This document shows positions 1-64,000 of a stretch of 64,000 nucleotides of DNA, in pieces (position 1 is the first letter of the stretch; the number at the start of each line of letters is the position of its first letter). A program made the position numbers and the translations under genes. The stretch is from contig JAFKGE010000026.1 of assembly GCA_017307865.1 (NCBI GenBank), positions 1 to 64,000 on the forward strand, written 5' to 3'. The notes beneath the pieces were generated by a model. That model was given only the letters and a program-made list of their open reading frames with translations, was not told the origin of the DNA and ran no database searches. This DNA comes from Burkholderiales bacterium. Its GTDB lineage: Bacteria > Pseudomonadota > Gammaproteobacteria > Burkholderiales > Burkholderiaceae_C.

Positions 1-147
1 CTCGTTTGGGTCACTCAGAACACCCTCAGGTGTCCGCCATCAAAATGGAATGCTGTCCGCCATCACCGTGGAACGGTGTCCGCCATGACGGTGGAACTCT
101 GTCCGCCATCAGCGTGGAATCGTGTCCGCCATCGCGTGGAATACGCA
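1..147. mobile_element. Terminal remnant of an IS21-type insertion sequence
   Basis: This segment holds five tandem 23-bp repeats and no coding sequence. Multiple terminal repeats are typical of IS21-family ends. The outer boundary is placed at the CA dinucleotide at 146-147 because the reading frame of a MaoC-type gene begins immediately beyond it (148-241, minus strand). The transposase genes would lie beyond base 1. The repeats differ from those of the second IS remnant at 2293-3076, so this is probably a different element. Family assignment is by repeat architecture only. Confidence 0.55.
31..145. repeat. Five tandem 23-bp repeats (IS end)
   Basis: Copies start at 31, 54, 77, 100 and 123, exactly 23 bp apart. 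Each opens with TGTCCGCCAT and ends with a GTGGAA or ATGGAA core; the middle positions vary, and the last copy is one base shorter before the element ends. Regular spacing near two helical turns fits repeated transposase binding sites at an IS21-type terminus. There are no unique spacers, so it is not a CRISPR array. Confidence 0.85.
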
Positions 148-241
148 ATGTCACGGTACGGCGCGACGTGACGATGCTCCGGCCGACTTCGAAGTCCTCG
201 AAGTACATGCCGCGGGGTTGATAGCCGGGGTGGTGGCTCAT
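148..241 (-). pseudogene. MaoC-type hydratase, N-terminal fragment cut by an IS
   Basis: Starting at the ATG at 239-241, the frame reads about 31 residues including MYFEDFEVG and SRRTVT, the usual opening of MaoC-like (R)-specific enoyl-CoA hydratases. It then runs into the IS repeats at base 147, so the hot-dog core with the Asp/His active site is absent. The start lies 13 bp after the stop of the MmgE/PrpD gene, so this was the next gene of that operon. It is non-functional as it stands in this window. Confidence 0.75.
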
Positions 242-254
242 GAAAGCGCTCCTC

Positions 255-1625
255 TTAGACAGATTGCAGTGCCAGCACTTGGCGGATGTCAGGGACGTTT
301 TCCAGCGCAAGGAAATCGGCGACGGCCTGTTGTGTGCGTTCTCGACCCAGAACGGGCTCTGCCAGCATTCGGAACTTGTCAATCACCTCATCGTTCGAGA
401 GGGCCTCCTGTGGCGAACCCCGCGGGGCAGCAACGGTTTGCGTGCTTGAGTTCCCTGCGGTGTCGGTAAGGTCAATGCGACAGTGGTGGTAATGAGCCAG
501 CGCTGCGTCCTGCACCACCGTGATTCGCTGCATGGCGTCGATCACGTCGGCCCGTTGCACGTGCTCGGATACCCCAATGCTGTGTTCTGGCAGGATCACG
601 TCGGCCCCACAAACCACCTGGGCCAGGCAGTACTGAAGGTGGAACCGGGCGTCATTGGGGGAATTCGGCAGCCGCGCTTTGCTGACCACATCGGCCACGT
701 ACGGTGCCACGCGAACCTCGATGCGAGCGCTTTGCAAAGCGGCATCCCCGAGCCGCTGCCGCAGCTTGCCGAGCGCATCCACGGGTGCGTGCAGATACCC
801 ACAGCAGGCATGCAGCTTTCGTCTCGGCTGTTCCAGTGCCCAGCGATCCCTCCATACATCTGCGTCGAAGCTTCCGTCGGTAGATGCGGTTGAAAAGTAG
901 CCGATCTTGCTGTCCAGCAAGTCTTTGGGGCCGGTCATCCCTGCGCGCGCATAGTACGCAGCGGTCGTACCGATGTCAGCGGGCTGAGCGCCGAACAGCA
1001 TGGGTTTGACCGTCCCTCCGTTCCCAAAGATCACCTCCGCTGGGCACCAGCCGGCGAGGCTGCCCGCGATGGCCAAGGCGTTCAGTGCCTGCTCTTCATT
1101 CAAGTCGAGCAGGTGCGCCGCCGCTGCCGCTGCGCCGAACGTGGAAGGTATTCCGACGGGGACCATCCCCATCTCGGTGTAGCGGCGCAAGGTGGGGTAC
1201 ACCGCATCGTAGACGCGGCTGGTGACCTCGATGCCGCGCACCGCTGCCTCCATCACATGTATGCCGGAGGAACCCAGTGCCTCGCCCAAGGCGAGGGAGG
1301 CGCAGACGATACCGATGCTCGCATGTCCTCCAATGAGATCGTTCAGTTCGAGAACGTCGCCAAGGTAGGCATTCGCCCGCATGGCCTCTCGCAATGCGCG
1401 GCGATGCGGGGTGCCGAACACGGAAACTAAGCCTGTGCCATCGCCTGGTTCACAGGCGAGCACCAACTGTGCTTCCTCGGTGCGTGAGCCTGCGAGGACG
1501 CAGCCCACGGTGTCGAGAATGCACAGAAGGGCTTGTTTTCGAACAAGCTCAGGGATGGCTGGCCCGGAGATGCGACTGGCCTGCTGCGCGAGTGTTTGCA
1601 AGGCGCTGATCGTCACGTCGTTCAC
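255..1625 (-). CDS. MmgE/PrpD family protein
   Basis: A 456-residue protein of full family length. The MmgE/PrpD family contains 2-methylcitrate dehydratase, cis-aconitate decarboxylase and related lyases or epimerases. The family-typical K-x-H-x-x-C-x-x-x-H stretch (KLHACCGYLH, about residue 270) is visible, and the alanine-rich helical N-terminal half fits the fold. The start is a GTG that overlaps the stop of the NIPSNAP gene (GTGA), implying translational coupling. It is the first of three divergent MmgE/PrpD proteins in the window. The reaction cannot be assigned; the former neighbours (flavoprotein, NIPSNAP, MaoC) suggest an acyl-CoA or dicarboxylate intermediate. Confidence 0.85.
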   Translation of the reverse strand: MNDVTISALQTLAQQASRISGPAIPELVRKQALLCILDTVGCVLAGSRTEEAQLVLACEPGDGTGLVSVFGTPHRRALREAMRANAYLGDVLELNDLIGGHASIGIVCASLALGEALGSSGIHVMEAAVRGIEVTSRVYDAVYPTLRRYTEMGMVPVGIPSTFGAAAAAAHLLDLNEEQALNALAIAGSLAGWCPAEVIFGNGGTVKPMLFGAQPADIGTTAAYYARAGMTGPKDLLDSKIGYFSTASTDGSFDADVWRDRWALEQPRRKLHACCGYLHAPVDALGKLRQRLGDAALQSARIEVRVAPYVADVVSKARLPNSPNDARFHLQYCLAQVVCGADVILPEHSIGVSEHVQRADVIDAMQRITVVQDAALAHYHHCRIDLTDTAGNSSTQTVAAPRGSPQEALSNDEVIDKFRMLAEPVLGRERTQQAVADFLALENVPDIRQVLALQSV

Positions 1626-1999
1626 TCCTTCTCGAATCCGGGGCTCCGCGCCAAGTCGCTGAACGGCATCTGCGTGGCGCGAATGAGGCGTGTTTCCTGA
1701 GCGGTGATGAGGTGCCCTGATGCCTGCAGGTAGGCGGGGAAGTCCGGGTGGGTGTCACGCGCCAGGCTCCGGCGCTCGTAGTCGGTCAGGTCGTCGTAAC
1801 CCCAAAGGTGCACGAACTGGTTTTGCGGGCCCACCAAGCTGGTGTAAAACCCCATCGGGTGTTCCAGTGTTTGCAGCAACACGGGCATCGCCAACCGATT
1901 GAATACCTCCAGAAATTCGGGCATCTTGCGCAAAGCGATGGTGTAGACGCGATGGTCTACCAGCGGCTTTGAGGACGGTGTCAGCAGAGGGATACTCAT
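1622..1999 (-). CDS. NIPSNAP family protein
   Basis: A 125-residue protein with the NIPSNAP pattern: VDHRVYTI near residue 14, a central LVGPQNQFVHLWGYD and a YERRSLARD segment. The family adopts a dimeric alpha/beta-barrel fold and is common in bacterial catabolic operons, without a settled biochemical role. The start ATG overlaps the stop of the upstream flavoprotein remnant (ATGA), and its own stop overlaps the GTG of the MmgE/PrpD gene, so the three were translated in series. Because the upstream gene is now a transposase-flavoprotein fusion, expression of this gene may depend on read-through from the IS remnant. Confidence 0.8.
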   Translation of the reverse strand: MSIPLLTPSSKPLVDHRVYTIALRKMPEFLEVFNRLAMPVLLQTLEHPMGFYTSLVGPQNQFVHLWGYDDLTDYERRSLARDTHPDFPAYLQASGHLITAQETRLIRATQMPFSDLARSPGFEKE

Positions 2000-2292
2000 G
2001 CCGGCACCACCTTCAACTCCGCTGCTCGGGTATCACGGCGATGCCCAGCGGCCTGATCGGCGATGTGGTTGGCGGTGATATAGCCAAAGGTCATGTTCGG
2101 CCCATGCGTGATGCCCGCACCAGGGTAGTTGCCGCCCATGACGCTGGCGCGGTCGTTGCCCGCTGCGAACAGCCCCTCGATGGGCGTGCCATCGGTGCGA
2201 AGAACTTCACCCACCACACTGGTGCGCAGACCATCGAAGGTGCCCAGGTCGCCCATCAGGACCTTGACCGCGAAATACGGACCTTGCATCTT
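1996..2292 (-). pseudogene. FAD-dependent dehydrogenase, C-terminal fragment
   Basis: About 98 residues matching the C-terminal end of the flavoproteins that include 3-ketosteroid delta-1-dehydrogenases and fumarate-reductase-like proteins: PYFAVKV, GTFDGLRT, GLFAAGND, VMGGNYPGAGIT, GPNMTFGYI. The N-terminal FAD-binding Rossmann region and the catalytic domain are missing. Upstream the frame continues without interruption into an IstA transposase fragment, so a deletion joined the two genes in frame at about base 2292. The lost enzyme probably dehydrogenated an enone or ring intermediate; the fragment alone should not bind FAD productively. Confidence 0.8.
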
Positions 2293-2901
2293 GACCTTGT
2301 CCACTGCCGTCTTCATGTTATCATAGATGCCGCGCCTGGCAACGCCTCCCAATGCCTGGAAGGCGCGGGTATGGGCATCGAACAGCATCTCATGGCCTTG
2401 CCCAGGGTAGGCAACCAGCCAGAAGGCACGACTGGCGCAGAGCTTCAGATGGGCCACTTGCAGTTTGTAGAACACCCCACCAACCAGCAGACCTTCCTCG
2501 CTCCAGTCGAACTGGAAGGCCTCGCCCAACTCGAAACTCAGCGGTACAAAGGCCCTGGCGGGATCCTTGGCGCTCTCCACCCGCCACGCACGGATGAAGT
2601 CCGTCACGGCGCTATAGCCACCCCGGTATCCCTGGGCCTGAATCTGCGCAAACAGCGCCTTTTCACTGCGCCTTGCGTTCTTGGCCCGGTGCGCATCCGT
2701 GCGCAGGGCCTGCTCCAACACCGCCACAAATGGCGTGAGCTTGCCATCAGCCTTCTTGCGCTCGTACTTCGGGGTTATGTTGCCGGGGGCCCTGAGCCAC
2801 TTCTTGACCGTGTTTCTGGCCAGTCCCGTTCTTCTGCAAATCTCTCCGTCAGAGAGTTGGTCGCGCCACTTCATGCCCCTGACCTTGCCAATCATGTCCA
2901 T
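2293..2901 (-). pseudogene. istA: IS21 transposase IstA, 3'-truncated
   Basis: About 203 residues from the ATG at 2901, which has an AGAGG Shine-Dalgarno 8 bp upstream. An N-terminal helix-turn-helix is visible (DGEICRRTGLARNTVKKWLR, about residues 18-37 from this start). The first catalytic Asp lies in FQFDWSEE and the second in YDNMKTAVD. The third catalytic residue (Glu) and the C-terminal domain are lost, so the protein cannot catalyse transposition. The frame runs on into the flavoprotein fragment, giving an uninterrupted chimeric reading frame from 2901 to 1996. Confidence 0.85.
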
Positions 2902-2919
2902 GGTGATCACCTCTTACAT

Positions 2920-2942
2920 CCCTGCTGAAAAATTCAGCAGGG
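2920..2942. other. Perfect hairpin upstream of istA
   Basis: CCCTGCTGAA and TTCAGCAGGG form a perfect 10-bp stem around an AAA loop, about 18 bp before the istA start codon. Hairpins just inside an IS end often shield the transposase gene from transcription or translation entering from the host side. That role is inferred here. Confidence 0.6.
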
Positions 2943-2955
2943 CAGTTGAACACCC

Positions 2956-3010
2956 CTGTCAATTTTGGATCGGCATCAGACCTTTCAGACTGTCAGTTTT
3001 CGGTCGGCGA
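2956..3010. repeat. Two direct repeats at the IS21-type left end
   Basis: CTGTCAATTTTGGATCGGCA at 2956-2975 and a near copy at 2990-3010 (CTGTCAGTTTTCGGTCGGCG) lie 34 bp apart between the element terminus and istA. This is the arrangement of transposase-binding repeats in IS21 relatives. The sequence is unlike the 23-bp repeats at 31-145. Confidence 0.6.
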
Positions 3011-3076
3011 CAACACTCAACTCCTTGTCGATATTTTCAACAAGGCTAAGAAGTACGCTTTTCGGGGGCAAGCTCA

Positions 3077-3166
3077 CTCGTCGTGCAGACTCTTGCCGTG
3101 CACTTCGATGCGGTCGGGCGTGCTCCAGGCAATGTCGGAGCGGATGGGTTTGCTTTTGCGGGCCAC
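3077..3166 (-). pseudogene. Citryl-CoA-lyase-like gene, first 30 codons, cut by an IS
   Basis: From a GTG at 3164-3166, with GGAGA about 7 bp upstream, the frame reads 30 residues including IAWSTPDRIEVHG and SLHDE. This resembles the start of citrate-synthase-fold citryl-CoA lyase proteins found beside CitE homologues. After the GAG codon at 3077-3079 the IS21 end begins and supplies an immediate TGA. The gene follows the CitE-like gene by 26 bp, so it was the last or next-to-last gene of that operon. Identification rests on a short stretch only. Confidence 0.5.
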
Positions 3167-3192
3167 GGGGCATCTCCAATGGGTTCAGAAAA

Positions 3193-4029
3193 TCAGGCTT
3201 CCAGGCCGGCGCTGCGCAGAACGGCCAGCGCACGCTGGTAGATCGGGCTGTCGACCATTCGACCGTCCATCACGACGGCGGCACCACCAGCGGCAACGAA
3301 GACATCTCGCACGCCGCGCGCCCAGTCGAGTTGCTCGGCGCTGGGAGTGAACACCGCCTGGACGGCGGCGATCTGCTTGGGGTGGATGCACAGCTTGGCG
3401 CCGAAGCCCTGGCGCCTGGCACGCTGGGCATCGGCATGTAGCCGGTCGAAGTCATCGATCACAAGACTGACGCCGTCGATCGGCGCGTCCAGCCCGGCCA
3501 GGCGCGAGGCGAGCACGAGCTGCGAGCGGAACCCCTGCAACTCGATTTCACCCCCATCGGGTGCGCAGTCAATACCCAGATCCAGTGCCAGGTCGACGCT
3601 GCCGAAGGCCAGGCGCGCGACGCCTGGCACACAAGCAATGTCGCGCACGGCTTCGACACCACGCGCCGATTCGATGATCGGCAGCACATCCTTGTAGATC
3701 GTCTCGACCACCGCGCAGATGGCTTCGATGCCCTCGGCCTTGGGCAGCATGATGGCTGCCACGCCGGGATGGCGGCACAGCTCGATGTCCTCGTCGAACC
3801 ACGGTGTACCGGCAGCGTTGACGCGCACGATGAGCGGCACGGCCTCGTCGAGTGCGGCCGCCAGCGCAGCGCGGGCACGCGGCTTGGACTCGGGCGCAAC
3901 CGCGTCCTCCAGATCGACGATCACCATGTCGGCACCGGCGACGCGCGCCTTGGCGAAGCGCTCGGGGCGGTCCCCGGGAACGAAAAGGTAGGACCTCGGC
4001 AGCCGAGTCAGGACTGGCGGCGCACTCAT
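3193..4029 (-). CDS. CitE-like HpcH/HpaI lyase (citramalyl- or malyl-CoA lyase type)
   Basis: A 278-residue TIM-barrel lyase of the CitE group, which cleaves 3-hydroxy-3-carboxy acyl-CoAs such as citryl-, malyl- or citramalyl-CoA. Visible motifs are RSYLFVPGDRPERFAKA near the N-terminus, MVIVDLEDAV, the metal-binding Glu in PIIESARG, the metal-binding Asp in FGSVDLALDLG, and KLCIHPKQ near the C-terminus. The ATG at 4029 is chosen for its GAAGG site and because family alignment starts there; the open frame extends further upstream. It lies between an MmgE/PrpD gene (55 bp upstream) and the truncated citryl-CoA-lyase fragment. With the family III CoA transferase two genes upstream it recalls itaconate or mesaconate pathways; the substrate is unproven. 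Confidence 0.82.
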   Translation of the reverse strand: MSAPPVLTRLPRSYLFVPGDRPERFAKARVAGADMVIVDLEDAVAPESKPRARAALAAALDEAVPLIVRVNAAGTPWFDEDIELCRHPGVAAIMLPKAEGIEAICAVVETIYKDVLPIIESARGVEAVRDIACVPGVARLAFGSVDLALDLGIDCAPDGGEIELQGFRSQLVLASRLAGLDAPIDGVSLVIDDFDRLHADAQRARRQGFGAKLCIHPKQIAAVQAVFTPSAEQLDWARGVRDVFVAAGGAAVVMDGRMVDSPIYQRALAVLRSAGLEA

Positions 4030-4084
4030 GGGGCAACCTTCGCCCTGCGGGCTGCGGTATTCACCTTCGGAACTGCTGGGCGAC

Positions 4085-5449
4085 TCATGCCGCCAGCCAT
4101 CGTTCAACGCGCGGGGCCTCGGCAACGGACCAGACACGGGCCATCAGGTCGGCCATCTCCGCCGGGGTTGCGCCCCTGCCATAGGCCGCCAGTCGCCGCG
4201 CCTTGTCCTCCAGTTCGGCGCGCGTGAGGGTGTTGTCCGGGTCCCCCTTTGGTTCGTCGACGCGCGCCGAGAGTGTTTTGCCGTCGCGCGTGGTTGCTGT
4301 CACCTTGCCGATCCAGCGCTGGGGATAAGCGCCGTCAACCTCCTCGTCGAGTTGCATCGTGACCCGGTCGCGCAAGGCCGCCACGCGCGGGGCAAGGTAG
4401 TGCTGCTCGAATTCGTCAAGCCCGGCGTACCCGTACTCGGCCACCAGCGCGAGCACAGTACCCATCGAGAACTTGGCCTGGTGCACGGTGGATGGCACGG
4501 TAACCCGCCCGAGCACGTCGATCGCGCCCTGGTGCACATGGGTGGTCACCTGGACCAAATCATCCGCAACGAGCCGGTGCGTTTGCATCAACGCCAGCAG
4601 CGCATCTGCGCTGGGGTGCGTATGACGGCACGAGGCGTGGTATTTGAACGAGGTTTCAGCCGTGGCCCAACGCTGCCCCAGGCGGTCGGTGAGCCGCGCC
4701 GGGTCGGCGTCACTGGACATGCCTGCGGCCAGGCCCTGCGGCCCTTCCAGAATCTGGCGTGCGCCGGTCAGACCGGCGCGCGCCAGGTAAGCCGACGCCA
4801 GTCCGCTGGACGCCGCATGCGCGGTGTGCAGTTGCTTGGAGTCGGCCGCGTCGCGCAGGAACTCCCACAGTCCGGCGGCTTGCGTGCCGGCGCTGCCGAA
4901 GGCATGCAGCATGGTTGGCGCATCCAGCTTGAGCAGCCGACCGACCGCTGCGGCTGCGGCCAACGTGCCTGCGGTGGCGGTGGTGTGGAAGATGCGATAG
5001 TGTGAGCGTCCGAGAAATTCTCCGACGCGGATGCCGACCTCGTAGCCAGCCACCACGGCGGTCAAAAACTCGCGGCCACTCGCGCCGATGTCTTGCGCTA
5101 TGGCCAGCGCCGCCGGGAACACCACGGCACCGGGGTGGAACACCGAGCCATTGTGCACATCGTCCTGCTCAGCAAAATGCGACGCTGCGGCATTGACCAT
5201 GGCGGCGAAATGGGGTGAGGTGGTGCGGCGCGAGATCAGCACCTCGGCGCGGCCCGAGGCCGGGCCCATCTCGCGGGCATAGGCCTCAATGGCCTCGACC
5301 GGCCGCGCGCCCTTGCCGGCCAGCGCCGAGCCGTACCAGTCGAGAAACAGATCCTCGGTGCGGCGAAGCACCGGTGCCGGGATCATGTCGAATGGCAGGC
5401 CAGCCGCAAAGGCGGCCAGCGCCGCGCTCGGGTTTGTATCCAGAATCAT
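4085..5449 (-). CDS. MmgE/PrpD family protein
   Basis: A 454-residue MmgE/PrpD protein. The family-typical stretch is present as FKYHASCRHTHPSADA (about residue 275), and HFAEQDDVHNGSVFHPG near residue 90 covers the region that binds substrate in PrpD and cis-aconitate decarboxylase. It starts 16 bp after the CoA transferase stop and precedes the CitE-like gene by 55 bp. A CoA transferase / MmgE / CitE order is consistent with handling a branched dicarboxylic acid as its CoA ester, but dehydratase, decarboxylase and isomerase activities all occur in this family. It is only distantly similar to the other two copies. Confidence 0.85.
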   Translation of the reverse strand: MILDTNPSAALAAFAAGLPFDMIPAPVLRRTEDLFLDWYGSALAGKGARPVEAIEAYAREMGPASGRAEVLISRRTTSPHFAAMVNAAASHFAEQDDVHNGSVFHPGAVVFPAALAIAQDIGASGREFLTAVVAGYEVGIRVGEFLGRSHYRIFHTTATAGTLAAAAAVGRLLKLDAPTMLHAFGSAGTQAAGLWEFLRDAADSKQLHTAHAASSGLASAYLARAGLTGARQILEGPQGLAAGMSSDADPARLTDRLGQRWATAETSFKYHASCRHTHPSADALLALMQTHRLVADDLVQVTTHVHQGAIDVLGRVTVPSTVHQAKFSMGTVLALVAEYGYAGLDEFEQHYLAPRVAALRDRVTMQLDEEVDGAYPQRWIGKVTATTRDGKTLSARVDEPKGDPDNTLTRAELEDKARRLAAYGRGATPAEMADLMARVWSVAEAPRVERWLAA

Positions 5450-5465
5450 GGCATCACACTTTCAA

Positions 5466-6641
5466 TCAGATCGCTTGTTCCGCACGCAGCCGTGCAATCT
5501 CCGGCGCACCGTAGCCCAGCTCGGCGAGAATGGATTCGGTGTGCTCGCCCAAAGCAGGCACCGGCCCCATCGGTGGCGGCTCACTGCCGCTGAGGTGATG
5601 CGGCGGGTACAGCGCCGGCAGCGGGCCGCTGGGCGAACCGATATCAGTCCAGCGCCCACGCGCCGCCAACTGCGGGTGACGCCACAGATCGGCCATCTCG
5701 TTGAGCTGAGCATTGGCGATTTGCGCCCCATCCAGGCGTTCGACCAATTGCTCGGCAGTCAATGTCAAGCACACGCTTTCGATGACAGCGCGCAACTGCT
5801 CGCGCCGGGCCAACCGGTTGGCATTGCCCAGATAGGCCTTGGCCAGCTCCGGCTGAAGCAGCACCTTCTCGCAAAAAATGGCCCACTCGCGGTCATGCTG
5901 CACCGCCAGCACCACCTGCTTGCCGTCGCCGCAGGTAAACGGGCCGTAGGGGTAAATTGCCGCGTGCGAGGCACCCGCGCGCGGCGGCGGCGGCTGACCG
6001 TCCAGCGTGTAGTAGAGCGGGAAGCCCATCCACTCGGACATCGCTTCGAGCATCGAGATTTCGAGCCGCTGACCGCGCCCCGTGCGACCGCGTTGAAGCA
6101 GTGCTGCCAGCACGCTGCTGTAGGCGTACATGCCAGCGGCAATGTCGGCAATCGACAGCCCGGCCTTGGACGGCTGCTCGGGGGTGCCGGTCACCGACAC
6201 AAAACCGGCCTCGCTCTGGATCAGCAGATCGTAGGCCTTCTTCTCGGTGTAGGGACCGCCTTCGCCGTAACCGGAGATGTCGCACACGACGATACCGGCA
6301 TTGACAGGCGCCAGGCTCGCGTGGTCCATCCCCATGCGCGCCGCCGCGCCAGGCGCGAGGTTTTGCACCAGCACGTCGCAGCGCTCCACCAGCTTTTGCA
6401 GCACGGCGCGCGCGGCCGGCTGCTTGAGATCCAGCGTCAGGCTCTCCTTGGAGCGGTTGCACCAGACGAAGTGCGAAGCCAGGCCGTGCGCGCGGGTGTC
6501 GTAGGCGCGGGCGAAATCGCCCTCGCCCGGGCGCTCTATCTTGATGACGCGCGCACCCAGATCCGCGAGCTGCCGGGTGCAAAACGGTGCCGCAATAGCA
6601 TGTTCCAGCGTGACGACGAGCATTCCTTCCAATGGACGCAT
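5466..6641 (-). CDS. CaiB/BaiF family III CoA transferase
   Basis: A 391-residue family III CoA transferase. These enzymes move CoA between carboxylic acids through an aspartyl-CoA intermediate; the probable catalytic residue is Asp138 in KKAYDLLIQSEAG. Other family signatures are ADLGARVIKIERPG (residues 26-39), SKESLTLDL and a glycine-rich GRGQRLEISMLEA. The closest functional types I recognise are mesaconate, itaconate and related dicarboxylate CoA transferases. It lies 11 bp downstream of an acyl-CoA dehydrogenase and 16 bp upstream of MmgE/PrpD. It could activate the growth substrate or recycle CoA among intermediates. Confidence 0.88.
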   Translation of the reverse strand: MRPLEGMLVVTLEHAIAAPFCTRQLADLGARVIKIERPGEGDFARAYDTRAHGLASHFVWCNRSKESLTLDLKQPAARAVLQKLVERCDVLVQNLAPGAAARMGMDHASLAPVNAGIVVCDISGYGEGGPYTEKKAYDLLIQSEAGFVSVTGTPEQPSKAGLSIADIAAGMYAYSSVLAALLQRGRTGRGQRLEISMLEAMSEWMGFPLYYTLDGQPPPPRAGASHAAIYPYGPFTCGDGKQVVLAVQHDREWAIFCEKVLLQPELAKAYLGNANRLARREQLRAVIESVCLTLTAEQLVERLDGAQIANAQLNEMADLWRHPQLAARGRWTDIGSPSGPLPALYPPHHLSGSEPPPMGPVPALGEHTESILAELGYGAPEIARLRAEQAI

Positions 6642-6652
6642 GGCAGCTACTT

Positions 6653-7807
6653 TCAGAAAGAGCGTGGCAACCCGAGCACGTGATCGGCCACGTACGACAG
6701 GATCAGGTTGGTCGAGATCGGTGCCACCTGGTACAGCCGGGTTTCACGGAACTTGCGCTCGACATCGTATTCGCAGGCAAAGCCGAAGCCGCCATGGGTC
6801 TGAATCGCGGTGTTGGCCGCCTCCCAGGAGGCTTTGGCGGCGAGGTACTTGGCCATATTGGCCTCGGCACCGCAAGGCTGGTGGGCATCAAATAGCTCGC
6901 AGGCACGCCAGCGCATCAGATCGGCGGCCTCGGTCTCGATGTGGCTTTCAGCGATAGGGAACTGCACACCCTGGTTTTGCCCGATCGGGCGGTCAAACAC
7001 ACGGCGCTCGCGCGCGTAGCGCGCGCTCCGGTCGACGAACCAGCGGGCGTCGCCGATGCATTCGGCGGCAATCAGTGTGCGCTCGGCGTTCAGGCCATCG
7101 AGGATGTACTTAAAGCCTTTGCCATCCTCACCAATCAGGTTGTCCACCGGGATCTCCAGATTCTCGAAGAAAAGCTCACTGGTCTCGTGGTTGACCATGT
7201 TGCGGATGGGCTTGACCGTCAGCCCCTTGCCAATGGCCTGATGCAGGTCAACGATGAAGATTGACATGCCGTCGGACTTGCGCGTCACCTCCTTAATCGG
7301 GGTGGTGCGCGCCAGCAGAATCATCAGGTCGGAGTGCTGGACGCGCGAAATCCAGACCTTCTGGCCATTGACGACGTAACGATCACCCTGCTTGACCGCC
7401 GTGGTCTTGATCTTGGTGGTGTCGGTGCCCGTGGTGGGTTCGGTCACGCCCATGGATTGCAGGCGCAATTCGCCGCTGGCAATCTGGGGCAGGTAGCGGC
7501 GCTTTTGCGCATCAGAGCCGTGGCGCAGCAACGTGCCCATGTTGTACATCTGGCCGTGGCAGGCCCCGGCATTGCCGCCGCAACGGTTGACTTCTTCCAT
7601 CACCACCGAGGCTTCGGCCAGCCCCAGGCCCGCGCCACCGTATTCCTGCGGGATCATCACCCCCAACCAGCCCGCGCGGGTCAGCGCGTCCACAAATTCC
7701 TCCGGGTAGGCACGCGCTTCGTCGATCTTGCGAAAGTACGCGTCCGGAAAGCGTTTGAAAAGATCGCGCAGTGCAGCGCGCAACTCCGGGTAACGTTCTT
7801 GATTCAT
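6653..7807 (-). CDS. Acyl-CoA dehydrogenase
   Basis: A 384-residue flavoprotein that introduces an alpha,beta double bond into an acyl-CoA and passes electrons to ETF. Family features are GVMIPQEYGGAGLG near residue 50, VTEPTTGTDTTKI (the FAD and substrate loop), KVWISRVQHSD and the C-terminal QTHGGFGFACEYDVER. The position of the usual catalytic Glu (G-G-T-N-E-I in typical members) reads APISTNLI, so the base must lie elsewhere or differ. Adjacent ATG codons at 7808-7810 and 7805-7807 make the start ambiguous by one codon. The BadI-like gene lies 34 bp upstream. Confidence 0.88.
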   Translation of the reverse strand: MNQERYPELRAALRDLFKRFPDAYFRKIDEARAYPEEFVDALTRAGWLGVMIPQEYGGAGLGLAEASVVMEEVNRCGGNAGACHGQMYNMGTLLRHGSDAQKRRYLPQIASGELRLQSMGVTEPTTGTDTTKIKTTAVKQGDRYVVNGQKVWISRVQHSDLMILLARTTPIKEVTRKSDGMSIFIVDLHQAIGKGLTVKPIRNMVNHETSELFFENLEIPVDNLIGEDGKGFKYILDGLNAERTLIAAECIGDARWFVDRSARYARERRVFDRPIGQNQGVQFPIAESHIETEAADLMRWRACELFDAHQPCGAEANMAKYLAAKASWEAANTAIQTHGGFGFACEYDVERKFRETRLYQVAPISTNLILSYVADHVLGLPRSF

Positions 7808-7841
7808 CATGCTTGGTTCTTGAAAATCCGTACCGAGACAC

Positions 7842-8624
7842 TCAGCGGAACTGGCTGAAATCGGGCTTGCGTTTTTCGAGGAAGGCACTGGCACCTTCCT
7901 GTTGTTCGCCGGTGCTGAAGTAATTGGGTGCCACTTCCTTGATCAGGTCATTCATGTCACGGCCCATGATCGGTGCCATGTGGTGATAAAACGAACGCTT
8001 CACGATCTTCAGGCAGGTCGGCGAAAGCGACAGCAACTCGTCGCAATACTTGCGCACCTCCACGTCGAGCTTGGCCATCGGCACCACGGAGTTGGCCAGC
8101 CCCCAGTCAAACGCCTGCTGCGCGTTGTAACGGCGGCACAGTATCCACAACTCGCGCGCGCGCTTGTGCCCCAGCACATTGGCTGCGTGCGAGACGATGT
8201 AGCCCCCTGCGGGAGAGCCCACGCGCGGCCCGTTCTGGCCGAAGATCGCGTGCTCGGCCGCGATGGTGAAGTCGCAGAAGTAGGCGATATGGTGCCCCGC
8301 GCCAATCGCATAACCGTTAACGCGTGCAATCACCGGTTTCGGACATTCGGCGATTTGCCGGTTGAAATTGAACTCCAGGTCCTGCAGACCGCTCTTGCCG
8401 CCTTCTCCTTTTTCCCAGTTGACGTCGCCGCCGACGCAGAAGGCGCGTTCGCCCACACCTGTAAGCACGATCACGCCGACTTTCGGGTCGCGGCCGGCCT
8501 GGGCCAACAGGTTTTCCATTTCCTTGATCGTGTCGCCGGTGAACGCGTTCAGCGTCTTGGGCCGGTTGATCGTGATGGTTGCGACGAAATCTTTGACGTC
8601 GTAGATGACTTCTTTGTCGCTCAT
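7842..8624 (-). CDS. BadI/MenB-like crotonase (ring-opening hydrolase candidate)
   Basis: A 260-residue crotonase-fold protein that resembles BadI (2-ketocyclohexanecarboxyl-CoA hydrolase) and MenB more than ordinary hydratases. Shared stretches are KPVIARVNGYAIGAG, AIFGQNGPRVGS, the RARELW and CRRY segment, WGLAN and the C-terminal EKRKPDF. BadI hydrolytically opens an alicyclic beta-keto ring acyl-CoA to a dicarboxylyl-CoA. The Asp found after GS in BadI and MenB (GSVD or GSFD) is replaced here: GSPAGGY. Neither of the two hydratase glutamates is present. The ATG at 8624 is chosen because similarity starts there. The acetoacetyl-CoA synthetase gene ends 74 bp upstream. Confidence 0.75.
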   Translation of the reverse strand: MSDKEVIYDVKDFVATITINRPKTLNAFTGDTIKEMENLLAQAGRDPKVGVIVLTGVGERAFCVGGDVNWEKGEGGKSGLQDLEFNFNRQIAECPKPVIARVNGYAIGAGHHIAYFCDFTIAAEHAIFGQNGPRVGSPAGGYIVSHAANVLGHKRARELWILCRRYNAQQAFDWGLANSVVPMAKLDVEVRKYCDELLSLSPTCLKIVKRSFYHHMAPIMGRDMNDLIKEVAPNYFSTGEQQEGASAFLEKRKPDFSQFR

Positions 8625-8698
8625 GTTGCTTCCGTTTTTTTCGAGGTTACGGGTTGGAAGAGGAGGAAAAATTTCTGGCGAGGAGCGCAAGGCGCGCA

Positions 8699-10681
8699 TC
8701 ACTGTGTCTGCGCGGCGCGCCGACGCGCAAACTCGAGGAACCATTCGAGGCTCGCGGGATTGGCGAGTGCGTCGCGGTTCACGACTCTTTCGAGCGCGTG
8801 CCCAAGCAGCAGCTTTTTGATCGGCAACTCGAGCTTCTTGCCCGTGAGCGTGCGCGGCACCTCGGGGATCACGAACACCTCGTCGGGTACGTGGCGCGGC
8901 GAGACGGAAGTGCGGATGGCATTTTTGATGCGGTCGGTCAGGCCCTGGTCCAGGGTGATGCCAGGACGCAGCACGACGAACATCGGCATGTAGCTCTCGC
9001 GCCCGAGGTATTCGAGGTCCACGACCAGGTTGTCGAGCACTTCGGGCAGCGCCTCAACCACGCTGTAGATGTCGCTCGTTCCCATGCGCACGCCATGGCG
9101 GTTGATGGTGGTGTCGCTGCGACCGTAGATTATGGCGCCGCCGCGCGGTGTGATGCGGATCCAGTCGCCGTGGCGCCACACGCCCGGAAACATGTCGAAG
9201 TAGCTCTCGAGGTAGCGCTTGTGGCCCGGATCGTTCCAGAAATACAGCGGCATCGAGGGCATGGGCGCGCTGCACACCAGTTCGCCCACTTCGTCGAGCA
9301 CGGGCTGCCCCTGCTCGCTGAAGGCCTCCACGCGCGCGCCGAGGCAGCGCCCCTGCATCTCGCCGATGTACACGGGCAAGGTGGGCACGCCGCCGACGAA
9401 AGCGCCGGCAAAGTCGGTGCCGCCCGAGATCGGGTTGATCCAGACTTCGCTCCCTAAGTGCTCGGCGAGCCAGTGGTAGCTTTCGGGCGCGAGCGGCGAG
9501 CCGGTAGAGCCCACGCCGCACAAGGAGCTCAAGTCGGTGATTTGCTGCGGCTCCACGCCCTGCTTTTGGCAGGCGGCAAAAAACGCCGCGCTTGCGCCGA
9601 GAAAGTGCAGGCCCGCGTCGCCCGCGAAGCGCCACAGGGTGCCGTAGTCGGGCCAGGCGGGGTTGCCGTCGTACACGCAGGCCGTCGCGCCCACGAGCAG
9701 GCCTCCGATCTGGCAGTTCCACATGATCCAGCCCGTGGTCGAGAACCAGTGGAAGTTGTCTTCGGGCCCGAGGTCGTTGTGCAGGCGCATGAGCTTGACC
9801 TGTTCGAGCACGATACCGCCGTGGCCGTGCACGATGGGCTTGGGCAGACCCGTGGTGCCCGAGGAATAGACGATCCACAGCGGATGATCAAACGGCAGCG
9901 AGGCAATCTGCAACTCGGCCGGCTTGGCCAGGGTTTCGCGCCAGAGTATGGCGTTGCGCAGGCCGTCGGGGCGCGCGTTCGCGTCCAGGTAGGGCAGAAA
10001 GATGCAGCGCTTCACACTCGGCAAGCCCTCGAGCAGCATGGCCACGGTGTCACTGCGTTCGTAACGGCGCCCGCCCCAGTGGTAGCCGTCAACGGCGATC
10101 AGCACCTTGGGTTCGATCTGGCGGAAGCGGTCGAGCACCGTGGGCGCGCCCATGTCGGGCGAGCACAAGGACCAGATCGCGCCGACCGACACCACGGCCA
10201 GAAAAGCCACCATGGTCTGAGGGATGTTGGGCAAGTAGGCCGCGACACGATCGCCGGGCTGCACGCCCGCCTCGCGCAGCCACTGCGCGAGCGCCGCAAC
10301 CTGCTCCTGCAACGTGTGCCAGGACATCTCGGAGCGCTCGCCCACCTCGTTGCGAAACACGATCGCAGGCCGCGCATCGGTAGCGTGGCGGAACACCTGA
10401 CGCGCGTAGTTGGTGCGCGCGCCGACGAACCACTGCGCGCCGGGCATCTTGCGCTCGCTCAGCACCTGGCCGTTCCAATGGTCAAGCGGCAGGTCGAAAT
10501 ACTGCACGATCGCGCTCCAGAAGCCTTCGAGGTCATCGACCGACCACTGCCACAGCGCGCCATAGTCGGCAAAGCGCAAGCCCCTTTCGCGCTCCAGCCA
10601 TTGCTGAAAGCGCGTGAGTTCGGCCCTTGCCACGCGCTCGGGCGAGGGCGTCCACAGAATCTCTGGCGTTTCGCGGCTCAT
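8699..10681 (-). CDS. aacS: Acetoacetyl-CoA synthetase
   Basis: A 660-residue AMP-forming ligase that fits acetoacetate-CoA ligase in length and in the N-terminal domain (YGALWQWSVDDLEGFW, PGAQWFVGARTNYA). The ATP-binding loop is YSSGTTGLPKP, and the A10 lysine sits in LTGKKLELPIKK. It activates acetoacetate to acetoacetyl-CoA for thiolysis. This is the expected fate of the acetoacetate released by HMG-CoA lyase in the leucine/isoprenoid branch encoded at 51-64 kb. The ATG at 10681 is preferred over one 10 codons upstream, which would overlap the CoA transferase stop. Confidence 0.88.
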   Translation of the reverse strand: MSRETPEILWTPSPERVARAELTRFQQWLERERGLRFADYGALWQWSVDDLEGFWSAIVQYFDLPLDHWNGQVLSERKMPGAQWFVGARTNYARQVFRHATDARPAIVFRNEVGERSEMSWHTLQEQVAALAQWLREAGVQPGDRVAAYLPNIPQTMVAFLAVVSVGAIWSLCSPDMGAPTVLDRFRQIEPKVLIAVDGYHWGGRRYERSDTVAMLLEGLPSVKRCIFLPYLDANARPDGLRNAILWRETLAKPAELQIASLPFDHPLWIVYSSGTTGLPKPIVHGHGGIVLEQVKLMRLHNDLGPEDNFHWFSTTGWIMWNCQIGGLLVGATACVYDGNPAWPDYGTLWRFAGDAGLHFLGASAAFFAACQKQGVEPQQITDLSSLCGVGSTGSPLAPESYHWLAEHLGSEVWINPISGGTDFAGAFVGGVPTLPVYIGEMQGRCLGARVEAFSEQGQPVLDEVGELVCSAPMPSMPLYFWNDPGHKRYLESYFDMFPGVWRHGDWIRITPRGGAIIYGRSDTTINRHGVRMGTSDIYSVVEALPEVLDNLVVDLEYLGRESYMPMFVVLRPGITLDQGLTDRIKNAIRTSVSPRHVPDEVFVIPEVPRTLTGKKLELPIKKLLLGHALERVVNRDALANPASLEWFLEFARRRAAQTQ

Positions 10682-10685
10682 CCTG

Positions 10686-11897
10686 TCATTGCTCCATTTT
10701 TTGTGCCACATTCCCTAGCCGCACAACACCAGTCGCGGCAAGGCGCTCGATCTCGTGCTGTGCATAACCCACTTCGCTGAGGACGGCCATAGTGTTCTGG
10801 CCCAAGATGGGCGGGGGCGGCATGGTTTCGGGCCGGTGCATACCCTCGGCCAACCGCGCGGGAAACGGGATCATTGGCAGTCCCGGTAGCGCCGGGTGCT
10901 CGACGAAGCGGTCCGCCAGAACAGGGTCTGACATGGCTGCGGCCACGGTGTTCACTGGCCCGCAGGGAATGTCCGCAGCCTCGAACGCAGCCACCCACTC
11001 GGCAGCCGGGCGCTTGGCAAAGATCGCCGCCAGTTCGGCCAGCAGCGCGGGCCGGTTGGCAACACGTGCAAAGTTTCTGTTGTAACGCTGATCGGTCAGC
11101 CAGGCGGGCTGATTGACAACGCCACAGAAGCGTCTGAACGCACCTTCATTGACCACCGACACACTGAACCAGGCACCGTCAGAACCTTGGAAGTGACGGC
11201 TGGGCACGGCGATCGGCAAGTTCACCGAGCGAACCGGCTCGCGTTGCTCGACCGCATGCTCGCCCACCTTGGCTGCCATGAAGTTGAAAATGGTGTCGGC
11301 CAGCGCCAGCTCGACGCGCTGCCCGCGACCGGTCTGCTGCCAGTGCATGACCGCAGCCAGCACACCCAAAGCGCCGCACATGCCAGACGCCACATCGATG
11401 ATCGGCAAGCCGATGCGAACCGGCGGATCACCTTCCTCGCCGCTGGCGTAAAAAGCCCCGGTCATGCCCTGCACCACGCTGTCCACGGAAGGGCGCAAGC
11501 GGTACGCACTGTCTCCGCCAAAGGCCGACACCATGGCGTAGATGATTTCCGGGTTGATCTTTCGCACATCCTCGTAGGTCAGCGCATTTTTTTCAGAGAA
11601 ATCGGGGCGAAAGTTGTGCACCAGCACCTGCGACTGGGCGATCAGTCGGACCAGCACCTCGCGCCCTGCGTCCGTACGAAAGTCCAGTGCCAGCGACTCC
11701 TTGCCACGGTTGCAGGTCATGAACGTAACGCTTGAATCGCCGTAGAACGGCGGGCCGAAATGCCTCCCCTCCTCACCGCTCAACGCCTCGACCTTGATGA
11801 CGCGCGCACCGAGGTCTGCCAGCACCATGGCCGCATACGGACCGGCGATCAAGCGCGACAAGTCGACGACCGTGATGCCCTGGAGGATGCCCGCCAC
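10686..11897 (-). CDS. CaiB/BaiF family III CoA transferase
   Basis: A 403-residue family III CoA transferase; the probable catalytic aspartate is Asp139 in PSVDSVVQGMTG. LADLGARVIKVE (residues 26-37), RGKESLALDF and a TGRGQRVELAL stretch support the family. It lies 4 bp upstream of acetoacetyl-CoA synthetase and 14 bp downstream of a hydratase/isomerase. It is only distantly related to the copy at 5466-6641, so the two probably act on different acids. The proline-rich segment near residue 375 is a normal feature of the family's C-terminal region. Confidence 0.87.
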   Translation of the reverse strand: MAGILQGITVVDLSRLIAGPYAAMVLADLGARVIKVEALSGEEGRHFGPPFYGDSSVTFMTCNRGKESLALDFRTDAGREVLVRLIAQSQVLVHNFRPDFSEKNALTYEDVRKINPEIIYAMVSAFGGDSAYRLRPSVDSVVQGMTGAFYASGEEGDPPVRIGLPIIDVASGMCGALGVLAAVMHWQQTGRGQRVELALADTIFNFMAAKVGEHAVEQREPVRSVNLPIAVPSRHFQGSDGAWFSVSVVNEGAFRRFCGVVNQPAWLTDQRYNRNFARVANRPALLAELAAIFAKRPAAEWVAAFEAADIPCGPVNTVAAAMSDPVLADRFVEHPALPGLPMIPFPARLAEGMHRPETMPPPPILGQNTMAVLSEVGYAQHEIERLAATGVVRLGNVAQKMEQ

Positions 11898-11911
11898 GCC
11901 TTCGCCTCTTC

Positions 11912-12703
11912 TTACTTCTTGGCGCCGCGCATCCGGCTGCGAAACGCGGCGATACCGTCCCGGTGCTCCGGCGTGTCCTCGAGGACGGCCATGTGCGAAG
12001 AAACCATGTCCAGGTGGGTGGCCAGCGCCATGGTCTGGCTCTGGTACACCGCGCGGCGAAAGAAGCGCACGGCCTGCTGCGGTTTGGCCGCGATGGTACG
12101 CGCCAGCGCGTAAGTGGCCGCCATCAGCTCTTCATCGGGCACCACCCGGTTGACCATGCCGATGCGCTCGGCCTCCTGCGCATCGACGGTGCGGCCGGTC
12201 CAGAACAATTCCAGGGCGCGCGCCGTTCCGATCAGGCGCGGCAGGAACCAGGCGCCCGCATCGCCAGCCATCAGCCCGATGTCGATGTAGCTCTCGGCCA
12301 AGGTGGCCGAACTGGCCATCACCCGCAGGTCGCACATCAGCGCCATGTCGCACCCCGCGCCCCGCGCGGCACCATTGATCGCCGCGATGACCGGCTTTTC
12401 CATGCGCTCCAGCGTCAGCGCGATGCGATGCACGTGCCGGTACAGGAAGTTCTTGCGGCCCAGACTGTCGAGTTCGCTGAACTTGGCCATTTCGTCGAAA
12501 TCACCCCCCGCGCAAAAGGCACGCCCAGCGCCCGTCACCACGACAACCCGCACCCGATCATCGGCCTCGGCCGACTCAAGCGCCGCCCGCCAGGCTTCGA
12601 TCATTGACAAGTCGAAGGCATTGAGTTGGGCAGGACGATTGAGGGTCAGGGTGCCGACGCCATCGGCATCGATCTTAAACAGCACCGGGGATTCTGCGGA
12701 CAT
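11912..12703 (-). CDS. Enoyl-CoA hydratase/isomerase family protein
   Basis: A 263-residue crotonase-fold protein. The oxyanion-hole regions are GRAFCAGGDFDEM and NGAARGAGCDMALMCDLRV. The first hydratase Glu is Asp here (GAGCDM), and the second Glu position reads Tyr in LAESYIDIG with a nearby Glu, so isomerase or hydrolase activity is as likely as hydration. The ATG at 12703 is supported by the start of similarity; the open frame runs upstream through a non-conserved stretch. The gene is preceded by a 137-bp gap containing a palindrome, so it probably begins its own transcription unit. Confidence 0.82.
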   Translation of the reverse strand: MSAESPVLFKIDADGVGTLTLNRPAQLNAFDLSMIEAWRAALESAEADDRVRVVVVTGAGRAFCAGGDFDEMAKFSELDSLGRKNFLYRHVHRIALTLERMEKPVIAAINGAARGAGCDMALMCDLRVMASSATLAESYIDIGLMAGDAGAWFLPRLIGTARALELFWTGRTVDAQEAERIGMVNRVVPDEELMAATYALARTIAAKPQQAVRFFRRAVYQSQTMALATHLDMVSSHMAVLEDTPEHRDGIAAFRSRMRGAKK

Positions 12704-12773
12704 GAAATCTTTCCTCTCTCGATCGAGTAGCGCGAAGTCTCCAGTCAACCGCTGACTGAAGGATGACGGCATA

Positions 12774-12794
12774 GTAACATAACAGCTGTTAGTT
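12774..12794. promoter_or_regulatory. Operator-like palindrome upstream of the hydratase gene
   Basis: TAACAGCTGTTA at 12780-12791 is a perfect 12-bp palindrome. The flanks extend the symmetry with one extra base on one side (TAAC-A-TAAC on the left, GTTA-GTTA on the right). The surrounding AT-rich stretch stands out from the GC-rich neighbourhood and lies about 75 bp upstream of the start at 12703. This fits a TetR-family operator overlapping a promoter; the cognate regulator is unknown, with the TetR genes at 20098 and 37699 as candidates. Confidence 0.45.
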
Positions 12795-12840
12795 AGATTT
12801 ACAATCCAGCCAACTACGCTGCACCGACGATAAGGCGGCC

Positions 12841-13836
12841 TCAAACCGAACGAACGAAATCAGCCAGCGACAGCGTGCCCGCGAGCACCTGCTCGCCGAC
12901 CACCTTGTGCCAGCAGGCCTCCGATCCGTGAGCCATGCGCCACTCGTGCAGGCGCCTGGTCAGCAATTGCAAATCGAATTCTTCGGTCACGCCGATCGCA
13001 CCGTGCAAGGCATGGGCGGTTGACGCGACCACCATGGCCGCTTCGCTGGTACGCGACTTGGCCATGGCGGCCGCCAGCAGGGAAGGCGCTTTACCGTCCC
13101 CCTGAAAGGCGGCTTCAGCGGCCATGGAGGCGGCTGCGGTGTGCTCGGCCATCACGCTCAATTGATGCTGCACCGCCTGGAACTTTCCGAGGGATCTGCC
13201 GAATTGCACGCGGTCGTTGCAGTATTGCAGCGTCATCTCGAATACCCGACTCATGGCACCGCTGAGCAGGGCCGCATGCAATGCGGCCCCAAAGGCGGGC
13301 AAGATCGCGCCGCCGCTGGGCACGCGGTCGGCAATGGCCGCATCCGGCCAGGTGAGCGTTGCCGTCAGACTGCGGTTCACACCCGTGGCCTGGCGCCGGG
13401 CCGCCGCGCAAGGCAGCAGCAGCAAGGCCTCACCGTCGCGGGCGAGCACAAAGTCGGCCAGCAGGCCATAGGGTGTCAACGCGCAGGTGATGCCGCCGTC
13501 GGCTTCGCGCCGAAACGCTGCGGCCAGCGTGACCATGCCAGAAGGCAGGGCCATCTGCGCGGCCAGCAGCGCATGCGCCACGATGGTTTGCGCCACGGGC
13601 ACCGGTACCGCGTAGCGCCCGAAATGGCACAGCACAGGAAATAGATCGGCCAGACCCAGGTCGGCCCCGCCTTCGGATTCAGGTGCCAGCAAGGCCAGGA
13701 ATCCGGCTCCAGCCACCGCATCCCACAAGGCTGCGGGTGAGCCGCCTGCTTCGATGGCGCGCACCGCGGCAGGGGTGCACTGGTCTTTGAGAATGTCTTC
13801 TATGGCTTCTGCAAACACGACCTTGTTCTTTCTCAA
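12841..13836 (-). CDS. Acyl-CoA dehydrogenase subunit (degenerate partner)
   Basis: A 331-residue acyl-CoA-dehydrogenase-fold protein, shorter than the usual 380 or so. The N-terminal ALLAPESEGGADLGLAD and the C-terminal RVQFGRSLGKFQAVQH plus HALHGAIGVTEEF are recognisable, but the TEP FAD loop and the usual catalytic Glu are not. It overlaps the full-size dehydrogenase upstream by 4 bp (ATGA). Such pairs of one complete and one shortened subunit form alpha2beta2 dehydrogenases in steroid side-chain degradation (ChsE1/ChsE2 type). This protein therefore probably functions only as a heteromer, contributing part of the FAD site. Confidence 0.78.
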   Translation of the reverse strand: MRKNKVVFAEAIEDILKDQCTPAAVRAIEAGGSPAALWDAVAGAGFLALLAPESEGGADLGLADLFPVLCHFGRYAVPVPVAQTIVAHALLAAQMALPSGMVTLAAAFRREADGGITCALTPYGLLADFVLARDGEALLLLPCAAARRQATGVNRSLTATLTWPDAAIADRVPSGGAILPAFGAALHAALLSGAMSRVFEMTLQYCNDRVQFGRSLGKFQAVQHQLSVMAEHTAAASMAAEAAFQGDGKAPSLLAAAMAKSRTSEAAMVVASTAHALHGAIGVTEEFDLQLLTRRLHEWRMAHGSEACWHKVVGEQVLAGTLSLADFVRSV

Positions 13837-14996
13837 CGCAAGCCCAGCCCGCGTGCGATCATGCCGCGCAGGATCTCGCGCGTGCCGCCGCGCAGGGAAT
13901 AGGTGGGAGATATCTGGCTCACGTACGCCAGCGCGCGGTACAGGTCGGCATCCACCGGCGCATCCGGGTTCATGGCGATGGCCGCCTCGAGAACGGCCGG
14001 AATGCTTTGCTCAAATTCTGTACCGATGTCCTTGACCAGTGCGGCTTCGACGACCGGGCTCTCGCCGTTGACCAGCTTGCTGGTGACGGCGATGGACATG
14101 TGGCGCAGCGTGGCCAGATGCGTGGCAAAGCGCCCGATGGTGGCGGCATGGACGGCGGCGTCCGGCGCGTGACGCAGGCAGTCGATCCAGTGGTCCAGCA
14201 AAACGATGCTTGAATAGATGCGTTCCGGTCCGCTGCGCTCGAAGGCCAGTTCGGCATTGACCTGTGCCCAGCCGCTGCCCTCCTGGCCGACCAGCGCGTC
14301 ATCGGCCAGCAGGACATCGTCGAAAAAGACCTCGGAAAAATGGGCATCACCGGTCAGATCATGAATCGGACGCACCGTCACGCCAGGCAAGGACAGTTCC
14401 ACAATAAACTGCGACAACCCTGATTGCCGGTCCTGCGGCTCACCCGAGGTGCGCACCAGGGCGATCATGTAGTGGCAATGCTGCGCATTGGTGGTCCATA
14501 TCTTGCGACCGTTCAAACGCCAGCCACCTGCGCAACGTGTCGCCCGGGTACCGACACTGGCGAGGTCGGAGCCGGCATTGGGCTCGCTCATGCCGATGCA
14601 AAAAAAGGCCTCGGCGGCGCAGATTTTCGGCAGATAGAACTGGCGCTGCGCTTCACTGCCAAACTTCAGGATGAGTGGCCCGCTCTGACGGTCGGCGATC
14701 CAGTGCGCCGACACAGGTGCACCGGCGGCGAGCAGTTCTTCCACAAGCACAAAGCGCGAGAAGGCGTCAAGGCTGGCACCGCCGTACGCGGCGGGCAAGG
14801 TCACACCGACCCAGCCACGCGCGGCCAGCTTTTGACTGAACGCGGCATTGAAACCCATCCATGACCGCGCCCGAATGTCCGGCGGTCCAGGTTCGAAGCT
14901 GGACTGGAGAAAGGCTTTCACCTCGGCACGAAACAGGTCTGTTGCCGCGGGAAGCTTGGCAAGCCGGAAAGCCGATAGCAGATTACTCACGCGCAA
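13833..14996 (-). CDS. Acyl-CoA dehydrogenase (catalytic partner of a heteromeric pair)
   Basis: A 387-residue acyl-CoA dehydrogenase. GVTLPAAYGGASLD, GMSEPNAGSDLASVGTRA, KIWTTNAQHCHYM and the C-terminal RGGTREILRGMIAR are present, the last carrying the usual catalytic Glu. The annotated start at 14996 yields a non-conserved N-terminus (MRVSNLLSAFRLAK); a later in-frame start is possible. Its stop overlaps the start of the shortened dehydrogenase at 13836, which suggests equimolar synthesis of the two subunits. The gene lies 59 bp downstream of an acyl-CoA ligase, its likely substrate source. Confidence 0.85.
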   Translation of the reverse strand: MRVSNLLSAFRLAKLPAATDLFRAEVKAFLQSSFEPGPPDIRARSWMGFNAAFSQKLAARGWVGVTLPAAYGGASLDAFSRFVLVEELLAAGAPVSAHWIADRQSGPLILKFGSEAQRQFYLPKICAAEAFFCIGMSEPNAGSDLASVGTRATRCAGGWRLNGRKIWTTNAQHCHYMIALVRTSGEPQDRQSGLSQFIVELSLPGVTVRPIHDLTGDAHFSEVFFDDVLLADDALVGQEGSGWAQVNAELAFERSGPERIYSSIVLLDHWIDCLRHAPDAAVHAATIGRFATHLATLRHMSIAVTSKLVNGESPVVEAALVKDIGTEFEQSIPAVLEAAIAMNPDAPVDADLYRALAYVSQISPTYSLRGGTREILRGMIARGLGLR

Positions 14997-15055
14997 TATC
15001 TCCGTGCAGTGGGCATCGCTGCAATGGAAAACACTACTCCGATACCGTCTTCATC

Positions 15056-16645
15056 CTAGTCGGCACGGTTATACAGGTCTCTGAAGCGTTCGCGCAGCGG
15101 ATGTTTCTGAATCTTGCCCGTGGTCGTCATCGGCAAGGCGTCCAGAAAGCGGATCGCCTTGGGCACCTCGAAACCGCCAAGATGTTCCTTGCACAGCTGC
15201 AACAGCTCTGCCTCATCGACCTGCGCGCCGGGCTTGCGCACGACAAAGGCCGTGACCGCCTCGATCCAGCGTGCATGGGGCAACCCCACCGCCACGGCAT
15301 TGGCGACCGCCGGGTGACGCAGCAGAACCGCCTCTACCTTGACCGAGGCAACGTTTTCTCCGCCGGTCTTGATCATGTCTTTCTTGCGGTCCTTGAACAG
15401 CAATTGACCGTCAACCCACATCCCCAGATCACCCGTGTGGTGCCATCCAAAGAGCCGTGCCTCGGCGGTCGCCTCAGGGTTTTTGTAATAGCCTTCCATG
15501 ACATTGGGGCCGCGATGAACGATCTCTCCCACCTCGCCCTCACCGAGGATGCGGCCCTGGTCATCCATGACCTCGGTGTCGTTGAGAATGGAGCTGACGC
15601 CCCAGTATGGCCCGAAGCGGCGCAGTTGCTCCTCCGGCCGAAAGGCGACGGTGGCGGGGTACATCTCGGTTTGGCCCGTGGCCAGCATGTAATTTGGGCA
15701 GAACTCCGCAATCAGGCGACGCAGCAAAGTCTCGGCCATCGGCGCCATCGCGTAGACACACAGACGCAGGCTTGACAGGTCGCGCTGCTTTCGCGAAGGG
15801 TGATCGAGCATGGCCTGATGCATCAGCGGCAAGCCGATCAGGAAGCTGATGCGCTCTCGCTCGATCGTGTCAAGCATTGCGCCGGGTTCAAATCCACGGG
15901 TAATGACAACCGTGCCGCCGGCGGCAATCACTCCGCACATCAGCGTGTGCTGTGCGCAATGAAAAAGCGGCAAAGTAGCGTTGTTTACGTCGTCGCGACG
16001 CAAGCCGAACTCCACCGCGTTTGCCATCGCGGCCATCACCACCGACAAGTGACTCTGCATCACCCCCTTGGGCCGCCCTGTGGTGCCACTGGTGTACATG
16101 ATCTGCGCAACGTCGTGGTCGCCAATCTCAACCATCGGCTCTTGCGGCAAATGGGCCTCGAGCGCTGCCGTGAAACTGCCAAACGTGTCGATGGCCTCGC
16201 CCTCGATCACCCATCCGCGCCCGGGACGGGCATGCACAAGCGCGCGCAAATCGGGACGGGCCAGTTGTGCACCGTCGATCAGCACAAAGCGGGCCTCGGC
16301 ATGCTCCAGGATGTAGCCCACATCGTCAAGGCCGAGCCCCGTATTGATCGGTACCCAGATCAGACCGGCACGGTGGATGCCGAACATCGCGACGACGAAA
16401 TCGATCGAGTTATTGCACAGAGTGACCACCCGATCGCCGCGCTGGAGCCCAGTGGCGATCAAAGCGTTGGCACAGCAACTGACGAGCGCATCGAACTCGC
16501 CATAGGTCAGGCGCCGATCCCCCAGGATCAGCGCGAGCTTGGCCCGATCACGTCGCGCTCCGCGACGCAGGAAGTCACCGATGGTGACACGGGCGATTTG
16601 TCCGGGAGAGGGTACGCCAAGAAGAGCTGGGGACGATGGACTCAT
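15056..16645 (-). CDS. AMP-forming acyl-CoA ligase
   Basis: A 529-residue ANL-superfamily ligase that converts a carboxylic acid, ATP and CoA to acyl-CoA. The ATP loop YTSGTTGRPKGVM, LFHCAQHTLMCG (substrate pocket region), GWHHTGDLG and the A10 lysine in TTTGKIQKHPLRERF are all intact. The ATG at 16645 has GAGG five bases upstream and is preferred to a TTG five codons earlier. It lies between etfA and the paired dehydrogenases. The acid specificity cannot be read; the neighbourhood suggests a branched or cyclic acid. Confidence 0.87.
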   Translation of the reverse strand: MSPSSPALLGVPSPGQIARVTIGDFLRRGARRDRAKLALILGDRRLTYGEFDALVSCCANALIATGLQRGDRVVTLCNNSIDFVVAMFGIHRAGLIWVPINTGLGLDDVGYILEHAEARFVLIDGAQLARPDLRALVHARPGRGWVIEGEAIDTFGSFTAALEAHLPQEPMVEIGDHDVAQIMYTSGTTGRPKGVMQSHLSVVMAAMANAVEFGLRRDDVNNATLPLFHCAQHTLMCGVIAAGGTVVITRGFEPGAMLDTIERERISFLIGLPLMHQAMLDHPSRKQRDLSSLRLCVYAMAPMAETLLRRLIAEFCPNYMLATGQTEMYPATVAFRPEEQLRRFGPYWGVSSILNDTEVMDDQGRILGEGEVGEIVHRGPNVMEGYYKNPEATAEARLFGWHHTGDLGMWVDGQLLFKDRKKDMIKTGGENVASVKVEAVLLRHPAVANAVAVGLPHARWIEAVTAFVVRKPGAQVDEAELLQLCKEHLGGFEVPKAIRFLDALPMTTTGKIQKHPLRERFRDLYNRAD

Positions 16646-16701
16646 AAAGACCTCACTCAAAAGTGTTCGACATGCCTGCGCCTCGGATCAATCCAAGATC
16701 G

Positions 16702-17640
16702 CTACAGTGCAGCCACCAGTTCCGGCACCGCAGCGAACAGATCCGCCACCAGGCCATAATCCGCGACCTGAAAGATCGGCGCTTCGGGGTCCTTGTTGAT
16801 GGCGACGATGACCTTGCTGTCCTTCATGCCGGCCAGATGCTGGATCGCACCCGAGATGCCGACGGCCAGATACAACTGCGGCGCAACGATCTTGCCGGTC
16901 TGCCCGACCTGGTAATCATTGGGGGCGTAGCCAGCATCGACGGCGGCACGCGAAGCGCCGAGCGCGGCACCCAACTTGTCGGCCAGCGGCTCCAGCACGG
17001 CATGAAATTTCTCAGCCGCTCCCAGTCCACGTCCACCCGACACAATGATCGAAGCAGCGCTGAGCTCCGGGCGCTCGAGTTTCACCACCTCACGACCCAC
17101 GAGTCGGCTCAAGCCCAGATCAGCCGTGGCGGCCAGCGTCTCGATCGCCGCCGCGCCGCCCGCGCCCACCGGGTCGAATGCGGTGGTGCGAATGCTCAGC
17201 ACCTTGATGGCATCATTCGATTGCACACGCGCCAGCGCATTGCCGGCATAGAACGGGCGAACGAAGGTGTCCGCGGACTCGATGGCGATCACGTCCGACA
17301 CCTGAGAGGCGTCCAGCAGTGCTGCCACGCGCGGCAGCAGGTTCTTGCCAAAGGCGGTGGCCGGTGCCAGCACATGGGTGTAGGCTGCATCGGAGCGCAC
17401 CCGTGACCGCACCAGCTCGGCCAGGTTCTCGGCCAGGTGGGCTTCGTAGTGGGCTGCATCGGCGTGCAGCACATGGGTCACGCCCGCGACCGCCGCGGCG
17501 GCCTGGGCCACGGCAGCGCATTTAGCTCCGGCCACCAGCACGTGCATGTCGCCGCCCAGCGGTTTGGCGGCGGCGATCGTGTTCAGCGTTGACGCCTTGA
17601 GGACGGTGTTGTCATGTTCCGCAATGATCAGTGTTGTCAT
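16702..17640 (-). CDS. etfA: Electron transfer flavoprotein alpha subunit
   Basis: A 312-residue ETF alpha subunit. The C-terminal FAD-binding signature is complete: [35 protein letters not shown] and [14 protein letters not shown] accepts electrons from the many acyl-CoA dehydrogenases of the island and passes them to ETF:ubiquinone oxidoreductase, which is not encoded here. The ATG overlaps the etfB stop by one base (TGATG), so the subunits are translationally coupled. Confidence 0.96.
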
Positions 17641-18389
17641 CAGATGACCTTCGCTTCTTCTTTGAGTCGTTTGACGAGTTCGGCCGTATCGGCCACTTTG
17701 ATGCCGGCTTTGCGCTCCGCCGGCTCGCTAACGTGAAGGGTCACGGTGCGCGGCGCAATGTCGATGCCGAGCTCAGCCGCCTTGATCACCTCCATCGGCT
17801 TCTTCTTTGCCTTCATAATGTTGGGCAGCGTGACGTACCGCGGCTCATTGAGCCGCAAGTCGGTCGTGATCACCGCCGGCAGTTTCAACTCGAGAGTTTC
17901 CAGACCACCGTCAATTTCGCGCGCCACGACGGCCCGCTCGCCCTCAATCTGGACTTTCGAGGCAAAGGTCGCCTGCGGCCACCGCATCAATGCAGCGAAC
18001 ATTTGCCCGGTCTGCCCTGCATCGCCGTCGATCGCCTGCTTGCCGAAAATAGCCAGTTGCACACCCTCTTTCGTGGCAACATGGCTTATCAGCTTGGCCA
18101 CCGCCAGTGGTTCGAGCCCGGCGTCGGTTTCAATCAACACGCCGCGATCGGCACCGATGGCCATCGCGCTGCGCAAGGTCTCCTGACAAGCGTTCGGTCC
18201 GCAGGACACAGCGATCACTTCCGAAGCGACACCGGCCTCCTTGAGGCGCACCGCCTCTTCACAGGCGATTTCGTCGAACGGATTCATGGACAACTTCTGG
18301 TTCACGAGATCGACTCCCGAACCGTCGGATTTGACGCGGGCTTTGACGTTGTAGTCCAGCACCCGCTTTACAGCGACCAATATCTTCAC
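17640..18389 (-). CDS. etfB: Electron transfer flavoprotein beta subunit
   Basis: A 249-residue ETF beta subunit beginning at a GTG with GGAG five bases upstream. The N-terminal [20 protein letters not shown], the [18 protein letters not shown] stretch that contacts AMP, and the conserved [20 protein letters not shown] recognition loop are all present. The loop mediates docking to acyl-CoA dehydrogenases. A dedicated etfBA pair inside a catabolic island indicates high electron flux through the local dehydrogenases. Confidence 0.96.
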
Positions 18390-18442
18390 TTTGACTCCAT
18401 GGGTTTAAATAATTTGCAAATACGGACTTGGGTGCACCCGAC

Positions 18443-20062
18443 TCACTCCCACTTCCAATCCTTGTACATCTCGCGCAACTTGGTCTTGAGGAATTTGCCG
18501 GTCGAGGTGCGCGGGATTTCGTTGACAAACGCAAAGCCTTCGGGCAACTGCCACTTGGCAAAGGTCTTGGCCAGATGGTCCCGAATCTCTTCAGCGGTAG
18601 CACTCATGCCTGGGCGCAACACCACCACCGCCAACGGCCGCTCGGCCCAGCGCGGGTGCGGCACGGCGATTACCGATGCCTCCAGCACCGCCGGGTGGCC
18701 CATCACAGCGTTTTCCAGATCGACCGAGCTAATCCATTCACCACCCGACTTGATCAGGTCCTTGGTGCGGTCTGTCAGGCGCAGGAATCCCTCCGAATCG
18801 ATGCATCCCACGTCGCCGGTACGCAACCATCCATCGGCGGTGAAGCTGCTCTCGTTGAGCGGCAGATCATGGTAGCCGCCGGTGACCCACGGACCACGGA
18901 CCTGGATCTCTCCGACCGAACTGCCGTCCCACGGCACCTCTCCCTCGTCGCCGATCAGGCGGATGTCGACCAGCGGCGCGGCCATGCCCTGCTTGGTGCG
19001 GAAACCATACTGCTCTTCCTTGGACAGTGAGCGCATCTGCGGCTTGAGCACCGAAACCGTGCCCAGCGGGGAAGTCTCGGTCATACCCCAGGCGGTAGCG
19101 ACCTCAAGATTGAACTCGTCAAAACCACGGAACAGCGACTCCGGCGCCGCCGAACCGCCGACCAGCATGCGCATGCCGGGCATCAAATCGTACTTGGCCG
19201 GGTTGGCACGCAGCGTCTGCAGCAACGATAGCCAGATCGTCGGCACCCCGCCGGTCACAGTAACGCGCTCACGCTGGTACAAGTCGAGCAGCGAGTCCGA
19301 GTCGAGATGCGGCCCGGGGAACACCTGCTTGGCGCCGACAAAGGTGGAGATGAACGGCAGACCCCAGGCGTTGGCGTGGAACATCGGCACGACGGGCAGC
19401 ACAGTGTCCGTGCCAGAAACATTGATCCCGCCCGGGAGGGCCGCCACGAGCGTATGCAGCACGGTCGAGCGGTGCGAATAGACGACACCCTTGGGGTTCC
19501 CGGTAGTGCCCGAGGTGTAGCACATGCCACAGGGCGCATTTTCGTCAACCTCGACACATTTGAAATCGCCGGTCGCCTTGCCGATAAAGGTTTCGTAGTC
19601 GTCGTGACCCTGTGCCACCGATTTGCCGGTCAGCGGAACCACGATGATGCGCTCGAAGTTGACATCCTTGGCAAACTGCGCCAACAAAGGCAGCAGTACA
19701 TCGTCGACGATCAGGAAACGGTCCTTGGCGTGGTTAACGATAAACGCCAAGTCATGCGGAAACAGACGCAGGTTGAGGTTATGCATCACGGCACCCGCTG
19801 CCGGGATGCCAAAGTAGCATTCCAGGTGTGCATAGTGGTTCCACATCAAGGTGGCTACCCGATCACCGGGCTTGATGCCGGCCGTGACCAGCGCCTCGGC
19901 CAACCCTTTGGCCCGGCGATGGAAGTCAGCATAGGTATGGCGGTGCAGCGACTTGTCAGGCATCCGCGAAACGATTTCCACCTTTGGATGATAGAGCTTG
20001 GCCCGCTCCAGAAAATGATTGAGCGACAGCGGCACTTGCATCATGGTCGATTTCATAGTCAT
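18443..20062 (-). CDS. Medium/long-chain fatty acyl-CoA ligase
   Basis: A 539-residue AMP-forming ligase resembling AlkK-type and long-chain acyl-CoA synthetases. It carries the ATP loop YTSGTTGNPKGVVYSH, MFHANAWGLPF, AWGMTETSPLG, LRTGDVG and the A10 lysine in TSTGKFLKTKLREM. The start at 20062 has GGAG 7 bp upstream; further ATGs follow at codons 3, 6 and 7. It lies 35 bp downstream of the TetR gene and 53 bp upstream of etfB, so it is probably co-transcribed with both. Confidence 0.88.
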   Translation of the reverse strand: MTMKSTMMQVPLSLNHFLERAKLYHPKVEIVSRMPDKSLHRHTYADFHRRAKGLAEALVTAGIKPGDRVATLMWNHYAHLECYFGIPAAGAVMHNLNLRLFPHDLAFIVNHAKDRFLIVDDVLLPLLAQFAKDVNFERIIVVPLTGKSVAQGHDDYETFIGKATGDFKCVEVDENAPCGMCYTSGTTGNPKGVVYSHRSTVLHTLVAALPGGINVSGTDTVLPVVPMFHANAWGLPFISTFVGAKQVFPGPHLDSDSLLDLYQRERVTVTGGVPTIWLSLLQTLRANPAKYDLMPGMRMLVGGSAAPESLFRGFDEFNLEVATAWGMTETSPLGTVSVLKPQMRSLSKEEQYGFRTKQGMAAPLVDIRLIGDEGEVPWDGSSVGEIQVRGPWVTGGYHDLPLNESSFTADGWLRTGDVGCIDSEGFLRLTDRTKDLIKSGGEWISSVDLENAVMGHPAVLEASVIAVPHPRWAERPLAVVVLRPGMSATAEEIRDHLAKTFAKWQLPEGFAFVNEIPRTSTGKFLKTKLREMYKDWKWE

Positions 20063-20097
20063 GGTTCAACTCCAAAAAATATCATTACAGACTCAAC

Positions 20098-20739
20098 TCA
20101 AAAACCAGCAGTCAGCACTCCATGCCCGACAGAGCAAGGATCGACTTCACCCCTCGCTGCAGCCGCCACGCGAGGAAACAGCATGGTGTACATGCGCTGC
20201 GCCAACGCATCGACATCCAGACGACCCTCAGACCGGTACCACTGCGCCGTCCAGTTAAGGGCACCGAGTACCGTCTGTCGCACCAGCGCGGCATCGGGGT
20301 CGACCCAACCCAAAACCACAGCCTCATTGATGGGCTCCATCCACAAGGCCTCGTAGGCATCGCGCAATGCCAGCACCCGGGTCTGGGCGGCGGGCGACAG
20401 GCTGCGCCATTCATAAAGCAACACCGTCATCGCGTCGAGCTTCGCGCCCAGCAAAGCCTTCAGGTGGCAGCGCACCATCGACAGCAGCCGCTCGGGCAAG
20501 CGAGTCTCACCGGCCAGCCCGTCACGCACCGACTGCATGATGTCGCGAACTCCGCCCTCCATCACCGCTACCAGCAACTCCTCCTTGGTGGCGAAGTGAT
20601 AGAAGAGCGAGCCCGAGGTCATTCCCAGCGCCTCGGCGATATCGCGCACCGAGGTGCGCTCGAAACCGCGACGCCGGAACTGGCCCGCCGCAATGGCCAA
20701 AATCGCATCCTTTCGCCCGTTGTCACGCACCTTTGTCAT
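20098..20739 (-). CDS. TetR-family transcriptional regulator
   Basis: A 213-residue regulator. The N-terminal helix-turn-helix is clear (SVRDIAEALGMTSGSLFYHF, about residues 30-50) and is followed by a TetR-type ligand domain with a conserved ALNWTAQWYR segment near residue 170. The ATG at 20739 removes 31 non-conserved residues encoded by the longer open frame. It is divergent from the dehydrogenase at 20885 and heads the minus-strand ligase and etf genes, so it probably represses both directions from the 145-bp space, most likely relieved by an acyl-CoA. Confidence 0.87.
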   Translation of the reverse strand: MTKVRDNGRKDAILAIAAGQFRRRGFERTSVRDIAEALGMTSGSLFYHFATKEELLVAVMEGGVRDIMQSVRDGLAGETRLPERLLSMVRCHLKALLGAKLDAMTVLLYEWRSLSPAAQTRVLALRDAYEALWMEPINEAVVLGWVDPDAALVRQTVLGALNWTAQWYRSEGRLDVDALAQRMYTMLFPRVAAAARGEVDPCSVGHGVLTAGF

Positions 20740-20884
20740 GCCGTACACTATATCATCTAACAAGCGTTTGATCGGTTTCGGATCGCGGGAACGACACTTC
20801 CGGCGCATTCCGCGTGGATGAATCAAAACCATCGCAGCCGTCGCCCTTGCCAGATTTAAACCACCTCAAAGGACAGACCTAGAC
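20740..20884. promoter_or_regulatory. Divergent promoter region between the TetR gene and the acyl-CoA dehydrogenase
   Basis: This gap separates the two divergent transcription units. CAAGCGTTTG at 20760-20769 is an imperfect palindrome (8 of 10 positions symmetric) in a locally AT-rich context near the TetR start, a plausible autoregulatory operator. An AAAGGA sequence about 11 bp before the ATG at 20885 is the only ribosome-binding candidate for the plus-strand gene. No confident -35/-10 pair could be assigned by eye. Confidence 0.4.
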
Positions 20885-22021
20885 ATGCTGACACGCACCA
20901 TCTTTGGCGAAGAACACGAACTCTTCCGGGACCAGGCCCGTCGCTTCCTGGAAGAGGATGTCATTCCCCATCACGCCGGCTGGGAAGCAGATGGCATCGT
21001 GCCGCGCGAGGTCTGGCGCAAGGCAGGCGCTGCGGGTCTGCTGTGTCCGGCCATCCCTGAAGCCTACGGCGGCGGCGGCGGTACACGCCTGCACAGCGCC
21101 GTGCTAATCGAGGAAATCGCCCGCGCCGGAACGAGCGGGATCGGCTTCGGATTGCACTCGGACATCGTCGCTCCCTACATCCTGGCCTACGGTACCGAGG
21201 AACAAAAGCGCACCTGGCTGCCGCGCATGGCCACCGGCGAGGTCATTGGCGCCATTGCCATGACCGAGCCCGGTGCCGGCAGCGACCTGCAAAACGTGCG
21301 CACCCAGGCGCTGCGTGAGGGCGATGAGCTCATCATCAACGGCCAGAAAACCTTCATCACCAACGGCCAGAACGCCGACGTGGTAATCGTGGTCACCAAA
21401 ACCGACCCCACCAAGGGTGCCAAGGGCACCTCGCTGGTGCTTGTCGAGACAAACCGTCCCGGTTTTCAACGCGGACGCAACCTCGAAAAAATCGGCATGA
21501 AGGCGCAGGACACCTCAGAGCTCTTTTTCGACAACGTGCGCGTGCCCGTAAGCAACATCTTGGGCGGCGAAGGCAAGGGCTTTTTCCTGCTCATGCAGGA
21601 GCTCGCCTGGGAGCGCATGCAGATCGCCGTCGGCGCAGTGGCAGGTGCCGAGGCGGCGCTCGAATGGACGCTGGCGTACACCAAGGACCGCAAGGCCTTC
21701 GGCCAGCGCGTGATCGACTTCCAGCACAACCGCTTCAAACTTGCCGAAATGAAGACCGAGATCCAGGTCGCACAGGTCTTTGTCGACCGCCTGCTCGGTC
21801 TGCTGATGGAAGGCCAGCTTGATGCTGCCACCGCAGCGATGGCCAAGTACTGGACCACCGACCTGCATTGCAAAGTGATCGACCAGTGCCTGCAGATGTT
21901 CGGCGGCTTCGGCTACATGTGGGAGTACCCGATTGCCCGCGCCTATGCGGATGCACGCGTCGCACGCATCTACGGCGGAACCAACGAAATCATGAAAGAA
22001 ATCATCAGCCGCACGCTATAG
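20885..22021 (+). CDS. Acyl-CoA dehydrogenase (long-chain type)
   Basis: A 378-residue acyl-CoA dehydrogenase of the long-chain-like group. HELFRDQARRFLEEDV, CPAIPEAYGGGGG, MTEPGAGSDLQNVRTQA, QKTFITNGQNAD and YGGTNEIMKEII, the last with the catalytic Glu, are all intact. It is the first gene of the plus-strand catabolic operon, followed 53 bp later by a thiolase. It probably performs the general dehydrogenation of the unbranched or omega-shortened acyl chain before the Atu steps. Confidence 0.9.
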   Translation: MLTRTIFGEEHELFRDQARRFLEEDVIPHHAGWEADGIVPREVWRKAGAAGLLCPAIPEAYGGGGGTRLHSAVLIEEIARAGTSGIGFGLHSDIVAPYILAYGTEEQKRTWLPRMATGEVIGAIAMTEPGAGSDLQNVRTQALREGDELIINGQKTFITNGQNADVVIVVTKTDPTKGAKGTSLVLVETNRPGFQRGRNLEKIGMKAQDTSELFFDNVRVPVSNILGGEGKGFFLLMQELAWERMQIAVGAVAGAEAALEWTLAYTKDRKAFGQRVIDFQHNRFKLAEMKTEIQVAQVFVDRLLGLLMEGQLDAATAAMAKYWTTDLHCKVIDQCLQMFGGFGYMWEYPIARAYADARVARIYGGTNEIMKEIISRTL

Positions 22022-22074
22022 AACGCGCCTTCCGCCGCCTTTAGTCCTCCACCAGTTAAAGAAGGAAACCCACC

Positions 22075-23283
22075 ATGACCGATGCATTCATTTATGACGC
22101 CGTGCGCACGCCGCGCGGCAAGGGCCGCAGTTCAGGTGCCCTGCACGGCACCACGCCCATCAGCCTGGCCATCACGGCCTTGCAGGCGCTGCGTGACCGC
22201 AACGCCCTGGACACCGCCTTCGTCGACGACATCATCCTCGGCTGCGTCGAACCCGCCGGTGAGCAAGGTGCCAACATCGCCCGCGTGGCGGCCATCGCCG
22301 CCGGTTATCACGAGTGCGCGCCCGGCGTGCAAATCAACCGCTTTTGCGCCTCCGGGCTCGAAGCCTGCAACATGGCCTCCGCCAAGGTCATGTCGGGCCA
22401 GTCGCCCTTGGTCATCGGCGGCGGTGTGGAGAGCATGAGCCGCGTGCCGATGGGCAGCAGCGGCGGCGCCTGGGTGATTGACCCGGCAGTGGCGATTCCG
22501 ACCTATTTCGTGCCGCAAGGCATTTCGGCCGATCTGATTGCCACCCTGTACGGACACAGCCGCAAGGACGTGGACAGCTACGCCGTCGAGAGCCAACGTC
22601 GCGCCGCACAAGCCTGGGTCGAGGGACGCTTCGCCCGCTCCATTGTGCCGGTGAAGGACGTGAACGGCTGCGTCGTGCTCGCGCATGACGAACACATGCG
22701 CGCCGACACTACCCTGGAATCGCTGGCCAAGCTGGATCCTGCGTTCCAGGTTCAGGGCGAGAAGTACGGCTTCGACGCGGTCGCCCTCCAGCGCTATCCC
22801 CAACTCGAAGGCATCACGCACGTGCACCACGCCGGCAACTCCTCGGGCATCGTGGACGGCGCGTCCGCGGTGCTGATCGGCAACGCCGAAGTCGGCAAAC
22901 GGCTCGGTCTGAAACCCCGTGCCCGCATCCGCTCTTTTGCTTCCGTGGGCAGCGAGCCCACCATCATGCTGACCGGCCCCTCCTGCTCGGCAGAAAAAGC
23001 GCTCAAGCTGGCTGGCATGAATGCGGCAGACATCGATCTTTACGAGTTGAACGAAGCCTTCGCCTCGGTCGTGTTGCGCTTCATGGAGGTAATGAACGTC
23101 CCGCACGACAAGATGAACGTCAACGGCGGGGCTATCGCGATGGGGCATCCGCTCGGCGCCACCGGCGCCATGATTCTGGGCACCCTGCTCGACGAACTCG
23201 AGCGCCGCAACCTTTCCACCGGCCTGGCCACGCTGTGCGTGGGCGCCGGCATGGGCACCGCCACCATCATCGAGCGCGTCTGA
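22075..23283 (+). CDS. Acetyl-CoA acyltransferase (thiolase)
   Basis: A 402-residue thiolase with all catalytic motifs: the nucleophile Cys91 in [10 protein letters not shown], His in ELNEAF and [15 protein letters not shown], and the C-terminal Cys in CVGAGMG. It catalyses CoA-dependent cleavage of 3-ketoacyl-CoA in beta-oxidation, and could also cleave the acetoacetyl-CoA made by the synthetase at 8699. An AGAAGGAAA ribosome-binding site precedes the ATG. Followed directly by the FadJ-type gene, it completes a beta-oxidation set. Confidence 0.93.
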
Positions 23284-23339
23284 CCCAGCCGCCCCCCCGG
23301 AAACACGCAGGTTTCACCCCATTTACCAGGACTCTCACC

Positions 23340-25472
23340 ATGACAATCGACTACAAGGTGGATGCCGACGGCATTGCCACCATCACTTGGGCCATGCAGG
23401 ACGTACCGATGAACGTCCTCAACGAGCAATCCATCCCCGCGTTCAGCGAGGCCGTGCGCAAGGCCGTGGCAGACGCTGCCGTAAAGGGCGTGATCATTGC
23501 CTCGGCCAAGCCCGATTTCATCGCGGGCGCCGACCTGAACATGATGCTCGCGATCACCGATGCGCAAGGCCTGCTGGACTTCGTCGCGCGCCTGCACACT
23601 TTGCTGCGTGGCATCGAAAAAAGCGGCAAGCCCTTCGTCGCCGCACTCAACGGCACCACGCTGGGCGGCGGCTATGAGGTTGCGCTGGCCTGCCACCGCC
23701 GCATCGCCGCCGACAACCCCAAGGCCCAGATCGGCCTGCCCGAAGTGGCCCTCGGCCTGCTGCCGGGCGGCGGCGGCACGCAGCGCCTGCCGCGCATGAT
23801 CGGGCTTCGCGGCGCCCTGCCCTTGCTGCTCGAAGGCAAAAAATTGCCTCCCGAGAAAGCTCTGGATGCCGGTCTGGTCGACGAAGTCGTGCCCGCCGAA
23901 CAGTTGCTGACACGCGCCAAGGAGTGGCTACTCACTGAAGGCCCCAAGAACGCAACGCAACCCTGGGACCGCAAAGGCTTCAAGCTGCCTGGCGGCGCGG
24001 TTCAAAGCCCTGGCGGCTACGAAACCTTCACAGCCGGCAACGCCATGCTGCGCGCCAAGACCTTTGGCAACTACCCTGCACCCGAGGCCATTCTGAGCGC
24101 CGTCTATAACGGCTGTCAGGTGGACATCGACACAGGCTGCAAGGTCGAAGGGCGCGAATTCGCCAAGCTCGCGACCGGCAAGGTCTCGAAGAACATGATC
24201 CGCTCGCTCTTTTTCGGCATCGGTGACGCTAACAAGCTCGCCTCGCGCCCCAAGGGTATCCCGAAGGCCAGCTACAGCAAAGTCGGCATCCTGGGCGCGG
24301 GCATGATGGGCGCGGGCATCGCCTATGCGTGTGCCGAAGTCGGCATGCAGGTGGTGCTGCTCGACACCAGCCTCGAAGCCGCGAACAAAGGCAAAGGCTA
24401 CAGTGAAGCGCTGTGGGGCAAGCGCGTGGCCGCCAAGCGCATGGGCGAGGCCGAACGCGATGCCAAGCTCGTACTGATCCAGACCACGACCGACTTTGCA
24501 GCGCTTGACGGTTGCGACATCGTGGTCGAAGCCGTGTTCGAAGACCGCACCATCAAGGCCGATGTCACGCGCAAGGCCGAAGCCCGGCTTGCACCCAGCG
24601 CCATCTTTGCCTCCAACACCAGCACGCTGCCCATCACCGGCCTGGCCGAAGCCTCGGCGCGCCCGGCGAACTTCATCGGCCTGCACTTTTTCTCGCCCGT
24701 GGACAAAATGCCGCTGGTCGAGATCATCCGCGGCAAGGCGACGAGCGACGAGTGTCTGGCGCGCGCCATGGACTTCGTCAAGGCCATCCGCAAGACACCC
24801 ATCGTCGTCAACGACAGCCGCGGTTTTTACACCAGCCGTGTGTTCTCGACCTACGTCGGAGAAGGCCTGGCGCTGCTCGCCGAAGGTGTGGCGCCGGCGC
24901 TGATCGAAAACGCCGGCCGCATGTGCGGCATGCCCGTGGGCCCGCTCGCGCTGGCCGACGAGGTATCGCTCGAACTTATGGCGCGCATCCGTAAACAGAC
25001 CGCAGCCGATCTCGGCGCGGCCTACCAACGCAGCGCCATCGACGATGTCTGCGACCGCATGGTAGACAAGCTCGGGCGCCTGGGCAAAAAAATCGGCAAA
25101 GGCTTTTACGACTATCCGCAAGGCGCGCCCAAGCACCTCTGGAGCGGCCTTGCACAGGAGTTTGCGCAGGCGGCAACGCAGCCCAGCGTAGAAGACGTCA
25201 AGCAACGCCTGATGTTCATCCAGTCCGTCGAGACCGCGCGTTGCCTCGAAGAAAAGGTGCTGCTCGCGCCCGTCGATGCCGACGTGGGCGCCATTTTGGG
25301 CTGGGGTTTCCCGCCCTGCCTCGGTGGCCCGATCGGCCAGATCGACACCGTGGGCGTGGCCGAATTCGTCCAGACCTGCGAAGCCCTGGCGCAGCGCGTC
25401 GGCCCGCGTTTCGCCCCTCCCCAGCTGCTGCGCGACATGGCCCAGCGCGGCGCCGCCTTCTACCTCCGTTGA
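23340..25472 (+). CDS. Bifunctional enoyl-CoA hydratase / 3-hydroxyacyl-CoA dehydrogenase (FadJ/FadB type)
   Basis: A 710-residue fusion. Residues 1-190 are a crotonase domain with both hydratase glutamates in place (GGGYEVALAC and IGLPEVALGL). Residues from about 315 carry the NAD-binding motif GILGAGMMGAGIAYA and the 3-hydroxyacyl-CoA dehydrogenase signature with catalytic His in GLHFFSPVDKMPLVEI, followed by two C-terminal helical domains. It hydrates enoyl-CoA and oxidises the 3-hydroxyacyl-CoA. The ATG at 23340 is chosen because similarity begins there; the longer open frame overlaps the thiolase. Confidence 0.93.
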   Translation: MTIDYKVDADGIATITWAMQDVPMNVLNEQSIPAFSEAVRKAVADAAVKGVIIASAKPDFIAGADLNMMLAITDAQGLLDFVARLHTLLRGIEKSGKPFVAALNGTTLGGGYEVALACHRRIAADNPKAQIGLPEVALGLLPGGGGTQRLPRMIGLRGALPLLLEGKKLPPEKALDAGLVDEVVPAEQLLTRAKEWLLTEGPKNATQPWDRKGFKLPGGAVQSPGGYETFTAGNAMLRAKTFGNYPAPEAILSAVYNGCQVDIDTGCKVEGREFAKLATGKVSKNMIRSLFFGIGDANKLASRPKGIPKASYSKVGILGAGMMGAGIAYACAEVGMQVVLLDTSLEAANKGKGYSEALWGKRVAAKRMGEAERDAKLVLIQTTTDFAALDGCDIVVEAVFEDRTIKADVTRKAEARLAPSAIFASNTSTLPITGLAEASARPANFIGLHFFSPVDKMPLVEIIRGKATSDECLARAMDFVKAIRKTPIVVNDSRGFYTSRVFSTYVGEGLALLAEGVAPALIENAGRMCGMPVGPLALADEVSLELMARIRKQTAADLGAAYQRSAIDDVCDRMVDKLGRLGKKIGKGFYDYPQGAPKHLWSGLAQEFAQAATQPSVEDVKQRLMFIQSVETARCLEEKVLLAPVDADVGAILGWGFPPCLGGPIGQIDTVGVAEFVQTCEALAQRVGPRFAPPQLLRDMAQRGAAFYLR

Positions 25473-25488
25473 GCGAGGGATAGCCCCC

Positions 25489-27108
25489 ATGCCCGCCATC
25501 CAAAGCCAAATCGATCCGCAATCAGAGAGTTTCCAGCGCGAGCACGCGCAGATGCTCGCGCTGATCCACCACTTTCGTGACTGCGAAGACCGCGTGCGCA
25601 ACACTTCCAACAGCCAGGAGTCCAAGTTCCGCGCGCGCAAGCAGCTGCTGCCGCGCGAGCGCATCGCGCTGCTGCTCGACCGCGGCTCCGAATGGCTGGA
25701 GTTTTCCACGCTCGCGGGCCTGCGCATGCACGACGACGACGGTGACAAAAACGTGCTCGGCGGCGGCATCATCACCGGCATCGGTAGGGTGTCGGGCGTG
25801 CGCTGCGTGGTGATCGCGTCCGACAGTGCGATCAAGGGCGGCACCATCACGCCCATGGGCATGCGCAAGAGCCTGCGCGCCGAAGCCATCGCGATGGAAA
25901 ACAAGCTACCCGTGATCCGCCTCGTCGAGTCGGGCGGCGCCAACCTCATGCACGTGGGCGAGGTCTTCATCGAAGGCGGGCGCGGTTTTGCCAACCAGGC
26001 GCGACTGTCGGCCGCAGGCATTCCGCAAATCTGCGTGATGCACGGGCACTCGACGGCTGGCGGCGCGTACCTGCCCGGCATGTCCGACTACGTGATCATG
26101 GTGCGCGGACGCGCCAAGGCTTTTCTGGCCGGCCCGCCGCTGCTCAAGGCCGCGACGGGCGAAATCGCCACCGACGAGGAACTGGGTGGTGCTGAAATGC
26201 ATAGCACCACCTCGGGCGTGGCCGAATACCTGGCCGAAGACGACGCCGACGGCATCCGCATTGCGCGCGACATCATGGCGCGCCTGCCCTGGAACGACAG
26301 GCTGCCGCTGCGCGCGCCCAAGACCTGGAAAGAGCCCCGCTACGCCATCGACGAGATCGTGGGCACGGTGCCCGTCGATTTTCGCCACCCCTACGACATG
26401 CGGGAGGTGCTCGCACGCATCATCGACGACTCCGACTTCCTCGAGTTCAAAGCCTTGTACGGCAGCGCCACGGTGTGCGGCATGGGTGCCATCGAAGGGC
26501 AACCCTGCGGCTTCCTGGGCAACAACGGCCCGATCGATCCGCAAGGCGCAACCAAGGCCGCGCAATTCATCCAGCTGTGCAGCCAGTCGGGCACGCCGCT
26601 CATCTTTTTGCAGAACACCACGGGCTTTCTCGTGGGCAAAGACGTGGAGCAGGTGGGCATCATCAAGCACGGCGCGAAGATGATCCAGGCCGTCACCAAC
26701 GCCACCGTGCCGCGCATCACGCTGATGATCGGTGCTTCTTTCGGCGCCGGCAACTACGGCATGTGCGGCCGCGCCTACGACCCGCGCTTCGTCTTTGCCT
26801 GGCCCAACGCGCGCGTGGCCGTGATGGGCGGCGAGCAAGCTGCGACGGTGATGCGCATCGTCACCGAAGAGAAATTTGCCCGGACGGGCAAGATGCCGCC
26901 GACCGACGCCATGCAAGCCATGCGCGAGGAAATCCTGCAGCGCTTCGACATGGAGTCGCACGCCTTCTTCGCCACGGCACGCCTGTGGGACGACGGCATC
27001 ATCGACCCGCGTGACACCCGCCGCGTGCTCGCCACTGCCCTGGCCGTGTGCCGCGACGCCGAAGCCCGTCAACTGAACCCCAACACCTTCGGTGTGGCCC
27101 GGATGTGA
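25489..27108 (+). CDS. atuC: Acyl-CoA carboxylase carboxyltransferase subunit, geranyl-CoA carboxylase (AtuC) type
   Basis: A 539-residue biotin-dependent carboxyltransferase. The opening MPAIQSQIDPQSESFQRE matches the AtuC N-terminal pattern, and HGHSTAGGAYLPGMSDYVIM with AFLAGPPLLKAATGE covers the active-site region. In the Atu pathway the enzyme carboxylates the gamma-methyl of cis-geranyl-CoA so that the beta-branch can be cleaved off. The ATG at 25489 has GAGCGAGGG upstream and lies 16 bp after the FadJ-type stop; a much longer open frame upstream is not conserved. It pairs with the biotin carboxylase at 27125, and AtuD- and AtuA-type genes follow. Specificity for geranyl- over methylcrotonyl-CoA is inferred. 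Confidence 0.83.
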   Translation: MPAIQSQIDPQSESFQREHAQMLALIHHFRDCEDRVRNTSNSQESKFRARKQLLPRERIALLLDRGSEWLEFSTLAGLRMHDDDGDKNVLGGGIITGIGRVSGVRCVVIASDSAIKGGTITPMGMRKSLRAEAIAMENKLPVIRLVESGGANLMHVGEVFIEGGRGFANQARLSAAGIPQICVMHGHSTAGGAYLPGMSDYVIMVRGRAKAFLAGPPLLKAATGEIATDEELGGAEMHSTTSGVAEYLAEDDADGIRIARDIMARLPWNDRLPLRAPKTWKEPRYAIDEIVGTVPVDFRHPYDMREVLARIIDDSDFLEFKALYGSATVCGMGAIEGQPCGFLGNNGPIDPQGATKAAQFIQLCSQSGTPLIFLQNTTGFLVGKDVEQVGIIKHGAKMIQAVTNATVPRITLMIGASFGAGNYGMCGRAYDPRFVFAWPNARVAVMGGEQAATVMRIVTEEKFARTGKMPPTDAMQAMREEILQRFDMESHAFFATARLWDDGIIDPRDTRRVLATALAVCRDAEARQLNPNTFGVARM

Positions 27109-27124
27109 GGATGTGAGAAAGCCC

Positions 27125-29086
27125 ATGCGTTTTACCAAGATCCTGATCGCCAACCGTGGCGAAATCGCCTGCCGCGTGATCCGCACGGCCAAGGCCCTGG
27201 GCTACCGCACCGTGGCCGTACATAGCGAGGCCGATGCCCAGGCCCTGCACGTCGCCCTGGCCGACGAAGCCGTGTGCATAGGCCCGCCGCCCGTGCGCGA
27301 GAGCTACCTCAACATACAGACGCTGCTGCGCGCTGCGGCCAGCACGGGGGCCGACGCCGTGCACCCGGGCTACGGCTTTTTGTCCGAAAACGAAGCCTTT
27401 GCGCAAGCCTGCCAGGACGCCGGGCTGGTCTTCATCGGGCCAGACCCAGAAGCCATCCTGAATATGGGCAACAAGGCAGGCGCCAAGCGGCTGATGCTCG
27501 CTGCGGGCGTGCCCTGCGTGCCCGGCTACCAAGGCGCGGACCAGGCCGACGCCACGCTGATTGTCCAGGCGCGTGAAATCGGCTTTCCCATCATGGTCAA
27601 GGCCGCAGCGGGCGGCGGCGGGCGCGGCATGCGCCTCGTGGCCAAACCCGAAGACCTGCCCAACGCGCTCACGAGCGCGCGCTCCGAAGCCCAAAACGCC
27701 TTCGGCAGTGACGAGTTGATCCTCGAGCGTGCCGTGCTCGAGCCGCGCCACGTCGAAATCCAGGTGTTTGGCGACCGGCACGGCAACATCATCCATCTGG
27801 GCGAGCGCGACTGCTCGATCCAGCGACGCCACCAGAAAGTGTTCGAAGAAGCGCCCTCGCCCGCCGTCTCGCCCGAGCTGCGCGCGCGCATGGGCGCCGC
27901 TGCCGTGGCCGCGGCGCGCGCCGTGAACTACGTGGGCGCGGGCACGGTGGAATTTCTGCTCGACCGCGACGGCAACTTCTACTTCCTCGAGATGAACACG
28001 CGCCTGCAGGTGGAGCACCCCGTGACCGAGTGCGTCACGGGGCTGGACCTCGTCGCCTGGCAAATCGCCGTGGCGCGCGGCGAGGCGCTGCCGCTCACGC
28101 AAGACCAGGTGCAGCTCTCGGGCCACGCGATCGAAGTGCGCCTGTACGCCGAAGACCCGTACGCCGACTTCCTGCCGCAAAGCGGCGACGTGCTCGTGTG
28201 GCAAGCACCGAGCGGGCCCGGCGTGCGCGTGGACCATGGCCTGATCGAAGGCCAGGCCGTGAGCCCGCACTATGACCCGATGATCGCCAAGATCATCACC
28301 TACGGCGCCACGCGCGAAGAAGCGCGCCGGCGCCTGATCGGCGCGCTGCAAAACACGCAGCTGCTGGGGCTCGCGAACAACCGCTCTTTCCTCGAGGCCG
28401 TGGCCGAGCATCCGGTGTTCGCCGCGGGCAATGCCACCACGGCCTTCATTGCGCAAAACTTCGACGCTACGCAGTGGGTGCGTCCACAGCCCGATTCGCT
28501 CGCGCTCGCACTCGCGGGCGTGCTCTGGTTCGACGCCACCACGCCCGCGGGCGCGCGCCCGTGGCGCACCACGGGGCCGGCGCGCTGGCCCATGACGCTG
28601 GGCGAAAACGAGCGCCGTCACCTCATCTTTGTCACCGCACTGGACAAGCACGACTACCGCGTCGAAGTCGGCACACAAGTGCACCAGATCCGTGTGCTCG
28701 ACCGCAACGGTGCCAAGCTCAGCCTGCTCGCCGACGGTATGCGCCAGCAAGCCCTCGCGGCGTTTCACCACGGCTCCTTGCATCTGGAATTCAAGACGCT
28801 GAGCGCCTGCTTCGAGGACCTGACCTACGCGCCGCCCGCGGGGGCCGAAGGCAGCACCGAGGCACGCATCGTTGCGCCCATGAACGGCAAGGTGCTGGGC
28901 GTTTTCGTGCAGCCCGGCGAGCGCGTCGAAAAAGGCCAGCGCGTGGCCGTGCTCGAAGCCATGAAGATGGAGCACCAACTGCTCGCGCGCCGCGACGGCG
29001 TGATCGATCAGGTGCTCGTGCGCGTGGGCGACCAGGTGCCGTCCAAGGCCGTGCTGGTGTCGCTGGTGCAAGAAGAAGGCGCTTGA
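27125..29086 (+). CDS. atuF: Acyl-CoA carboxylase biotin carboxylase/BCCP subunit, AtuF type
   Basis: A 653-residue alpha subunit. It comprises a biotin carboxylase domain (KILIANRGEIACRVIRTAKA at the start, ATP-grasp loop KAAAGGGGRGMRL, catalytic EMNTRLQVEHPVTE), a central BT-like domain, and a C-terminal biotinyl domain with the biotin lysine in LEAMKMEH. It carboxylates its own biotin and hands it to the AtuC-type subunit encoded 16 bp upstream. The ATG at 27125 is chosen over the upstream open frame because family similarity starts at MRFTKIL. Confidence 0.87.
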   Translation: MRFTKILIANRGEIACRVIRTAKALGYRTVAVHSEADAQALHVALADEAVCIGPPPVRESYLNIQTLLRAAASTGADAVHPGYGFLSENEAFAQACQDAGLVFIGPDPEAILNMGNKAGAKRLMLAAGVPCVPGYQGADQADATLIVQAREIGFPIMVKAAAGGGGRGMRLVAKPEDLPNALTSARSEAQNAFGSDELILERAVLEPRHVEIQVFGDRHGNIIHLGERDCSIQRRHQKVFEEAPSPAVSPELRARMGAAAVAAARAVNYVGAGTVEFLLDRDGNFYFLEMNTRLQVEHPVTECVTGLDLVAWQIAVARGEALPLTQDQVQLSGHAIEVRLYAEDPYADFLPQSGDVLVWQAPSGPGVRVDHGLIEGQAVSPHYDPMIAKIITYGATREEARRRLIGALQNTQLLGLANNRSFLEAVAEHPVFAAGNATTAFIAQNFDATQWVRPQPDSLALALAGVLWFDATTPAGARPWRTTGPARWPMTLGENERRHLIFVTALDKHDYRVEVGTQVHQIRVLDRNGAKLSLLADGMRQQALAAFHHGSLHLEFKTLSACFEDLTYAPPAGAEGSTEARIVAPMNGKVLGVFVQPGERVEKGQRVAVLEAMKMEHQLLARRDGVIDQVLVRVGDQVPSKAVLVSLVQEEGA

Positions 29087-29144
29087 TCGCCCACCCATCC
29101 CGCTCTCCCCCTCACCACCGAAGCGAAGATCACAGGAGACACCC

Positions 29145-30305
29145 ATGTCCACCACCGCCCAAGGAGCCAGTCCTTTTTACACGGCCGAGCACGCGGCCTT
29201 TCGTGACCTCATGCGCCGCTTCGTTGCGAAGGAAATCACGCCCTTCGTCAATGAATGGGACGACGCGGGCAGTTTTCCGCGCGAGCTCTACAACAAGGCC
29301 GCCGAAGTCGGCCTGCTGGGCCTGGGCTTTCCCGAGGCCTACGGCGGCAACGATGGCGACCTGTTCATGACCATTATTGCCTCCCAGGAGCTCGCGCGCT
29401 GCGGCGCGGGCGGCGTGCTTGCGAGCCTGCTGTCGCACACCATAGGCTGCCCGCCCATCGTGAACGTGGGCAGCGAAGCGCTCAAGCAGCGCGTGCTGCC
29501 CCCCGTGCTGCGCGGCGAAAAAATCAGCGCGCTGGGCATCACCGAGCCCTCGGGCGGCTCGGACGTGGCCAATCTCAAAACCACGGCGCGGCGCGAGGGC
29601 GACCACTACATCGTCAACGGCTCCAAGACCTTCATCACCTCGGGCATACGCGCGGACTTTTACACCGTGGCCGTGCGCACCGGCGGCCCCGGACCCGGCG
29701 GTGTTTCGCTGCTGTTGATCGAGAAAGGCACGCCCGGCTTCACGCAGACGCCGCTGCGCAAAATGGGCTGGCTGTGCTCCGACACCGCCACGCTGTATTT
29801 CGACAACTGCCGCGTGCCCGTGGCAAACCTCGTCGGCCAGGAAAACCAGGGCTTCAAGGCCATCATGAAGAACTTCAACCGCGAGCGCATCTTCCTCGCT
29901 GCGGGCACCAACGGTTTTGCGCGCGTGTGCCTCGACGAGGCGCTCGGCTGGGCCAAGCAGCGCGAGATGTTCGACGGCAAGCTCATCGACATGCAGGTCA
30001 CGCGCCACAAGCTCGCCGACATGGCCATGCGCATCGAGGCCACGCAGGCCATGCTCGAGCTGCTGGCCTGGCGCGTCGAGCAGGGCGAGCAGCCCGTGGG
30101 TGAAATTTGCCTGCTCAAGAACCAGGCCACGCAGACCATGGCTTTTTGCGCCAGCGAGGCCGTGCAGATCCACGGTGGCGCGGGTTTCATCCGCGGCGTC
30201 ACCGTCGAGCGCATCTACCGCGAGGTCAAGGTCAACGCTATCGGCGGCGGTGCCGAAGAAGTCATGCGCGACCTGGCCTCGCGCCAGCTCGGTTTTTATG
30301 CATGA
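29145..30305 (+). CDS. atuD: Acyl-CoA dehydrogenase, citronellyl-CoA dehydrogenase (AtuD) type
   Basis: A 386-residue acyl-CoA dehydrogenase. GLGFPEAYGGNDGD, GITEPSGGSDVANLKTTA, KTFITSGIRADFY, QIHGGAGFIRGVTVER and the catalytic-Glu segment AIGGGAEEVMRDLA are present. Its location behind the AtuC/AtuF pair, plus its N-terminal FYTAEHAAFRDLMRRFV, fits AtuD, which converts citronellyl-CoA to geranyl-CoA. A GGAG site lies 9 bp before the ATG. The AtuD assignment relies on context as much as on sequence. Confidence 0.8.
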   Translation: MSTTAQGASPFYTAEHAAFRDLMRRFVAKEITPFVNEWDDAGSFPRELYNKAAEVGLLGLGFPEAYGGNDGDLFMTIIASQELARCGAGGVLASLLSHTIGCPPIVNVGSEALKQRVLPPVLRGEKISALGITEPSGGSDVANLKTTARREGDHYIVNGSKTFITSGIRADFYTVAVRTGGPGPGGVSLLLIEKGTPGFTQTPLRKMGWLCSDTATLYFDNCRVPVANLVGQENQGFKAIMKNFNRERIFLAAGTNGFARVCLDEALGWAKQREMFDGKLIDMQVTRHKLADMAMRIEATQAMLELLAWRVEQGEQPVGEICLLKNQATQTMAFCASEAVQIHGGAGFIRGVTVERIYREVKVNAIGGGAEEVMRDLASRQLGFYA

Positions 30306-30374
30306 AATCGGCCTCTAGCGTCCGTCTATCTTGCGTGAGAAGCTATATATAACGTAGTCATCCATAGACACGCG

Positions 30375-31574
30375 ATGCACTCCGCCCTTTCCACGGCTAC
30401 CCCGGCCAGCACACCGGCGCAAGATTTGAACCGCGCCCTGCGCGATGCAATGCGGACGGCGCCGCCCACCGATGGCGCTGGCAGCTTTCCGCGCGCCTGG
30501 TGGGCGCATCTGGGCCGCTGCGGCATGCTAGGGCTGGGGTTTTCGGTGGACGGGCGCCCGCCCGCGGCCGACGCGGTGCAGGTCAGCGCGCTCGCGGGGC
30601 AAATCACGCACGCCACAGGCAGCCTGGGGCTGGGCATGGCCTGGATGATGCAGCAGTTGCTCGGGCGCTACGTGCTCAGCCCGCTCGTGCAGCAAGGCGC
30701 ATCGGGCGCGCTGCTCACCAAGCTGCTCAAGTCAATGGCTGCGGGCGAATGCCTGCTCGCGCTGGCCATTTCCGAGCCCGGCGTGGGCGCACAGCCCAAG
30801 CACCTGCGCACGCGCGCCGTGCAGCAATCCAGCTCAGCGGGTGACGGCGACTGGGTGCTCGACGGGCACAAAGCCTTCGTTAGCAACGGCCCCGCGGCCG
30901 ACGCGATCATCGTGCTTGCCTTGAGCGCCGAGCACGAGGGGCGCAAGCGTTTCGATGCTTTCTTGCTCGACGCCCAGACGCCCGGCCTCACGCGCGAGAC
31001 GAACGCGCGCGTGCAAGGGCTGGCGCCGCTGGGGCATTGCGACCTGTTGCTGCAAGCCTGCCGCGTGCCCGCGAGCCGGCGCATAGGCGCGCCAGGGCAA
31101 GCCTTTGCAAGCATCGCGCGCCCCGTGCGCGCCGTGGAAGATGCGCTGCTGCTCGGCCCGCTGCTCGGCGCCATGCAATGCGAACTCGAAGCGCTCGCGC
31201 GTGCGCTCGGCATGGTGGCATCGGACGGTGCCGACGCCGTGCGCGAACTCGGTGCGCTGCAGCTCGAATGGCAGGCGCTGCACGCCGTGCGCGACGCCGT
31301 CGCCCGCCAGCTCGAAACGCAGGGCTACGACGACGCACTGGCCTTTTCCACCGTAGGCGCGCGCCGCCTGCTCGAGCGCTGGCAGACCGCGTATGAAAGG
31401 GCCTGCGAATCGTTGCCGGCCTCATTGGCCCCTATTCCGAACGGCGCGCAAGGCGGCGCGACATCTCCCTCTCTCGCCCGTGATCTGCGTCTGGTGCTGG
31501 GCATCGCGCGCGGCGTCGCGCAATCCCGTCAACTCCAAACGGGGCAACAGTTGCTCCAGTCACTCCACCCATGA
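30375..31574 (+). CDS. Degenerate acyl-CoA-dehydrogenase-like protein
   Basis: A 399-residue protein with an acyl-CoA dehydrogenase N-terminal and middle domain (LGLGFSVDGR, LAISEPGVGAQPKHLRTRAV, HKAFVSNGPAADAII) but a divergent C-terminal half. The helix-bundle motif Q-x-H-G-G-x-G and the catalytic Glu segment are missing. It is alanine- and arginine-rich. Its stop overlaps the MoxR start by 4 bp (ATGA), so it is translationally coupled to the ATPase. It may be a non-catalytic partner of the dehydrogenase at 29145, or a client or adaptor of the MoxR/VWA pair; no activity can be assigned. Confidence 0.65.
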   Translation: MHSALSTATPASTPAQDLNRALRDAMRTAPPTDGAGSFPRAWWAHLGRCGMLGLGFSVDGRPPAADAVQVSALAGQITHATGSLGLGMAWMMQQLLGRYVLSPLVQQGASGALLTKLLKSMAAGECLLALAISEPGVGAQPKHLRTRAVQQSSSAGDGDWVLDGHKAFVSNGPAADAIIVLALSAEHEGRKRFDAFLLDAQTPGLTRETNARVQGLAPLGHCDLLLQACRVPASRRIGAPGQAFASIARPVRAVEDALLLGPLLGAMQCELEALARALGMVASDGADAVRELGALQLEWQALHAVRDAVARQLETQGYDDALAFSTVGARRLLERWQTAYERACESLPASLAPIPNGAQGGATSPSLARDLRLVLGIARGVAQSRQLQTGQQLLQSLHP

Positions 31575-32539
31575 AAACCGAGCATTCCGAACACTTCGCA
31601 TCCATAGACCGCGTGGCCCAGAGCTTCGCGGCCGTCGATTACATCGCAAGCCCTGCGATCGCCACTTCGGTCTATCTGGGTTTTCACCTCGAAAAGCCCA
31701 TCCTCATCGAAGGCCCCGCCGGCGTGGGCAAGACCGAGCTCGCCAAGAGCATGGCCGAGATTCTTGACGTTCCATTGATCCGCATGCAGTGCTACGAAGG
31801 GCTCGACGAATCCAAGGCGCTGTACGAATGGAAATACGGCAAGCAGCTGCTTTACACCCAGCTGCTCAAGGACAAGCTCGGTGAGATGATGCAGGGCGCC
31901 CGGGGCCTGGCCGAGTCCATGGACCGGCTGCACGCGCACGACGACCTGTTTTTCAGCGAGCATTTCCTCGAGCCACGCCCGCTGTACCAGGCGCTGCACC
32001 AGGAAAAAGGCTGCGTGCTGCTGATCGACGAAATCGACAAGTCCGACCCCGAATTCGAGGCCTTTTTGCTCGAAGTGCTGTCGGACTTCCAGGTTTCGGT
32101 GCCAGAACTCGGCACCATCAAGGCCAAGGTCAAGCCCATCGTGTTCCTGACCAGCAACAACACGCGCGAGATGAGCGATGCGCTCAAGCGCCGCTGCCTG
32201 CACCTGCACATCAGCTTCCCCGAACCGGCGCTCGAGCGCCGCATCCTCGAGCGGCGCGTGCCGGGCCTGTCCGACACGCTCAACCGCGAGCTGGTTGCCT
32301 TCGTCCAGGCGGTGCGCCAGCTCGACCTCAAAAAGCTCCCCTCGGTCAGCGAAACCATAGACTGGGCCAAGACGCTGCTGCTGCTCAACGCCGAGCACCT
32401 GAGCCTGGACCTGGTGCGCGACACGCTCAACGTGTTCCTCAAGTTCGAGCAGGACATCGCCACGGCGAACGAGCAAATGGGCAATCTATTGCAACAAGCC
32501 CGCAAGGACGCAGAACTGTCCCATGCAAGCCACACTTGA
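31571..32539 (+). CDS. MoxR-type AAA+ ATPase
   Basis: A 322-residue AAA+ ATPase of the MoxR group (CoxD, NorQ, GvpN relatives). Walker A is EGPAGVGKTE (residues 47-56), Walker B is VLLIDEIDK (149-157), and sensor 1 falls in VFLTSNNTRE. MoxR ATPases act with VWA-domain partners to remodel or activate client enzymes, for example inserting metal into CO dehydrogenase. The partner gene overlaps its 3' end by 17 bp. Finding the pair inside an isoprenoid operon, between a degenerate dehydrogenase and a thioesterase, suggests that a client enzyme of the pathway needs maturation. Confidence 0.87.
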   Translation: MKTEHSEHFASIDRVAQSFAAVDYIASPAIATSVYLGFHLEKPILIEGPAGVGKTELAKSMAEILDVPLIRMQCYEGLDESKALYEWKYGKQLLYTQLLKDKLGEMMQGARGLAESMDRLHAHDDLFFSEHFLEPRPLYQALHQEKGCVLLIDEIDKSDPEFEAFLLEVLSDFQVSVPELGTIKAKVKPIVFLTSNNTREMSDALKRRCLHLHISFPEPALERRILERRVPGLSDTLNRELVAFVQAVRQLDLKKLPSVSETIDWAKTLLLLNAEHLSLDLVRDTLNVFLKFEQDIATANEQMGNLLQQARKDAELSHASHT

Positions 32540-33950
32540 AGACTTTTTCAAGGCGCTGCGCGGCAGCGACCTCGAAGTGCACCTGAACGCGCAGGTCGAT
32601 GCAGCGCGCGCCGTCGAACTCGTCGGCTGGAGCGACCGCACGTTGCTGAAAAACGCGCTCGGCACCACGCTGGCCAAGACCACGGCAGACCGCGTGCTGT
32701 TCGATGAGGCTTTCGACCGCTTCTTTCGCTTCGATGCGTTCCAAAAACCGATGGGCAGCGCATCCGGCGCCCCCGGCGCAGGCCAGGCCACCTCGCAAGA
32801 CGCGGATCAAACCAAGCCTGACCAGCCAAAGGACGCGCAGCCCCAAATGGGCTCTGGCGGCCCCGGCGGCTGCCAGGGCAGCGGCGGGCAGGCGCTGTCG
32901 CAACTGCTGCTCTCGGGCGACTCGGCGGCGCTCGCCAAGCGCATGCAGGAAGCCGCGCGTGAAGTCGGCCTGACCGACATCTGGTTCTTCACGCAAAAGG
33001 GCTACTACACGCAAAAAATCCAGCAGGCCATGGGGCTGGAACTGCTCGACCGCGAAATCACCGATGCCAAGCGCCAGACCATGGCGCCCCAGCGTGCCAA
33101 AGAGCTCGAGCTCGCGCGCAAGCGCCTGTTCAACGAGGTGCGCAACTTCGTCGAGCGCAAGCTCGCGCTCTACGGCACCGCGCCCACGCGCCAGCTGCAC
33201 GACGATTTTCTGCAGACGCAAAAGCTCTCGAACATCGAAAAGCGCGACTTCGAGCGCATGCACATCATCGTGCGCAAAATGGCCAAGCGTCTGGCCGAGC
33301 GCCACGCGCGGCGCAAAAAGCAGCGCGTGCGCGGCCAGCTCGACTTCCGCAAGACGCTGCGCAAAAACGCGGCCTACGGCGGCATCCTGTTCGAAACCTT
33401 CTGGCGCACCAAGGTGGTCGATAGACCGCGCGTGATCGCCATCTGCGACGTGAGCGGCTCGGTACGCCAGTACGCGCGCTTTTTGCTATTGTTTTTATAT
33501 AGCCTGGACGAGCAGCTGAGCGGCGTGCGCAGCTATGCGTTCACCAATCACTTGGTGGATGTCAGCGACACCTTCGCGCAGCTGCCGGTCGAGCAGGCCG
33601 TGGACAAGGTCATCCAGGCCGTGGGTGGCTCGGGCACTGACTATGGCCAGACCCTGCTCGACATCGAAGAACAGCTGCTCGACCAGATCGACCGCCGCAC
33701 CACCATCCTGTTCCTGGGCGACGCGCGCAACAACCGCGGCGAGGCGCATACCGAGGTCATGCGCCTGCTCTACGAGCGCGCGCGCCGCGTGATCTGGCTC
33801 AACCCCGAGCCCACCTCGTTTTGGGGCCTGGGCGATTCGGAGATGAAGCGCTACGCGCCCTACTGCCACATCGCGCGTGAATGCAACTCGCTCGTGCAGC
33901 TCGAAAGCGTGCTCGACGCGCTGCTGCGCACCCACTCCGCCAGCGCCTGA
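32523..33950 (+). CDS. CoxE-like VWA-domain protein
   Basis: A 475-residue protein. The N-terminal 85 residues form a helical segment typical of CoxE-like proteins. There is a low-complexity Gly/Gln/Pro linker at about 75-130, and the C-terminal half is a von Willebrand A domain with the metal-ion-dependent adhesion site DVSGS (about residue 309), a Thr in GSGTDYGQTL and an Asp in FLGDARNNRG. It overlaps the MoxR gene by 17 bp, so the two are made together. It is the probable substrate adaptor for the ATPase. No molybdenum enzyme or other obvious client is encoded in the window. Confidence 0.85.
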   Translation: MQATLEDFFKALRGSDLEVHLNAQVDAARAVELVGWSDRTLLKNALGTTLAKTTADRVLFDEAFDRFFRFDAFQKPMGSASGAPGAGQATSQDADQTKPDQPKDAQPQMGSGGPGGCQGSGGQALSQLLLSGDSAALAKRMQEAAREVGLTDIWFFTQKGYYTQKIQQAMGLELLDREITDAKRQTMAPQRAKELELARKRLFNEVRNFVERKLALYGTAPTRQLHDDFLQTQKLSNIEKRDFERMHIIVRKMAKRLAERHARRKKQRVRGQLDFRKTLRKNAAYGGILFETFWRTKVVDRPRVIAICDVSGSVRQYARFLLLFLYSLDEQLSGVRSYAFTNHLVDVSDTFAQLPVEQAVDKVIQAVGGSGTDYGQTLLDIEEQLLDQIDRRTTILFLGDARNNRGEAHTEVMRLLYERARRVIWLNPEPTSFWGLGDSEMKRYAPYCHIARECNSLVQLESVLDALLRTHSASA

Positions 33951-33989
33951 ACCCGTCACGCCCTCGTGTTTTCACCAAAGGAGAATCTC

Positions 33990-34496
33990 TTGAGTACCCC
34001 CGCCTCCGCGCAAGACCGCATCGCCGCCTGGAAACGCAAGTGGAACGAAAGCACGTTCCTCAAAGCCCAAGGCCTCGAAGTCGAAGAGACCGGCGTGGGC
34101 CGCGTCACCGTGCGCCTGCCCCAAGTGCAGCCGGCCCAGCTCGGTGGCGGCGGCACCGACCACGAGCTCAACAGCGGGGTGCTCAACGGCGGCGTCATCT
34201 CCTACATGTTCGACGGCGCACTCGGCTGGGCCATCATGTCCGCGCTCATGGACTTGCCCGAGGCGCAAGAAATCAACCCCTCCGACCTGCGCCAGTTCAC
34301 CATCAACCTCGACATCACCTTCCTCGACGCCGCCACAGGCTCGCGCTTCGAGGCACACGGCCGCATCGTGCGCGTGAGCAAATCCACCGCCTTTGCCGAA
34401 GGCGACTTCGTCGATGCCAGCGGCAAGGTCTGCGCCACCGCCAAAGGCATCTGGCGCATCTTCTGGCCGCGCAACAAGATTGCCGCGGCCAGTTGA
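33990..34496 (+). CDS. PaaI-type hot-dog thioesterase
   Basis: A 168-residue hot-dog-fold protein. LNGGVISYMFDGALGWA corresponds to the PaaI HGG-x-D/E active-site helix, with Asn instead of His. It probably hydrolyses an acyl-CoA intermediate or releases trapped CoA. The start is assigned to a TTG at 33990, which has a perfect AAAGGAG six bases upstream; the only earlier in-frame start is a GTG at 33966 that lies before this ribosome-binding site. It lies 39 bp after the VWA gene and 57 bp before the AtuA-type gene. Confidence 0.75.
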   Translation: MSTPASAQDRIAAWKRKWNESTFLKAQGLEVEETGVGRVTVRLPQVQPAQLGGGGTDHELNSGVLNGGVISYMFDGALGWAIMSALMDLPEAQEINPSDLRQFTINLDITFLDAATGSRFEAHGRIVRVSKSTAFAEGDFVDASGKVCATAKGIWRIFWPRNKIAAAS

Positions 34497-34553
34497 TACC
34501 AAACGGCCGCCAGCCACTCCCCCACCATTTCACCCAACCCACCGGAGACAAGC

Positions 34554-36335
34554 ATGAGCAAAACCACCCTGCGCATAGGCAGCGCCTCGGGCTTCTGGGG
34601 CGACACGGAGTTTTCCGCGGCCCAGCTCATCGAGCGCGGCAACATCGACGTGCTGGTGTTCGACTACCTGGCCGAAATCACCATGTCGCTGCTCAGCCGC
34701 GTCAAGGCCAAAGACCCGGCGCAAGGCTACGCGCCCGACTTCATCAGCACCATGCGCCCACTTTTGAAAGTCATCAAGGCGCGCGGCATCAAGGTGATCG
34801 CGAATGCCGGTGGCGTGAATCCCTCGGCTTGCCGCGCGGCGCTCGTCGCGGCGGCGCAAGCCGAAGGCGTGGACCTGAAGATCGCCGCGGTGCTCGGCGA
34901 CGACCTCATGCCGCAGGTCGAGGCGCTGCGCGCCGCACAGACCAAGGAAATGTTCTCGGGCGCACCCTTCCCGCAAAAGGTCATGAGCGCAAACGCCTAC
35001 CTCGGCGCCTTCCCGATCGCTGCGGCGCTCTCCGCGGGCGCCGACATCGTGGTCACGGGCCGCTGCGTGGACAGCGCGGTCACGCTCGGGCCGCTAATCC
35101 ACGCCTTCGGCTGGAGCGCTACCGACTATGACCGCCTCGCGCAAGGCAGCCTCGCGGGCCACCTGATCGAATGCGGCACGCAGACCACAGGCGGCAACTA
35201 CACCGACTGGGAATCCGTGCCCGGCTGGGACGACATGGGCTTTCCGATCGCCGAATGCCGCGCTGACGGCAGCTTCGTCGTGACCAAGCCCGAAGGCACG
35301 GGCGGGCTCGTGTGCCCGTCCACCGTGGGCGAGCAGATGCTCTACGAAATCGGCGACCCGCGCGCCTACATCCTGCCCGACGTGGTGTGTGACTTCACGG
35401 GCGTCACGCTCACGCAGGTCGGCCCCGACCAGGTCGAAGTCAAGGGCGCGCGCGGCCGTGCCCCCACTGACCAGGCCAAGGTCAGCGTCACCTACGCCGA
35501 CGGCTTTCGCGCCATGAGCCTGTTCATGATCGGCGGCATAGATGCGGGTCCCAAGGCACACCGCGTGGGCGCCGCCATGCTCGCGCGCCTGCGCCGCTAT
35601 TTCGCGCAGCGCGGCTGGCCCGACTTCAGCGAAACCAGCGTCGAAGCCATAGGCGCCGAAGACACCTACGGCCCACATGCGCGCGCGTCCTCGCGTGAAG
35701 TCATGCTCAAAGTGGGCGTGCGCCACCCCATGAAGGACGCACTGGAGCTGTTTTCGCGTGAAGTCGCGCCACTCGCGCTGATGTCGGCCCCGGCGATCAC
35801 GGGCTTCACCGGCGGACGCCCCAAGGTGCAGCCCGTCGTGCGCCTGTTCTCGTGCCTGGTGCCCAAGGCGCAGGTGGTGACCAGCATAGACATGGGCGAA
35901 CAGACCGTGCCTGCGCCCCAGTGGAGCGGCCAGCCGTTCAACCCCGCGAGCCTGCCCACCGTCACGGGCCCGCTGCCCGCCGCCAACGCCTTTGCGCGCG
36001 GCATGCGCACCGTGCCGCTCGTCAAACTCGCGTGGGGGCGCAGCGGCGACAAGGGCGACGCGGCCAACATCGGCATCATCGCGCGCCGCGCTGAATTCCT
36101 GCCCTTCATCCGCGCCGCGCTGACCGAGCAGGCCGTGGCCGGCTGGTTTGCGCACCTCGTCAAAGGCAAGGTCGAACGCTTCGACCTGCCGGGCACGCAT
36201 GCGCTGAACTTCCTTTTGCAAGAAGCCCTTGGTGGCGGTGGCATCGCCTCCATCCGCATGGACCCGCAAGCCAAGGCCTACGCGCAGATGCTGCTCGACT
36301 TCCCCGTGCCCATCCCTGCCGAAATGGCGATCTGA
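34554..36335 (+). CDS. atuA: Acyclic terpene utilisation protein AtuA
   Basis: A 593-residue protein of the AtuA family (DUF1446). The large N-terminal domain begins LRIGSASGFWGD and contains DYLAEITMSLL, VIANAGGVNP, VTGRCVDSAVTLGPLI and CGTQTTGGNYTDW. A C-terminal domain of about 110 residues opens LVKLAWGRSGDKGDAANIGI. AtuA is required for acyclic terpene growth in Pseudomonas, but its reaction is not established. The family is the best single marker that this operon degrades isoprenoid acids. A GGAGA site lies 5 bp before the ATG. Confidence 0.88.
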   Translation: MSKTTLRIGSASGFWGDTEFSAAQLIERGNIDVLVFDYLAEITMSLLSRVKAKDPAQGYAPDFISTMRPLLKVIKARGIKVIANAGGVNPSACRAALVAAAQAEGVDLKIAAVLGDDLMPQVEALRAAQTKEMFSGAPFPQKVMSANAYLGAFPIAAALSAGADIVVTGRCVDSAVTLGPLIHAFGWSATDYDRLAQGSLAGHLIECGTQTTGGNYTDWESVPGWDDMGFPIAECRADGSFVVTKPEGTGGLVCPSTVGEQMLYEIGDPRAYILPDVVCDFTGVTLTQVGPDQVEVKGARGRAPTDQAKVSVTYADGFRAMSLFMIGGIDAGPKAHRVGAAMLARLRRYFAQRGWPDFSETSVEAIGAEDTYGPHARASSREVMLKVGVRHPMKDALELFSREVAPLALMSAPAITGFTGGRPKVQPVVRLFSCLVPKAQVVTSIDMGEQTVPAPQWSGQPFNPASLPTVTGPLPAANAFARGMRTVPLVKLAWGRSGDKGDAANIGIIARRAEFLPFIRAALTEQAVAGWFAHLVKGKVERFDLPGTHALNFLLQEALGGGGIASIRMDPQAKAYAQMLLDFPVPIPAEMAI

Positions 36336-36387
36336 TGGCCGCGCCTTTCCCTTCCACCCCCACCACACGACCCCAAGGAGATAGACC

Positions 36388-37575
36388 ATGAACGCCCCCA
36401 CCACCCGCAGCACCGCCATGGAGGCCCTGCAAGCGCGCATCCGCGACATCCAGGAGGCCACACGCGGCGTGACCGCGCAGTACGACCGCGCCTACATCCT
36501 GCAGTGCATCAAGGAAGACCGCTTCCCCGACGAACTCTGGACCAAGCTCGGCGAGTTCGGCCTGCTGGGCCTCTCGATCCCCGAGGAATACGGCGGCTCT
36601 GGCGGCGGCGTACTCGAAATCACCGCGCTCAACGAAGCCCTGGCCCTGGCCGGCGTGCCCACGCTGTTCCTCGTCGTCACGGGGCTGGGCCGCGTGCCCA
36701 TCGTGCGCAACGGCACGCCCGAGCAGATCAAGAAATACGTCACCCCGACCTGCACCGGCGAAAAGAAGATGTGCTTCGCCATCACCGAGCCCAACGCCGG
36801 CACCAACAGCTTCGCGATGACCACGCTCGCCCAACCGAACGGCAAGGGCGGCTGGACGCTCAACGGGCAAAAGGTGTTCATCTCCGGCGCGCGCGATGCC
36901 GACTACATGCTCGTCGTGGCGCGCACCACCCGCGCCGCCGAAGTCAAGAACCGCACCGAAGGCATGTCGCTGTTCGTGCTCGACATGAAAACGCCCGGCA
37001 TCAAGCTGCAGCAGCTCAACATCCAGGTAGAGACTGCTGAGCGCCAGTACATGGTGTTCTTCGACAACGTCGAACTGCCCACCGACGCCCTGATTGGCGA
37101 GGCCGGCAAAGGTGCTAAGCTGATGTTCGAGGGCCTGAACTCCGAGCGCCTCCTGGCCGCTGGCGCCGCGATCGGTCTGGGCGACTATGCGCTGGCCAAG
37201 GCTGTAGCCTATGCAAAGGATCGCAAGCCCTTTGGCAAACCGATCGGCTCATACCAGGCGCTGCAGCACCGCATGGCGCAGGCCAAGGCCCAGATCGAGG
37301 CGGCACGCCTGATGACCTACAACGCCGCCGAGCGCTTCGACAATGGCGAAGATGCAGGCGCACACGCCAACATGGCCAAGCTGCTGGGTTCGCAGGCAGC
37401 CGTGGCCGCCGTCGAGGCTGCGCTGCAAACCCACGGGGGTTACGGTTTTGACCGTGACTACGACATCGTGACGCTTTGGCCGATGGTGCGCCTGCTGGAA
37501 ATCGCGCCGATCAACAATGAAATGCTGCTCAACTACATCGGCGAGCACGTGCTGGGTTTGCCGAAGTCGTATTGA
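36388..37575 (+). CDS. Acyl-CoA dehydrogenase
   Basis: A 395-residue acyl-CoA dehydrogenase. GLSIPEEYGGSGGG, ITEPNAGTNSFAMTTL, KVFISGARDADYM, QTHGGYGFDRDYDI and C-terminal EIAPINNEMLL are visible. It is a paralogue of the enzyme at 6653, with the same AP-I-x-x-N C-terminal pattern, but here a Glu is retained next to it. It is the last gene of the plus-strand atu-type operon, with AAGGAGA in front of the ATG. The substrate is probably a branched acyl-CoA. Confidence 0.88.
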   Translation: MNAPTTRSTAMEALQARIRDIQEATRGVTAQYDRAYILQCIKEDRFPDELWTKLGEFGLLGLSIPEEYGGSGGGVLEITALNEALALAGVPTLFLVVTGLGRVPIVRNGTPEQIKKYVTPTCTGEKKMCFAITEPNAGTNSFAMTTLAQPNGKGGWTLNGQKVFISGARDADYMLVVARTTRAAEVKNRTEGMSLFVLDMKTPGIKLQQLNIQVETAERQYMVFFDNVELPTDALIGEAGKGAKLMFEGLNSERLLAAGAAIGLGDYALAKAVAYAKDRKPFGKPIGSYQALQHRMAQAKAQIEAARLMTYNAAERFDNGEDAGAHANMAKLLGSQAAVAAVEAALQTHGGYGFDRDYDIVTLWPMVRLLEIAPINNEMLLNYIGEHVLGLPKSY

Positions 37576-37698
37576 ACCTGGAACCGCAGTTGACCCAGTC
37601 GCAGTGGACCCAGTGACCGCCATTCCCGGCTTCAGGCACCCGAACCGGAGATGGCGACACAGCTGCTGTTGTCATGTGCAGCCACTTTCCTTCTTAAC

Positions 37699-38349
37699 AT
37701 GTGCACCACTCGCAGCCGCCCCACTTCCGCAGCGGCCAAACGGCCGCGAGGCCGTCCGCCCAAGACTCCAGATCAGCGCGACGAAGGCAATCGGCGGCAA
37801 GACATTATCCAGGCCGCGGCGAACTTGTTTCGACGTCACGGCTTCAACGGTACGAGCACACGTCGCATCGCCTCTGCGGTCGGCATGCATTCCGGGTCGA
37901 TCTTTTGCCACTTCAAGAGCAAAGATGCGCTGTTGTACGAGGTTTTGCAGATAGGCATGCGCAGCGCCCTGGCACGCCAGAGGATGGTACTCCTTGAAAA
38001 ACGAGACGCAGAGACGACATTGCGGCGTTTGATCCGTTCGCACTTGGAATCGTTACTGGAATCGAACAGCGGCCTCCTATGGGAAGTGCCCTATGACTCG
38101 CGTGCGCTCAACGCGCGGCAGCGCCACCTCATCGAAGAGCTGAAATGCCACTACGAGGCAGCATGGATGCCTGTACTCCATGAACTCGCATCAACCGGCT
38201 GCCTGCGAGCCGATCTGACCTTGGCGCGCCATTTCATCTTCGGCGCACTGAACTGGTCGGTCGACTGGTTCGACGCAAAGGAGGGGGCTTCGCTGGATGA
38301 TCTGGCCGACGCGATGGTGGCACTGGTCATCCACAAAACATCGCGGTAG
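37699..38349 (+). CDS. TetR-family transcriptional regulator
   Basis: A regulator of about 216 residues with an N-terminal basic stretch (KRPRGRPPK) and a clear helix-turn-helix (STRRIASAVGMHSGSIFCHF). Its C-terminal segment FGALNWSVDWF is shared with the TetR at 20098, suggesting common ancestry and perhaps related acyl-CoA ligands. The start is uncertain: 37651 gives a hydrophobic, non-conserved N-terminus, so the ATG at 37699 is preferred, although neither has a good ribosome-binding site. It lies between the atu-type operon and the hydratase/MmgE pair on the same strand. Confidence 0.83.
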   Translation: MCTTRSRPTSAAAKRPRGRPPKTPDQRDEGNRRQDIIQAAANLFRRHGFNGTSTRRIASAVGMHSGSIFCHFKSKDALLYEVLQIGMRSALARQRMVLLEKRDAETTLRRLIRSHLESLLESNSGLLWEVPYDSRALNARQRHLIEELKCHYEAAWMPVLHELASTGCLRADLTLARHFIFGALNWSVDWFDAKEGASLDDLADAMVALVIHKTSR

Positions 38350-38479
38350 CCGATGGCAGCTGATTAAACTGACGCTGTACGCTTTTTACTATCCCAGGGC
38401 GTTATTTTGCGCGAACTGGAAAAATCAAGGTCGAGGACTGGAGACGACTACGTGTCACCGCCGAAAATGACCCGAATTC

Positions 38480-38504
38480 GCCGCTTGCGGCATGACGAAG
38501 CGGC
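38480..38504. other. Hairpin in the leader before the enoyl-CoA hydratase gene
   Basis: GCCGCTT and AAGCGGC form a perfect 7-bp stem around an 11-nt loop, in the 196-bp gap between the TetR gene and the hydratase start at 38546. It has no following T-run, so it is more likely a leader structure or operator than an intrinsic terminator. The rest of the gap shows nothing I can assign. Confidence 0.3.
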
Positions 38505-38545
38505 TCAGAACCGCGCCACAATTTAACAAGAAGGAGACAGACCCC

Positions 38546-39307
38546 ATGAACAACGAACTGCTTTACGAAGTGAGCGACGGCATCGCCATCATCACCATCA
38601 ATCGCCCAGAGCGCCGCAATGCCCTGAGCCGGGCCGTGCGCGAAGGCTTTTTCGAAGTCTGGCGCCGCTTCGAAGCTGACGCCGATGCCCAGGTGGCCAT
38701 CCTCACCGGTGCGGGCGAGAACTTCTGCGCCGGCATGGATCTGGTCGAAGCGGCCGATACCCAGCTGCGCATTCCGCCGCCCGGCTTCATGGCCGTACTG
38801 GGCGATACCGTCGAGGTCACCAAGCCCGTCATCGCAGCGGTGCAGGGTTATGCCTATGCTGGCGGCTGGCTGCTGGCGCAGATGTGCGACCTGTGTGTAG
38901 CCGACGAGACGGCCAAGTTCGCCATCACTGAGGCCAAGGTCGGACGCGGGATGCCGTGGGCGGCGCCTGTCATCCACATGCTGCCGCAGCGCATTCTGAT
39001 GGAAGTCGCGATGACCGGCGACCCTCTGACGGCGCAGCGCGCCTACGAACTCGGTTACATCAACCGCCTGATGCCCAAGGGCCAGGCTCTGCAAGGCGCC
39101 AAAGAGCTGGCCGCCAAGCTCATGGCCAACGCGCCACTGACGGTGCGCGCGGCCAAGGAAATGGTCCGCATGTCCACCGAAATGGGCCGAACCGCCGCAC
39201 TACGGGCCTCCAATCGCGCGTTTGACGCCGTCTATCTCAGCGAAGACGCGCTTGAGGGGCCGCGTTCGTTCCGCGAAAAGCGCAAGCCCCAGTGGAAGGG
39301 CCGTTGA
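38546..39307 (+). CDS. Enoyl-CoA hydratase/isomerase family protein
   Basis: A 253-residue crotonase-fold protein. GENFCAGMDLVEA and QGYAYAGGWLLAQMCDL form the oxyanion hole. The first hydratase Glu is Leu (AGGWLL), while the second is kept in AITEAKVGRGMPW. Loss of one Glu is common in isomerases and in methylglutaconyl-CoA-hydratase-like enzymes, so hydration of a standard enoyl-CoA is not certain. The ATG at 38546 has AAGGAGA upstream and is preferred over 18 extra codons. The MmgE/PrpD gene follows after 1 bp. Confidence 0.85.
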   Translation: MNNELLYEVSDGIAIITINRPERRNALSRAVREGFFEVWRRFEADADAQVAILTGAGENFCAGMDLVEAADTQLRIPPPGFMAVLGDTVEVTKPVIAAVQGYAYAGGWLLAQMCDLCVADETAKFAITEAKVGRGMPWAAPVIHMLPQRILMEVAMTGDPLTAQRAYELGYINRLMPKGQALQGAKELAAKLMANAPLTVRAAKEMVRMSTEMGRTAALRASNRAFDAVYLSEDALEGPRSFREKRKPQWKGR

Positions 39308-39308
39308 G

Positions 39309-40718
39309 ATGAGCACCCTCACCGCCACACGCATTCCGCAGTCGGCTGCTGGCTTCACCCCCCCGCGCATCACGCAGGAACTGGCCGCGCGCAGCGCTGC
39401 CCTGTGTTACACCGATCTGCCCGAAGATGTGCGTCTGCGGGTCCGTCAGTGTCTGCTCGACTGGATCGGTGTGACGCTGGCTGGCGCGTGCGAGCCGCTG
39501 GTGCACATGCTTGCCGAAGAGGCGCGCGAGCAAGGCGGCCACGCCCAGGCCACGGTCGTTGGGCATGGCATGGCGACCTCGACCCGGCAGGCGGCGTTGA
39601 TCAACGGCGCTGCCTCGCACGCACTCGATTACGACGACGTCAACATGGCCTGCACCGGCCATCCCTCGGTGACCCTGATCCCGGCCTTGCTGGCCTTGGC
39701 CGAGTCGCGCGGCGTGAGCGGATGCGACTTCATGACCGCCTTCGCCGCAGGATACGAAACGATGTGTCAGTTGGGGCTGGCTACCGGTGAGGCACAGTAC
39801 GCTAGGGGATTTCACACCACGGCCACGCTGGGCACGATCGGTGCAGCCGCAGCCAGCGCACGCTTGCTGCAACTCGACGCCGACGACACCGCCAGCGCGT
39901 TCGGCATCGCCAGTACGATGGCCGCCGGGTTGAAATCCATGTTTGGCACGATGTGCAAGCCCTTGCACGCCGGCCGCGCCAGCGCAGACGGTCTGCAAGC
40001 GGCGCAGTTAGCCGCGCGTGGTTTCACCAGTTGCGCCGATGCGATTGAATGTCCGCAAGGCTTCATCGCAACGCACGGCGGCAACGCGTCACTGGAAACG
40101 GCCACGTCCGACGGTGGTTGGCACCTGCGCAACAACCTGTTCAAGTTCCACGCTGCATGCTACGGCACCCATGTCGCCATCGAAGCCGCACGCCACTTGC
40201 GCCTTCGACACGGACTGCGGCCTGAAGATGTCCGCTGCGTGATGGTGCGTGTCGGGGCCGCCAGTGAAGGTGTGTGCAACATCACCGCGCCGCGCACCGG
40301 GCTCGAGGCCAAGTTCAGCTTGCGTCATACGGTGGCGATGGCGCTGGCCGGGGTCGACACTGCTGGCATGGACAACTTTAATGACGACGCAGTGCGCAGG
40401 CCCGATGTGGTGGCACTGCGCGAGCGCGTGACCGTCGAACTCGCGCCCCAATGCCCAGGGCTGACGCTCGCTGAGGTGGTGATCGAGACCCACACCGGCA
40501 CCCTGCTGCGCCAGCGCCACGATAGCGGACATCCGGCCAAGGACCTGCACGAACAGCAGCAACGGCTCGAGAACAAGTTCCGTCATCTGGTCGAGCCGGT
40601 TCTCGACGCGTCCGAGGTTGACGAGTTGATTGACTTGGTGTGCCGGCTCGACACCCTGACTGATCTCTCACCGCTGGCAGGTATGCTGGCCCGCCGGTCG
40701 TGCGCCCGCATGCTCTGA
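39309..40718 (+). CDS. MmgE/PrpD family protein
   Basis: A 469-residue MmgE/PrpD protein. SHALDYDDVNMACTGHPSVT near residue 110 matches the substrate-binding region of the family closely, and FKFHAACYGTHVAIEA near 285 is the K-x-H-x-x-C-x-x-x-H stretch. Of the three copies this looks the most canonical. The ATG overlaps the end of the preceding hydratase region (TGAGATG), so the two form a bicistron under the TetR at 37699. Dehydratase, decarboxylase or isomerase activity on a branched dicarboxylate is possible. Confidence 0.86.
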   Translation: MSTLTATRIPQSAAGFTPPRITQELAARSAALCYTDLPEDVRLRVRQCLLDWIGVTLAGACEPLVHMLAEEAREQGGHAQATVVGHGMATSTRQAALINGAASHALDYDDVNMACTGHPSVTLIPALLALAESRGVSGCDFMTAFAAGYETMCQLGLATGEAQYARGFHTTATLGTIGAAAASARLLQLDADDTASAFGIASTMAAGLKSMFGTMCKPLHAGRASADGLQAAQLAARGFTSCADAIECPQGFIATHGGNASLETATSDGGWHLRNNLFKFHAACYGTHVAIEAARHLRLRHGLRPEDVRCVMVRVGAASEGVCNITAPRTGLEAKFSLRHTVAMALAGVDTAGMDNFNDDAVRRPDVVALRERVTVELAPQCPGLTLAEVVIETHTGTLLRQRHDSGHPAKDLHEQQQRLENKFRHLVEPVLDASEVDELIDLVCRLDTLTDLSPLAGMLARRSCARML

Positions 40719-40822
40719 AGATACCGCCCGCCAACGCCCATATGCCCACAATCGTTTTCGGAAGATAGCTCCACCAGTCCTATCCAACGAGCCGGTTTTT
40801 TTCCATGTCGATCATCGACCCG

Positions 40823-41620
40823 TCATTGGTCACTGGTCGGATTGCGCTCGATACACCCCAAAAGCCGCTGCAGCCTCGCAATCGTCTCACCGCGCTCTCG
40901 CTGCTGCGGGTGGTGGCCCGCTGCCGGCAGTGCGGTCACCTCAAGCGGCATTCGTCCGTTCTGGATCAAAGAAACCGCGCTGGGGCGCCAGCCGTATTCA
41001 TCGTCGCTGCCGAACAGCGTCGCCACCGGGCAGCGCACCGCGGCAATCTCGGCGCTCATATCCCATTGCAGAGCGCTGGGGCTGGCCCAGGGCTCGTACC
41101 AGCCCCAGAACATGCTGTCGGTGTTGTCGCCATGGTGGCGTTTGAGCTTGTCGCGCAGCCCTTCGTGCTCAAAGGCGCGGCGCGCGCCGGACATGGCGTC
41201 GACCATGAACTGATCGATCGCAATGGTCGGTGAGCAGGCGAGCACGCCGCACACCAGTTCGGGATGTGCCGCCGCCGCCAGCACCGACATGGCTCCACCG
41301 TCACTGTGCCCAAACATCAGCGCCTGTGTGACGCCGAAATGGCGAAGCACCTCCCCGAGCACGGGGCCGGCTTCCTCACGCCGATAACCCAGCTCACGTT
41401 CGCCGACCAGACGCTCGGAGCGTCCATAGCCCCAACGGTCATAGGCCAGCACAGGGCAGCCGCTGGCCTCGGCCAGTGCCTGGGGCAAATCTCTCCAAGT
41501 GGTGATGCAGTCCAGCCCGCCGTGCATCATGACGATGGTCGGGCATCCAGCACCGATCTCGCCCCAGGTGGTGGCGGCGAGTCGATGGCCGCCCGCGAAC
41601 AGTTCGTGCTCTTTCATCAT
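40823..41620 (-). CDS. Alpha/beta hydrolase
   Basis: A 265-residue alpha/beta hydrolase. The oxyanion-hole motif is MMHGGLD, the nucleophile elbow GHSDGG (about residue 107), the acid Asp lies in LFGSDDEYG, and the His in AAGHHPQQ. It could hydrolyse an ester, lactone, enol-lactone or C-C bond. Start codons at 41620 and 41617 are equivalent; an earlier ATG at 41650 is less likely. It is the last gene of the minus-strand block and lies 65 bp after the frameshifted dehydrogenase, convergent with the MmgE gene across a 104-bp gap. Confidence 0.85.
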   Translation of the reverse strand: MMKEHELFAGGHRLAATTWGEIGAGCPTIVMMHGGLDCITTWRDLPQALAEASGCPVLAYDRWGYGRSERLVGERELGYRREEAGPVLGEVLRHFGVTQALMFGHSDGGAMSVLAAAAHPELVCGVLACSPTIAIDQFMVDAMSGARRAFEHEGLRDKLKRHHGDNTDSMFWGWYEPWASPSALQWDMSAEIAAVRCPVATLFGSDDEYGWRPSAVSLIQNGRMPLEVTALPAAGHHPQQRERGETIARLQRLLGCIERNPTSDQ

Positions 41621-41685
41621 GTCAATCGGTTTCTTTATTGCCCACTGCAAAGGCTTTGCATGCGTTACGCTTGGCTGGCCACAGC

Positions 41686-42917
41686 CTACAGGTCGGCATG
41701 TCCGGCCAGCAATTGGCGCGCGATGGTGCGGCGCTGGATCTCGCCGGTGCCGTCGGGAATGCGCATCACGCGCGCGAAGCGGTAGCCTTCTTCCAGACGC
41801 AGTTCGTTGGTCAGGCCCATGCCGCCGTGGATCTGGATGCTGCAGTCCATGACGCGCCCGAGCATCTCGGTCGAAAATGCCTTGACCATGCTGACCTGCG
41901 CAGTCGAGGCCTGGCCGCTGTCCAGACGCCAGGCACAGTTCTGGATCATGGCCTTGGCAGCATAGACATCCATCGCGCTGTCGGCCAGCATGAGCTGGAT
42001 CGCCTGGTGATCGGCGATCGGTACGCCAAAGGTCTTGCGCACCTTGGCGTATTCAACCGCCTGGTCCAGCGCCCAGCGCGCCAGCCCAAGGCACGAGGCG
42101 GCCATGCCCATGCGCCCGGCATTGACGCCGTCCATCGCCACAGCCAGACCACGACCGACTTCGCCAAGCCGGTATTCGTCGCGCACGCGCACACCGTCAA
42201 GCACGACAACCCCAGTGTCACCGCCTAGGTGGCCCATGGTGTTGATGACACGTGGCACGGTAAAGCCGGGGGTGCGCGTGTCCACGAAAAAGCCGGTGAC
42301 GCCGCCCTTGTGGCGCGCCGCGGCCTCGGGGTCCGTCAACGCGAACACCATCGCATAATCGGCGTACGGCGAGTTGGTGATCCACTGCTTGGTACCGGTG
42401 AGCACCCACTCATCGCCGTCGCGCACGGCGCGCGTCTTCATGCCGAATACGTCCGAGCCGGCGTCGGGCTCGCTCAGGCCGAAGCACAGGGTCTTGTCGC
42501 CGCTGGCGATGCCGTCTCGGTGGCGATCGAGCACCTCGGGGTTCAGATGCCGCAACACCGGCGATAGGCCATTGGTAAAGGGCGATGGCAGCACCACCGT
42601 CTGGACCAGCGGCTGAGCAGGGCCAACGCGGTGGTTCAGCACCTCCTGCACATGCGCCATGACCTGCGCGCCCTGCCCCCGCCGCCCAGTTTCTCGTCGC
42701 CGAACAGGGTGTAAAAGCCGAGTTCGGCCGAGCGCTTACGCACCTGTTGGCGCAGCGCCAGCACCTCCGGGACGTAGCGGCCAGTGGCGTCGAACAGGGT
42801 GCGTTCGCTGCCCAACAGGTCGTGGTGGCGTTCCTGCAGCGGCAGCACTTCACGCTCGACGAAGCGCAACACGGCCTCGGCAATGGCCACGGTATCGGGA
42901 TCGATGGTGAAGTCCAT
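41686..42917 (-). pseudogene. Acyl-CoA dehydrogenase with a frameshift
   Basis: The N-terminal part reads from the ATG at 42917 (MDFTIDPDTVAIAEAVLRF) to GDEKLGGGG, and the rest of a normal acyl-CoA dehydrogenase continues in another frame down to 41686 (SEPDAGSDVFGMKTRAV, QWITNSPYADYA, IHGGMGLTNEL, PDGTGEIQRRTIARQ with the catalytic Glu). Restoring one base at the C5 run at 42676-42680 joins the two into a full-length protein of about 410 residues with G-G-G-G-Q-G-A-Q at the seam. This is either a real inactivating deletion or a homopolymer sequencing error. The rest of the gene shows no decay. It belongs to the DUF35/thiolase/MaoC module. Confidence 0.75.
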
Positions 42918-42933
42918 GCGGGTTACCTCGACA

Positions 42934-43335
42934 CTACAGCAACCGGAACTTCGGCAGCGTCACCTCGTCGGTCACATCGTCATAGTGAACCGTCACGCGC
43001 TGGCCGATACGCACTGCCTCCACATCGCCGGTGACGATATTGGTCATCATGCGGGCACCTTCGTCGAGGTCGATCACCGCCACCACATAGGGCGCGTCCG
43101 CCTTGAAGGCGGGACCGGCCGGCCGGCGCGCGATGGTGTAGCTGTAAATGGTGCCCGTGCCACGCGCATCGACCCAGTCGACAGCGTCCGAGTGGCAGTG
43201 CGGGCACAAGGCGCGCGGATAAAAATGGTGCTTGCCGCAGTCATGGCAGCGCTTGAGGGTAAGACGGTGTTGTTTCAGGGCGTCCCAATAGGGGCGACTC
43301 TCGCCATCGATGACGGGTAGGGGTTTGTCGTACAT
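42934..43335 (-). CDS. DUF35 zinc-ribbon/OB-fold protein
   Basis: A 133-residue protein with the DUF35 architecture: an N-terminal helix (YWDALKQHRLTLKRC), a zinc ribbon CHDC-x12-CPHC and a C-terminal OB fold (GTIYSYTI, PYVVAVIDLDEG, GQRVTVHYDD). DUF35 proteins bind thiolase-fold partners; in steroid side-chain degradation the DUF35 domain of ChsH2 activates the aldolase Ltp2. The start at 43335 lies 5 bp after the stop of the thiolase-like gene, so the two are almost certainly a complex. The upstream open frame is not conserved. Confidence 0.88.
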   Translation of the reverse strand: MYDKPLPVIDGESRPYWDALKQHRLTLKRCHDCGKHHFYPRALCPHCHSDAVDWVDARGTGTIYSYTIARRPAGPAFKADAPYVVAVIDLDEGARMMTNIVTGDVEAVRIGQRVTVHYDDVTDEVTLPKFRLL

Positions 43336-43340
43336 GGTGT

Positions 43341-44510
43341 TCACTGTGTAGAGAGGATACAAGTGGCACCGCTGGAGAGCGTGCCGCCGGTGCCGTGGAC
43401 CAGCGCGGTCACGGCGTCCTGAATCTGGCGCGGGCCGCACTCGCCACGCAGCTGGCGCACCGCTTCGATCAGCAGGAAGATGCCATACATGCCGGGATGC
43501 GCGTAGGACAGTCCACCGCCGTTGGTGTTGAGCGGAAACGCCCCGCCCGGCGCGGTGCGCTGGTTGGACACAAAGGCTCCCCCCTCGCCACGCTGGCAAA
43601 AACCCAGGGCTTCGAGCGTCAGCAGCACGGTTATGGTGAACGAGTCATAGACCTCGACCACGTCGATGGCATCGTGCCCGATGCCGGCCATGGCGAAGGC
43701 GTCCCGGCTGGCCACCTCGGCGGCCGTCAGGCGCGCCAGATCCGGCATGGCGGCAATCGTCCAGTGCGTGTGCGATTCGCCGTAGCCGCGCACGTACACC
43801 GGTTTGCGCCCGAGCGCCTTGGCGTGCTCTGCCGTGGTCATGACGACCGCGCCACCACCATCAGTCACCAGGCAGGCGTCGAGCAGGTGCAACGGGTCGG
43901 AGATCATCGGGCTTTCCAGCACGTCGTCGATCGACAGCGGATCGCGCATCGTCGCGGCCGGGTTGAGCTGGGCCCATTTGCGCGTGGCCACGGCGATCTC
44001 GGCCAGTTGCCCGGACGTGGTGCCGTACTCGTGCATATGACGCATCGCCGCCATCGCGTAGCCGCCCACGGGTGTCGGCATGCCCCAGGGCGTTTCGTAC
44101 TGCATGGTCAACACCGAAGGCCGTCCGGCCAGGTTGCGGCTCATCTCGCTGCGTTGCAGACTGCCGTAGGTGATCAGCGCCACCTCGCAACGGCCGGCCT
44201 CGATGGCGGTGGCTGCGTGCGCCACATGGGCCTCGAAAGCCGACCCGCCGATGTTGGTGCCATCGACGAAGCGCGGGGTAATGCCCAGATACTCAGACAA
44301 CGTCACGGTGGGCAACTGGCCCGGACCCGGCACGCCCCACATGCCGGTGGTCAGCAACCCATCGACTTCATTCATGGCGATGTCGGCATCCTTGAGCGCA
44401 TCACGCGCGACCAGCGCCTGAGCCTGCAAGACCGACATCGGCGTGAGGGCCTTGCCATCCTTCAGCGGCAAGTCGGCGACGCCGACGATCACTGCTTCTC
44501 GCTTTTTCAT
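43341..44510 (-). CDS. Thiolase-fold protein lacking the nucleophilic cysteine (Ltp2-like aldolase candidate)
   Basis: A 389-residue thiolase-superfamily protein of the SCP2-thiolase/lipid-transfer group. The position of the nucleophilic Cys reads TNIGGSAFEAHV, with Gly instead of Cys, and the C-terminal Cys-Gly loop reads HGTGGTLSSGAT. Conserved residues remain in DGGGAVVM, YDSFTITVLL and NTNGGGLSYAHPGMYG. Without the cysteine it cannot be a normal thiolase; Ltp2-type proteins with this change are retro-aldolases acting with DUF35. The ATG at 44510 has AAGGAG upstream. It lies between a MaoC hydratase gene and the DUF35 gene. Confidence 0.85.
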   Translation of the reverse strand: MKKREAVIVGVADLPLKDGKALTPMSVLQAQALVARDALKDADIAMNEVDGLLTTGMWGVPGPGQLPTVTLSEYLGITPRFVDGTNIGGSAFEAHVAHAATAIEAGRCEVALITYGSLQRSEMSRNLAGRPSVLTMQYETPWGMPTPVGGYAMAAMRHMHEYGTTSGQLAEIAVATRKWAQLNPAATMRDPLSIDDVLESPMISDPLHLLDACLVTDGGGAVVMTTAEHAKALGRKPVYVRGYGESHTHWTIAAMPDLARLTAAEVASRDAFAMAGIGHDAIDVVEVYDSFTITVLLTLEALGFCQRGEGGAFVSNQRTAPGGAFPLNTNGGGLSYAHPGMYGIFLLIEAVRQLRGECGPRQIQDAVTALVHGTGGTLSSGATCILSTQ

Positions 44511-44570
44511 TGGGTTGTTACTCCTTGGCTGAATTGTGAATTGCATCGCTTGCGCAGCGCGCCGACTTGT

Positions 44571-45056
44571 TCAGGTCAGCGGTTTTGGGTTGGTCTGCGG
44601 CAGGAACGTAATGGTTTCGGTGAAGTCGGCAATGGTCTCGCCGCGCTGATTGATCACCAGGTGCTGCAACTCCATCAGGGTATAACCGCGCGAGGTCGTC
44701 GGAAGCAGTCGGGCTGCGCCTTCGACATGAATGGTGTCGCCTGGAAACAGCGCACCACGCAGGCGCGCCTGCACCCCCGTCATGCCCCCGAATGGACCCA
44801 CCTCGCGACCTTCCAGCACCTGATTGATGATGCCTTGTACATAAGTGGCCAGCAGCCCCATGCCGAGCGAGATGATCATGGGGCCAGGCGCGAAGCGGCT
44901 GCGATGCGCTCCGGTCATGTTCTCCCGGATGTATTCCATGTCAATGAAAAAGGGTTCATGCAATCCCACCACATTGACGAAGGTGACGATGTCCGTTTCG
45001 GTAATGGTTCGGCAGTGGGTCTTGAACCGAAGTTCTTCAGCACGCTCGGTATTCAT
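44571..45056 (-). CDS. MaoC-like hot-dog hydratase
   Basis: A 161-residue MaoC-type protein. TITETDIVTFVNVVGLHEPFFID near the N-terminus and SRFAPGPMIISLGMGLL cover the substrate tunnel, although the strict Asp-x4-His dyad of MaoC is blurred (HEPFFID). The likely role is hydration of a branched or bulky enoyl-CoA, placing a hydroxyl that the thiolase-fold aldolase downstream can use for C-C cleavage. The ATG at 45056 has AAGGAGA upstream; the longer open frame is not conserved. It is separated from the next upstream gene by a gap with an inverted repeat. Confidence 0.78.
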   Translation of the reverse strand: MNTERAEELRFKTHCRTITETDIVTFVNVVGLHEPFFIDMEYIRENMTGAHRSRFAPGPMIISLGMGLLATYVQGIINQVLEGREVGPFGGMTGVQARLRGALFPGDTIHVEGAARLLPTTSRGYTLMELQHLVINQRGETIADFTETITFLPQTNPKPLT

Positions 45057-45077
45057 GCAATGCTCTCCTTGTGTACG

Positions 45078-45099
45078 GGTTTCAAATCGCCTTGAAACC
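45078..45099. promoter_or_regulatory. Perfect 8-bp inverted repeat upstream of the MaoC gene
   Basis: GGTTTCAA and TTGAAACC flank a 6-bp spacer, 22 bp before the MaoC start at 45056 and 47 bp after the CoA ligase stop. The symmetry and spacing suit a regulator site; as an RNA it would form a hairpin without a T-run. It may set the MaoC/thiolase/DUF35/dehydrogenase genes as a separately controlled unit. Confidence 0.4.
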
Positions 45100-45145
45100 G
45101 CTTGCAAATCCATTGTCTGGTGCGCAGACTGAATCGACAGGTGGC

Positions 45146-46660
45146 TTACGTCCCACCGTGTGCGGCCTTGACGGCCGCACGGTCGATGCCATCGGCACTT
45201 CCCTTGGGCAGTTCCGATACAAACACCACATGCTTGGGTTTTTTGTAGCGCGCGATGCGCCCGCCCACAAACTCGATCAATGATTCAGAACTCATTGTGT
45301 GCCCCGCCTTCAGCACACAGACCGCCTTGACGGCCTCGCCCCACTGCACGTCCGGCACACCGAACACCACCGCCTGCGCCAGCGCCGGGTGTTCAAGAAT
45401 GACCCGCTCGACTTCAGCCGGGTAGACGTTCTCGCCGCCCGGCTTGATCAACTCCTTGGCCGGTGAGCGCCCGCTGTACCAGAGGTAGCCCTCGGCATCG
45501 ATGCGCCCCATGTCGCCGGTATGGTGCCAGCCGTTGCGCAGCGTGAAAGCGTTGTCTTCGTTGCGACCCCAGTAGCCCAGAAACACCATCGGTCCGCGCA
45601 CAGCGATCTCGCCGGTGGCACCGCTTGGCAGCGGACGATCCAGGTCATCCAGCACTGCGACCGTGTTCACCAGCGTGGGACGACCGGCGCTGCCGGGACG
45701 TTCATCAAAGGGTGCCAGGGTCACCGAGCCCGAGGTCTCGGTCTGGCCGTAGGCGCTCCAGAAAGTCGCGTGGTGACAACTCGTGCGCAGGCGCGCGATG
45801 GTTTCGGGCGCGTCGAGCCCCGACACCACGCGCAGGTTTGCGAGTTGGGAGCCCTGGGCCGCGGCCGCGTCCAGCAGTGCGCCGAGCATGGGAGGAAAGG
45901 TGCCGATCAGGCTGCCACCGTCCTCGTCGATATGTTTAACCAGGCTGGGCGGATCAAAACGTGTCAGCAGCAGCGTCGCCCCGCCCGCCTGCTGCGTGGC
46001 CAGCATGAAGCCGATGGCGGCCACATGAAACAGCGGCAAGACCCCCAAATTGACATCCTGCGGCATCAGTTGCCAAGCCAGTTGCGTTTGCATGCCAGCA
46101 GCGAGCAGGCCGCCATGCGAAAGCAGTGCGCCGCGCGGCCTCCCACCCACGGCAGCGGTGTGGATGATGACGAACCCACTGTCGTCGGCCACGTCTGGCA
46201 GGTCCGCCGCTGGCGCATGGGGCTCCAGATACAGCGTGCTGATGGATTGCCACGGGGCCAGTGCGGCGCCCAGCGTGTAGCGCAGCGTGTCGTCCAGGCC
46301 CTGTTGCGGCAGCAGTGCCTTGAATTCATCGGCCACGATCAGTACACGGGGTGATACATCCTCAATGACATGGGCCACTTCTTCGGCCGACAGCCGCCAG
46401 TTGATCGGCACCACGATCGCGCCCAGGTGCGCGCTGGCACCGAACAAATCAACGTATTCCAGGCAGTTGGGGGCCAGTATCGCCAACCGGTCGCCCGCAC
46501 GCACACCTGCTGCGGCCAAACCGGCCGCCAGCCGCGCCGTGCGCTCAGCGTACTGGGCGTGCGTCACTTTCTGTCCGGCAAAAAGAAAAGCTGTTTTCGA
46601 TGCGTGCAAGCGCGCGTTGCGCGCGATGAGATCGTGCAGCGTGAAAGATCGCAAACTCAT
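45146..46660 (-). CDS. ANL-superfamily acyl-CoA ligase homologue with altered ATP motifs
   Basis: A 504-residue protein with the acyl-CoA ligase fold (LPLFHVAAIGFMLA, WSAYGQTETSG, GWHHTGDMG, KELIKPGGENVYPAEVE), but its two ATP-handling signatures are changed. The phosphate-binding loop, normally T-S-G-T-T-G-x-P-K-G, reads TAAVGGRPRG. The A10 region, normally T-G-K, reads ADGIDRAAVK, so the catalytic lysine is absent at its usual place. It may be inactive, may only do the thioester half-reaction, or may bind acyl-CoA. The ATG at 46660 has AAGGAG six bases upstream. The alpha/beta hydrolase gene ends 14 bp upstream. Confidence 0.8.
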   Translation of the reverse strand: MSLRSFTLHDLIARNARLHASKTAFLFAGQKVTHAQYAERTARLAAGLAAAGVRAGDRLAILAPNCLEYVDLFGASAHLGAIVVPINWRLSAEEVAHVIEDVSPRVLIVADEFKALLPQQGLDDTLRYTLGAALAPWQSISTLYLEPHAPAADLPDVADDSGFVIIHTAAVGGRPRGALLSHGGLLAAGMQTQLAWQLMPQDVNLGVLPLFHVAAIGFMLATQQAGGATLLLTRFDPPSLVKHIDEDGGSLIGTFPPMLGALLDAAAAQGSQLANLRVVSGLDAPETIARLRTSCHHATFWSAYGQTETSGSVTLAPFDERPGSAGRPTLVNTVAVLDDLDRPLPSGATGEIAVRGPMVFLGYWGRNEDNAFTLRNGWHHTGDMGRIDAEGYLWYSGRSPAKELIKPGGENVYPAEVERVILEHPALAQAVVFGVPDVQWGEAVKAVCVLKAGHTMSSESLIEFVGGRIARYKKPKHVVFVSELPKGSADGIDRAAVKAAHGGT

Positions 46661-46674
46661 GGCATGCTCCTTGT

Positions 46675-47640
46675 TCAATTTCCACCCGCCAAGGCGTGCG
46701 TAGGCGGCATCACTTCGTGCAGAAAATCCACCACACTGGCCACGAAGGCGTCATTGGCATCGCCGGCAATCATGTGGCCCGCCCCCTTCAGGTCGACAAA
46801 GCGCGCCCGCGGCAGGGTTTGCACCAGGGCGCGCGCATCTTCTTCGGATATGACGTCGCTACGCTGACCACGCAGCAGCAGCGTGGGTGCCTGCAGTCCG
46901 CGCAAGGCCCGCTCATAGCCATCCGGGTCGCGGCGGTGATTGTGGTTGGCTTCGCTCATCAGGCGCGGGTCCCAATGCCACACCCAGCGGCCTTGCGCAT
47001 TGAGGCGCAGGTTTTTCTTCAGTCCCTCGATCGGGCCGTCCATGGGGCGGCCACGGTAGGCGGCAATATGCAGCGCGGCCTCTTCGAGTGTTGCAAATCC
47101 ATCGGGCTGCGCCCGCATGAAATGCACGATGCGCTCGACGCCGGCTTCTTCCATGCGCGGCGCAATGTCCACCAGCACCAGCGCGTTGATCGGTGGCGCG
47201 TCAGCGCGACCGACTGCGGCCATGCTGATGAGGCCGCCGAGCGATGCTCCCACCACGGCCAGCGGTGTCCCCAGTACGCGCCAGATGCAGCACATGCACT
47301 CGGCAAGGGTCTCAATCCGGTAATCGCCATTGGCCGCCCAGGCGCTGTCACCATGCCCCGGCAGATCCAGGGCGACGGTACGCCAGCCCGCCGCGCCAAG
47401 GGTCTGCGCGGCGCGGCCCCAGGCATGGCGCGTTTGCCCACCGCCGTGCAGTAGCAACACCGTTGGCGCGCCAACCGGCCCATACATGTCGGCCACCAGG
47501 ACACCACCGTCCAGGCCGGGAAACTCTCGTCGCTCGCAACCACTCACACGGAATCCTTCCATGGCCTTCGCACTTGCGACGGCGTTGATGAATTTTCCAA
47601 AGCGTCCTCCTGATTCCTTGTTCTGGTTCGCAGACGACAT
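46675..47640 (-). CDS. Alpha/beta hydrolase
   Basis: A 321-residue alpha/beta hydrolase. VLLLHGGGQTRHAWG is the oxyanion motif, ALDLPGHGDS the following strand, GASLGG the nucleophile elbow (about residue 155), the acid lies in LLRGQRSDVI and the His in KGAGHMIAGD. It is distinct from the hydrolase at 40823. An ATG 26 codons in (47562) is an alternative start, since the first residues look non-conserved. Together with the altered ligase 14 bp downstream it may process an ester or thioester of the pathway. Confidence 0.83.
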   Translation of the reverse strand: MSSANQNKESGGRFGKFINAVASAKAMEGFRVSGCERREFPGLDGGVLVADMYGPVGAPTVLLLHGGGQTRHAWGRAAQTLGAAGWRTVALDLPGHGDSAWAANGDYRIETLAECMCCIWRVLGTPLAVVGASLGGLISMAAVGRADAPPINALVLVDIAPRMEEAGVERIVHFMRAQPDGFATLEEAALHIAAYRGRPMDGPIEGLKKNLRLNAQGRWVWHWDPRLMSEANHNHRRDPDGYERALRGLQAPTLLLRGQRSDVISEEDARALVQTLPRARFVDLKGAGHMIAGDANDAFVASVVDFLHEVMPPTHALAGGN

Positions 47641-47667
47641 CGCTGACTGGTCATCGGCTGGCCGTTT

Positions 47668-48020
47668 TCAATAGACGCCTGGAATGATCTTCCTGGTGCG
47701 TTTTTTGAATGCGACATAGTCCATTCCGAAAGCCTTCTGGAATCCTTTCTCCTCGAAGTAGATACCCACCAGAACGTACACGGACATTCCGATCGAAAAC
47801 ACCAGGTGGCTCACGCTCATGACAGGCGTGGCCCAGAAGGCAATCAGGATGCCCAGCATCATCGGATGTCGATCAGCAAAGCCTGACCCAAGCCGCCAGA
47901 CGCCGGATGGCTGACGGATCGGGGAACGAACACATCACCGACAAAGCCCAGGGAATAGACAAACACCAGAAGGAAAACCAAATAACTGACCACCCCATAA
48001 ATCAAGAACAAGACTCTCAT
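47668..48020 (-). pseudogene. mddA: MddA/NnrU-like membrane methyltransferase with internal deletion
   Basis: From the ATG at 48020 the frame gives a membrane segment typical of the family's N-terminus (LFLIYGVVSYLVFLLVF, GFVGD, GQALLID) and stops at a TGA near 47864. The C-terminal end of the same family follows in another frame (HPMMLGILIAFW, GIYFEEKGFQKAFG, DYVAFKKR). The middle, with most of the methyltransferase core, is missing; about 100 codons seem lost by one deletion with the seam near 47866. MddA methylates methanethiol. The gene is functionally unrelated to its neighbours and looks like a relic of the pre-island chromosome. Confidence 0.7.
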
Positions 48021-48095
48021 GTGCCAGGCTCCATTTCCCGCAAGGTTATGAAAGATTCGTTGTTGTTCAGCGGACTTTACCCACGGGGTGCGATG

Positions 48096-48797
48096 TCAGG
48101 CACCGGGCTGGACATCTGATTCGAAATCGGCGCGGATGCCCAGCTTCCGTCCCCAGTCGGGAAACGAGGGATAAGCCTCGCGCCACGCTGCGATCAGATC
48201 GTCGCGCGGCAGGTCGACATAGGTGCCACGGTCATGCACATACTCCATGTGCCGACGGCCACTGACATCGAATTCATGAAAAACGGAATCGACCCTGCCG
48301 TCGAACTCCAGCGGCCGAATGCCGGCTTTCTCGCACAAGGAACGGTTGAAGGCGGGCGTGGCCTTGGTCCATTGACCATCGATCCATAGCTCGGTGTAGC
48401 CGTGAAAGACGAACAGATCGGTACCCATCATGTCGTACAGCCTCTTGCTGGTCAGATGGTTGCGCACGTCGGCATAGCCAAGCCGAGCCGGCACGCCCAA
48501 CGCACGGGCGGCGGCGGCGAGCAGCGCCGCCTTGGGCACGCAGAAACCGCGGCCAGCCTCTATCACATGACTGGCCTTGAGACCATCGATGGTGGTGTCG
48601 AAGTGGTAGGGGTCATAGAGAAACTCGTCGCGCACGGCATAGTAGAGCTTGAGCGCGATGTCACGCGGCGTCGTCGCGGTGCCGGCAACCCGGCGCGCGA
48701 ACGATATCACCGCGGGATGGTCGCTGTCGACATAACGGCCAGGCGCGAGACAGTTCGACAGGTCGTTCGCATTCGTGGTTTGTACCGGCGCGTTCAT
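48096..48797 (-). CDS. Transglutaminase-like superfamily protein
   Basis: A 233-residue protein with the bacterial transglutaminase-like fold: nucleophile Cys86 in GRGFCVPKAALLAAAARALG and His132 in VFHGYTELWIDG. The usual third residue (Asp before Pro-Thr) is not obvious in WTKATPAFN. The family covers proteases, amidases and cross-linking enzymes as well as inactive members. The ATG at 48797 overlaps the SDR stop by 4 bp (ATGA), tying it to the catabolic operon. What an amide- or thioester-type cysteine enzyme does there is unclear. Confidence 0.8.
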   Translation of the reverse strand: MNAPVQTTNANDLSNCLAPGRYVDSDHPAVISFARRVAGTATTPRDIALKLYYAVRDEFLYDPYHFDTTIDGLKASHVIEAGRGFCVPKAALLAAAARALGVPARLGYADVRNHLTSKRLYDMMGTDLFVFHGYTELWIDGQWTKATPAFNRSLCEKAGIRPLEFDGRVDSVFHEFDVSGRRHMEYVHDRGTYVDLPRDDLIAAWREAYPSFPDWGRKLGIRADFESDVQPGA

Positions 48798-49690
48798 ATC
48801 CCCGATCCTCCCTGCGCATCTCCGTCCAGACACTTGGGTGCCTGCGACAGCGCAAAACCGTTGAATGCCTTTGAGCGCCCGTGCGGTATCAGCTTCCAGG
48901 TTGGTCTGGCATTGGGCACGCCGCCATCGACCCGAATGCATGAGCCGGTGATGAAGGCCGCCGCCTCGCTCAGCAGGAACACAATCGCCGCCGACACCTC
49001 GGACTCGGTGCCATAGCGCTGCAACGGCACCTTGGTCTTCAGACTGCGCAGCTCCGCCTGCATCTCTGGGCTGTAGGTGTCAAAGCCGCTGCTGGCCACC
49101 CAGCCCGGCGCCACGGCGTTGACGCGCACGCCCGACTGCGACCATTCGCAGGCTGCCGTCTCGGTGAAAGACAGCATGCCCGCGCGCGCCGCGCCGCTGT
49201 GCGCCATGGTCGGCATGCCACCCCAGATGTCGGCGATGATGTTTACGATGGCGCCGCCGTTGGCCTCCATGCTTTGCACATAGACTTCACGCGCGACCAG
49301 GAAGCCGCCGGTCAAATTGTTGCGCACCACCGCGTCCCAGCCCTTGAGCGTGATGTCGCGCACTGGCTGCGGGTACTGGCCGCCGGCGTTGTTGACCAGT
49401 CCGTTGATGACGCCATGGCGTGCAATTACGTCCGCGACCATGGCTTTCACGCCGGCTTCGTCGCGAATATCGCAGGGATGGATGCTGGCCTGGCCGCCCG
49501 CGGCGGTGATCTCGGCCTGCACCTGCTCGAGCTTCTCGACGCGGCGCCCGACCAGCGCGACGACCGCGCCCAGGTTCGCCAGCTCATGGGCAGTGCAGCG
49601 GCCAATGCCGCTGCCGCCGCCGGTGACGATCACCGTCTGGCCAGCGAAGAGTCCCGGGCGGAATGCGGATTGATAGACAGGTTGATTCAT
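48794..49690 (-). CDS. SDR-family reductase, peroxisomal trans-2-enoyl-CoA reductase (PECR)-like
   Basis: A 298-residue short-chain dehydrogenase. The NADP-binding motif is VTGGGSGIGR (residues 23-32) and the second motif NNAGGQYPQP. The active-site region reads HSGAARAG instead of Y-x-x-x-K, which is the signature of PECR and related enoyl- or dienoyl-CoA reductases. GSCIRVDGG marks the C-terminal SDR motif, followed by a tail of about 35 residues. It would reduce a double bond of an acyl-CoA, perhaps to rearrange isoprenoid unsaturation (compare AtuB and AtuG). It follows the thioesterase pair by 21 bp. Confidence 0.82.
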   Translation of the reverse strand: MNQPVYQSAFRPGLFAGQTVIVTGGGSGIGRCTAHELANLGAVVALVGRRVEKLEQVQAEITAAGGQASIHPCDIRDEAGVKAMVADVIARHGVINGLVNNAGGQYPQPVRDITLKGWDAVVRNNLTGGFLVAREVYVQSMEANGGAIVNIIADIWGGMPTMAHSGAARAGMLSFTETAACEWSQSGVRVNAVAPGWVASSGFDTYSPEMQAELRSLKTKVPLQRYGTESEVSAAIVFLLSEAAAFITGSCIRVDGGVPNARPTWKLIPHGRSKAFNGFALSQAPKCLDGDAQGGSGI

Positions 49691-49711
49691 AGGTGCATTT
49701 CCTTGATGGTT

Positions 49712-50146
49712 TCATGCGTCAAGCATGAAGTTGCAATGGCCGAGTGCGATCGGCTTGTCAGGACTGGACTGCCAGGCCTCGATGCGCAGGTTGGCCACGC
49801 GCCGTCCCAGCTTGACCATCACGACGTTGGCATAGGTGTCGCGTGGCTGGCCGGTACGCAGGTAGTCAATGTTGAAGTCGATCGTCTTCGGCAGGGTCTT
49901 TGTGTCCGTTTTCAAAAGCAGATAGAACAAGCCAGCACATTCCAGAAAACCGCCGGTTGCGCCGCCGTGCAAGGCGGGAAGAACAGGGTTGCCGATCAGC
50001 TTTTGATCGAAAGGCAGGATGCAGGTGAACTCGTCACCCTTGATGTCGAGGCGCAGATTCAGGAAGTTGGCGTACGGAATGGATTGCACCAACGGGCCAA
50101 AATCGCTGGAGGCCCTGCAGTTTGTCAAGAGGTCGGCAAACTTCAT
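49712..50146 (-). CDS. PaaI-type hot-dog thioesterase (second of a tandem pair)
   Basis: A 144-residue hot-dog protein with the LHGGATGGFLECAG active-site helix and the FNIDYLRTG strand. Its ATG overlaps the stop of the preceding thioesterase gene (ATGA). Two coupled, divergent hot-dog genes suggest a heteromeric thioesterase, or one catalytic and one structural subunit. It probably hydrolyses a pathway acyl-CoA. Confidence 0.83.
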   Translation of the reverse strand: MKFADLLTNCRASSDFGPLVQSIPYANFLNLRLDIKGDEFTCILPFDQKLIGNPVLPALHGGATGGFLECAGLFYLLLKTDTKTLPKTIDFNIDYLRTGQPRDTYANVVMVKLGRRVANLRIEAWQSSPDKPIALGHCNFMLDA

Positions 50147-50616
50147 TGGGGAATCTCCTCGTTTCGAATCACAGGGGATCCGGTAGTGAACATGTAGATG
50201 CCAACGGCGGTGGCGATCGGATCGTCCGGTGACTCGTGGTAGGCGCAGCCGCGGACGAAGGCCAGATCCGGCGTCAGCTTGTAGCAGACCGCGCCGCCCA
50301 GCACCGCTTTATCGGGGGTGGCCGGCTTGAGGTAATCAATGCGCAGGTCCAGCGTGGCCATCGGCCGTATCTGGGGTATCTTCACAAAAATTGCGAACCC
50401 GAAAGCAGCATCCAGCAAGGCAGTGATGACGCCGCCATGCAGCACCCGCGTGTTCGGGTCGCCAACCAGGCTGTCCTTGTAGTCCACCTTCAGCACACAC
50501 CAGTCCGGCCGTACGGAATGCGGCAAAAGCCCGAGCTCCCGGTTGTACGGGGACACGTGCGCAAACTTCTTCCAGCGCTGGGCGAATTCCTCTTCAGGAC
50601 TCATCGTTTCTGCCAT
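50143..50616 (-). CDS. PaaI-type hot-dog thioesterase (first of a tandem pair)
   Basis: A 157-residue PaaI-type protein. RVLHGGVITALLDAAFGFA is a textbook active-site helix with HGG and Asp, and LDLRIDYLKPA the following strand. The ATG at 50616 is preferred because GAGAGG lies 9 bp upstream; a TTG seven codons earlier overlaps the metallo-hydrolase stop. It is the more canonical member of the tandem pair. Confidence 0.84.
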   Translation of the reverse strand: MAETMSPEEEFAQRWKKFAHVSPYNRELGLLPHSVRPDWCVLKVDYKDSLVGDPNTRVLHGGVITALLDAAFGFAIFVKIPQIRPMATLDLRIDYLKPATPDKAVLGGAVCYKLTPDLAFVRGCAYHESPDDPIATAVGIYMFTTGSPVIRNEEIPQ

Positions 50617-50633
50617 CAAAAAATTCCTCTCAT

Positions 50634-51671
50634 TCAAATTTGAACCATCGGCTGCTCTGATCGCTGGATGGGTGCCCAGCGCAGCACGCCAGCGTCTTCG
50701 CTGGACCTGACATGACCGTCACTTTCGAGCCACAGCAGATGCGCCAGCGTCTCCCCCATCGCCAGGAACCTGTGCAGAGCCTCTGACTGTTTTCCGTACC
50801 TCGCTTCGCCAAGCTCCACGGCCGTCATGCCTTTACGCAAGCCTTCCTTGAAGCGCCGTAGCGCCCGCTGGTGGTGCGCAACCAACCCATGCGCGCGCGC
50901 TACACCCGCGTGGTAAACATGGTGATGCGCCGGCAACACATGTTCGATGGGCAAGCCGGCGATCGCCCGCAAGCTGTCGATGTAGCGCGGCAGCGGATGG
51001 GGCTCGCCGTACGGCCAGACCCCGACATTGGGCGTGATGCGCTCAAGCAACTGGTCCCCGGTGAGCAGCAGCTTCAAGTCTGGCTCATAGAGGCAGATTT
51101 GCGCGATGCTGTGACCGCCCAGCACCAGCACGTCAAAACCGAAGTCGCCAATTTGCAGTCGCTGCCCGTCTTCCAGACTGGTGCTGGGCGGGGGTTCGTC
51201 GCAACCCAGGTTTTCTTGCAACACGCCGCTGACGATCTCTTCGGCCTCACTCAGTGACATGCCGTGACGCAACATGAAATCGATGCCATGGCGGCGTGAT
51301 GATTCATCCAGCATGCGGGTTCCGCGTGCCACCTCGCGTTCCTCGGGACGCATCAGAATCTTCGCTCCGGTGCTCCGCACCAGCCACGCGGCCAACCCGA
51401 GGTGGTCGGGGTGGTGGTGCGAGACGATGATGCGCGTCAGGCCGCCCACCAGCGGTCCTGCCAGGGCACGCAGCCACAAGGCCCGCGCCGCTTCGCAGTC
51501 GGCGCCGGTGTCGAAGAGGCACCAGCCCTCACCGTCACGAATCAGGTAGATGTTGACGTGGTCGATGCCGTAGTCCACCGGCAGGGTGAACATCAGGATG
51601 CCGGGCAGGACTTCCTTGAGCGGCAGCTCGACCGGCAAGTCCATGGCTGGGGTGGGGGACAGGGTGCTCAT
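50634..51671 (-). CDS. Metallo-beta-lactamase-fold hydrolase
   Basis: A 345-residue MBL-fold protein. The metal motif SHHHPDH (about residue 85), a distal His in LGGHSIAQI, the bridging Asp in LLTGDQLLE and the final His in LPAHHHVYH make a complete binuclear site. A C-terminal domain of about 90 helical residues resembles MBL proteins that act as thioesterases or lactonases. The ATG at 51671 lies 2 bp after the dehydrogenase stop; a GTG at 51677 overlapping that stop is an equally good start. It probably cleaves a CoA thioester or lactone of the pathway. Confidence 0.85.
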   Translation of the reverse strand: MSTLSPTPAMDLPVELPLKEVLPGILMFTLPVDYGIDHVNIYLIRDGEGWCLFDTGADCEAARALWLRALAGPLVGGLTRIIVSHHHPDHLGLAAWLVRSTGAKILMRPEEREVARGTRMLDESSRRHGIDFMLRHGMSLSEAEEIVSGVLQENLGCDEPPPSTSLEDGQRLQIGDFGFDVLVLGGHSIAQICLYEPDLKLLLTGDQLLERITPNVGVWPYGEPHPLPRYIDSLRAIAGLPIEHVLPAHHHVYHAGVARAHGLVAHHQRALRRFKEGLRKGMTAVELGEARYGKQSEALHRFLAMGETLAHLLWLESDGHVRSSEDAGVLRWAPIQRSEQPMVQI

Positions 51672-51673
51672 GT

Positions 51674-52819
51674 TCACAGGCGTTTGGCAACTTCTTCGAG
51701 CATCACTTCGGTGGCACCGCCGCCGATGGCCTGGACACGGGCGTCGCGCACCATGCGCTCGATTGCGGCCTCGCGCATATAGCCGAAGCCGCCATGGAAC
51801 TGCTGGCAGTCATAGACCACGTCGTTGACCAGCTCGCCGCACAGCGCCTTGACCATCGACACTTCCTTGACGCATTCGCGCCCCTGCGCGTCGAGCCAAG
51901 CGGCGTGATAGACCAATTGGCGGCCGGCCTCAACCTGCGCCGCGCGCATCGCCAGGCGCTGGCGGATCGCCTGCTTGTCCCACAGTGTGGCGCCGAAGGC
52001 CTTGCGCTCGCGCACGTAGGCCAGCGTCAGTTCGATCGCGCGTGCGGCCTCGCCCATGGTTTGCGCGCCCAGCACGATGCGCTCGTTCTGGAAGTTGCGC
52101 ATGATCTGGTAGAAGCCCTTGTTCTCGCCACCCAGCAGGTTGGCCGCCGGCACCCGGCAGTTCTCAAACACCAGTTCGGCGGTGTCGCTGCTCAGCCAGC
52201 CGCTCTTTCTGAGCGCACGACCGACGCGAAAGCCCGGCGTGCCCTTCTCGACGATGAAGATCGAGATGCCGCGCGAGCCCTTGGCCGTCGGGTCGGTCTT
52301 GGCGCCAACGAAATACACGTCGCCATGCACCCCGTTGGTGATGAACATCTTGCTGCCGTTGATGACCCAGTGGTCACCGTCGCGCACCGCGCGGGTGCGA
52401 ATGCCGGCCACGTCGGAGCCGGCATCGGGCTCGGTCACCGCCACGGCACAGATTTTCTCTCCGCGGATGATGGCGGGCAGGTAGCGCTCGAGTTGCTCTG
52501 GCGTGCCGAAGTTGGCCAGGTGCGGCGAGGCCATGTCGGTATGCACCATCACCGTCACCGCGAAGCCGCCGTAAGTCGAGCGGCCGAGTTCTTCAGCCAG
52601 GATCGCGCTGTACACCGTGTCGAGTTTCGAGCCCCCGTAGGGCTCGGCGTAGCGCACGCCGAGGTAGCCGAGTTCCCCCATTTGGCGCAGCACCGCGCGC
52701 GGCACCATGCCGGCGTCTTCCCAGGGCGCCGCCTGTGGCACCACCTCCTGCTCGACGAAGCGGCGCAGGTTGTCGCGGAACTGCCGGTGTTGCTCGTCGA
52801 AGTAGATCGGCTCGTTCAT
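51674..52819 (-). CDS. Acyl-CoA dehydrogenase
   Basis: A 381-residue acyl-CoA dehydrogenase. GVRYAEPYGGSKLD, VTEPDAGSDVAGIRTRA, KMFITNGVHGDVYF, QQFHGGFGYMREAAIER and the catalytic-Glu segment AIGGGATEVMLEE are intact. The C-terminal pattern matches the AtuD-type enzyme at 29145. Its position after the carboxylase genes suggests it acts in the same branch, producing the beta-methyl enoyl-CoA that the carboxylase uses (isovaleryl- or citronellyl-CoA type). The biotin carboxylase gene ends 11 bp upstream. Confidence 0.88.
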   Translation of the reverse strand: MNEPIYFDEQHRQFRDNLRRFVEQEVVPQAAPWEDAGMVPRAVLRQMGELGYLGVRYAEPYGGSKLDTVYSAILAEELGRSTYGGFAVTVMVHTDMASPHLANFGTPEQLERYLPAIIRGEKICAVAVTEPDAGSDVAGIRTRAVRDGDHWVINGSKMFITNGVHGDVYFVGAKTDPTAKGSRGISIFIVEKGTPGFRVGRALRKSGWLSSDTAELVFENCRVPAANLLGGENKGFYQIMRNFQNERIVLGAQTMGEAARAIELTLAYVRERKAFGATLWDKQAIRQRLAMRAAQVEAGRQLVYHAAWLDAQGRECVKEVSMVKALCGELVNDVVYDCQQFHGGFGYMREAAIERMVRDARVQAIGGGATEVMLEEVAKRL

Positions 52820-52830
52820 TTCGTTTTTCC

Positions 52831-54846
52831 TCAGTTGTCCTCAATGTCCATGACCACCAGCACATCGCCACCGCGCACCGCATCGCCGGTGCGGCAGCGC
52901 AGCTCGCTGACCCGGCCCGCGGCGGGCGCGCTGATCGTGTGCACCATTTTCATGGCTTCCATTTGCACCAGCGTATCGCCCGCATTCACCGTCATGCCCA
53001 CGCTGGCTTGCACTAGCGTCACCAGGCCAGGCATGGGCGCGAGCAGGCGGCTGCCACCCCGCTCGTCTGCAGCCGCCGCGCCGGTGAGCGCGCGCTGCCA
53101 GCGGTCGAGCCGGCGCCAGGTGCGCGTGCGACCGGCGCCGGCCAGCCACAGACGTTCGCCCTCGCTGGCATGCCGTTCCAGTGCCACCATGAAGCGGGTC
53201 GTCACGCCCTTGTGCCGCAATTCCAGGGTGTCTCCGACCAGCGTCGCCGCAACCCTCTTTTCCAGTTCGCCGACGCGCACGCGCCAGCCTTCGCCCTCCC
53301 GCGACACGCTGACCTCGTGCACGCAGCGGTGCCCGTCTTCGAGCAGCACCCGCGTGCCGCCTGCGCCGCCGCCGGGCACGCGCCAGGCCCCGAGCGATTG
53401 CCAAGCCGAGCGCCCGACCGAGGCAGCCTGCGTGGCCAGCACGCCGTGCAGCGCTGCAGCGGCGATGGCCAGCCCGTCGTCTTCGCGCGGCTGCCAGCCT
53501 GCGGGGAAAGCACGCGCGATGTAGTGCGTACTGAGCCTTTGTGCAAAGTGGTCGTGGCTCAGCAGATCGGCCAGGAAACCGAGGTTGCTCTGCACGCCGA
53601 GCAGCACCGTGTCGTCCAGTGCGGTGGCGAGCCGTCGCGCTGCGGTCGGCCGGTCATCGGCATGGGCAATCACCTTGAGCAGCATCGAGTCGTAATAAGG
53701 GGTGACCCGGCTGCCGGTGCGCACACCGCTGTCAACCCGGACGCCCTCGCCGTGCGGCTCGCGGTAGCCGACCACGGTGCCGATCTCGGGCGCGAAATCG
53801 GCCGCTGGATTTTCCGCGCAAACGCGCACCTCGATCGCGCAGCCGCGCTGCGACAGCGCTGACTGACTGAAGCCGAGTGCTTCACCGGCGGCCACCCGCA
53901 ACTGCCATTCGACCAGGTCGATGCCACAGGTCTGCTCGGTCACCGGGTGCTCGACCTGCAGCCGGGTGTTCATTTCCAGAAAGAATGTGTCACCGCTGCG
54001 GCTGTCGTGAATGAACTCGATGGTGCCTGTGCTGTCGTAGCCAATGGCACGACCCATCGTCAGCGCGTGGGCAAACAGGGCCTCGCGCACAGCCGGCGAC
54101 AGGTGTGGCGCCGGCGCTTCCTCGATCACTTTCTGGTGGTTGCGCTGGATCGAACACTCGCGCTCGAACAGGTGCACCAAATGCCCGTGCTTGTCGCCCA
54201 GCAACTGCACCTCGAGGTGGCGCGGCTCGTCCAGGTAGCGCTCCAGCAGCACACGGTCATCACCGAACGACGCCTGGGCCTCACGCCGCACCGTGTCCAG
54301 CGCGGCCGTGAATTCACCCGCGCTGCGCACCACCCGCATGCCCTTGCCGCCGCCACCGGCCGAGGCCTTGATCAGCACTGGATAGCCCACGTCACTGGCT
54401 GCGGCCTGCAAGACCGCGCTGTCCTGATCGTCCGCATGGTAGCCAGGCACCACCGGCACGCCGTGCGCCATCGCGATGCGTTTGGATTCGATCTTCGACC
54501 CCATGCGCCGGATCGCCTCGCGCGAGGGGCCGACGAAAATGAGCCCTGCCGCTTCGCAGGCATCGATCAGGGCCAGGCTTTCCGACAGGAAGCCGTAGCC
54601 CGGATGAATGGCCTGCGCACCGGCGGCACGCGCCGCGGCCACGATCGCCGCGGCATCCAGGTAGCTGCGCGCGGCCTCAGACGGGCCAATGCGCACGGCG
54701 GTATCACACTGGGCCACATGCAGTGCTTCGCGGTCCGCGTCGGCGTACACCGCCACGGTTCGCAAACCCATGCGGCGCGCGGTGCGTGCAATGCGGCAGG
54801 CAATCTCGCCGCGGTTGGCAATCAGCAGCGTGTCAAACATAGTCAT
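52831..54846 (-). CDS. Acyl-CoA carboxylase biotin carboxylase/BCCP subunit
   Basis: A 671-residue alpha subunit. It has a biotin carboxylase domain (DTLLIANRGEIACRIARTAR, KASAGGGGKGMRVV, EMNTRLQVEHPVTE), a middle BT domain and a C-terminal biotinyl domain with the lysine in MEAMKMVH (Val where Glu is usual). It partners the carboxyltransferase at 55678, with the hydratase gene between them. The ATG at 54846 has TGAGG 5 bp upstream. With the HMG-CoA-lyase-type gene the set fits the leucine/isovalerate (Liu) pathway or a longer isoprenoid version. Confidence 0.9.
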   Translation of the reverse strand: MTMFDTLLIANRGEIACRIARTARRMGLRTVAVYADADREALHVAQCDTAVRIGPSEAARSYLDAAAIVAAARAAGAQAIHPGYGFLSESLALIDACEAAGLIFVGPSREAIRRMGSKIESKRIAMAHGVPVVPGYHADDQDSAVLQAAASDVGYPVLIKASAGGGGKGMRVVRSAGEFTAALDTVRREAQASFGDDRVLLERYLDEPRHLEVQLLGDKHGHLVHLFERECSIQRNHQKVIEEAPAPHLSPAVREALFAHALTMGRAIGYDSTGTIEFIHDSRSGDTFFLEMNTRLQVEHPVTEQTCGIDLVEWQLRVAAGEALGFSQSALSQRGCAIEVRVCAENPAADFAPEIGTVVGYREPHGEGVRVDSGVRTGSRVTPYYDSMLLKVIAHADDRPTAARRLATALDDTVLLGVQSNLGFLADLLSHDHFAQRLSTHYIARAFPAGWQPREDDGLAIAAAALHGVLATQAASVGRSAWQSLGAWRVPGGGAGGTRVLLEDGHRCVHEVSVSREGEGWRVRVGELEKRVAATLVGDTLELRHKGVTTRFMVALERHASEGERLWLAGAGRTRTWRRLDRWQRALTGAAAADERGGSRLLAPMPGLVTLVQASVGMTVNAGDTLVQMEAMKMVHTISAPAAGRVSELRCRTGDAVRGGDVLVVMDIEDN

Positions 54847-54853
54847 CTTGACC

Positions 54854-55651
54854 TCAGGCCTGCCGCCACGCAGGCAGGCGCTTGCCGAAGAAGGCGGCGA
54901 TGCCTTCGCGCCCTTCTTCGGTCTCCCAGGCGTCGGCCAGCTTGTCGGCGGCGTAGATCATGTTGGTGTCCAGGTCATGCGCATGCACGTAGGCGATCAA
55001 CTTCTTGGTGGCCGCCACCGCGCCAGGCGCGCACTGCAGCAGGTCGGCAAGTTCGCGCTCGACGGCGGCGTCGAGCTGATCCGCGGCCACCACCTCGGAC
55101 AGCAGGCCCAGGCGCTGCGCCTCGGCAGCCCCCATGCGACGCGCCGTCAGGAAGGTACGCCGTGCGTTGGCTTCGCCCATGCGCGCCACCACATAGGGGG
55201 CGATGTTGGCCGGCAGCAGGCCCAGGCGGACCTCGGTCAGCGAATAGACGCCGGTATCGACCGCGATGGCCATGTCGCACACCGAGATCATGCCGACGCC
55301 GCCGCCATAGGCGGGGCCGTTGATGCGACCAATGACTGGCATCGGCAGGTCATTCAGTGCCCGCAACATCAGCGCCAGATCGCCGCTTTCGCTGACGCGC
55401 TCGGCCCGGCTCTTCGTCATGTTGTCCTGCATCCAGCCGAGGTCGCCACCCGCGCAAAAGGTCTTGCCAGCGCCAGTGAGCACCAGCGCGCGCGCGCCCC
55501 CGGCGGCGCCCAGCCATTCGACCGCACGGCGCAACTCGCGGATCAGGGTGGCGTTGAGCGCGTTGTGGGTGTCGGGGCGGTTCAGCGTGAGGCGGGCCAC
55601 ACCGCGCGCATCGACGGCAAGTTGCAGGGTTTCGTAGGTGGGTGTGTTCAT
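54854..55651 (-). CDS. Methylglutaconyl-CoA hydratase-type enoyl-CoA hydratase (LiuC/AtuE group)
   Basis: A 265-residue crotonase-fold protein. NGPAYGGGVGMISVCDMAI and YSLTEVRLGLLPANIAPYV match the methylglutaconyl-CoA hydratase pattern, where the first Glu is Gly and the second is kept. Such enzymes hydrate the carboxylated beta-branched enoyl-CoA to the tertiary 3-hydroxy acyl-CoA that HMG-CoA-lyase enzymes cleave. It lies between the carboxyltransferase and biotin carboxylase genes. The ATG at 55651 is chosen by similarity; the upstream open frame overlaps the carboxyltransferase. Confidence 0.87.
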   Translation of the reverse strand: MNTPTYETLQLAVDARGVARLTLNRPDTHNALNATLIRELRRAVEWLGAAGGARALVLTGAGKTFCAGGDLGWMQDNMTKSRAERVSESGDLALMLRALNDLPMPVIGRINGPAYGGGVGMISVCDMAIAVDTGVYSLTEVRLGLLPANIAPYVVARMGEANARRTFLTARRMGAAEAQRLGLLSEVVAADQLDAAVERELADLLQCAPGAVAATKKLIAYVHAHDLDTNMIYAADKLADAWETEEGREGIAAFFGKRLPAWRQA

Positions 55652-55677
55652 GGAACAGGTCTCTGAGTGGACGGGGT

Positions 55678-57282
55678 TTACATGCGATAGACCGGGGTGG
55701 CGGTGACCGGCAGCGCACGGCGCGCCGCCAGCGCCAGCGCCAGGGCGAGCACATCGCGCGAGGCCGAAGGCTCGATCAGGCCGTCGTCCCACAGCCGGGA
55801 GGTGGCGTAATAGGGGTCGCTCTGGCGCGCGTATTGCTCACGCACCTGGCGTTCGGTCTCCGCCAGCCGGGCCTCGTCGGCCGGGCCGCGCAGATTCGAA
55901 CGTGCCAGCTCGACCATCACATTGCTGGCGATGTCGGCGCTCATGGTCGCCACCCTGGCACTGGGCCAGGCGAACAGGAATTCGGGCTCGAAACCGCGGC
56001 CGCACATGCCGTAGTTGCCCGCGCCATAGGAGCCGCCGACGACCAGCGTCAGCTTGGGCACGCGGGCGCAGGCCATGGCATAGACCATCTTGGCGCTGTG
56101 CTTGGCAATGCCCCCGCGCTCGGCCTCAGTGCCCACCATGAAGCCGGGAATGTTTTGCAAAAACAGCAGCGCCACGCCACGCTGGTTGGCCAGCTCGATG
56201 AAGTGCGCGCCTTTCAGGGCCGACTCGGCCAGCAGCGCGCCGTTGTTGGCCAGAACGGCCACGGGCTGGCCGTGGATCGCGCCGAAGCCGGTCACCAGCG
56301 TCTCGCCCCACAGCGGCTTGAACTCATGGAAGGCGCTGCCATCGAGCAGCCGCGCAATGATCTCGCGCGCGTCGTAGGGCTGCTTAGGATCAGCCGGCAC
56401 GATGCCGTCGAGCTCGCCCGAATCGTAGCGTGGCGGGCTGGGCACCAGCGGCGGCGCCAGCGCGGGCTCGGGCGGCAGGCTGGCCACGATCTGGCGCAGC
56501 ATCGCCAGCGCCTGGTGCTCGTCCTCGGCCAGATGGTCGCTGACGCCGGAGACGCGGCTATGCATCTCGGCGCCGCCGAGTGTTTCGCCATCGGCCACTT
56601 CGTTGATCGCGATCTTGACGATGGACGGGCCGCCGAGGTGGATGCGCGCATTGCCACGCACCATCACCACCTCGTCGGACAGCGCCGGAATGTAGGCCCC
56701 GCCCGCGGTGCAGCCGCCAAACACGGCCGAAATCTGCGGCAGACCGGCCTGCGACATGCGGCACTGGCGGTGAAAACTGTTGCCGAAGTGGTCCTTGTCA
56801 GGGAACACGCGGTCCTGCTCCGGCAGGAAGGCACCGCCGCAGTCCACGAGATACAGGCAGGGTAGCCGCAGACGCTCGGCGATGTCCTGCGCCCGGATAT
56901 GTTTTTTGACGGTTTCATGGAAGAACGAGCCGCCTTTGACCGTGGCATCGTTGGCGATGAGCATGCAGGGCCGACCAGCCACCATGCCGACGCCAGTGAC
57001 GATGCCCGCGCCCGGCACCTCGTTGCCATACTGGCCCCAGGCCGCCAGCGGCGAGAGTTCCAGGAAGGCGCTGCCATCATCAACGAGGAAGTCGATGCGC
57101 TCGCGCACCAGCAGCTTGCCGCGCTCGCGGTGGCGCCGGATGTGCGCGTCGCGCCCGCCGCTCGCCACCGCGGCCAGACGCGCACGCAGCGTCTCGGCCT
57201 GTGATCGGCCCTGCCCCAGCGCCTGGGCGTAAGCGTCGCCGCGGGTATCGATACGGCTTTCGATCTGAGTCATCTGCGTCAT
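55678..57282 (-). CDS. Acyl-CoA carboxylase carboxyltransferase subunit (variant acyl pocket)
   Basis: A 534-residue carboxyltransferase. GGCTAGGAYIPALSDEVVMV, SDHLAEDEHQAL, FLQNIPGFMVG and SYGAGNYGMCGRGF are typical of methylcrotonyl/geranyl-CoA carboxylase beta subunits. The segment after the first oxyanion region differs: GGPSIVKIAINEVADGE replaces the usual GPPL-x-KAATGE of the other two copies, hinting at an altered substrate. The ATG overlaps the lyase stop (ATGA). It probably pairs with the biotin carboxylase at 52831. Confidence 0.87.
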   Translation of the reverse strand: MTQMTQIESRIDTRGDAYAQALGQGRSQAETLRARLAAVASGGRDAHIRRHRERGKLLVRERIDFLVDDGSAFLELSPLAAWGQYGNEVPGAGIVTGVGMVAGRPCMLIANDATVKGGSFFHETVKKHIRAQDIAERLRLPCLYLVDCGGAFLPEQDRVFPDKDHFGNSFHRQCRMSQAGLPQISAVFGGCTAGGAYIPALSDEVVMVRGNARIHLGGPSIVKIAINEVADGETLGGAEMHSRVSGVSDHLAEDEHQALAMLRQIVASLPPEPALAPPLVPSPPRYDSGELDGIVPADPKQPYDAREIIARLLDGSAFHEFKPLWGETLVTGFGAIHGQPVAVLANNGALLAESALKGAHFIELANQRGVALLFLQNIPGFMVGTEAERGGIAKHSAKMVYAMACARVPKLTLVVGGSYGAGNYGMCGRGFEPEFLFAWPSARVATMSADIASNVMVELARSNLRGPADEARLAETERQVREQYARQSDPYYATSRLWDDGLIEPSASRDVLALALALAARRALPVTATPVYRM

Positions 57283-58232
57283 CCTTTCATTGCAGCGAGC
57301 GAGCCGCTGTGCATCACATGGCCCGACAATGCCCGGCCAATGATGCGCTCGGCCAGCCGAGCCGCCTCAATCAGCACCTCCAGGTCGATGCCGGTCTCAA
57401 TACCGAGTTGCTGGCACATGAACACCATGTCCTCGGTGCAAATATTGCCCGCCGCGCCGCCATGCTTGTGGCCGGCGAACGGGCACCCGCCCAGACCGGC
57501 GACCGAACTGTCGAACAGCCGGACACCCATCTGCAGGGCCGCATAGACGTTGGCGCCCCCGACGCCGCGCGTGTCGTGCAGGTGCAGCCCGATGCGTGCA
57601 TCGGGCACGATCTCGCGTACCGCCCCGATGCGACGCTTGATCTCCTCGGGATGCGCCCAGCCCATGGTATCGGCCAGGTAAATCGCTGGCAGCGGCACGC
57701 TCCGGTCGGCGCAGGCATCAAGCAGCCAGCGTATCTGGTCGGTGACGGACGACAGCGGCACGGCACCCCCGAGATTGCAGCCGAAAGCCGTGATCACGTA
57801 GGCCTTTTCCACCGGAATGCCCAGGGCGATGTAGCGGTCCAGCCAGCCGAGCTGGCGTTCGCGCATCTCGGCCACGCTGCAGTTGTTGTTGCGCTGCGAA
57901 AACGGCTCCGTGGTGTAGAACATCAGCCTGCCGTCCAGGTCCACCTGCTCGCAGGCACGCGCACGCTCGAATCCGTTGTCGTTGAGCCAGAGCGCCGTGT
58001 AGCGGGTGCCTGGGCGCTTGACGATGGCGGCAAACAGCTCGGCGGTATCGGCCATCTGCGGCACCGCGCGCGGGCTGACAAAGGAAGCCACCTGGATTTG
58101 CTTCAAGCCCGAGGCCGCCAAAGCATCAATCAACGCGGCGCGATCGCCCAGCGGATAGGTCCGCGGCTCCATCTGGAAGCCCTCGCGCGGCCCCTCCTCA
58201 TGGAACTCGACCGAGGCAGGCAAGTCACTCAT
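57279..58232 (-). CDS. HMG-CoA lyase-type enzyme
   Basis: A 317-residue DRE-TIM lyase. EEGPREGFQ replaces the usual E-x-G-x-R-D-G-x-Q opening (Glu for Asp), HLHDTRGVGGAN carries the metal histidines, and GLGGCPFAGHKHGGAAGN holds the catalytic Cys loop. HMG-CoA lyase cleaves 3-hydroxy-3-methylglutaryl-CoA to acetyl-CoA and acetoacetate; homologues cleave 3-hydroxy-3-isohexenylglutaryl-CoA. The ATG at 58232 has AAGGAG 9 bp upstream; another ATG three codons earlier abuts that site. It is the only lyase of this type, although three carboxylases surround it. Confidence 0.87.
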   Translation of the reverse strand: MSDLPASVEFHEEGPREGFQMEPRTYPLGDRAALIDALAASGLKQIQVASFVSPRAVPQMADTAELFAAIVKRPGTRYTALWLNDNGFERARACEQVDLDGRLMFYTTEPFSQRNNNCSVAEMRERQLGWLDRYIALGIPVEKAYVITAFGCNLGGAVPLSSVTDQIRWLLDACADRSVPLPAIYLADTMGWAHPEEIKRRIGAVREIVPDARIGLHLHDTRGVGGANVYAALQMGVRLFDSSVAGLGGCPFAGHKHGGAAGNICTEDMVFMCQQLGIETGIDLEVLIEAARLAERIIGRALSGHVMHSGSLAAMKG

Positions 58233-58250
58233 CGCTGCCATCTCCTTCGA

Positions 58251-60248
58251 TCAGACCGGACGGACTTCGGCCAGCACCTGGTGGCGCTCGACCATGTCGC
58301 CAACCCGGCAGCGCAGGCTGCTCAGGCTGCCTTCGAACGGCGCCGTGACGTGCAGCTCCATCTTCATCGATTCGAGCACGATCACGGTCTGGCCGATGGC
58401 GACCGACTCGCCCACCGCCGCCTTGACCGCGACCACCTTGCCCATCATCGGTGCGCCCAATTGCCCGCTGGAGGCGGCGTCACCGGCGGCGCCACCCAGA
58501 TAGGGTTCCGCCGTGAACACGCTGCTGCCCAGCGCGCTGGATATCTCGACCTGCTGCGCATCGCCCCGGATGGTCAGCTCCAGCGCCCGCCCGCCGCACT
58601 GCAACAGGCGGCGCCCACCCGGGATCGGCGACAGCGCAGCCTGCGTCACCTCGTCGCCGATGGCCAGGGTGCAGGCGCCATCGGCGGCGCGAGCGGAAAA
58701 CCGGACCGGCCACTCTGCCGCGCCCGCCTTCAACACCATGGCGGCCTGGGGCGCGGCCTGAATCGGCCCACTGCTCAGGCGCCAGCCGGTGAAACCGTCC
58801 CACAGGGTCCAGCAGCCCAGCGCGGGTGACTCCGCGCGCCGCTGCGCCAGCCAGTACAGCGCGGCCGCCGCCAGGTGCTCCACCGGTACGGCTGCGGGAG
58901 CGACCATGCCCCGCTGCGCATGACGCTCGTCAATCAGGCGGGTATGGAAACTGGCGTCGCGGGTTTCCGGCCATTCGAGCAGTTCATGCAGAAACTGCAG
59001 GTTGGTCACCAGCCCGATGACCGTGCTCTCGCGCAATCCGGCCACAAGTGCCCGACGGGCCGACTCGCGGTCGGGGCCATGAGCGATGAGCTTGGCGATC
59101 ATCGAGTCGTAGTGCGGCGAAATCTCGTCCCCGCTGTCCACCCCCGACTCGATGCGCACGCCCGAGCGCGAAAAATCGACGACATCGAGCCGACCCATGG
59201 CCGGCAGGAAACCGGCGTCGGCATCTTCCGCGCACAGCCGCGCCTCGAAAGCGTGACCCCGGCACACCACATCGGTTTGCGCCAGCGGCAAGCTCCCGGT
59301 CTCGGCAATGCGCAGCTGCAACGCCACCAGATCAAGCCCGGTGACTTCTTCGGTCACCGGGTGCTCGACCTGCAAGCGTGGGTTGACTTCCAGGAAGTAG
59401 TGCGCGTCACCGGCAACCACGAACTCCACGGTACCCAGTCCACGGTAGTTCACGCCGGCGGCCAGCTTCACCGCATCGGCCAGGATGGCTTCCCGCAGAC
59501 GTGGGCTGAGGCCGGCCGAGGGCGCTTCCTCGATCACTTTTTGATGGCGGCGCTGCAAAGTGCACTCGCGCTCGAACAAGTGGATGGCATGGCCCTGACC
59601 GTCACCGGCGACCTGCACTTCAAGATGGCGCACCTGCGGCAGGTAGCGTTCGACGATCAGTTCGCCATTGCCGAAGGCTTTTTCGGCTTCGCGCATGGCG
59701 CTCTCAATGCGTGCCTCCAGCCCCTCCAGCGTCTCGACCACCGCCATGCCGCGGCCGCCTCCGCCGGCCACCGCCTTGAGCAGCACAGGCAGCGTCATGC
59801 CGCGCACCAAACGCGACACCTCGACCGGGTCGGTCATGCCGCCTTCACTGCCGGGGATGACCGGCACGCCGAGCCGTGCCGCCTCGCGCTTGGCACTGGC
59901 CTTGCCGCCCACGCGTTCCATGGTGTCGGCCCGGGGGCCGATGAAGGTCAGGCCAGCCGCTTCAAGCGCGCGCACGAAGTCTGCATTCTCGGAGACGAAG
60001 CCGTAGCCCGGATGCACGGCGTCGGCGCCGACGCGCCTGGCCGCCGCGATGATGGCGTCGATGTTGAGGTAACTCTCGCTGGGCGCGGCCCCCCCGATCT
60101 CGACCGATTCCCCGATCTCGCGCACATGGCGGGTAAACCGGTCAGCACTGGAATGCACCGTGGCCACGGACAGGCCGAGCTTGCGGCAAGTACGGGCAAT
60201 GCGGCAGGCGATCTCGCCTCTGTTCGCAATGAGGATTTTCTTAAGCAT
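58251..60248 (-). CDS. Acyl-CoA carboxylase biotin carboxylase/BCCP subunit
   Basis: A 665-residue alpha subunit. KKILIANRGEIACRIARTCR, the ATP loop KAVAGGGGRGMAVV, EVNPRLQVEHPVTE (Val-Asn-Pro instead of Met-Asn-Thr) and the biotin lysine in LESMKMELH are present. It lies between the lyase gene (18 bp downstream) and its likely partner carboxyltransferase at 60324. The ATG at 60248 has GGAGG 8 bp upstream and overlaps a 22-codon open frame that may couple its translation. Confidence 0.9.
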   Translation of the reverse strand: MLKKILIANRGEIACRIARTCRKLGLSVATVHSSADRFTRHVREIGESVEIGGAAPSESYLNIDAIIAAARRVGADAVHPGYGFVSENADFVRALEAAGLTFIGPRADTMERVGGKASAKREAARLGVPVIPGSEGGMTDPVEVSRLVRGMTLPVLLKAVAGGGGRGMAVVETLEGLEARIESAMREAEKAFGNGELIVERYLPQVRHLEVQVAGDGQGHAIHLFERECTLQRRHQKVIEEAPSAGLSPRLREAILADAVKLAAGVNYRGLGTVEFVVAGDAHYFLEVNPRLQVEHPVTEEVTGLDLVALQLRIAETGSLPLAQTDVVCRGHAFEARLCAEDADAGFLPAMGRLDVVDFSRSGVRIESGVDSGDEISPHYDSMIAKLIAHGPDRESARRALVAGLRESTVIGLVTNLQFLHELLEWPETRDASFHTRLIDERHAQRGMVAPAAVPVEHLAAAALYWLAQRRAESPALGCWTLWDGFTGWRLSSGPIQAAPQAAMVLKAGAAEWPVRFSARAADGACTLAIGDEVTQAALSPIPGGRRLLQCGGRALELTIRGDAQQVEISSALGSSVFTAEPYLGGAAGDAASSGQLGAPMMGKVVAVKAAVGESVAIGQTVIVLESMKMELHVTAPFEGSLSSLRCRVGDMVERHQVLAEVRPV

Positions 60249-60309
60249 GCCCAACGCCTCCAGAGCGGTGAAGGAAGTTGGCCATCAAGACGGTGTGGAT
60301 GCGTTGCAT
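60241..60309 (-). CDS. Possible 22-residue leader ORF before the biotin carboxylase
   Basis: An ATG at 60307-60309, with AGGA 8 bp upstream, opens a 22-codon frame (MQRIHTVLMANF...) that ends in TAA at 60241-60243, overlapping the biotin carboxylase ATG at 60246-60248. It fills the 75-bp gap after the carboxyltransferase gene. The arrangement suggests translational coupling rather than a functional peptide; coding cannot be confirmed from one sequence. Confidence 0.3.
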   Translation of the reverse strand: MQRIHTVLMANFLHRSGGVGHA

Positions 60310-60323
60310 GGTTTGCGTCCTGG

Positions 60324-61931
60324 TTAGAAGCGAAAAACGCCGAACGGCGTCGGTTTGGCGGCGGTGCGAGAAGCGAGGTCGAGCAACAGCCCCATGGCAT
60401 CGCGCGTTTCCACCGGATCAAGAATGCCATCGACCCACAGGTTGGAAGAGAAGTTGGTGGCGGGCTGGAAGTCTTCGTAAATCTTGCGCACCGGCACCTT
60501 GAAAGCTTCTTCTTCCTCGGGCGTCCATTCGCGGCCCTCGGTCTTGTTGATCTGCTTGCGCACCAGCGCCATCACGGTGGCGGCCTGATCCGGGCCCATG
60601 ATGGCCGCGCGGCCGGTCGGCCAGGCGAACATTGCGGTCGGATTGAACGGCCGGCCACACATGGCCAGGTAACCAGCGCCGTAAGAGGCACCCATGATGA
60701 TGGTGTACTTGGGCACGTTGGCCGAGGCCATGGCCGTGATCATCTTGGCACCCGCCTTGGCGATGCCGGCCTGTTCGGCGGCGCGTCCGACCATGAAACC
60801 GGTCACATCCGCCATGAACAGCAGCGGGATGTCGCGCTGGCAGCACAAATCAATAAAGTGCGCCGCCTTCATCGCACTCTCTGGAAACAGCACGCCCTGG
60901 TTCGCAAGGATGCCCACCTCGTGGCCGTGAATACGGGCAAAACCGGTCAACAGGGTGTCGCCGTACATCGGCTTGAATTCCTGGAACCGGCTGTCATCGA
61001 CGAAGCGCGCAAGGATTTCGCGCGTGTCGGTGGGGAATTTGGGGTCGCGGCTGATGATGCCGTAGATTTCGCGCGGGTCGTAGCGCGGCGGCAGCGAGGG
61101 CTGGCGCGTCCAGCGTGGCTTGGGCACCTCGCCGAGGTCGCGCACGATCTCGCGCGTGATCGCGAGCGCGTGGCGATCGTCCTCGGCAATGTGGTCGGTC
61201 ACGCCGCTCACGCTGCAGTGCATCTTGGCGCCGCCGAGCGATTCGGCGTCCACGGTCTCGCCCGTGGCGGCAAACGTGAGTTCGGGGCCGCCGAGGTACA
61301 TGTAGCCCTGCTCCTTGACGATCACGACCTCGTCGCACAACGCCGGGATGTAGGCCCCGCCCGCCGTGCAAGGGCCGAGCACCACGGCGATCTGCTGTAT
61401 GCCCTCGGCCGACATGCGCACTTGGTTGTTGAAGATGCTGCCGAACTGCCCAGCGTCGGGGAAGATGTTGGCCATGTCGGGCAAAAAGGCGCCGCCGCTG
61501 TCCACCAGCGTGATGCACGGCAGCCGGTGCTGCCAGGCGATCTGCTGCGCGCGCACGTGCTTCTTGCAGGTCATGCCGTAGTAGGTGCCGCCTTTGACGG
61601 TGGCGTCGTTGGCGATGATCATGCACGGGCGCCCCTGCACCAAGCCGATGCCGGTGATGATGCTCGCACCCGGCGGCACGCCCTCGTACAGGTCTTCTCC
61701 CGCGAGCATGCCGATTTCGAGAAACGGCGAGCCCGGATCGAGCAGTACTTCGACCCGATGGCGCGGCAAAATCTTGTTGCGAGCCAAGTGTTTTTCCCGC
61801 GCCTTCAAAGGGCCGCCGGCCAGGGCCTGTTGGCGACGGGCCTGCAGATTCGCAATCACGGCCTCGTAGGCTTCGCGATTGAGTCGAAATTCGTCGTCTG
61901 AAGTCGACACACGTGAGGAGAGGATGGTCAT
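60324..61931 (-). CDS. Acyl-CoA carboxylase carboxyltransferase subunit, methylcrotonyl-CoA carboxylase-like
   Basis: A 535-residue carboxyltransferase. QFGSIFNNQVRMSAEGIQQI, GPCTAGGAYIPALCDEVVIV, GGPELTFAATGE and SYGAGYLAMCGRPF resemble methylcrotonyl-CoA carboxylase beta subunits (LiuB type) more closely than the other two copies do. It would carboxylate a 3-methyl-enoyl-CoA. The ATG at 61931 is selected by similarity (MTILSSRVSTSDDEF); the open frame extends 29 codons into the hydratase gene. The biotin carboxylase gene follows after a 75-bp gap. Confidence 0.87.
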   Translation of the reverse strand: MTILSSRVSTSDDEFRLNREAYEAVIANLQARRQQALAGGPLKAREKHLARNKILPRHRVEVLLDPGSPFLEIGMLAGEDLYEGVPPGASIITGIGLVQGRPCMIIANDATVKGGTYYGMTCKKHVRAQQIAWQHRLPCITLVDSGGAFLPDMANIFPDAGQFGSIFNNQVRMSAEGIQQIAVVLGPCTAGGAYIPALCDEVVIVKEQGYMYLGGPELTFAATGETVDAESLGGAKMHCSVSGVTDHIAEDDRHALAITREIVRDLGEVPKPRWTRQPSLPPRYDPREIYGIISRDPKFPTDTREILARFVDDSRFQEFKPMYGDTLLTGFARIHGHEVGILANQGVLFPESAMKAAHFIDLCCQRDIPLLFMADVTGFMVGRAAEQAGIAKAGAKMITAMASANVPKYTIIMGASYGAGYLAMCGRPFNPTAMFAWPTGRAAIMGPDQAATVMALVRKQINKTEGREWTPEEEEAFKVPVRKIYEDFQPATNFSSNLWVDGILDPVETRDAMGLLLDLASRTAAKPTPFGVFRF

Positions 61932-61965
61932 TTGCGTTCTCGCACCAATTAGCAATGGAAAGTCA

Positions 61966-62763
61966 TCAGGACTTGAACACCGGCGTACGGCGCGCTTCGA
62001 ACGCCGCCAGACCTTCACTCACATCGTCATCGAGCAAGGCGGCGCTGGCCAGGTCCTCCTCAAGCTGGAGACCGACCTCCGATGAACTCTCCATGCCCTG
62101 ACGGGCGAGGCGCTTCATGGTGGCGATACCGATTCGGCTGCGCATTGCGAGTTTGGTGCAGTAGGCGAGCGCCGCTTCACCCAGTTGGTCGGGTTCGACC
62201 ACATAGTTGACCAAGCCCCATTGCTCGGCCGTGACGGCATCGATCCAGCGCGCCGAAAAAAACAGGTCCAGGCCGCGCCGCAGGCCGACAATGCGCGGAA
62301 TGCGCTGGCTGCCGCCCCAGCCGGGTATCAGGCCGAACTGAGCATGCTGGTCGCCAAAGCGCGCGTCCTTGGCAGCAAAAATGATGTCGCAAGCCAGCAT
62401 CAGTTCGCTCCCGCCCGCTAGGGTCAGGCCCTGACAGGCCGCCACCACCGGCAGATCGCTGCGCTCCAGGCGCTTGAGAACCCCGTGGCCATAGGAGATG
62501 AAATGCTTCAGCTTGGCGGGATCACCGCGCAAGGACTTCACCTCGTCCAGGTCGGCGCCGGTGCAGAAATGCTTTCCCTGCGCGCGGATCAGGATGGCAC
62601 GCACGCCGGATCCAGGCTGCTCGAATCCATCAAGCGCAGCCTCGATGCCCGCATGCGCGGACATCGACAGGCAATTGAATTTCTCAGGACGGGCCAACTC
62701 GATGATCCCGACCGCGCCGCTTCGGCTGACCACTACGGGAGATGCCTGATTATTAGCTTGCAC
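61966..62763 (-). CDS. Enoyl-CoA hydratase family protein
   Basis: A 265-residue crotonase-fold protein starting at a GTG that overlaps the dehydrogenase stop by one base (TAGTG), with AAGGAG upstream. GKHFCTGADLDEV and QGLTLAGGSELMLACDI form the oxyanion hole and keep the first catalytic Glu; the second Glu position reads FGDQHAQFGL, with His. The segment IPGWGGSQRIPRIVG is typical. It may hydrate the enoyl-CoA made by the adjacent dehydrogenase, or act after ring opening. This is a different subtype from the hydratase at 54854. Confidence 0.86.
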   Translation of the reverse strand: MQANNQASPVVVSRSGAVGIIELARPEKFNCLSMSAHAGIEAALDGFEQPGSGVRAILIRAQGKHFCTGADLDEVKSLRGDPAKLKHFISYGHGVLKRLERSDLPVVAACQGLTLAGGSELMLACDIIFAAKDARFGDQHAQFGLIPGWGGSQRIPRIVGLRRGLDLFFSARWIDAVTAEQWGLVNYVVEPDQLGEAALAYCTKLAMRSRIGIATMKRLARQGMESSSEVGLQLEEDLASAALLDDDVSEGLAAFEARRTPVFKS

Positions 62764-63926
62764 TATTTGTTCTCCTTGGCGTATTGCACGGCAGCGCGGC
62801 CCACCCGCTCACGGGCGACGATCAGCTTCATGATTTGCGCCGTACCGTCGCCGATTTCCAGACCCATCACATCACGCATGCGCTGCTGGTGCGGCAGATC
62901 CATCGACCAGCCATAGTGACCAAAGGTCAGCAGACACTGATGGATGGCATCAAACGAGGTCTTGGGGGCCATCCACTTGACCATGGCGGCCTCTGCAGTG
63001 TGCGGTTGACCCGCGTCGCGCAAGGCCAGCCCGTGGTAACAGAGCTGACGGCAAGCGGAAATCAGTGTCTCGAATTCGACAATCGGAAAGCTCACGCCCT
63101 GGTACTGCGCCAGCGGTGCGCCGAAAGTCTGACGCTCCTTGACGTACTCCCAGGTTTCATCGATCGACGCCTGCGCTGCGGCAATGCATTGCAGGGCGAT
63201 CAGGATGCGGCTGAAGTCGAAACCCTGCATCACCTGCGTGAAGCCCTTGCCTTCCGCCCCCAGCCGGTTCTCGACCGGCACCCGCACGTCATCGAAGAAC
63301 ACCGAGCCGCGGCCGATGATTTTGCTGCCGACGTCGTTGAAGCGGGTGCGCTGCACGCCTTTCTGGTTCAAATCCACCAGCAAGGCCGTGATACCGCGTG
63401 CCCCATCTTCTGGCTTGCCGGTGCGCGCAAACAGCACCATGGCATCGGCCTGGTCGGCAAAGGTGATGGAGGTCTTCTCACCCGAGAGGATGTACTCGTC
63501 GCCAACGCGGCGCGCCTTGAGCTGCAGGTTGGCTGCATCCGAGCCGCCCCGCGGCTCGGTCAGACCCAGGGCGACGATGGCCTCGCCCGCCACGATCCGG
63601 CTGTTCCAGGTGCGCGCCAGCTCGGGGGCCGCATTGGCATGGATGATGGCCCCCATCAGCGAGCTCAGCAACTGCATATAGCTCACGTTGAAGTCGCCAT
63701 AGGCGATTTCCTCGGTAATGAGGCCTGCCGTTACGCCACTCAAGCCCAGACCACCGTACTCTTCGGACAAGTCGACACCGATCAGGCCGAGAGACCCCAT
63801 TTCCCTGAACAGCGCCCGGTCAATACCCGGCTGCGACTCGCGCTTTTGGTAATCGGGCCTGAGCTTCTCGCGTGCAAAGCGGCGCGCCACGTCACGCAGC
63901 GCAGTTTGATCGTCATCAAAAATCAT
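62763..63926 (-). CDS. Acyl-CoA dehydrogenase, alicyclic (AliB-like) type
   Basis: A 387-residue acyl-CoA dehydrogenase. GVDLSEEYGGLGLSG, LTEPRGGSDAANLQLKA, KTSITFADQADAMV and TFGHYGWSMDLPHQQR are present. The usual catalytic Glu is replaced: the C-terminal segment reads EIGDGTAQIMK. This Gly-Asp-Gly-Thr-Ala-Gln pattern recalls cyclohexanecarboxyl-CoA dehydrogenases, some of which use an aspartate base elsewhere in the protein (established for related enzymes as I recall it; unverified here). The ATG has AGGAGA 7 bp upstream. It is the first gene of the minus-strand operon in this window. Confidence 0.82.
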   Translation of the reverse strand: MIFDDDQTALRDVARRFAREKLRPDYQKRESQPGIDRALFREMGSLGLIGVDLSEEYGGLGLSGVTAGLITEEIAYGDFNVSYMQLLSSLMGAIIHANAAPELARTWNSRIVAGEAIVALGLTEPRGGSDAANLQLKARRVGDEYILSGEKTSITFADQADAMVLFARTGKPEDGARGITALLVDLNQKGVQRTRFNDVGSKIIGRGSVFFDDVRVPVENRLGAEGKGFTQVMQGFDFSRILIALQCIAAAQASIDETWEYVKERQTFGAPLAQYQGVSFPIVEFETLISACRQLCYHGLALRDAGQPHTAEAAMVKWMAPKTSFDAIHQCLLTFGHYGWSMDLPHQQRMRDVMGLEIGDGTAQIMKLIVARERVGRAAVQYAKENK

Positions 63927-64000
63927 GGCTATATCTCCTGGTTGACTGCTTCTGAAACGACTGCCTCCTGCGCCCTACAGCAGCCAGAAACAAAAATTGA
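63927..64000. promoter_or_regulatory. Upstream region of the minus-strand carboxylase operon (partial)
   Basis: The last 74 bases contain the ribosome-binding site of the dehydrogenase gene at 63926 and no reading frame I can support. They may hold part of the operon promoter, but the region is cut off by the window end and no -10/-35 pair is evident. Confidence 0.3.

Follow-up and report, generated by a model that had tools for sequence, protein, structure and literature searches.

The operon and its split dehydrogenase gene

In the window (the whole stretch of 64,000 nucleotides that was analysed), a minus-strand operon runs from 46678 to 40823 and encodes, in order, a CoA ligase, a MaoC-fold protein, a thiolase-fold protein (hereafter named THL), a separate DUF35 protein, an acyl-CoA dehydrogenase and a hydrolase. 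The ligase (45146–46678) is of the AMP-forming acyl-CoA type (Pfam AMP-binding, 222.9 bits). The MaoC-fold gene (44571–45056) encodes a hot-dog protein of 161 residues, recognized by phmmer matches to 4ffu and 1q6w, by alignment and by its structure model. THL (43341–44510; 389 residues; Pfam Thiolase_C_1, 207.9 bits) is a predicted retro-aldolase, and the DUF35 gene (42934–43335; 133 residues) encodes a zinc ribbon and an OB fold. The dehydrogenase gene (41686–42917) is followed at the downstream end by an α/β hydrolase gene (40823–41650; Pfam), which occupies the same position in the related loci L041–L045. Gaps of 60, 5 and 16 bases separate the MaoC-fold, THL, DUF35 and dehydrogenase genes in that order, and the coordinates and family searches agree with the sequence-only reading, which had described these four as neighbours on the minus strand.

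A three-frame view and DNA alignment with L041 and L044 revealed that the dehydrogenase reading frame is split into an N part (42636–42917) and a C part (41686–42660) at a G/C run that differs by one base from its counterparts in these loci. The C part matched its family in Pfam and the N part alone matched nothing; thus the earlier assignment to the acyl-CoA dehydrogenases stands for the family, but not for an intact frame. The L041 counterpart is an open frame of 410 residues. A second close copy was not found in the own genome, where the next best match had 37–38% identity. If the shift does not stem from faulty sequencing, the dehydrogenase step may be broken in this strain or served by another dehydrogenase. 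G/C runs are a common place for sequence errors.

The shifted frame raises the question of whether the operon is a relict, decaying in its own strain and with genes that no longer act together, and the dehydrogenase of Polaromonas JS666, of which an N-terminal remnant is all that is present, points the same way. However, in comparison with the closest tree row, L041, the dN/dS values were 0.05 for THL, 0.04 for DUF35 and 0.10 for the MaoC-fold gene, and the dehydrogenase C part also lies within 0.04–0.10. Furthermore, the two dehydrogenase parts share one frame, judged by match coordinates, in all 11 near loci holding both, and the shift sits in an error-prone run. We therefore consider decay improbable.

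Active-site residues of THL suggest an aldolase

In a MAFFT alignment with two cysteine thiolases of the own genome, the column of the nucleophilic cysteine is occupied by Gly89 in THL, as had been read from the sequence earlier. Glycine fills this column in 100 of 102 rows, THL counted, the remaining two having cysteine and serine; together with the low dN/dS against L041, this indicates that Gly89 is not due to chance. The tree and the residue counts are based on 102 rows besides references. Before thinning, the table had 128 hits; 10 repeat loci and 15 Roseobacter-type loci that were nearly identical to one another were set aside, as were identical sequences and any hit that did not span query residues 95 to 340. 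A clade of 90 rows, made up of 89 loci rows including THL plus 4u4e, was recovered with an SH-aLRT of 96 in a quick tree, and Ltp2, Sal, BbsB and 7yvy fell outside it. Ltp2 formed a long branch in this tree.

Gly89, a tyrosine and His338 were kept in all 89 loci rows of the clade. The tyrosine, Tyr288 of the motif Tyr288-Asp-Ser290-Phe (YDSF), falls in the column of Ltp2 Tyr294 and Sal Tyr302, which act as the catalytic base according to the residue roles given in the accessible text of PMC12329534. Thiolases of the same alignment have histidine or asparagine at this place (HDCF, HDAF and NEAF). His338, which belongs to the thiolase GHP motif, stands where Ltp2 has Tyr344 and Sal has Gln352, and Ser290 stands where they have His296 and Cys304 respectively. 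As the acid residues of Ltp2 and Sal are both unconserved, their aldolase chemistry is not simply transferable to THL. To our knowledge, no activity is known for any member of the clade, and the title of 4u4e reads only ‘putative thiolase’.

The structure model of THL had a pLDDT of 89.4, and Foldseek ranked 4u4e first, Sal–Shy(DUF35) second and Ltp2–ChsH2 sixth, behind a Pyrococcus thiolase. THL scored 491.1 bits against NCBIfam PRK06158 (cut-off 421) and a Sal orthologue 271 bits, under the cut-off. The Foldseek ranking, Gly89, the YDSF motif and the DUF35 partner favour an Ltp2- or Sal-type aldolase over a thiolase, which supports the earlier comparison with Ltp2, although THL has neither the YDHF motif, second tyrosine (Tyr344) and clade of Ltp2 nor the YDC motif, glutamine at 352 and clade of Sal.

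SCP2-type thiolases have two catalytic cysteine residues and an HDCF motif, and THL was rejected as an ordinary thiolase on Gly89, Ser290 and Tyr288. The records name THL-type genes acetyl-CoA acetyltransferase or thiolase, which is contradicted by this residue evidence. An enzyme of the CoA-dependent thiolase or Claisen type, with a different residue as its nucleophile, would fit these names, the retained His338 and the other conserved cysteine residues of the clade, namely C213 (89/89), C305 (85/89) and C108 (82/89). C213 is also a cysteine in Ltp2, C108 in Sal and C305 in both aldolases. Nevertheless, the nucleophilic cysteine is replaced by glycine, the second SCP2-thiolase cysteine is Ser290, the histidine of HDCF is a tyrosine, and an ordinary cysteine thiolase is also encoded in the window (22075–23283); we give such an enzyme hardly any credence.

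The DUF35 and MaoC-fold partners

The DUF35 protein matched Pfam OB_ChsH2_C (84.7 bits) and zf-ChsH2 (57.7 bits), each above its cut-off, which bears out the zinc-ribbon gene read earlier, and its PDB relatives are 9myr_B and 6ok1_B. The zinc-ribbon cysteine residues C30, C33, C44 and C47 were invariant in four sequences. Among the best 80 of 566 confirmed stretches (589 matched), a set that describes the nearest relatives only, 77 had a DUF35 gene no more than 300 bp from THL. The search for neighbour genes relied on tblastn and a small choice of probes, and may miss divergent ones. The adjacency suggests that THL and DUF35 may form a complex.

The MaoC-fold protein scored 21.3 bits against Pfam FAS1_DH_region, just under the cut-off of 22. 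Its model had a moderate pLDDT of 73.8, with values below 50 over residues 31–44 and 46–55, and the Foldseek matches to 4ffu (E 2e-8), 1q6w and 4w78 identify the hot-dog MaoC fold; hhalign of the shallow MaoC profile against single MaoC sequences gave no useful confidence. The Asp/His hydratase dyad of MaoC enzymes is replaced by Leu32/Phe37 (in the stretch GLHEPFFID), and likewise in 9/9 aligned relatives, so that the residues lend no support to the ‘hydratase’ of the sequence-only reading. The loss of the dyad leaves the hydration step without an identified enzyme in the module. On a more speculative reading, the protein would either hydrate by means of a novel active site, with the conserved His33-Glu34, or act as a partner that has no catalytic role. 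Among the best 80 stretches, only five of the 12 near loci had a MaoC gene less than 3 kb from THL. None was directly beside THL in seven near loci (L046–L050, L052 and L055), where divergent copies could escape the probes, and L049 and L055 carry one farther away.

Gene company and the nature of the substrate

The same island contains an AtuA-family gene (34554–36335, plus strand; Pfam AtuA, 506 bits), a third carboxyltransferase/biotin carboxylase pair (25276–29086, plus strand; Pfam) and, on the minus strand at 52831–62018, two biotin carboxylase/carboxyltransferase pairs, a crotonase gene (Pfam) and an HMG-CoA-lyase-type gene (57279–58241; NCBIfam PRK05692, 254 bits, cut-off 246). The earlier remark that carboxylase and lyase genes lie near the module was thus correct. 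The PDB relatives of the carboxylase genes at 52831–62018 include methylcrotonyl-CoA carboxylase β, and the accessible text of PMC4673880 gives a Phe/Gly rule bearing on geranyl- versus methylcrotonyl-CoA carboxylase identity.

We examined 12 genomes, the own genome and those of 11 of the 16 nearest-group loci (at least 82% identity), L041, L047, L053, L054 and L070 being kept out as short or redundant. AtuA and carboxyltransferase genes were present on the contig of THL in all 12, and the combination is met again in Burkholderiales and in a MAG of the Nevskiaceae; in Polaromonas JS666, the operon and its carboxylase/lyase segment lie on a plasmid. The ‘new combination’ proposed earlier agrees with the open-access literature searched (few subscription journals covered), in which thiolase/DUF35 aldolases are reported for steroids only, but it is not peculiar to the window. 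Among the best 80 stretches, 12 nearest-group loci had full flanks; 11 of these carried a ligase gene within 5 kb and 10 a dehydrogenase gene within 1.5 kb of THL. Within 10 kb, biotin carboxylase was found in one, carboxyltransferase in none and AtuA in two of the 12 near loci, and none of the three was found in the 13 loci of the 65–82% group, again among the best 80. As these genes are seldom close to THL, a connection with isoprenoids extends no further than the near group, and there only over tens of kb.

That THL is a genuine aldolase of steroid or bile-acid side chains, orthologous to Sal or Ltp2, in a steroid degrader would accord with Sal and Ltp2 being the closest characterized aldolase folds and with ligase, dehydrogenase and MaoC neighbours resembling those of steroid operons. 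An HsaD model also gave matches under its cut-off (400 bits) in nine of the 12 genomes, the best being 243.5 bits in the own genome; none of the 12 nor any control genome exceeded the cut-off, so this search had no positive control. However, THL belongs to a separate clade with a different second catalytic residue. A Sal orthologue (E<=1e-80) and the oxygenase-like gene neighbouring Sal in a steroid-type cluster (E<=1e-40) were each found in one of 13 genomes, the source genome of these markers (G032), and were absent from the own genome and 11 others. Moreover, the DUF35 ribbon has four cysteine residues, as opposed to the Cys3His1 zinc site of Shy, in which DUF35 is fused to an active MaoC domain (accessible text of PMC12329534 and PMC11321319). 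A steroid aldolase is thus very unlikely, and the operon most likely serves a pathway other than steroid breakdown.

The same retro-aldol chemistry might instead act on a ring compound such as (1-hydroxycycloalkyl)acetyl-CoA, with acetyl-CoA and a cyclic ketone as products, and feed a Baeyer–Villiger monooxygenase. This cleavage is EC 4.1.3.35, for which we know of no gene. Plasmid 2 of JS666 carries THL and, ~10 kb away round the circle, a flavoprotein gene (329078–330697; annotated NAD(P)/FAD-dependent oxidoreductase) that we take to be of the Baeyer–Villiger type, as well as a P450 gene (54179–55435) and, immediately upstream of THL, a gene annotated cyclohexanecarboxylate-CoA ligase. Matches to the flavoprotein of more than 400 bits occurred in eight of the 12 genomes. 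In contrast, the own genome had no match to the flavoprotein (E<=1e-40) or to the P450 (E<=1e-60; present in three of the 12), the extra ligase of JS666 is missing from the own genome, L041 and L044, and the carboxylase, HMG-lyase and AtuA neighbours point to methyl-branched chains. We regard a ring substrate as unlikely.

Proposed reaction and its implications

Taken together, we favour, at a probability of roughly 0.45, a predicted THL–DUF35 retro-aldolase complex that acts on a branched 3-hydroxyacyl-CoA, perhaps a tertiary one, with a variant acid–base site and in a carboxylation-free shortcut of a non-steroid island. On its sequence, THL is probably an enzyme that cleaves branched acids in a reverse aldol reaction; it is the gene company that suggests a tertiary isoprenoid alcohol as the substrate.

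In the proposed route, the ligase would activate a branched carboxylic acid, an acyl-CoA dehydrogenase would form the 2-enoyl-CoA, and some hydratase would add water at C3. The C3 of the resulting 3-hydroxyacyl-CoA would probably be fully substituted, and because of this the compound could not be oxidized to a 3-keto thioester. Tyr288 of THL would take the proton of the C3-hydroxyl, the C2–C3 bond would break, and an acid, for which His338 by itself or together with Ser290 is the likeliest candidate, would protonate the acyl-CoA enolate. The products would be acetyl-CoA or propionyl-CoA and a ketone, with no consumption of free CoA. Such a route would be a shortcut beside the carboxylase and HMG-CoA-lyase-type route for β-methyl-branched (isoprenoid-like) acids.

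More tentatively still, THL may represent a third kind of thiolase-fold acyl-CoA retro-aldolase, pairing a tyrosine base with the old thiolase histidine as acid (YD[S/A]F...His), across Pseudomonadota, Chloroflexota, Actinomycetota and other phyla, for non-steroid branched acids. Its role in Burkholderiales and Nevskiaceae would be to remove acetyl-CoA or propionyl-CoA at a β-methyl branch without carboxylation, with a ketone as the remaining product, in parallel with the carboxylase route of the Atu/Liu type. If THL-type genes encode aldolases, a large family is misnamed in the records. Bacteria would then have an ATP-saving way round the β-methyl branches of isoprenoids and branched hydrocarbons, and candidate genes would be at hand for ketone-forming lyases that have been described only biochemically (such as EC 4.1.3.35) and, run in reverse, for carbon–carbon-forming biocatalysts.

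Comparison with known systems

The bile-acid aldolase Sal–Shy(DUF35) of Comamonas testosteroni (PDB 9MYR) shares with THL the thiolase fold, glycine at the nucleophile position, a YD-x-aromatic motif with the catalytic tyrosine and a DUF35 partner, at 35% identity in the Foldseek alignment. However, YDSF and His338 of THL correspond to YDCY and Gln352 in Sal, and the steroid substrate is that of Sal. The steroid aldolase Ltp2–ChsH2(DUF35) of Thermomonospora curvata (PDB 6OK1) is likewise similar in its fold, Gly-Gly at the nucleophile position, catalytic tyrosine and four-cysteine zinc DUF35, and it acts on a C17 alcohol, which is tertiary, as proposed for the THL substrate. It differs in YDHF and Tyr344 and in that its DUF35 is fused to a non-catalytic MaoC domain pairing with ChsH1, whereas DUF35 and MaoC are separate genes here. 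The entry 4u4e, a putative thiolase of Sphaerobacter thermophilus, falls in the clade of THL, has the same glycine, YDSF and histidine and is 53% identical. The benzoylsuccinyl-CoA thiolase BbsAB and the acyltransferase PhlABC are also complexes of a thiolase plus DUF35, but these are a named thiolase and acyltransferase, and BbsB has HDAF rather than YDSF.

In the acyclic terpene and leucine pathway (Atu/Liu), the same gene families occur as in the THL island (geranyl- and methylcrotonyl-CoA carboxylase, LiuE of the HMG-CoA-lyase type and AtuA); the accessible text of a review of it (PMC4097962) names no thiolase/DUF35 aldolase. That pathway, too, handles a β-methyl-branched acyl-CoA and cleaves a tertiary 3-hydroxyacyl-CoA, but CO2 is added first and the cleavage is carried out by an HMG-CoA-lyase-type enzyme.

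Operon and residues of the thiolase-fold protein

In the genome studied (3.9 Mb; completeness 100%), whose contig C32 holds the window at positions 1-64000, an operon-like run on the minus strand begins with an acyl-CoA ligase gene (46678-45146) and continues with genes for a MaoC-fold protein (45056-44571), the thiolase-fold protein THL (44510-43341), a DUF35 protein (43335-42934), an acyl-CoA dehydrogenase (42917-41686) and an alpha/beta hydrolase (41650-40823), separated by 89, 60, 5, 16 and 35 bases respectively. The four adjacent minus-strand genes from MaoC to dehydrogenase, and their coordinates, had thus been placed correctly by the sequence-only reading. The dehydrogenase is present as described, but not as a single-frame gene: compared with its relatives at loci L041 and L044, a one-base shift within a G/C run divides it between two frames.

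When THL was aligned with two thiolases of this genome that carry the nucleophilic cysteine, Gly89 fell in the cysteine column, which bears out the earlier claim of a Cys-to-Gly replacement. THL carries the motif Y288-D-S-F, and the corresponding motif in aligned thiolases is HDCF, HDAF or NEAF. A phmmer comparison with the solved aldolases Ltp2 and Sal aligned Tyr288 with Ltp2 Tyr294 and Sal Tyr302, Ser290 with His296 and Cys304, and His338 with Tyr344 and Gln352 respectively. According to PMC12329534, from which the catalytic roles of the Ltp2 and Sal residues were taken, Sal also has Gly where thiolases carry Cys. Judged by its residues, THL is no thiolase, and the matches to residues of known role suggest that it retains the aldolase base, with a different candidate acid, His338, which is the histidine of the thiolase GHP motif. 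We put the probability that THL is an aldolase, as predicted from sequence, at roughly three in four. Gly89 was found in 100 of 102 aligned rows, THL included, and its combination with YDSF or YDAF and His338 in 91 of them.

The AlphaFold2 model of THL (32-sequence alignment; pLDDT 89.4, pTM 0.91) was poorly defined only at residues 59-63 and 125-143. A Foldseek search of the PDB ranked the Sphaerobacter putative thiolase 4u4e first, Sal-Shy(DUF35) (9myr) second, Pyrococcus thiolase (7yvy) third to fifth and Ltp2-ChsH2(DUF35) (6ok1) sixth. In a quick maximum-likelihood tree of 107 rows, the deep order of which is uncertain owing to long branches including that of Ltp2, THL and 4u4e fell into a 90-row clade (SH-aLRT 96), with Sal, Ltp2, BbsB and 7yvy outside. 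All 89 loci rows of this clade, THL included, showed Gly89, Tyr at 288 and His338, the motif at 288 being YDSF in 44, YDAF in 43, and YDHF and YDNF in one each. THL scored over the cut-off of NCBIfam PRK06158 (491 versus 421), and a Sal orthologue under it (271).

DUF35 and MaoC-fold partners

The DUF35 protein has the zinc-ribbon and OB domains of ChsH2, and among solved structures it matches the DUF35 partners of Sal and Ltp2 best. In 77 of the best 80 of 566 confirmed loci, a DUF35 gene was located no more than 300 bp from THL; two of the other three (L054 and L070) end at or inside that place.

The MaoC gene had been read as encoding a hydratase, a reading that the residues do not support, since the Asp/His dyad is missing. 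In alignment with 4ffu and 1q6w, the protein (44571-45056) has GLHEPFFID in place of the catalytic motif, which is GDFFPHHMD in 4ffu, GDDYWIHTD in a Shy relative and GDYNPLHAE in a two-domain MaoC encoded elsewhere on this contig. This change is common to all nine aligned relatives, and the model resembled hot-dog proteins in Foldseek (pLDDT 73.8, weaker along the active-site stretch). The motif may represent a new active site, or the protein a non-catalytic partner. The MaoC domain of ChsH2 also lacks the dyad and pairs with catalytic ChsH1, according to PMC11321319; no catalytic ChsH1-like partner was identified next to the MaoC-fold gene here. Searches detected no MaoC gene immediately adjacent to THL in seven near relatives (L046-L050, L052 and L055).

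Proposed reaction and substrate

In the proposed pathway, the acyl-CoA ligase, then the acyl-CoA dehydrogenase and then a hydratase would prepare the substrate, which THL-DUF35 would cleave by a retro-aldol reaction, releasing a ketone together with acetyl- or propionyl-CoA. Ltp2 is a precedent for cleavage of a tertiary alcohol (C17). We tentatively propose a methyl-branched, isoprenoid-like tertiary alcohol as the substrate, with a ring compound as a serious rival.

The system is probably not a steroid side-chain aldolase system. Searches of 13 genomes with the Sal orthologue of a steroid-type cluster in genome G032 (E<=1e-80) and with its oxygenase-like neighbour (E<=1e-40) each found G032 alone. 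We read the neighbour as Rieske/KshA-like, with no family model over cut-off, and another protein of that cluster scored 563 bits to a 3-ketosteroid dehydrogenase model, under its cut-off of 789. On the other side, HsaD-model matches, all under the 400-bit cut-off, occurred in 9 of 12 genomes, the best of them (243.5 bits) in the genome studied.

Carboxylase and AtuA company

The same island holds AtuA (34554-36335), three biotin carboxylase/carboxyltransferase pairs, an HMG-CoA-lyase-type gene (NCBIfam 254 versus a cut-off of 246), and several acyl-CoA dehydrogenases, crotonases and thioesterases. The THL contig also carried AtuA and one or more carboxyltransferases in 12 of 12 genomes, the one studied and 11 near relatives, although this means less for G062, where that contig is 3.05 Mb. 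Thus the coexistence of the putative aldolase module with carboxylase/lyase genes, as previously noticed, is an arrangement conserved at island scale and not an accident of the window. The nearest carboxyltransferase was ~11-55 kb and AtuA ~6-140 kb from THL; within 10 kb, near loci had a biotin carboxylase in 1/12, a carboxyltransferase in 0/12 and AtuA in 2/12. In the group at 65-82% identity, mostly Roseobacter-type, THL was accompanied by a MaoC gene (<=3 kb), a dehydrogenase (<=1.5 kb) and a CoA ligase gene of the ADP-forming type (<=5 kb), each in 11 of 13 loci. None of the 13 had a biotin carboxylase, a carboxyltransferase or AtuA within 10 kb, so that over this range the unit stands without carboxylases.

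The AtuA segment also contains a MoxR-type AAA ATPase and a CoxE-like VWA gene (31571-33950), found beside AtuA in Ramlibacter (L048) too. Three MmgE/PrpD genes, one adjoining a crotonase, lie at 38492-40718 and 255-5449.

Spread of the cluster

The operon and carboxylase/lyase segment (42.9-63.9 kb) recur nearly gene for gene on the predicted conjugative plasmid 2 of Polaromonas sp. JS666 (NC_007950.1; L037, L127 and L128), where THL is 92% identical. The plasmid differs in that an additional ligase precedes THL and the dehydrogenase is truncated to an N-terminal remnant. None of 28 further genomes from this genus, several of them incomplete, had THL at >57% identity, which together with the near-identical plasmid cluster makes horizontal spread likely. 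AtuA was not among the annotated genes in the three plasmid stretches inspected. The plasmid also carries a P450, a PQQ-dependent dehydrogenase and a flavoprotein that is a probable Baeyer-Villiger monooxygenase. One contig of a Polycyclovorans MAG (G070:C28) combines THL, AtuA and several carboxyltransferases with three long matches to this flavoprotein and with a P450 that shares 74% identity with its JS666 counterpart.

Comparison with known aldolases

A second DUF35/THL pair, with YDAF and His, lies beyond the window (G000:C32:69761-71332; L121:5761-7332), with 93% conservation in G062 and G063. The genes ahead of it comprise three dehydrogenases and one of 2,4-dienoyl-CoA-reductase type; an SDR and a two-domain MaoC come after it. 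JS666 shares this order except for an outer-membrane transporter gene. A third pair, with YDCF and Ser next to the usual Gly (G000:C53, ~17.8-19.3 kb; L122), is near an additional biotin carboxylase/carboxyltransferase set. With these pairs in one genome, successive aldolase steps are conceivable, resembling the consecutive action of Sal and Ltp2 on steroids.

The fold, the Gly-for-Cys replacement and the DUF35 pairing are already known from the steroid aldolases. The zinc ribbon differs, with four Cys here versus Cys3His1 in Shy, as described in PMC12329534. As far as the open-access literature was searched, the His338 clade, the unfused DUF35 accompanied by a MaoC that lacks the dyad, and the genomic setting are new.
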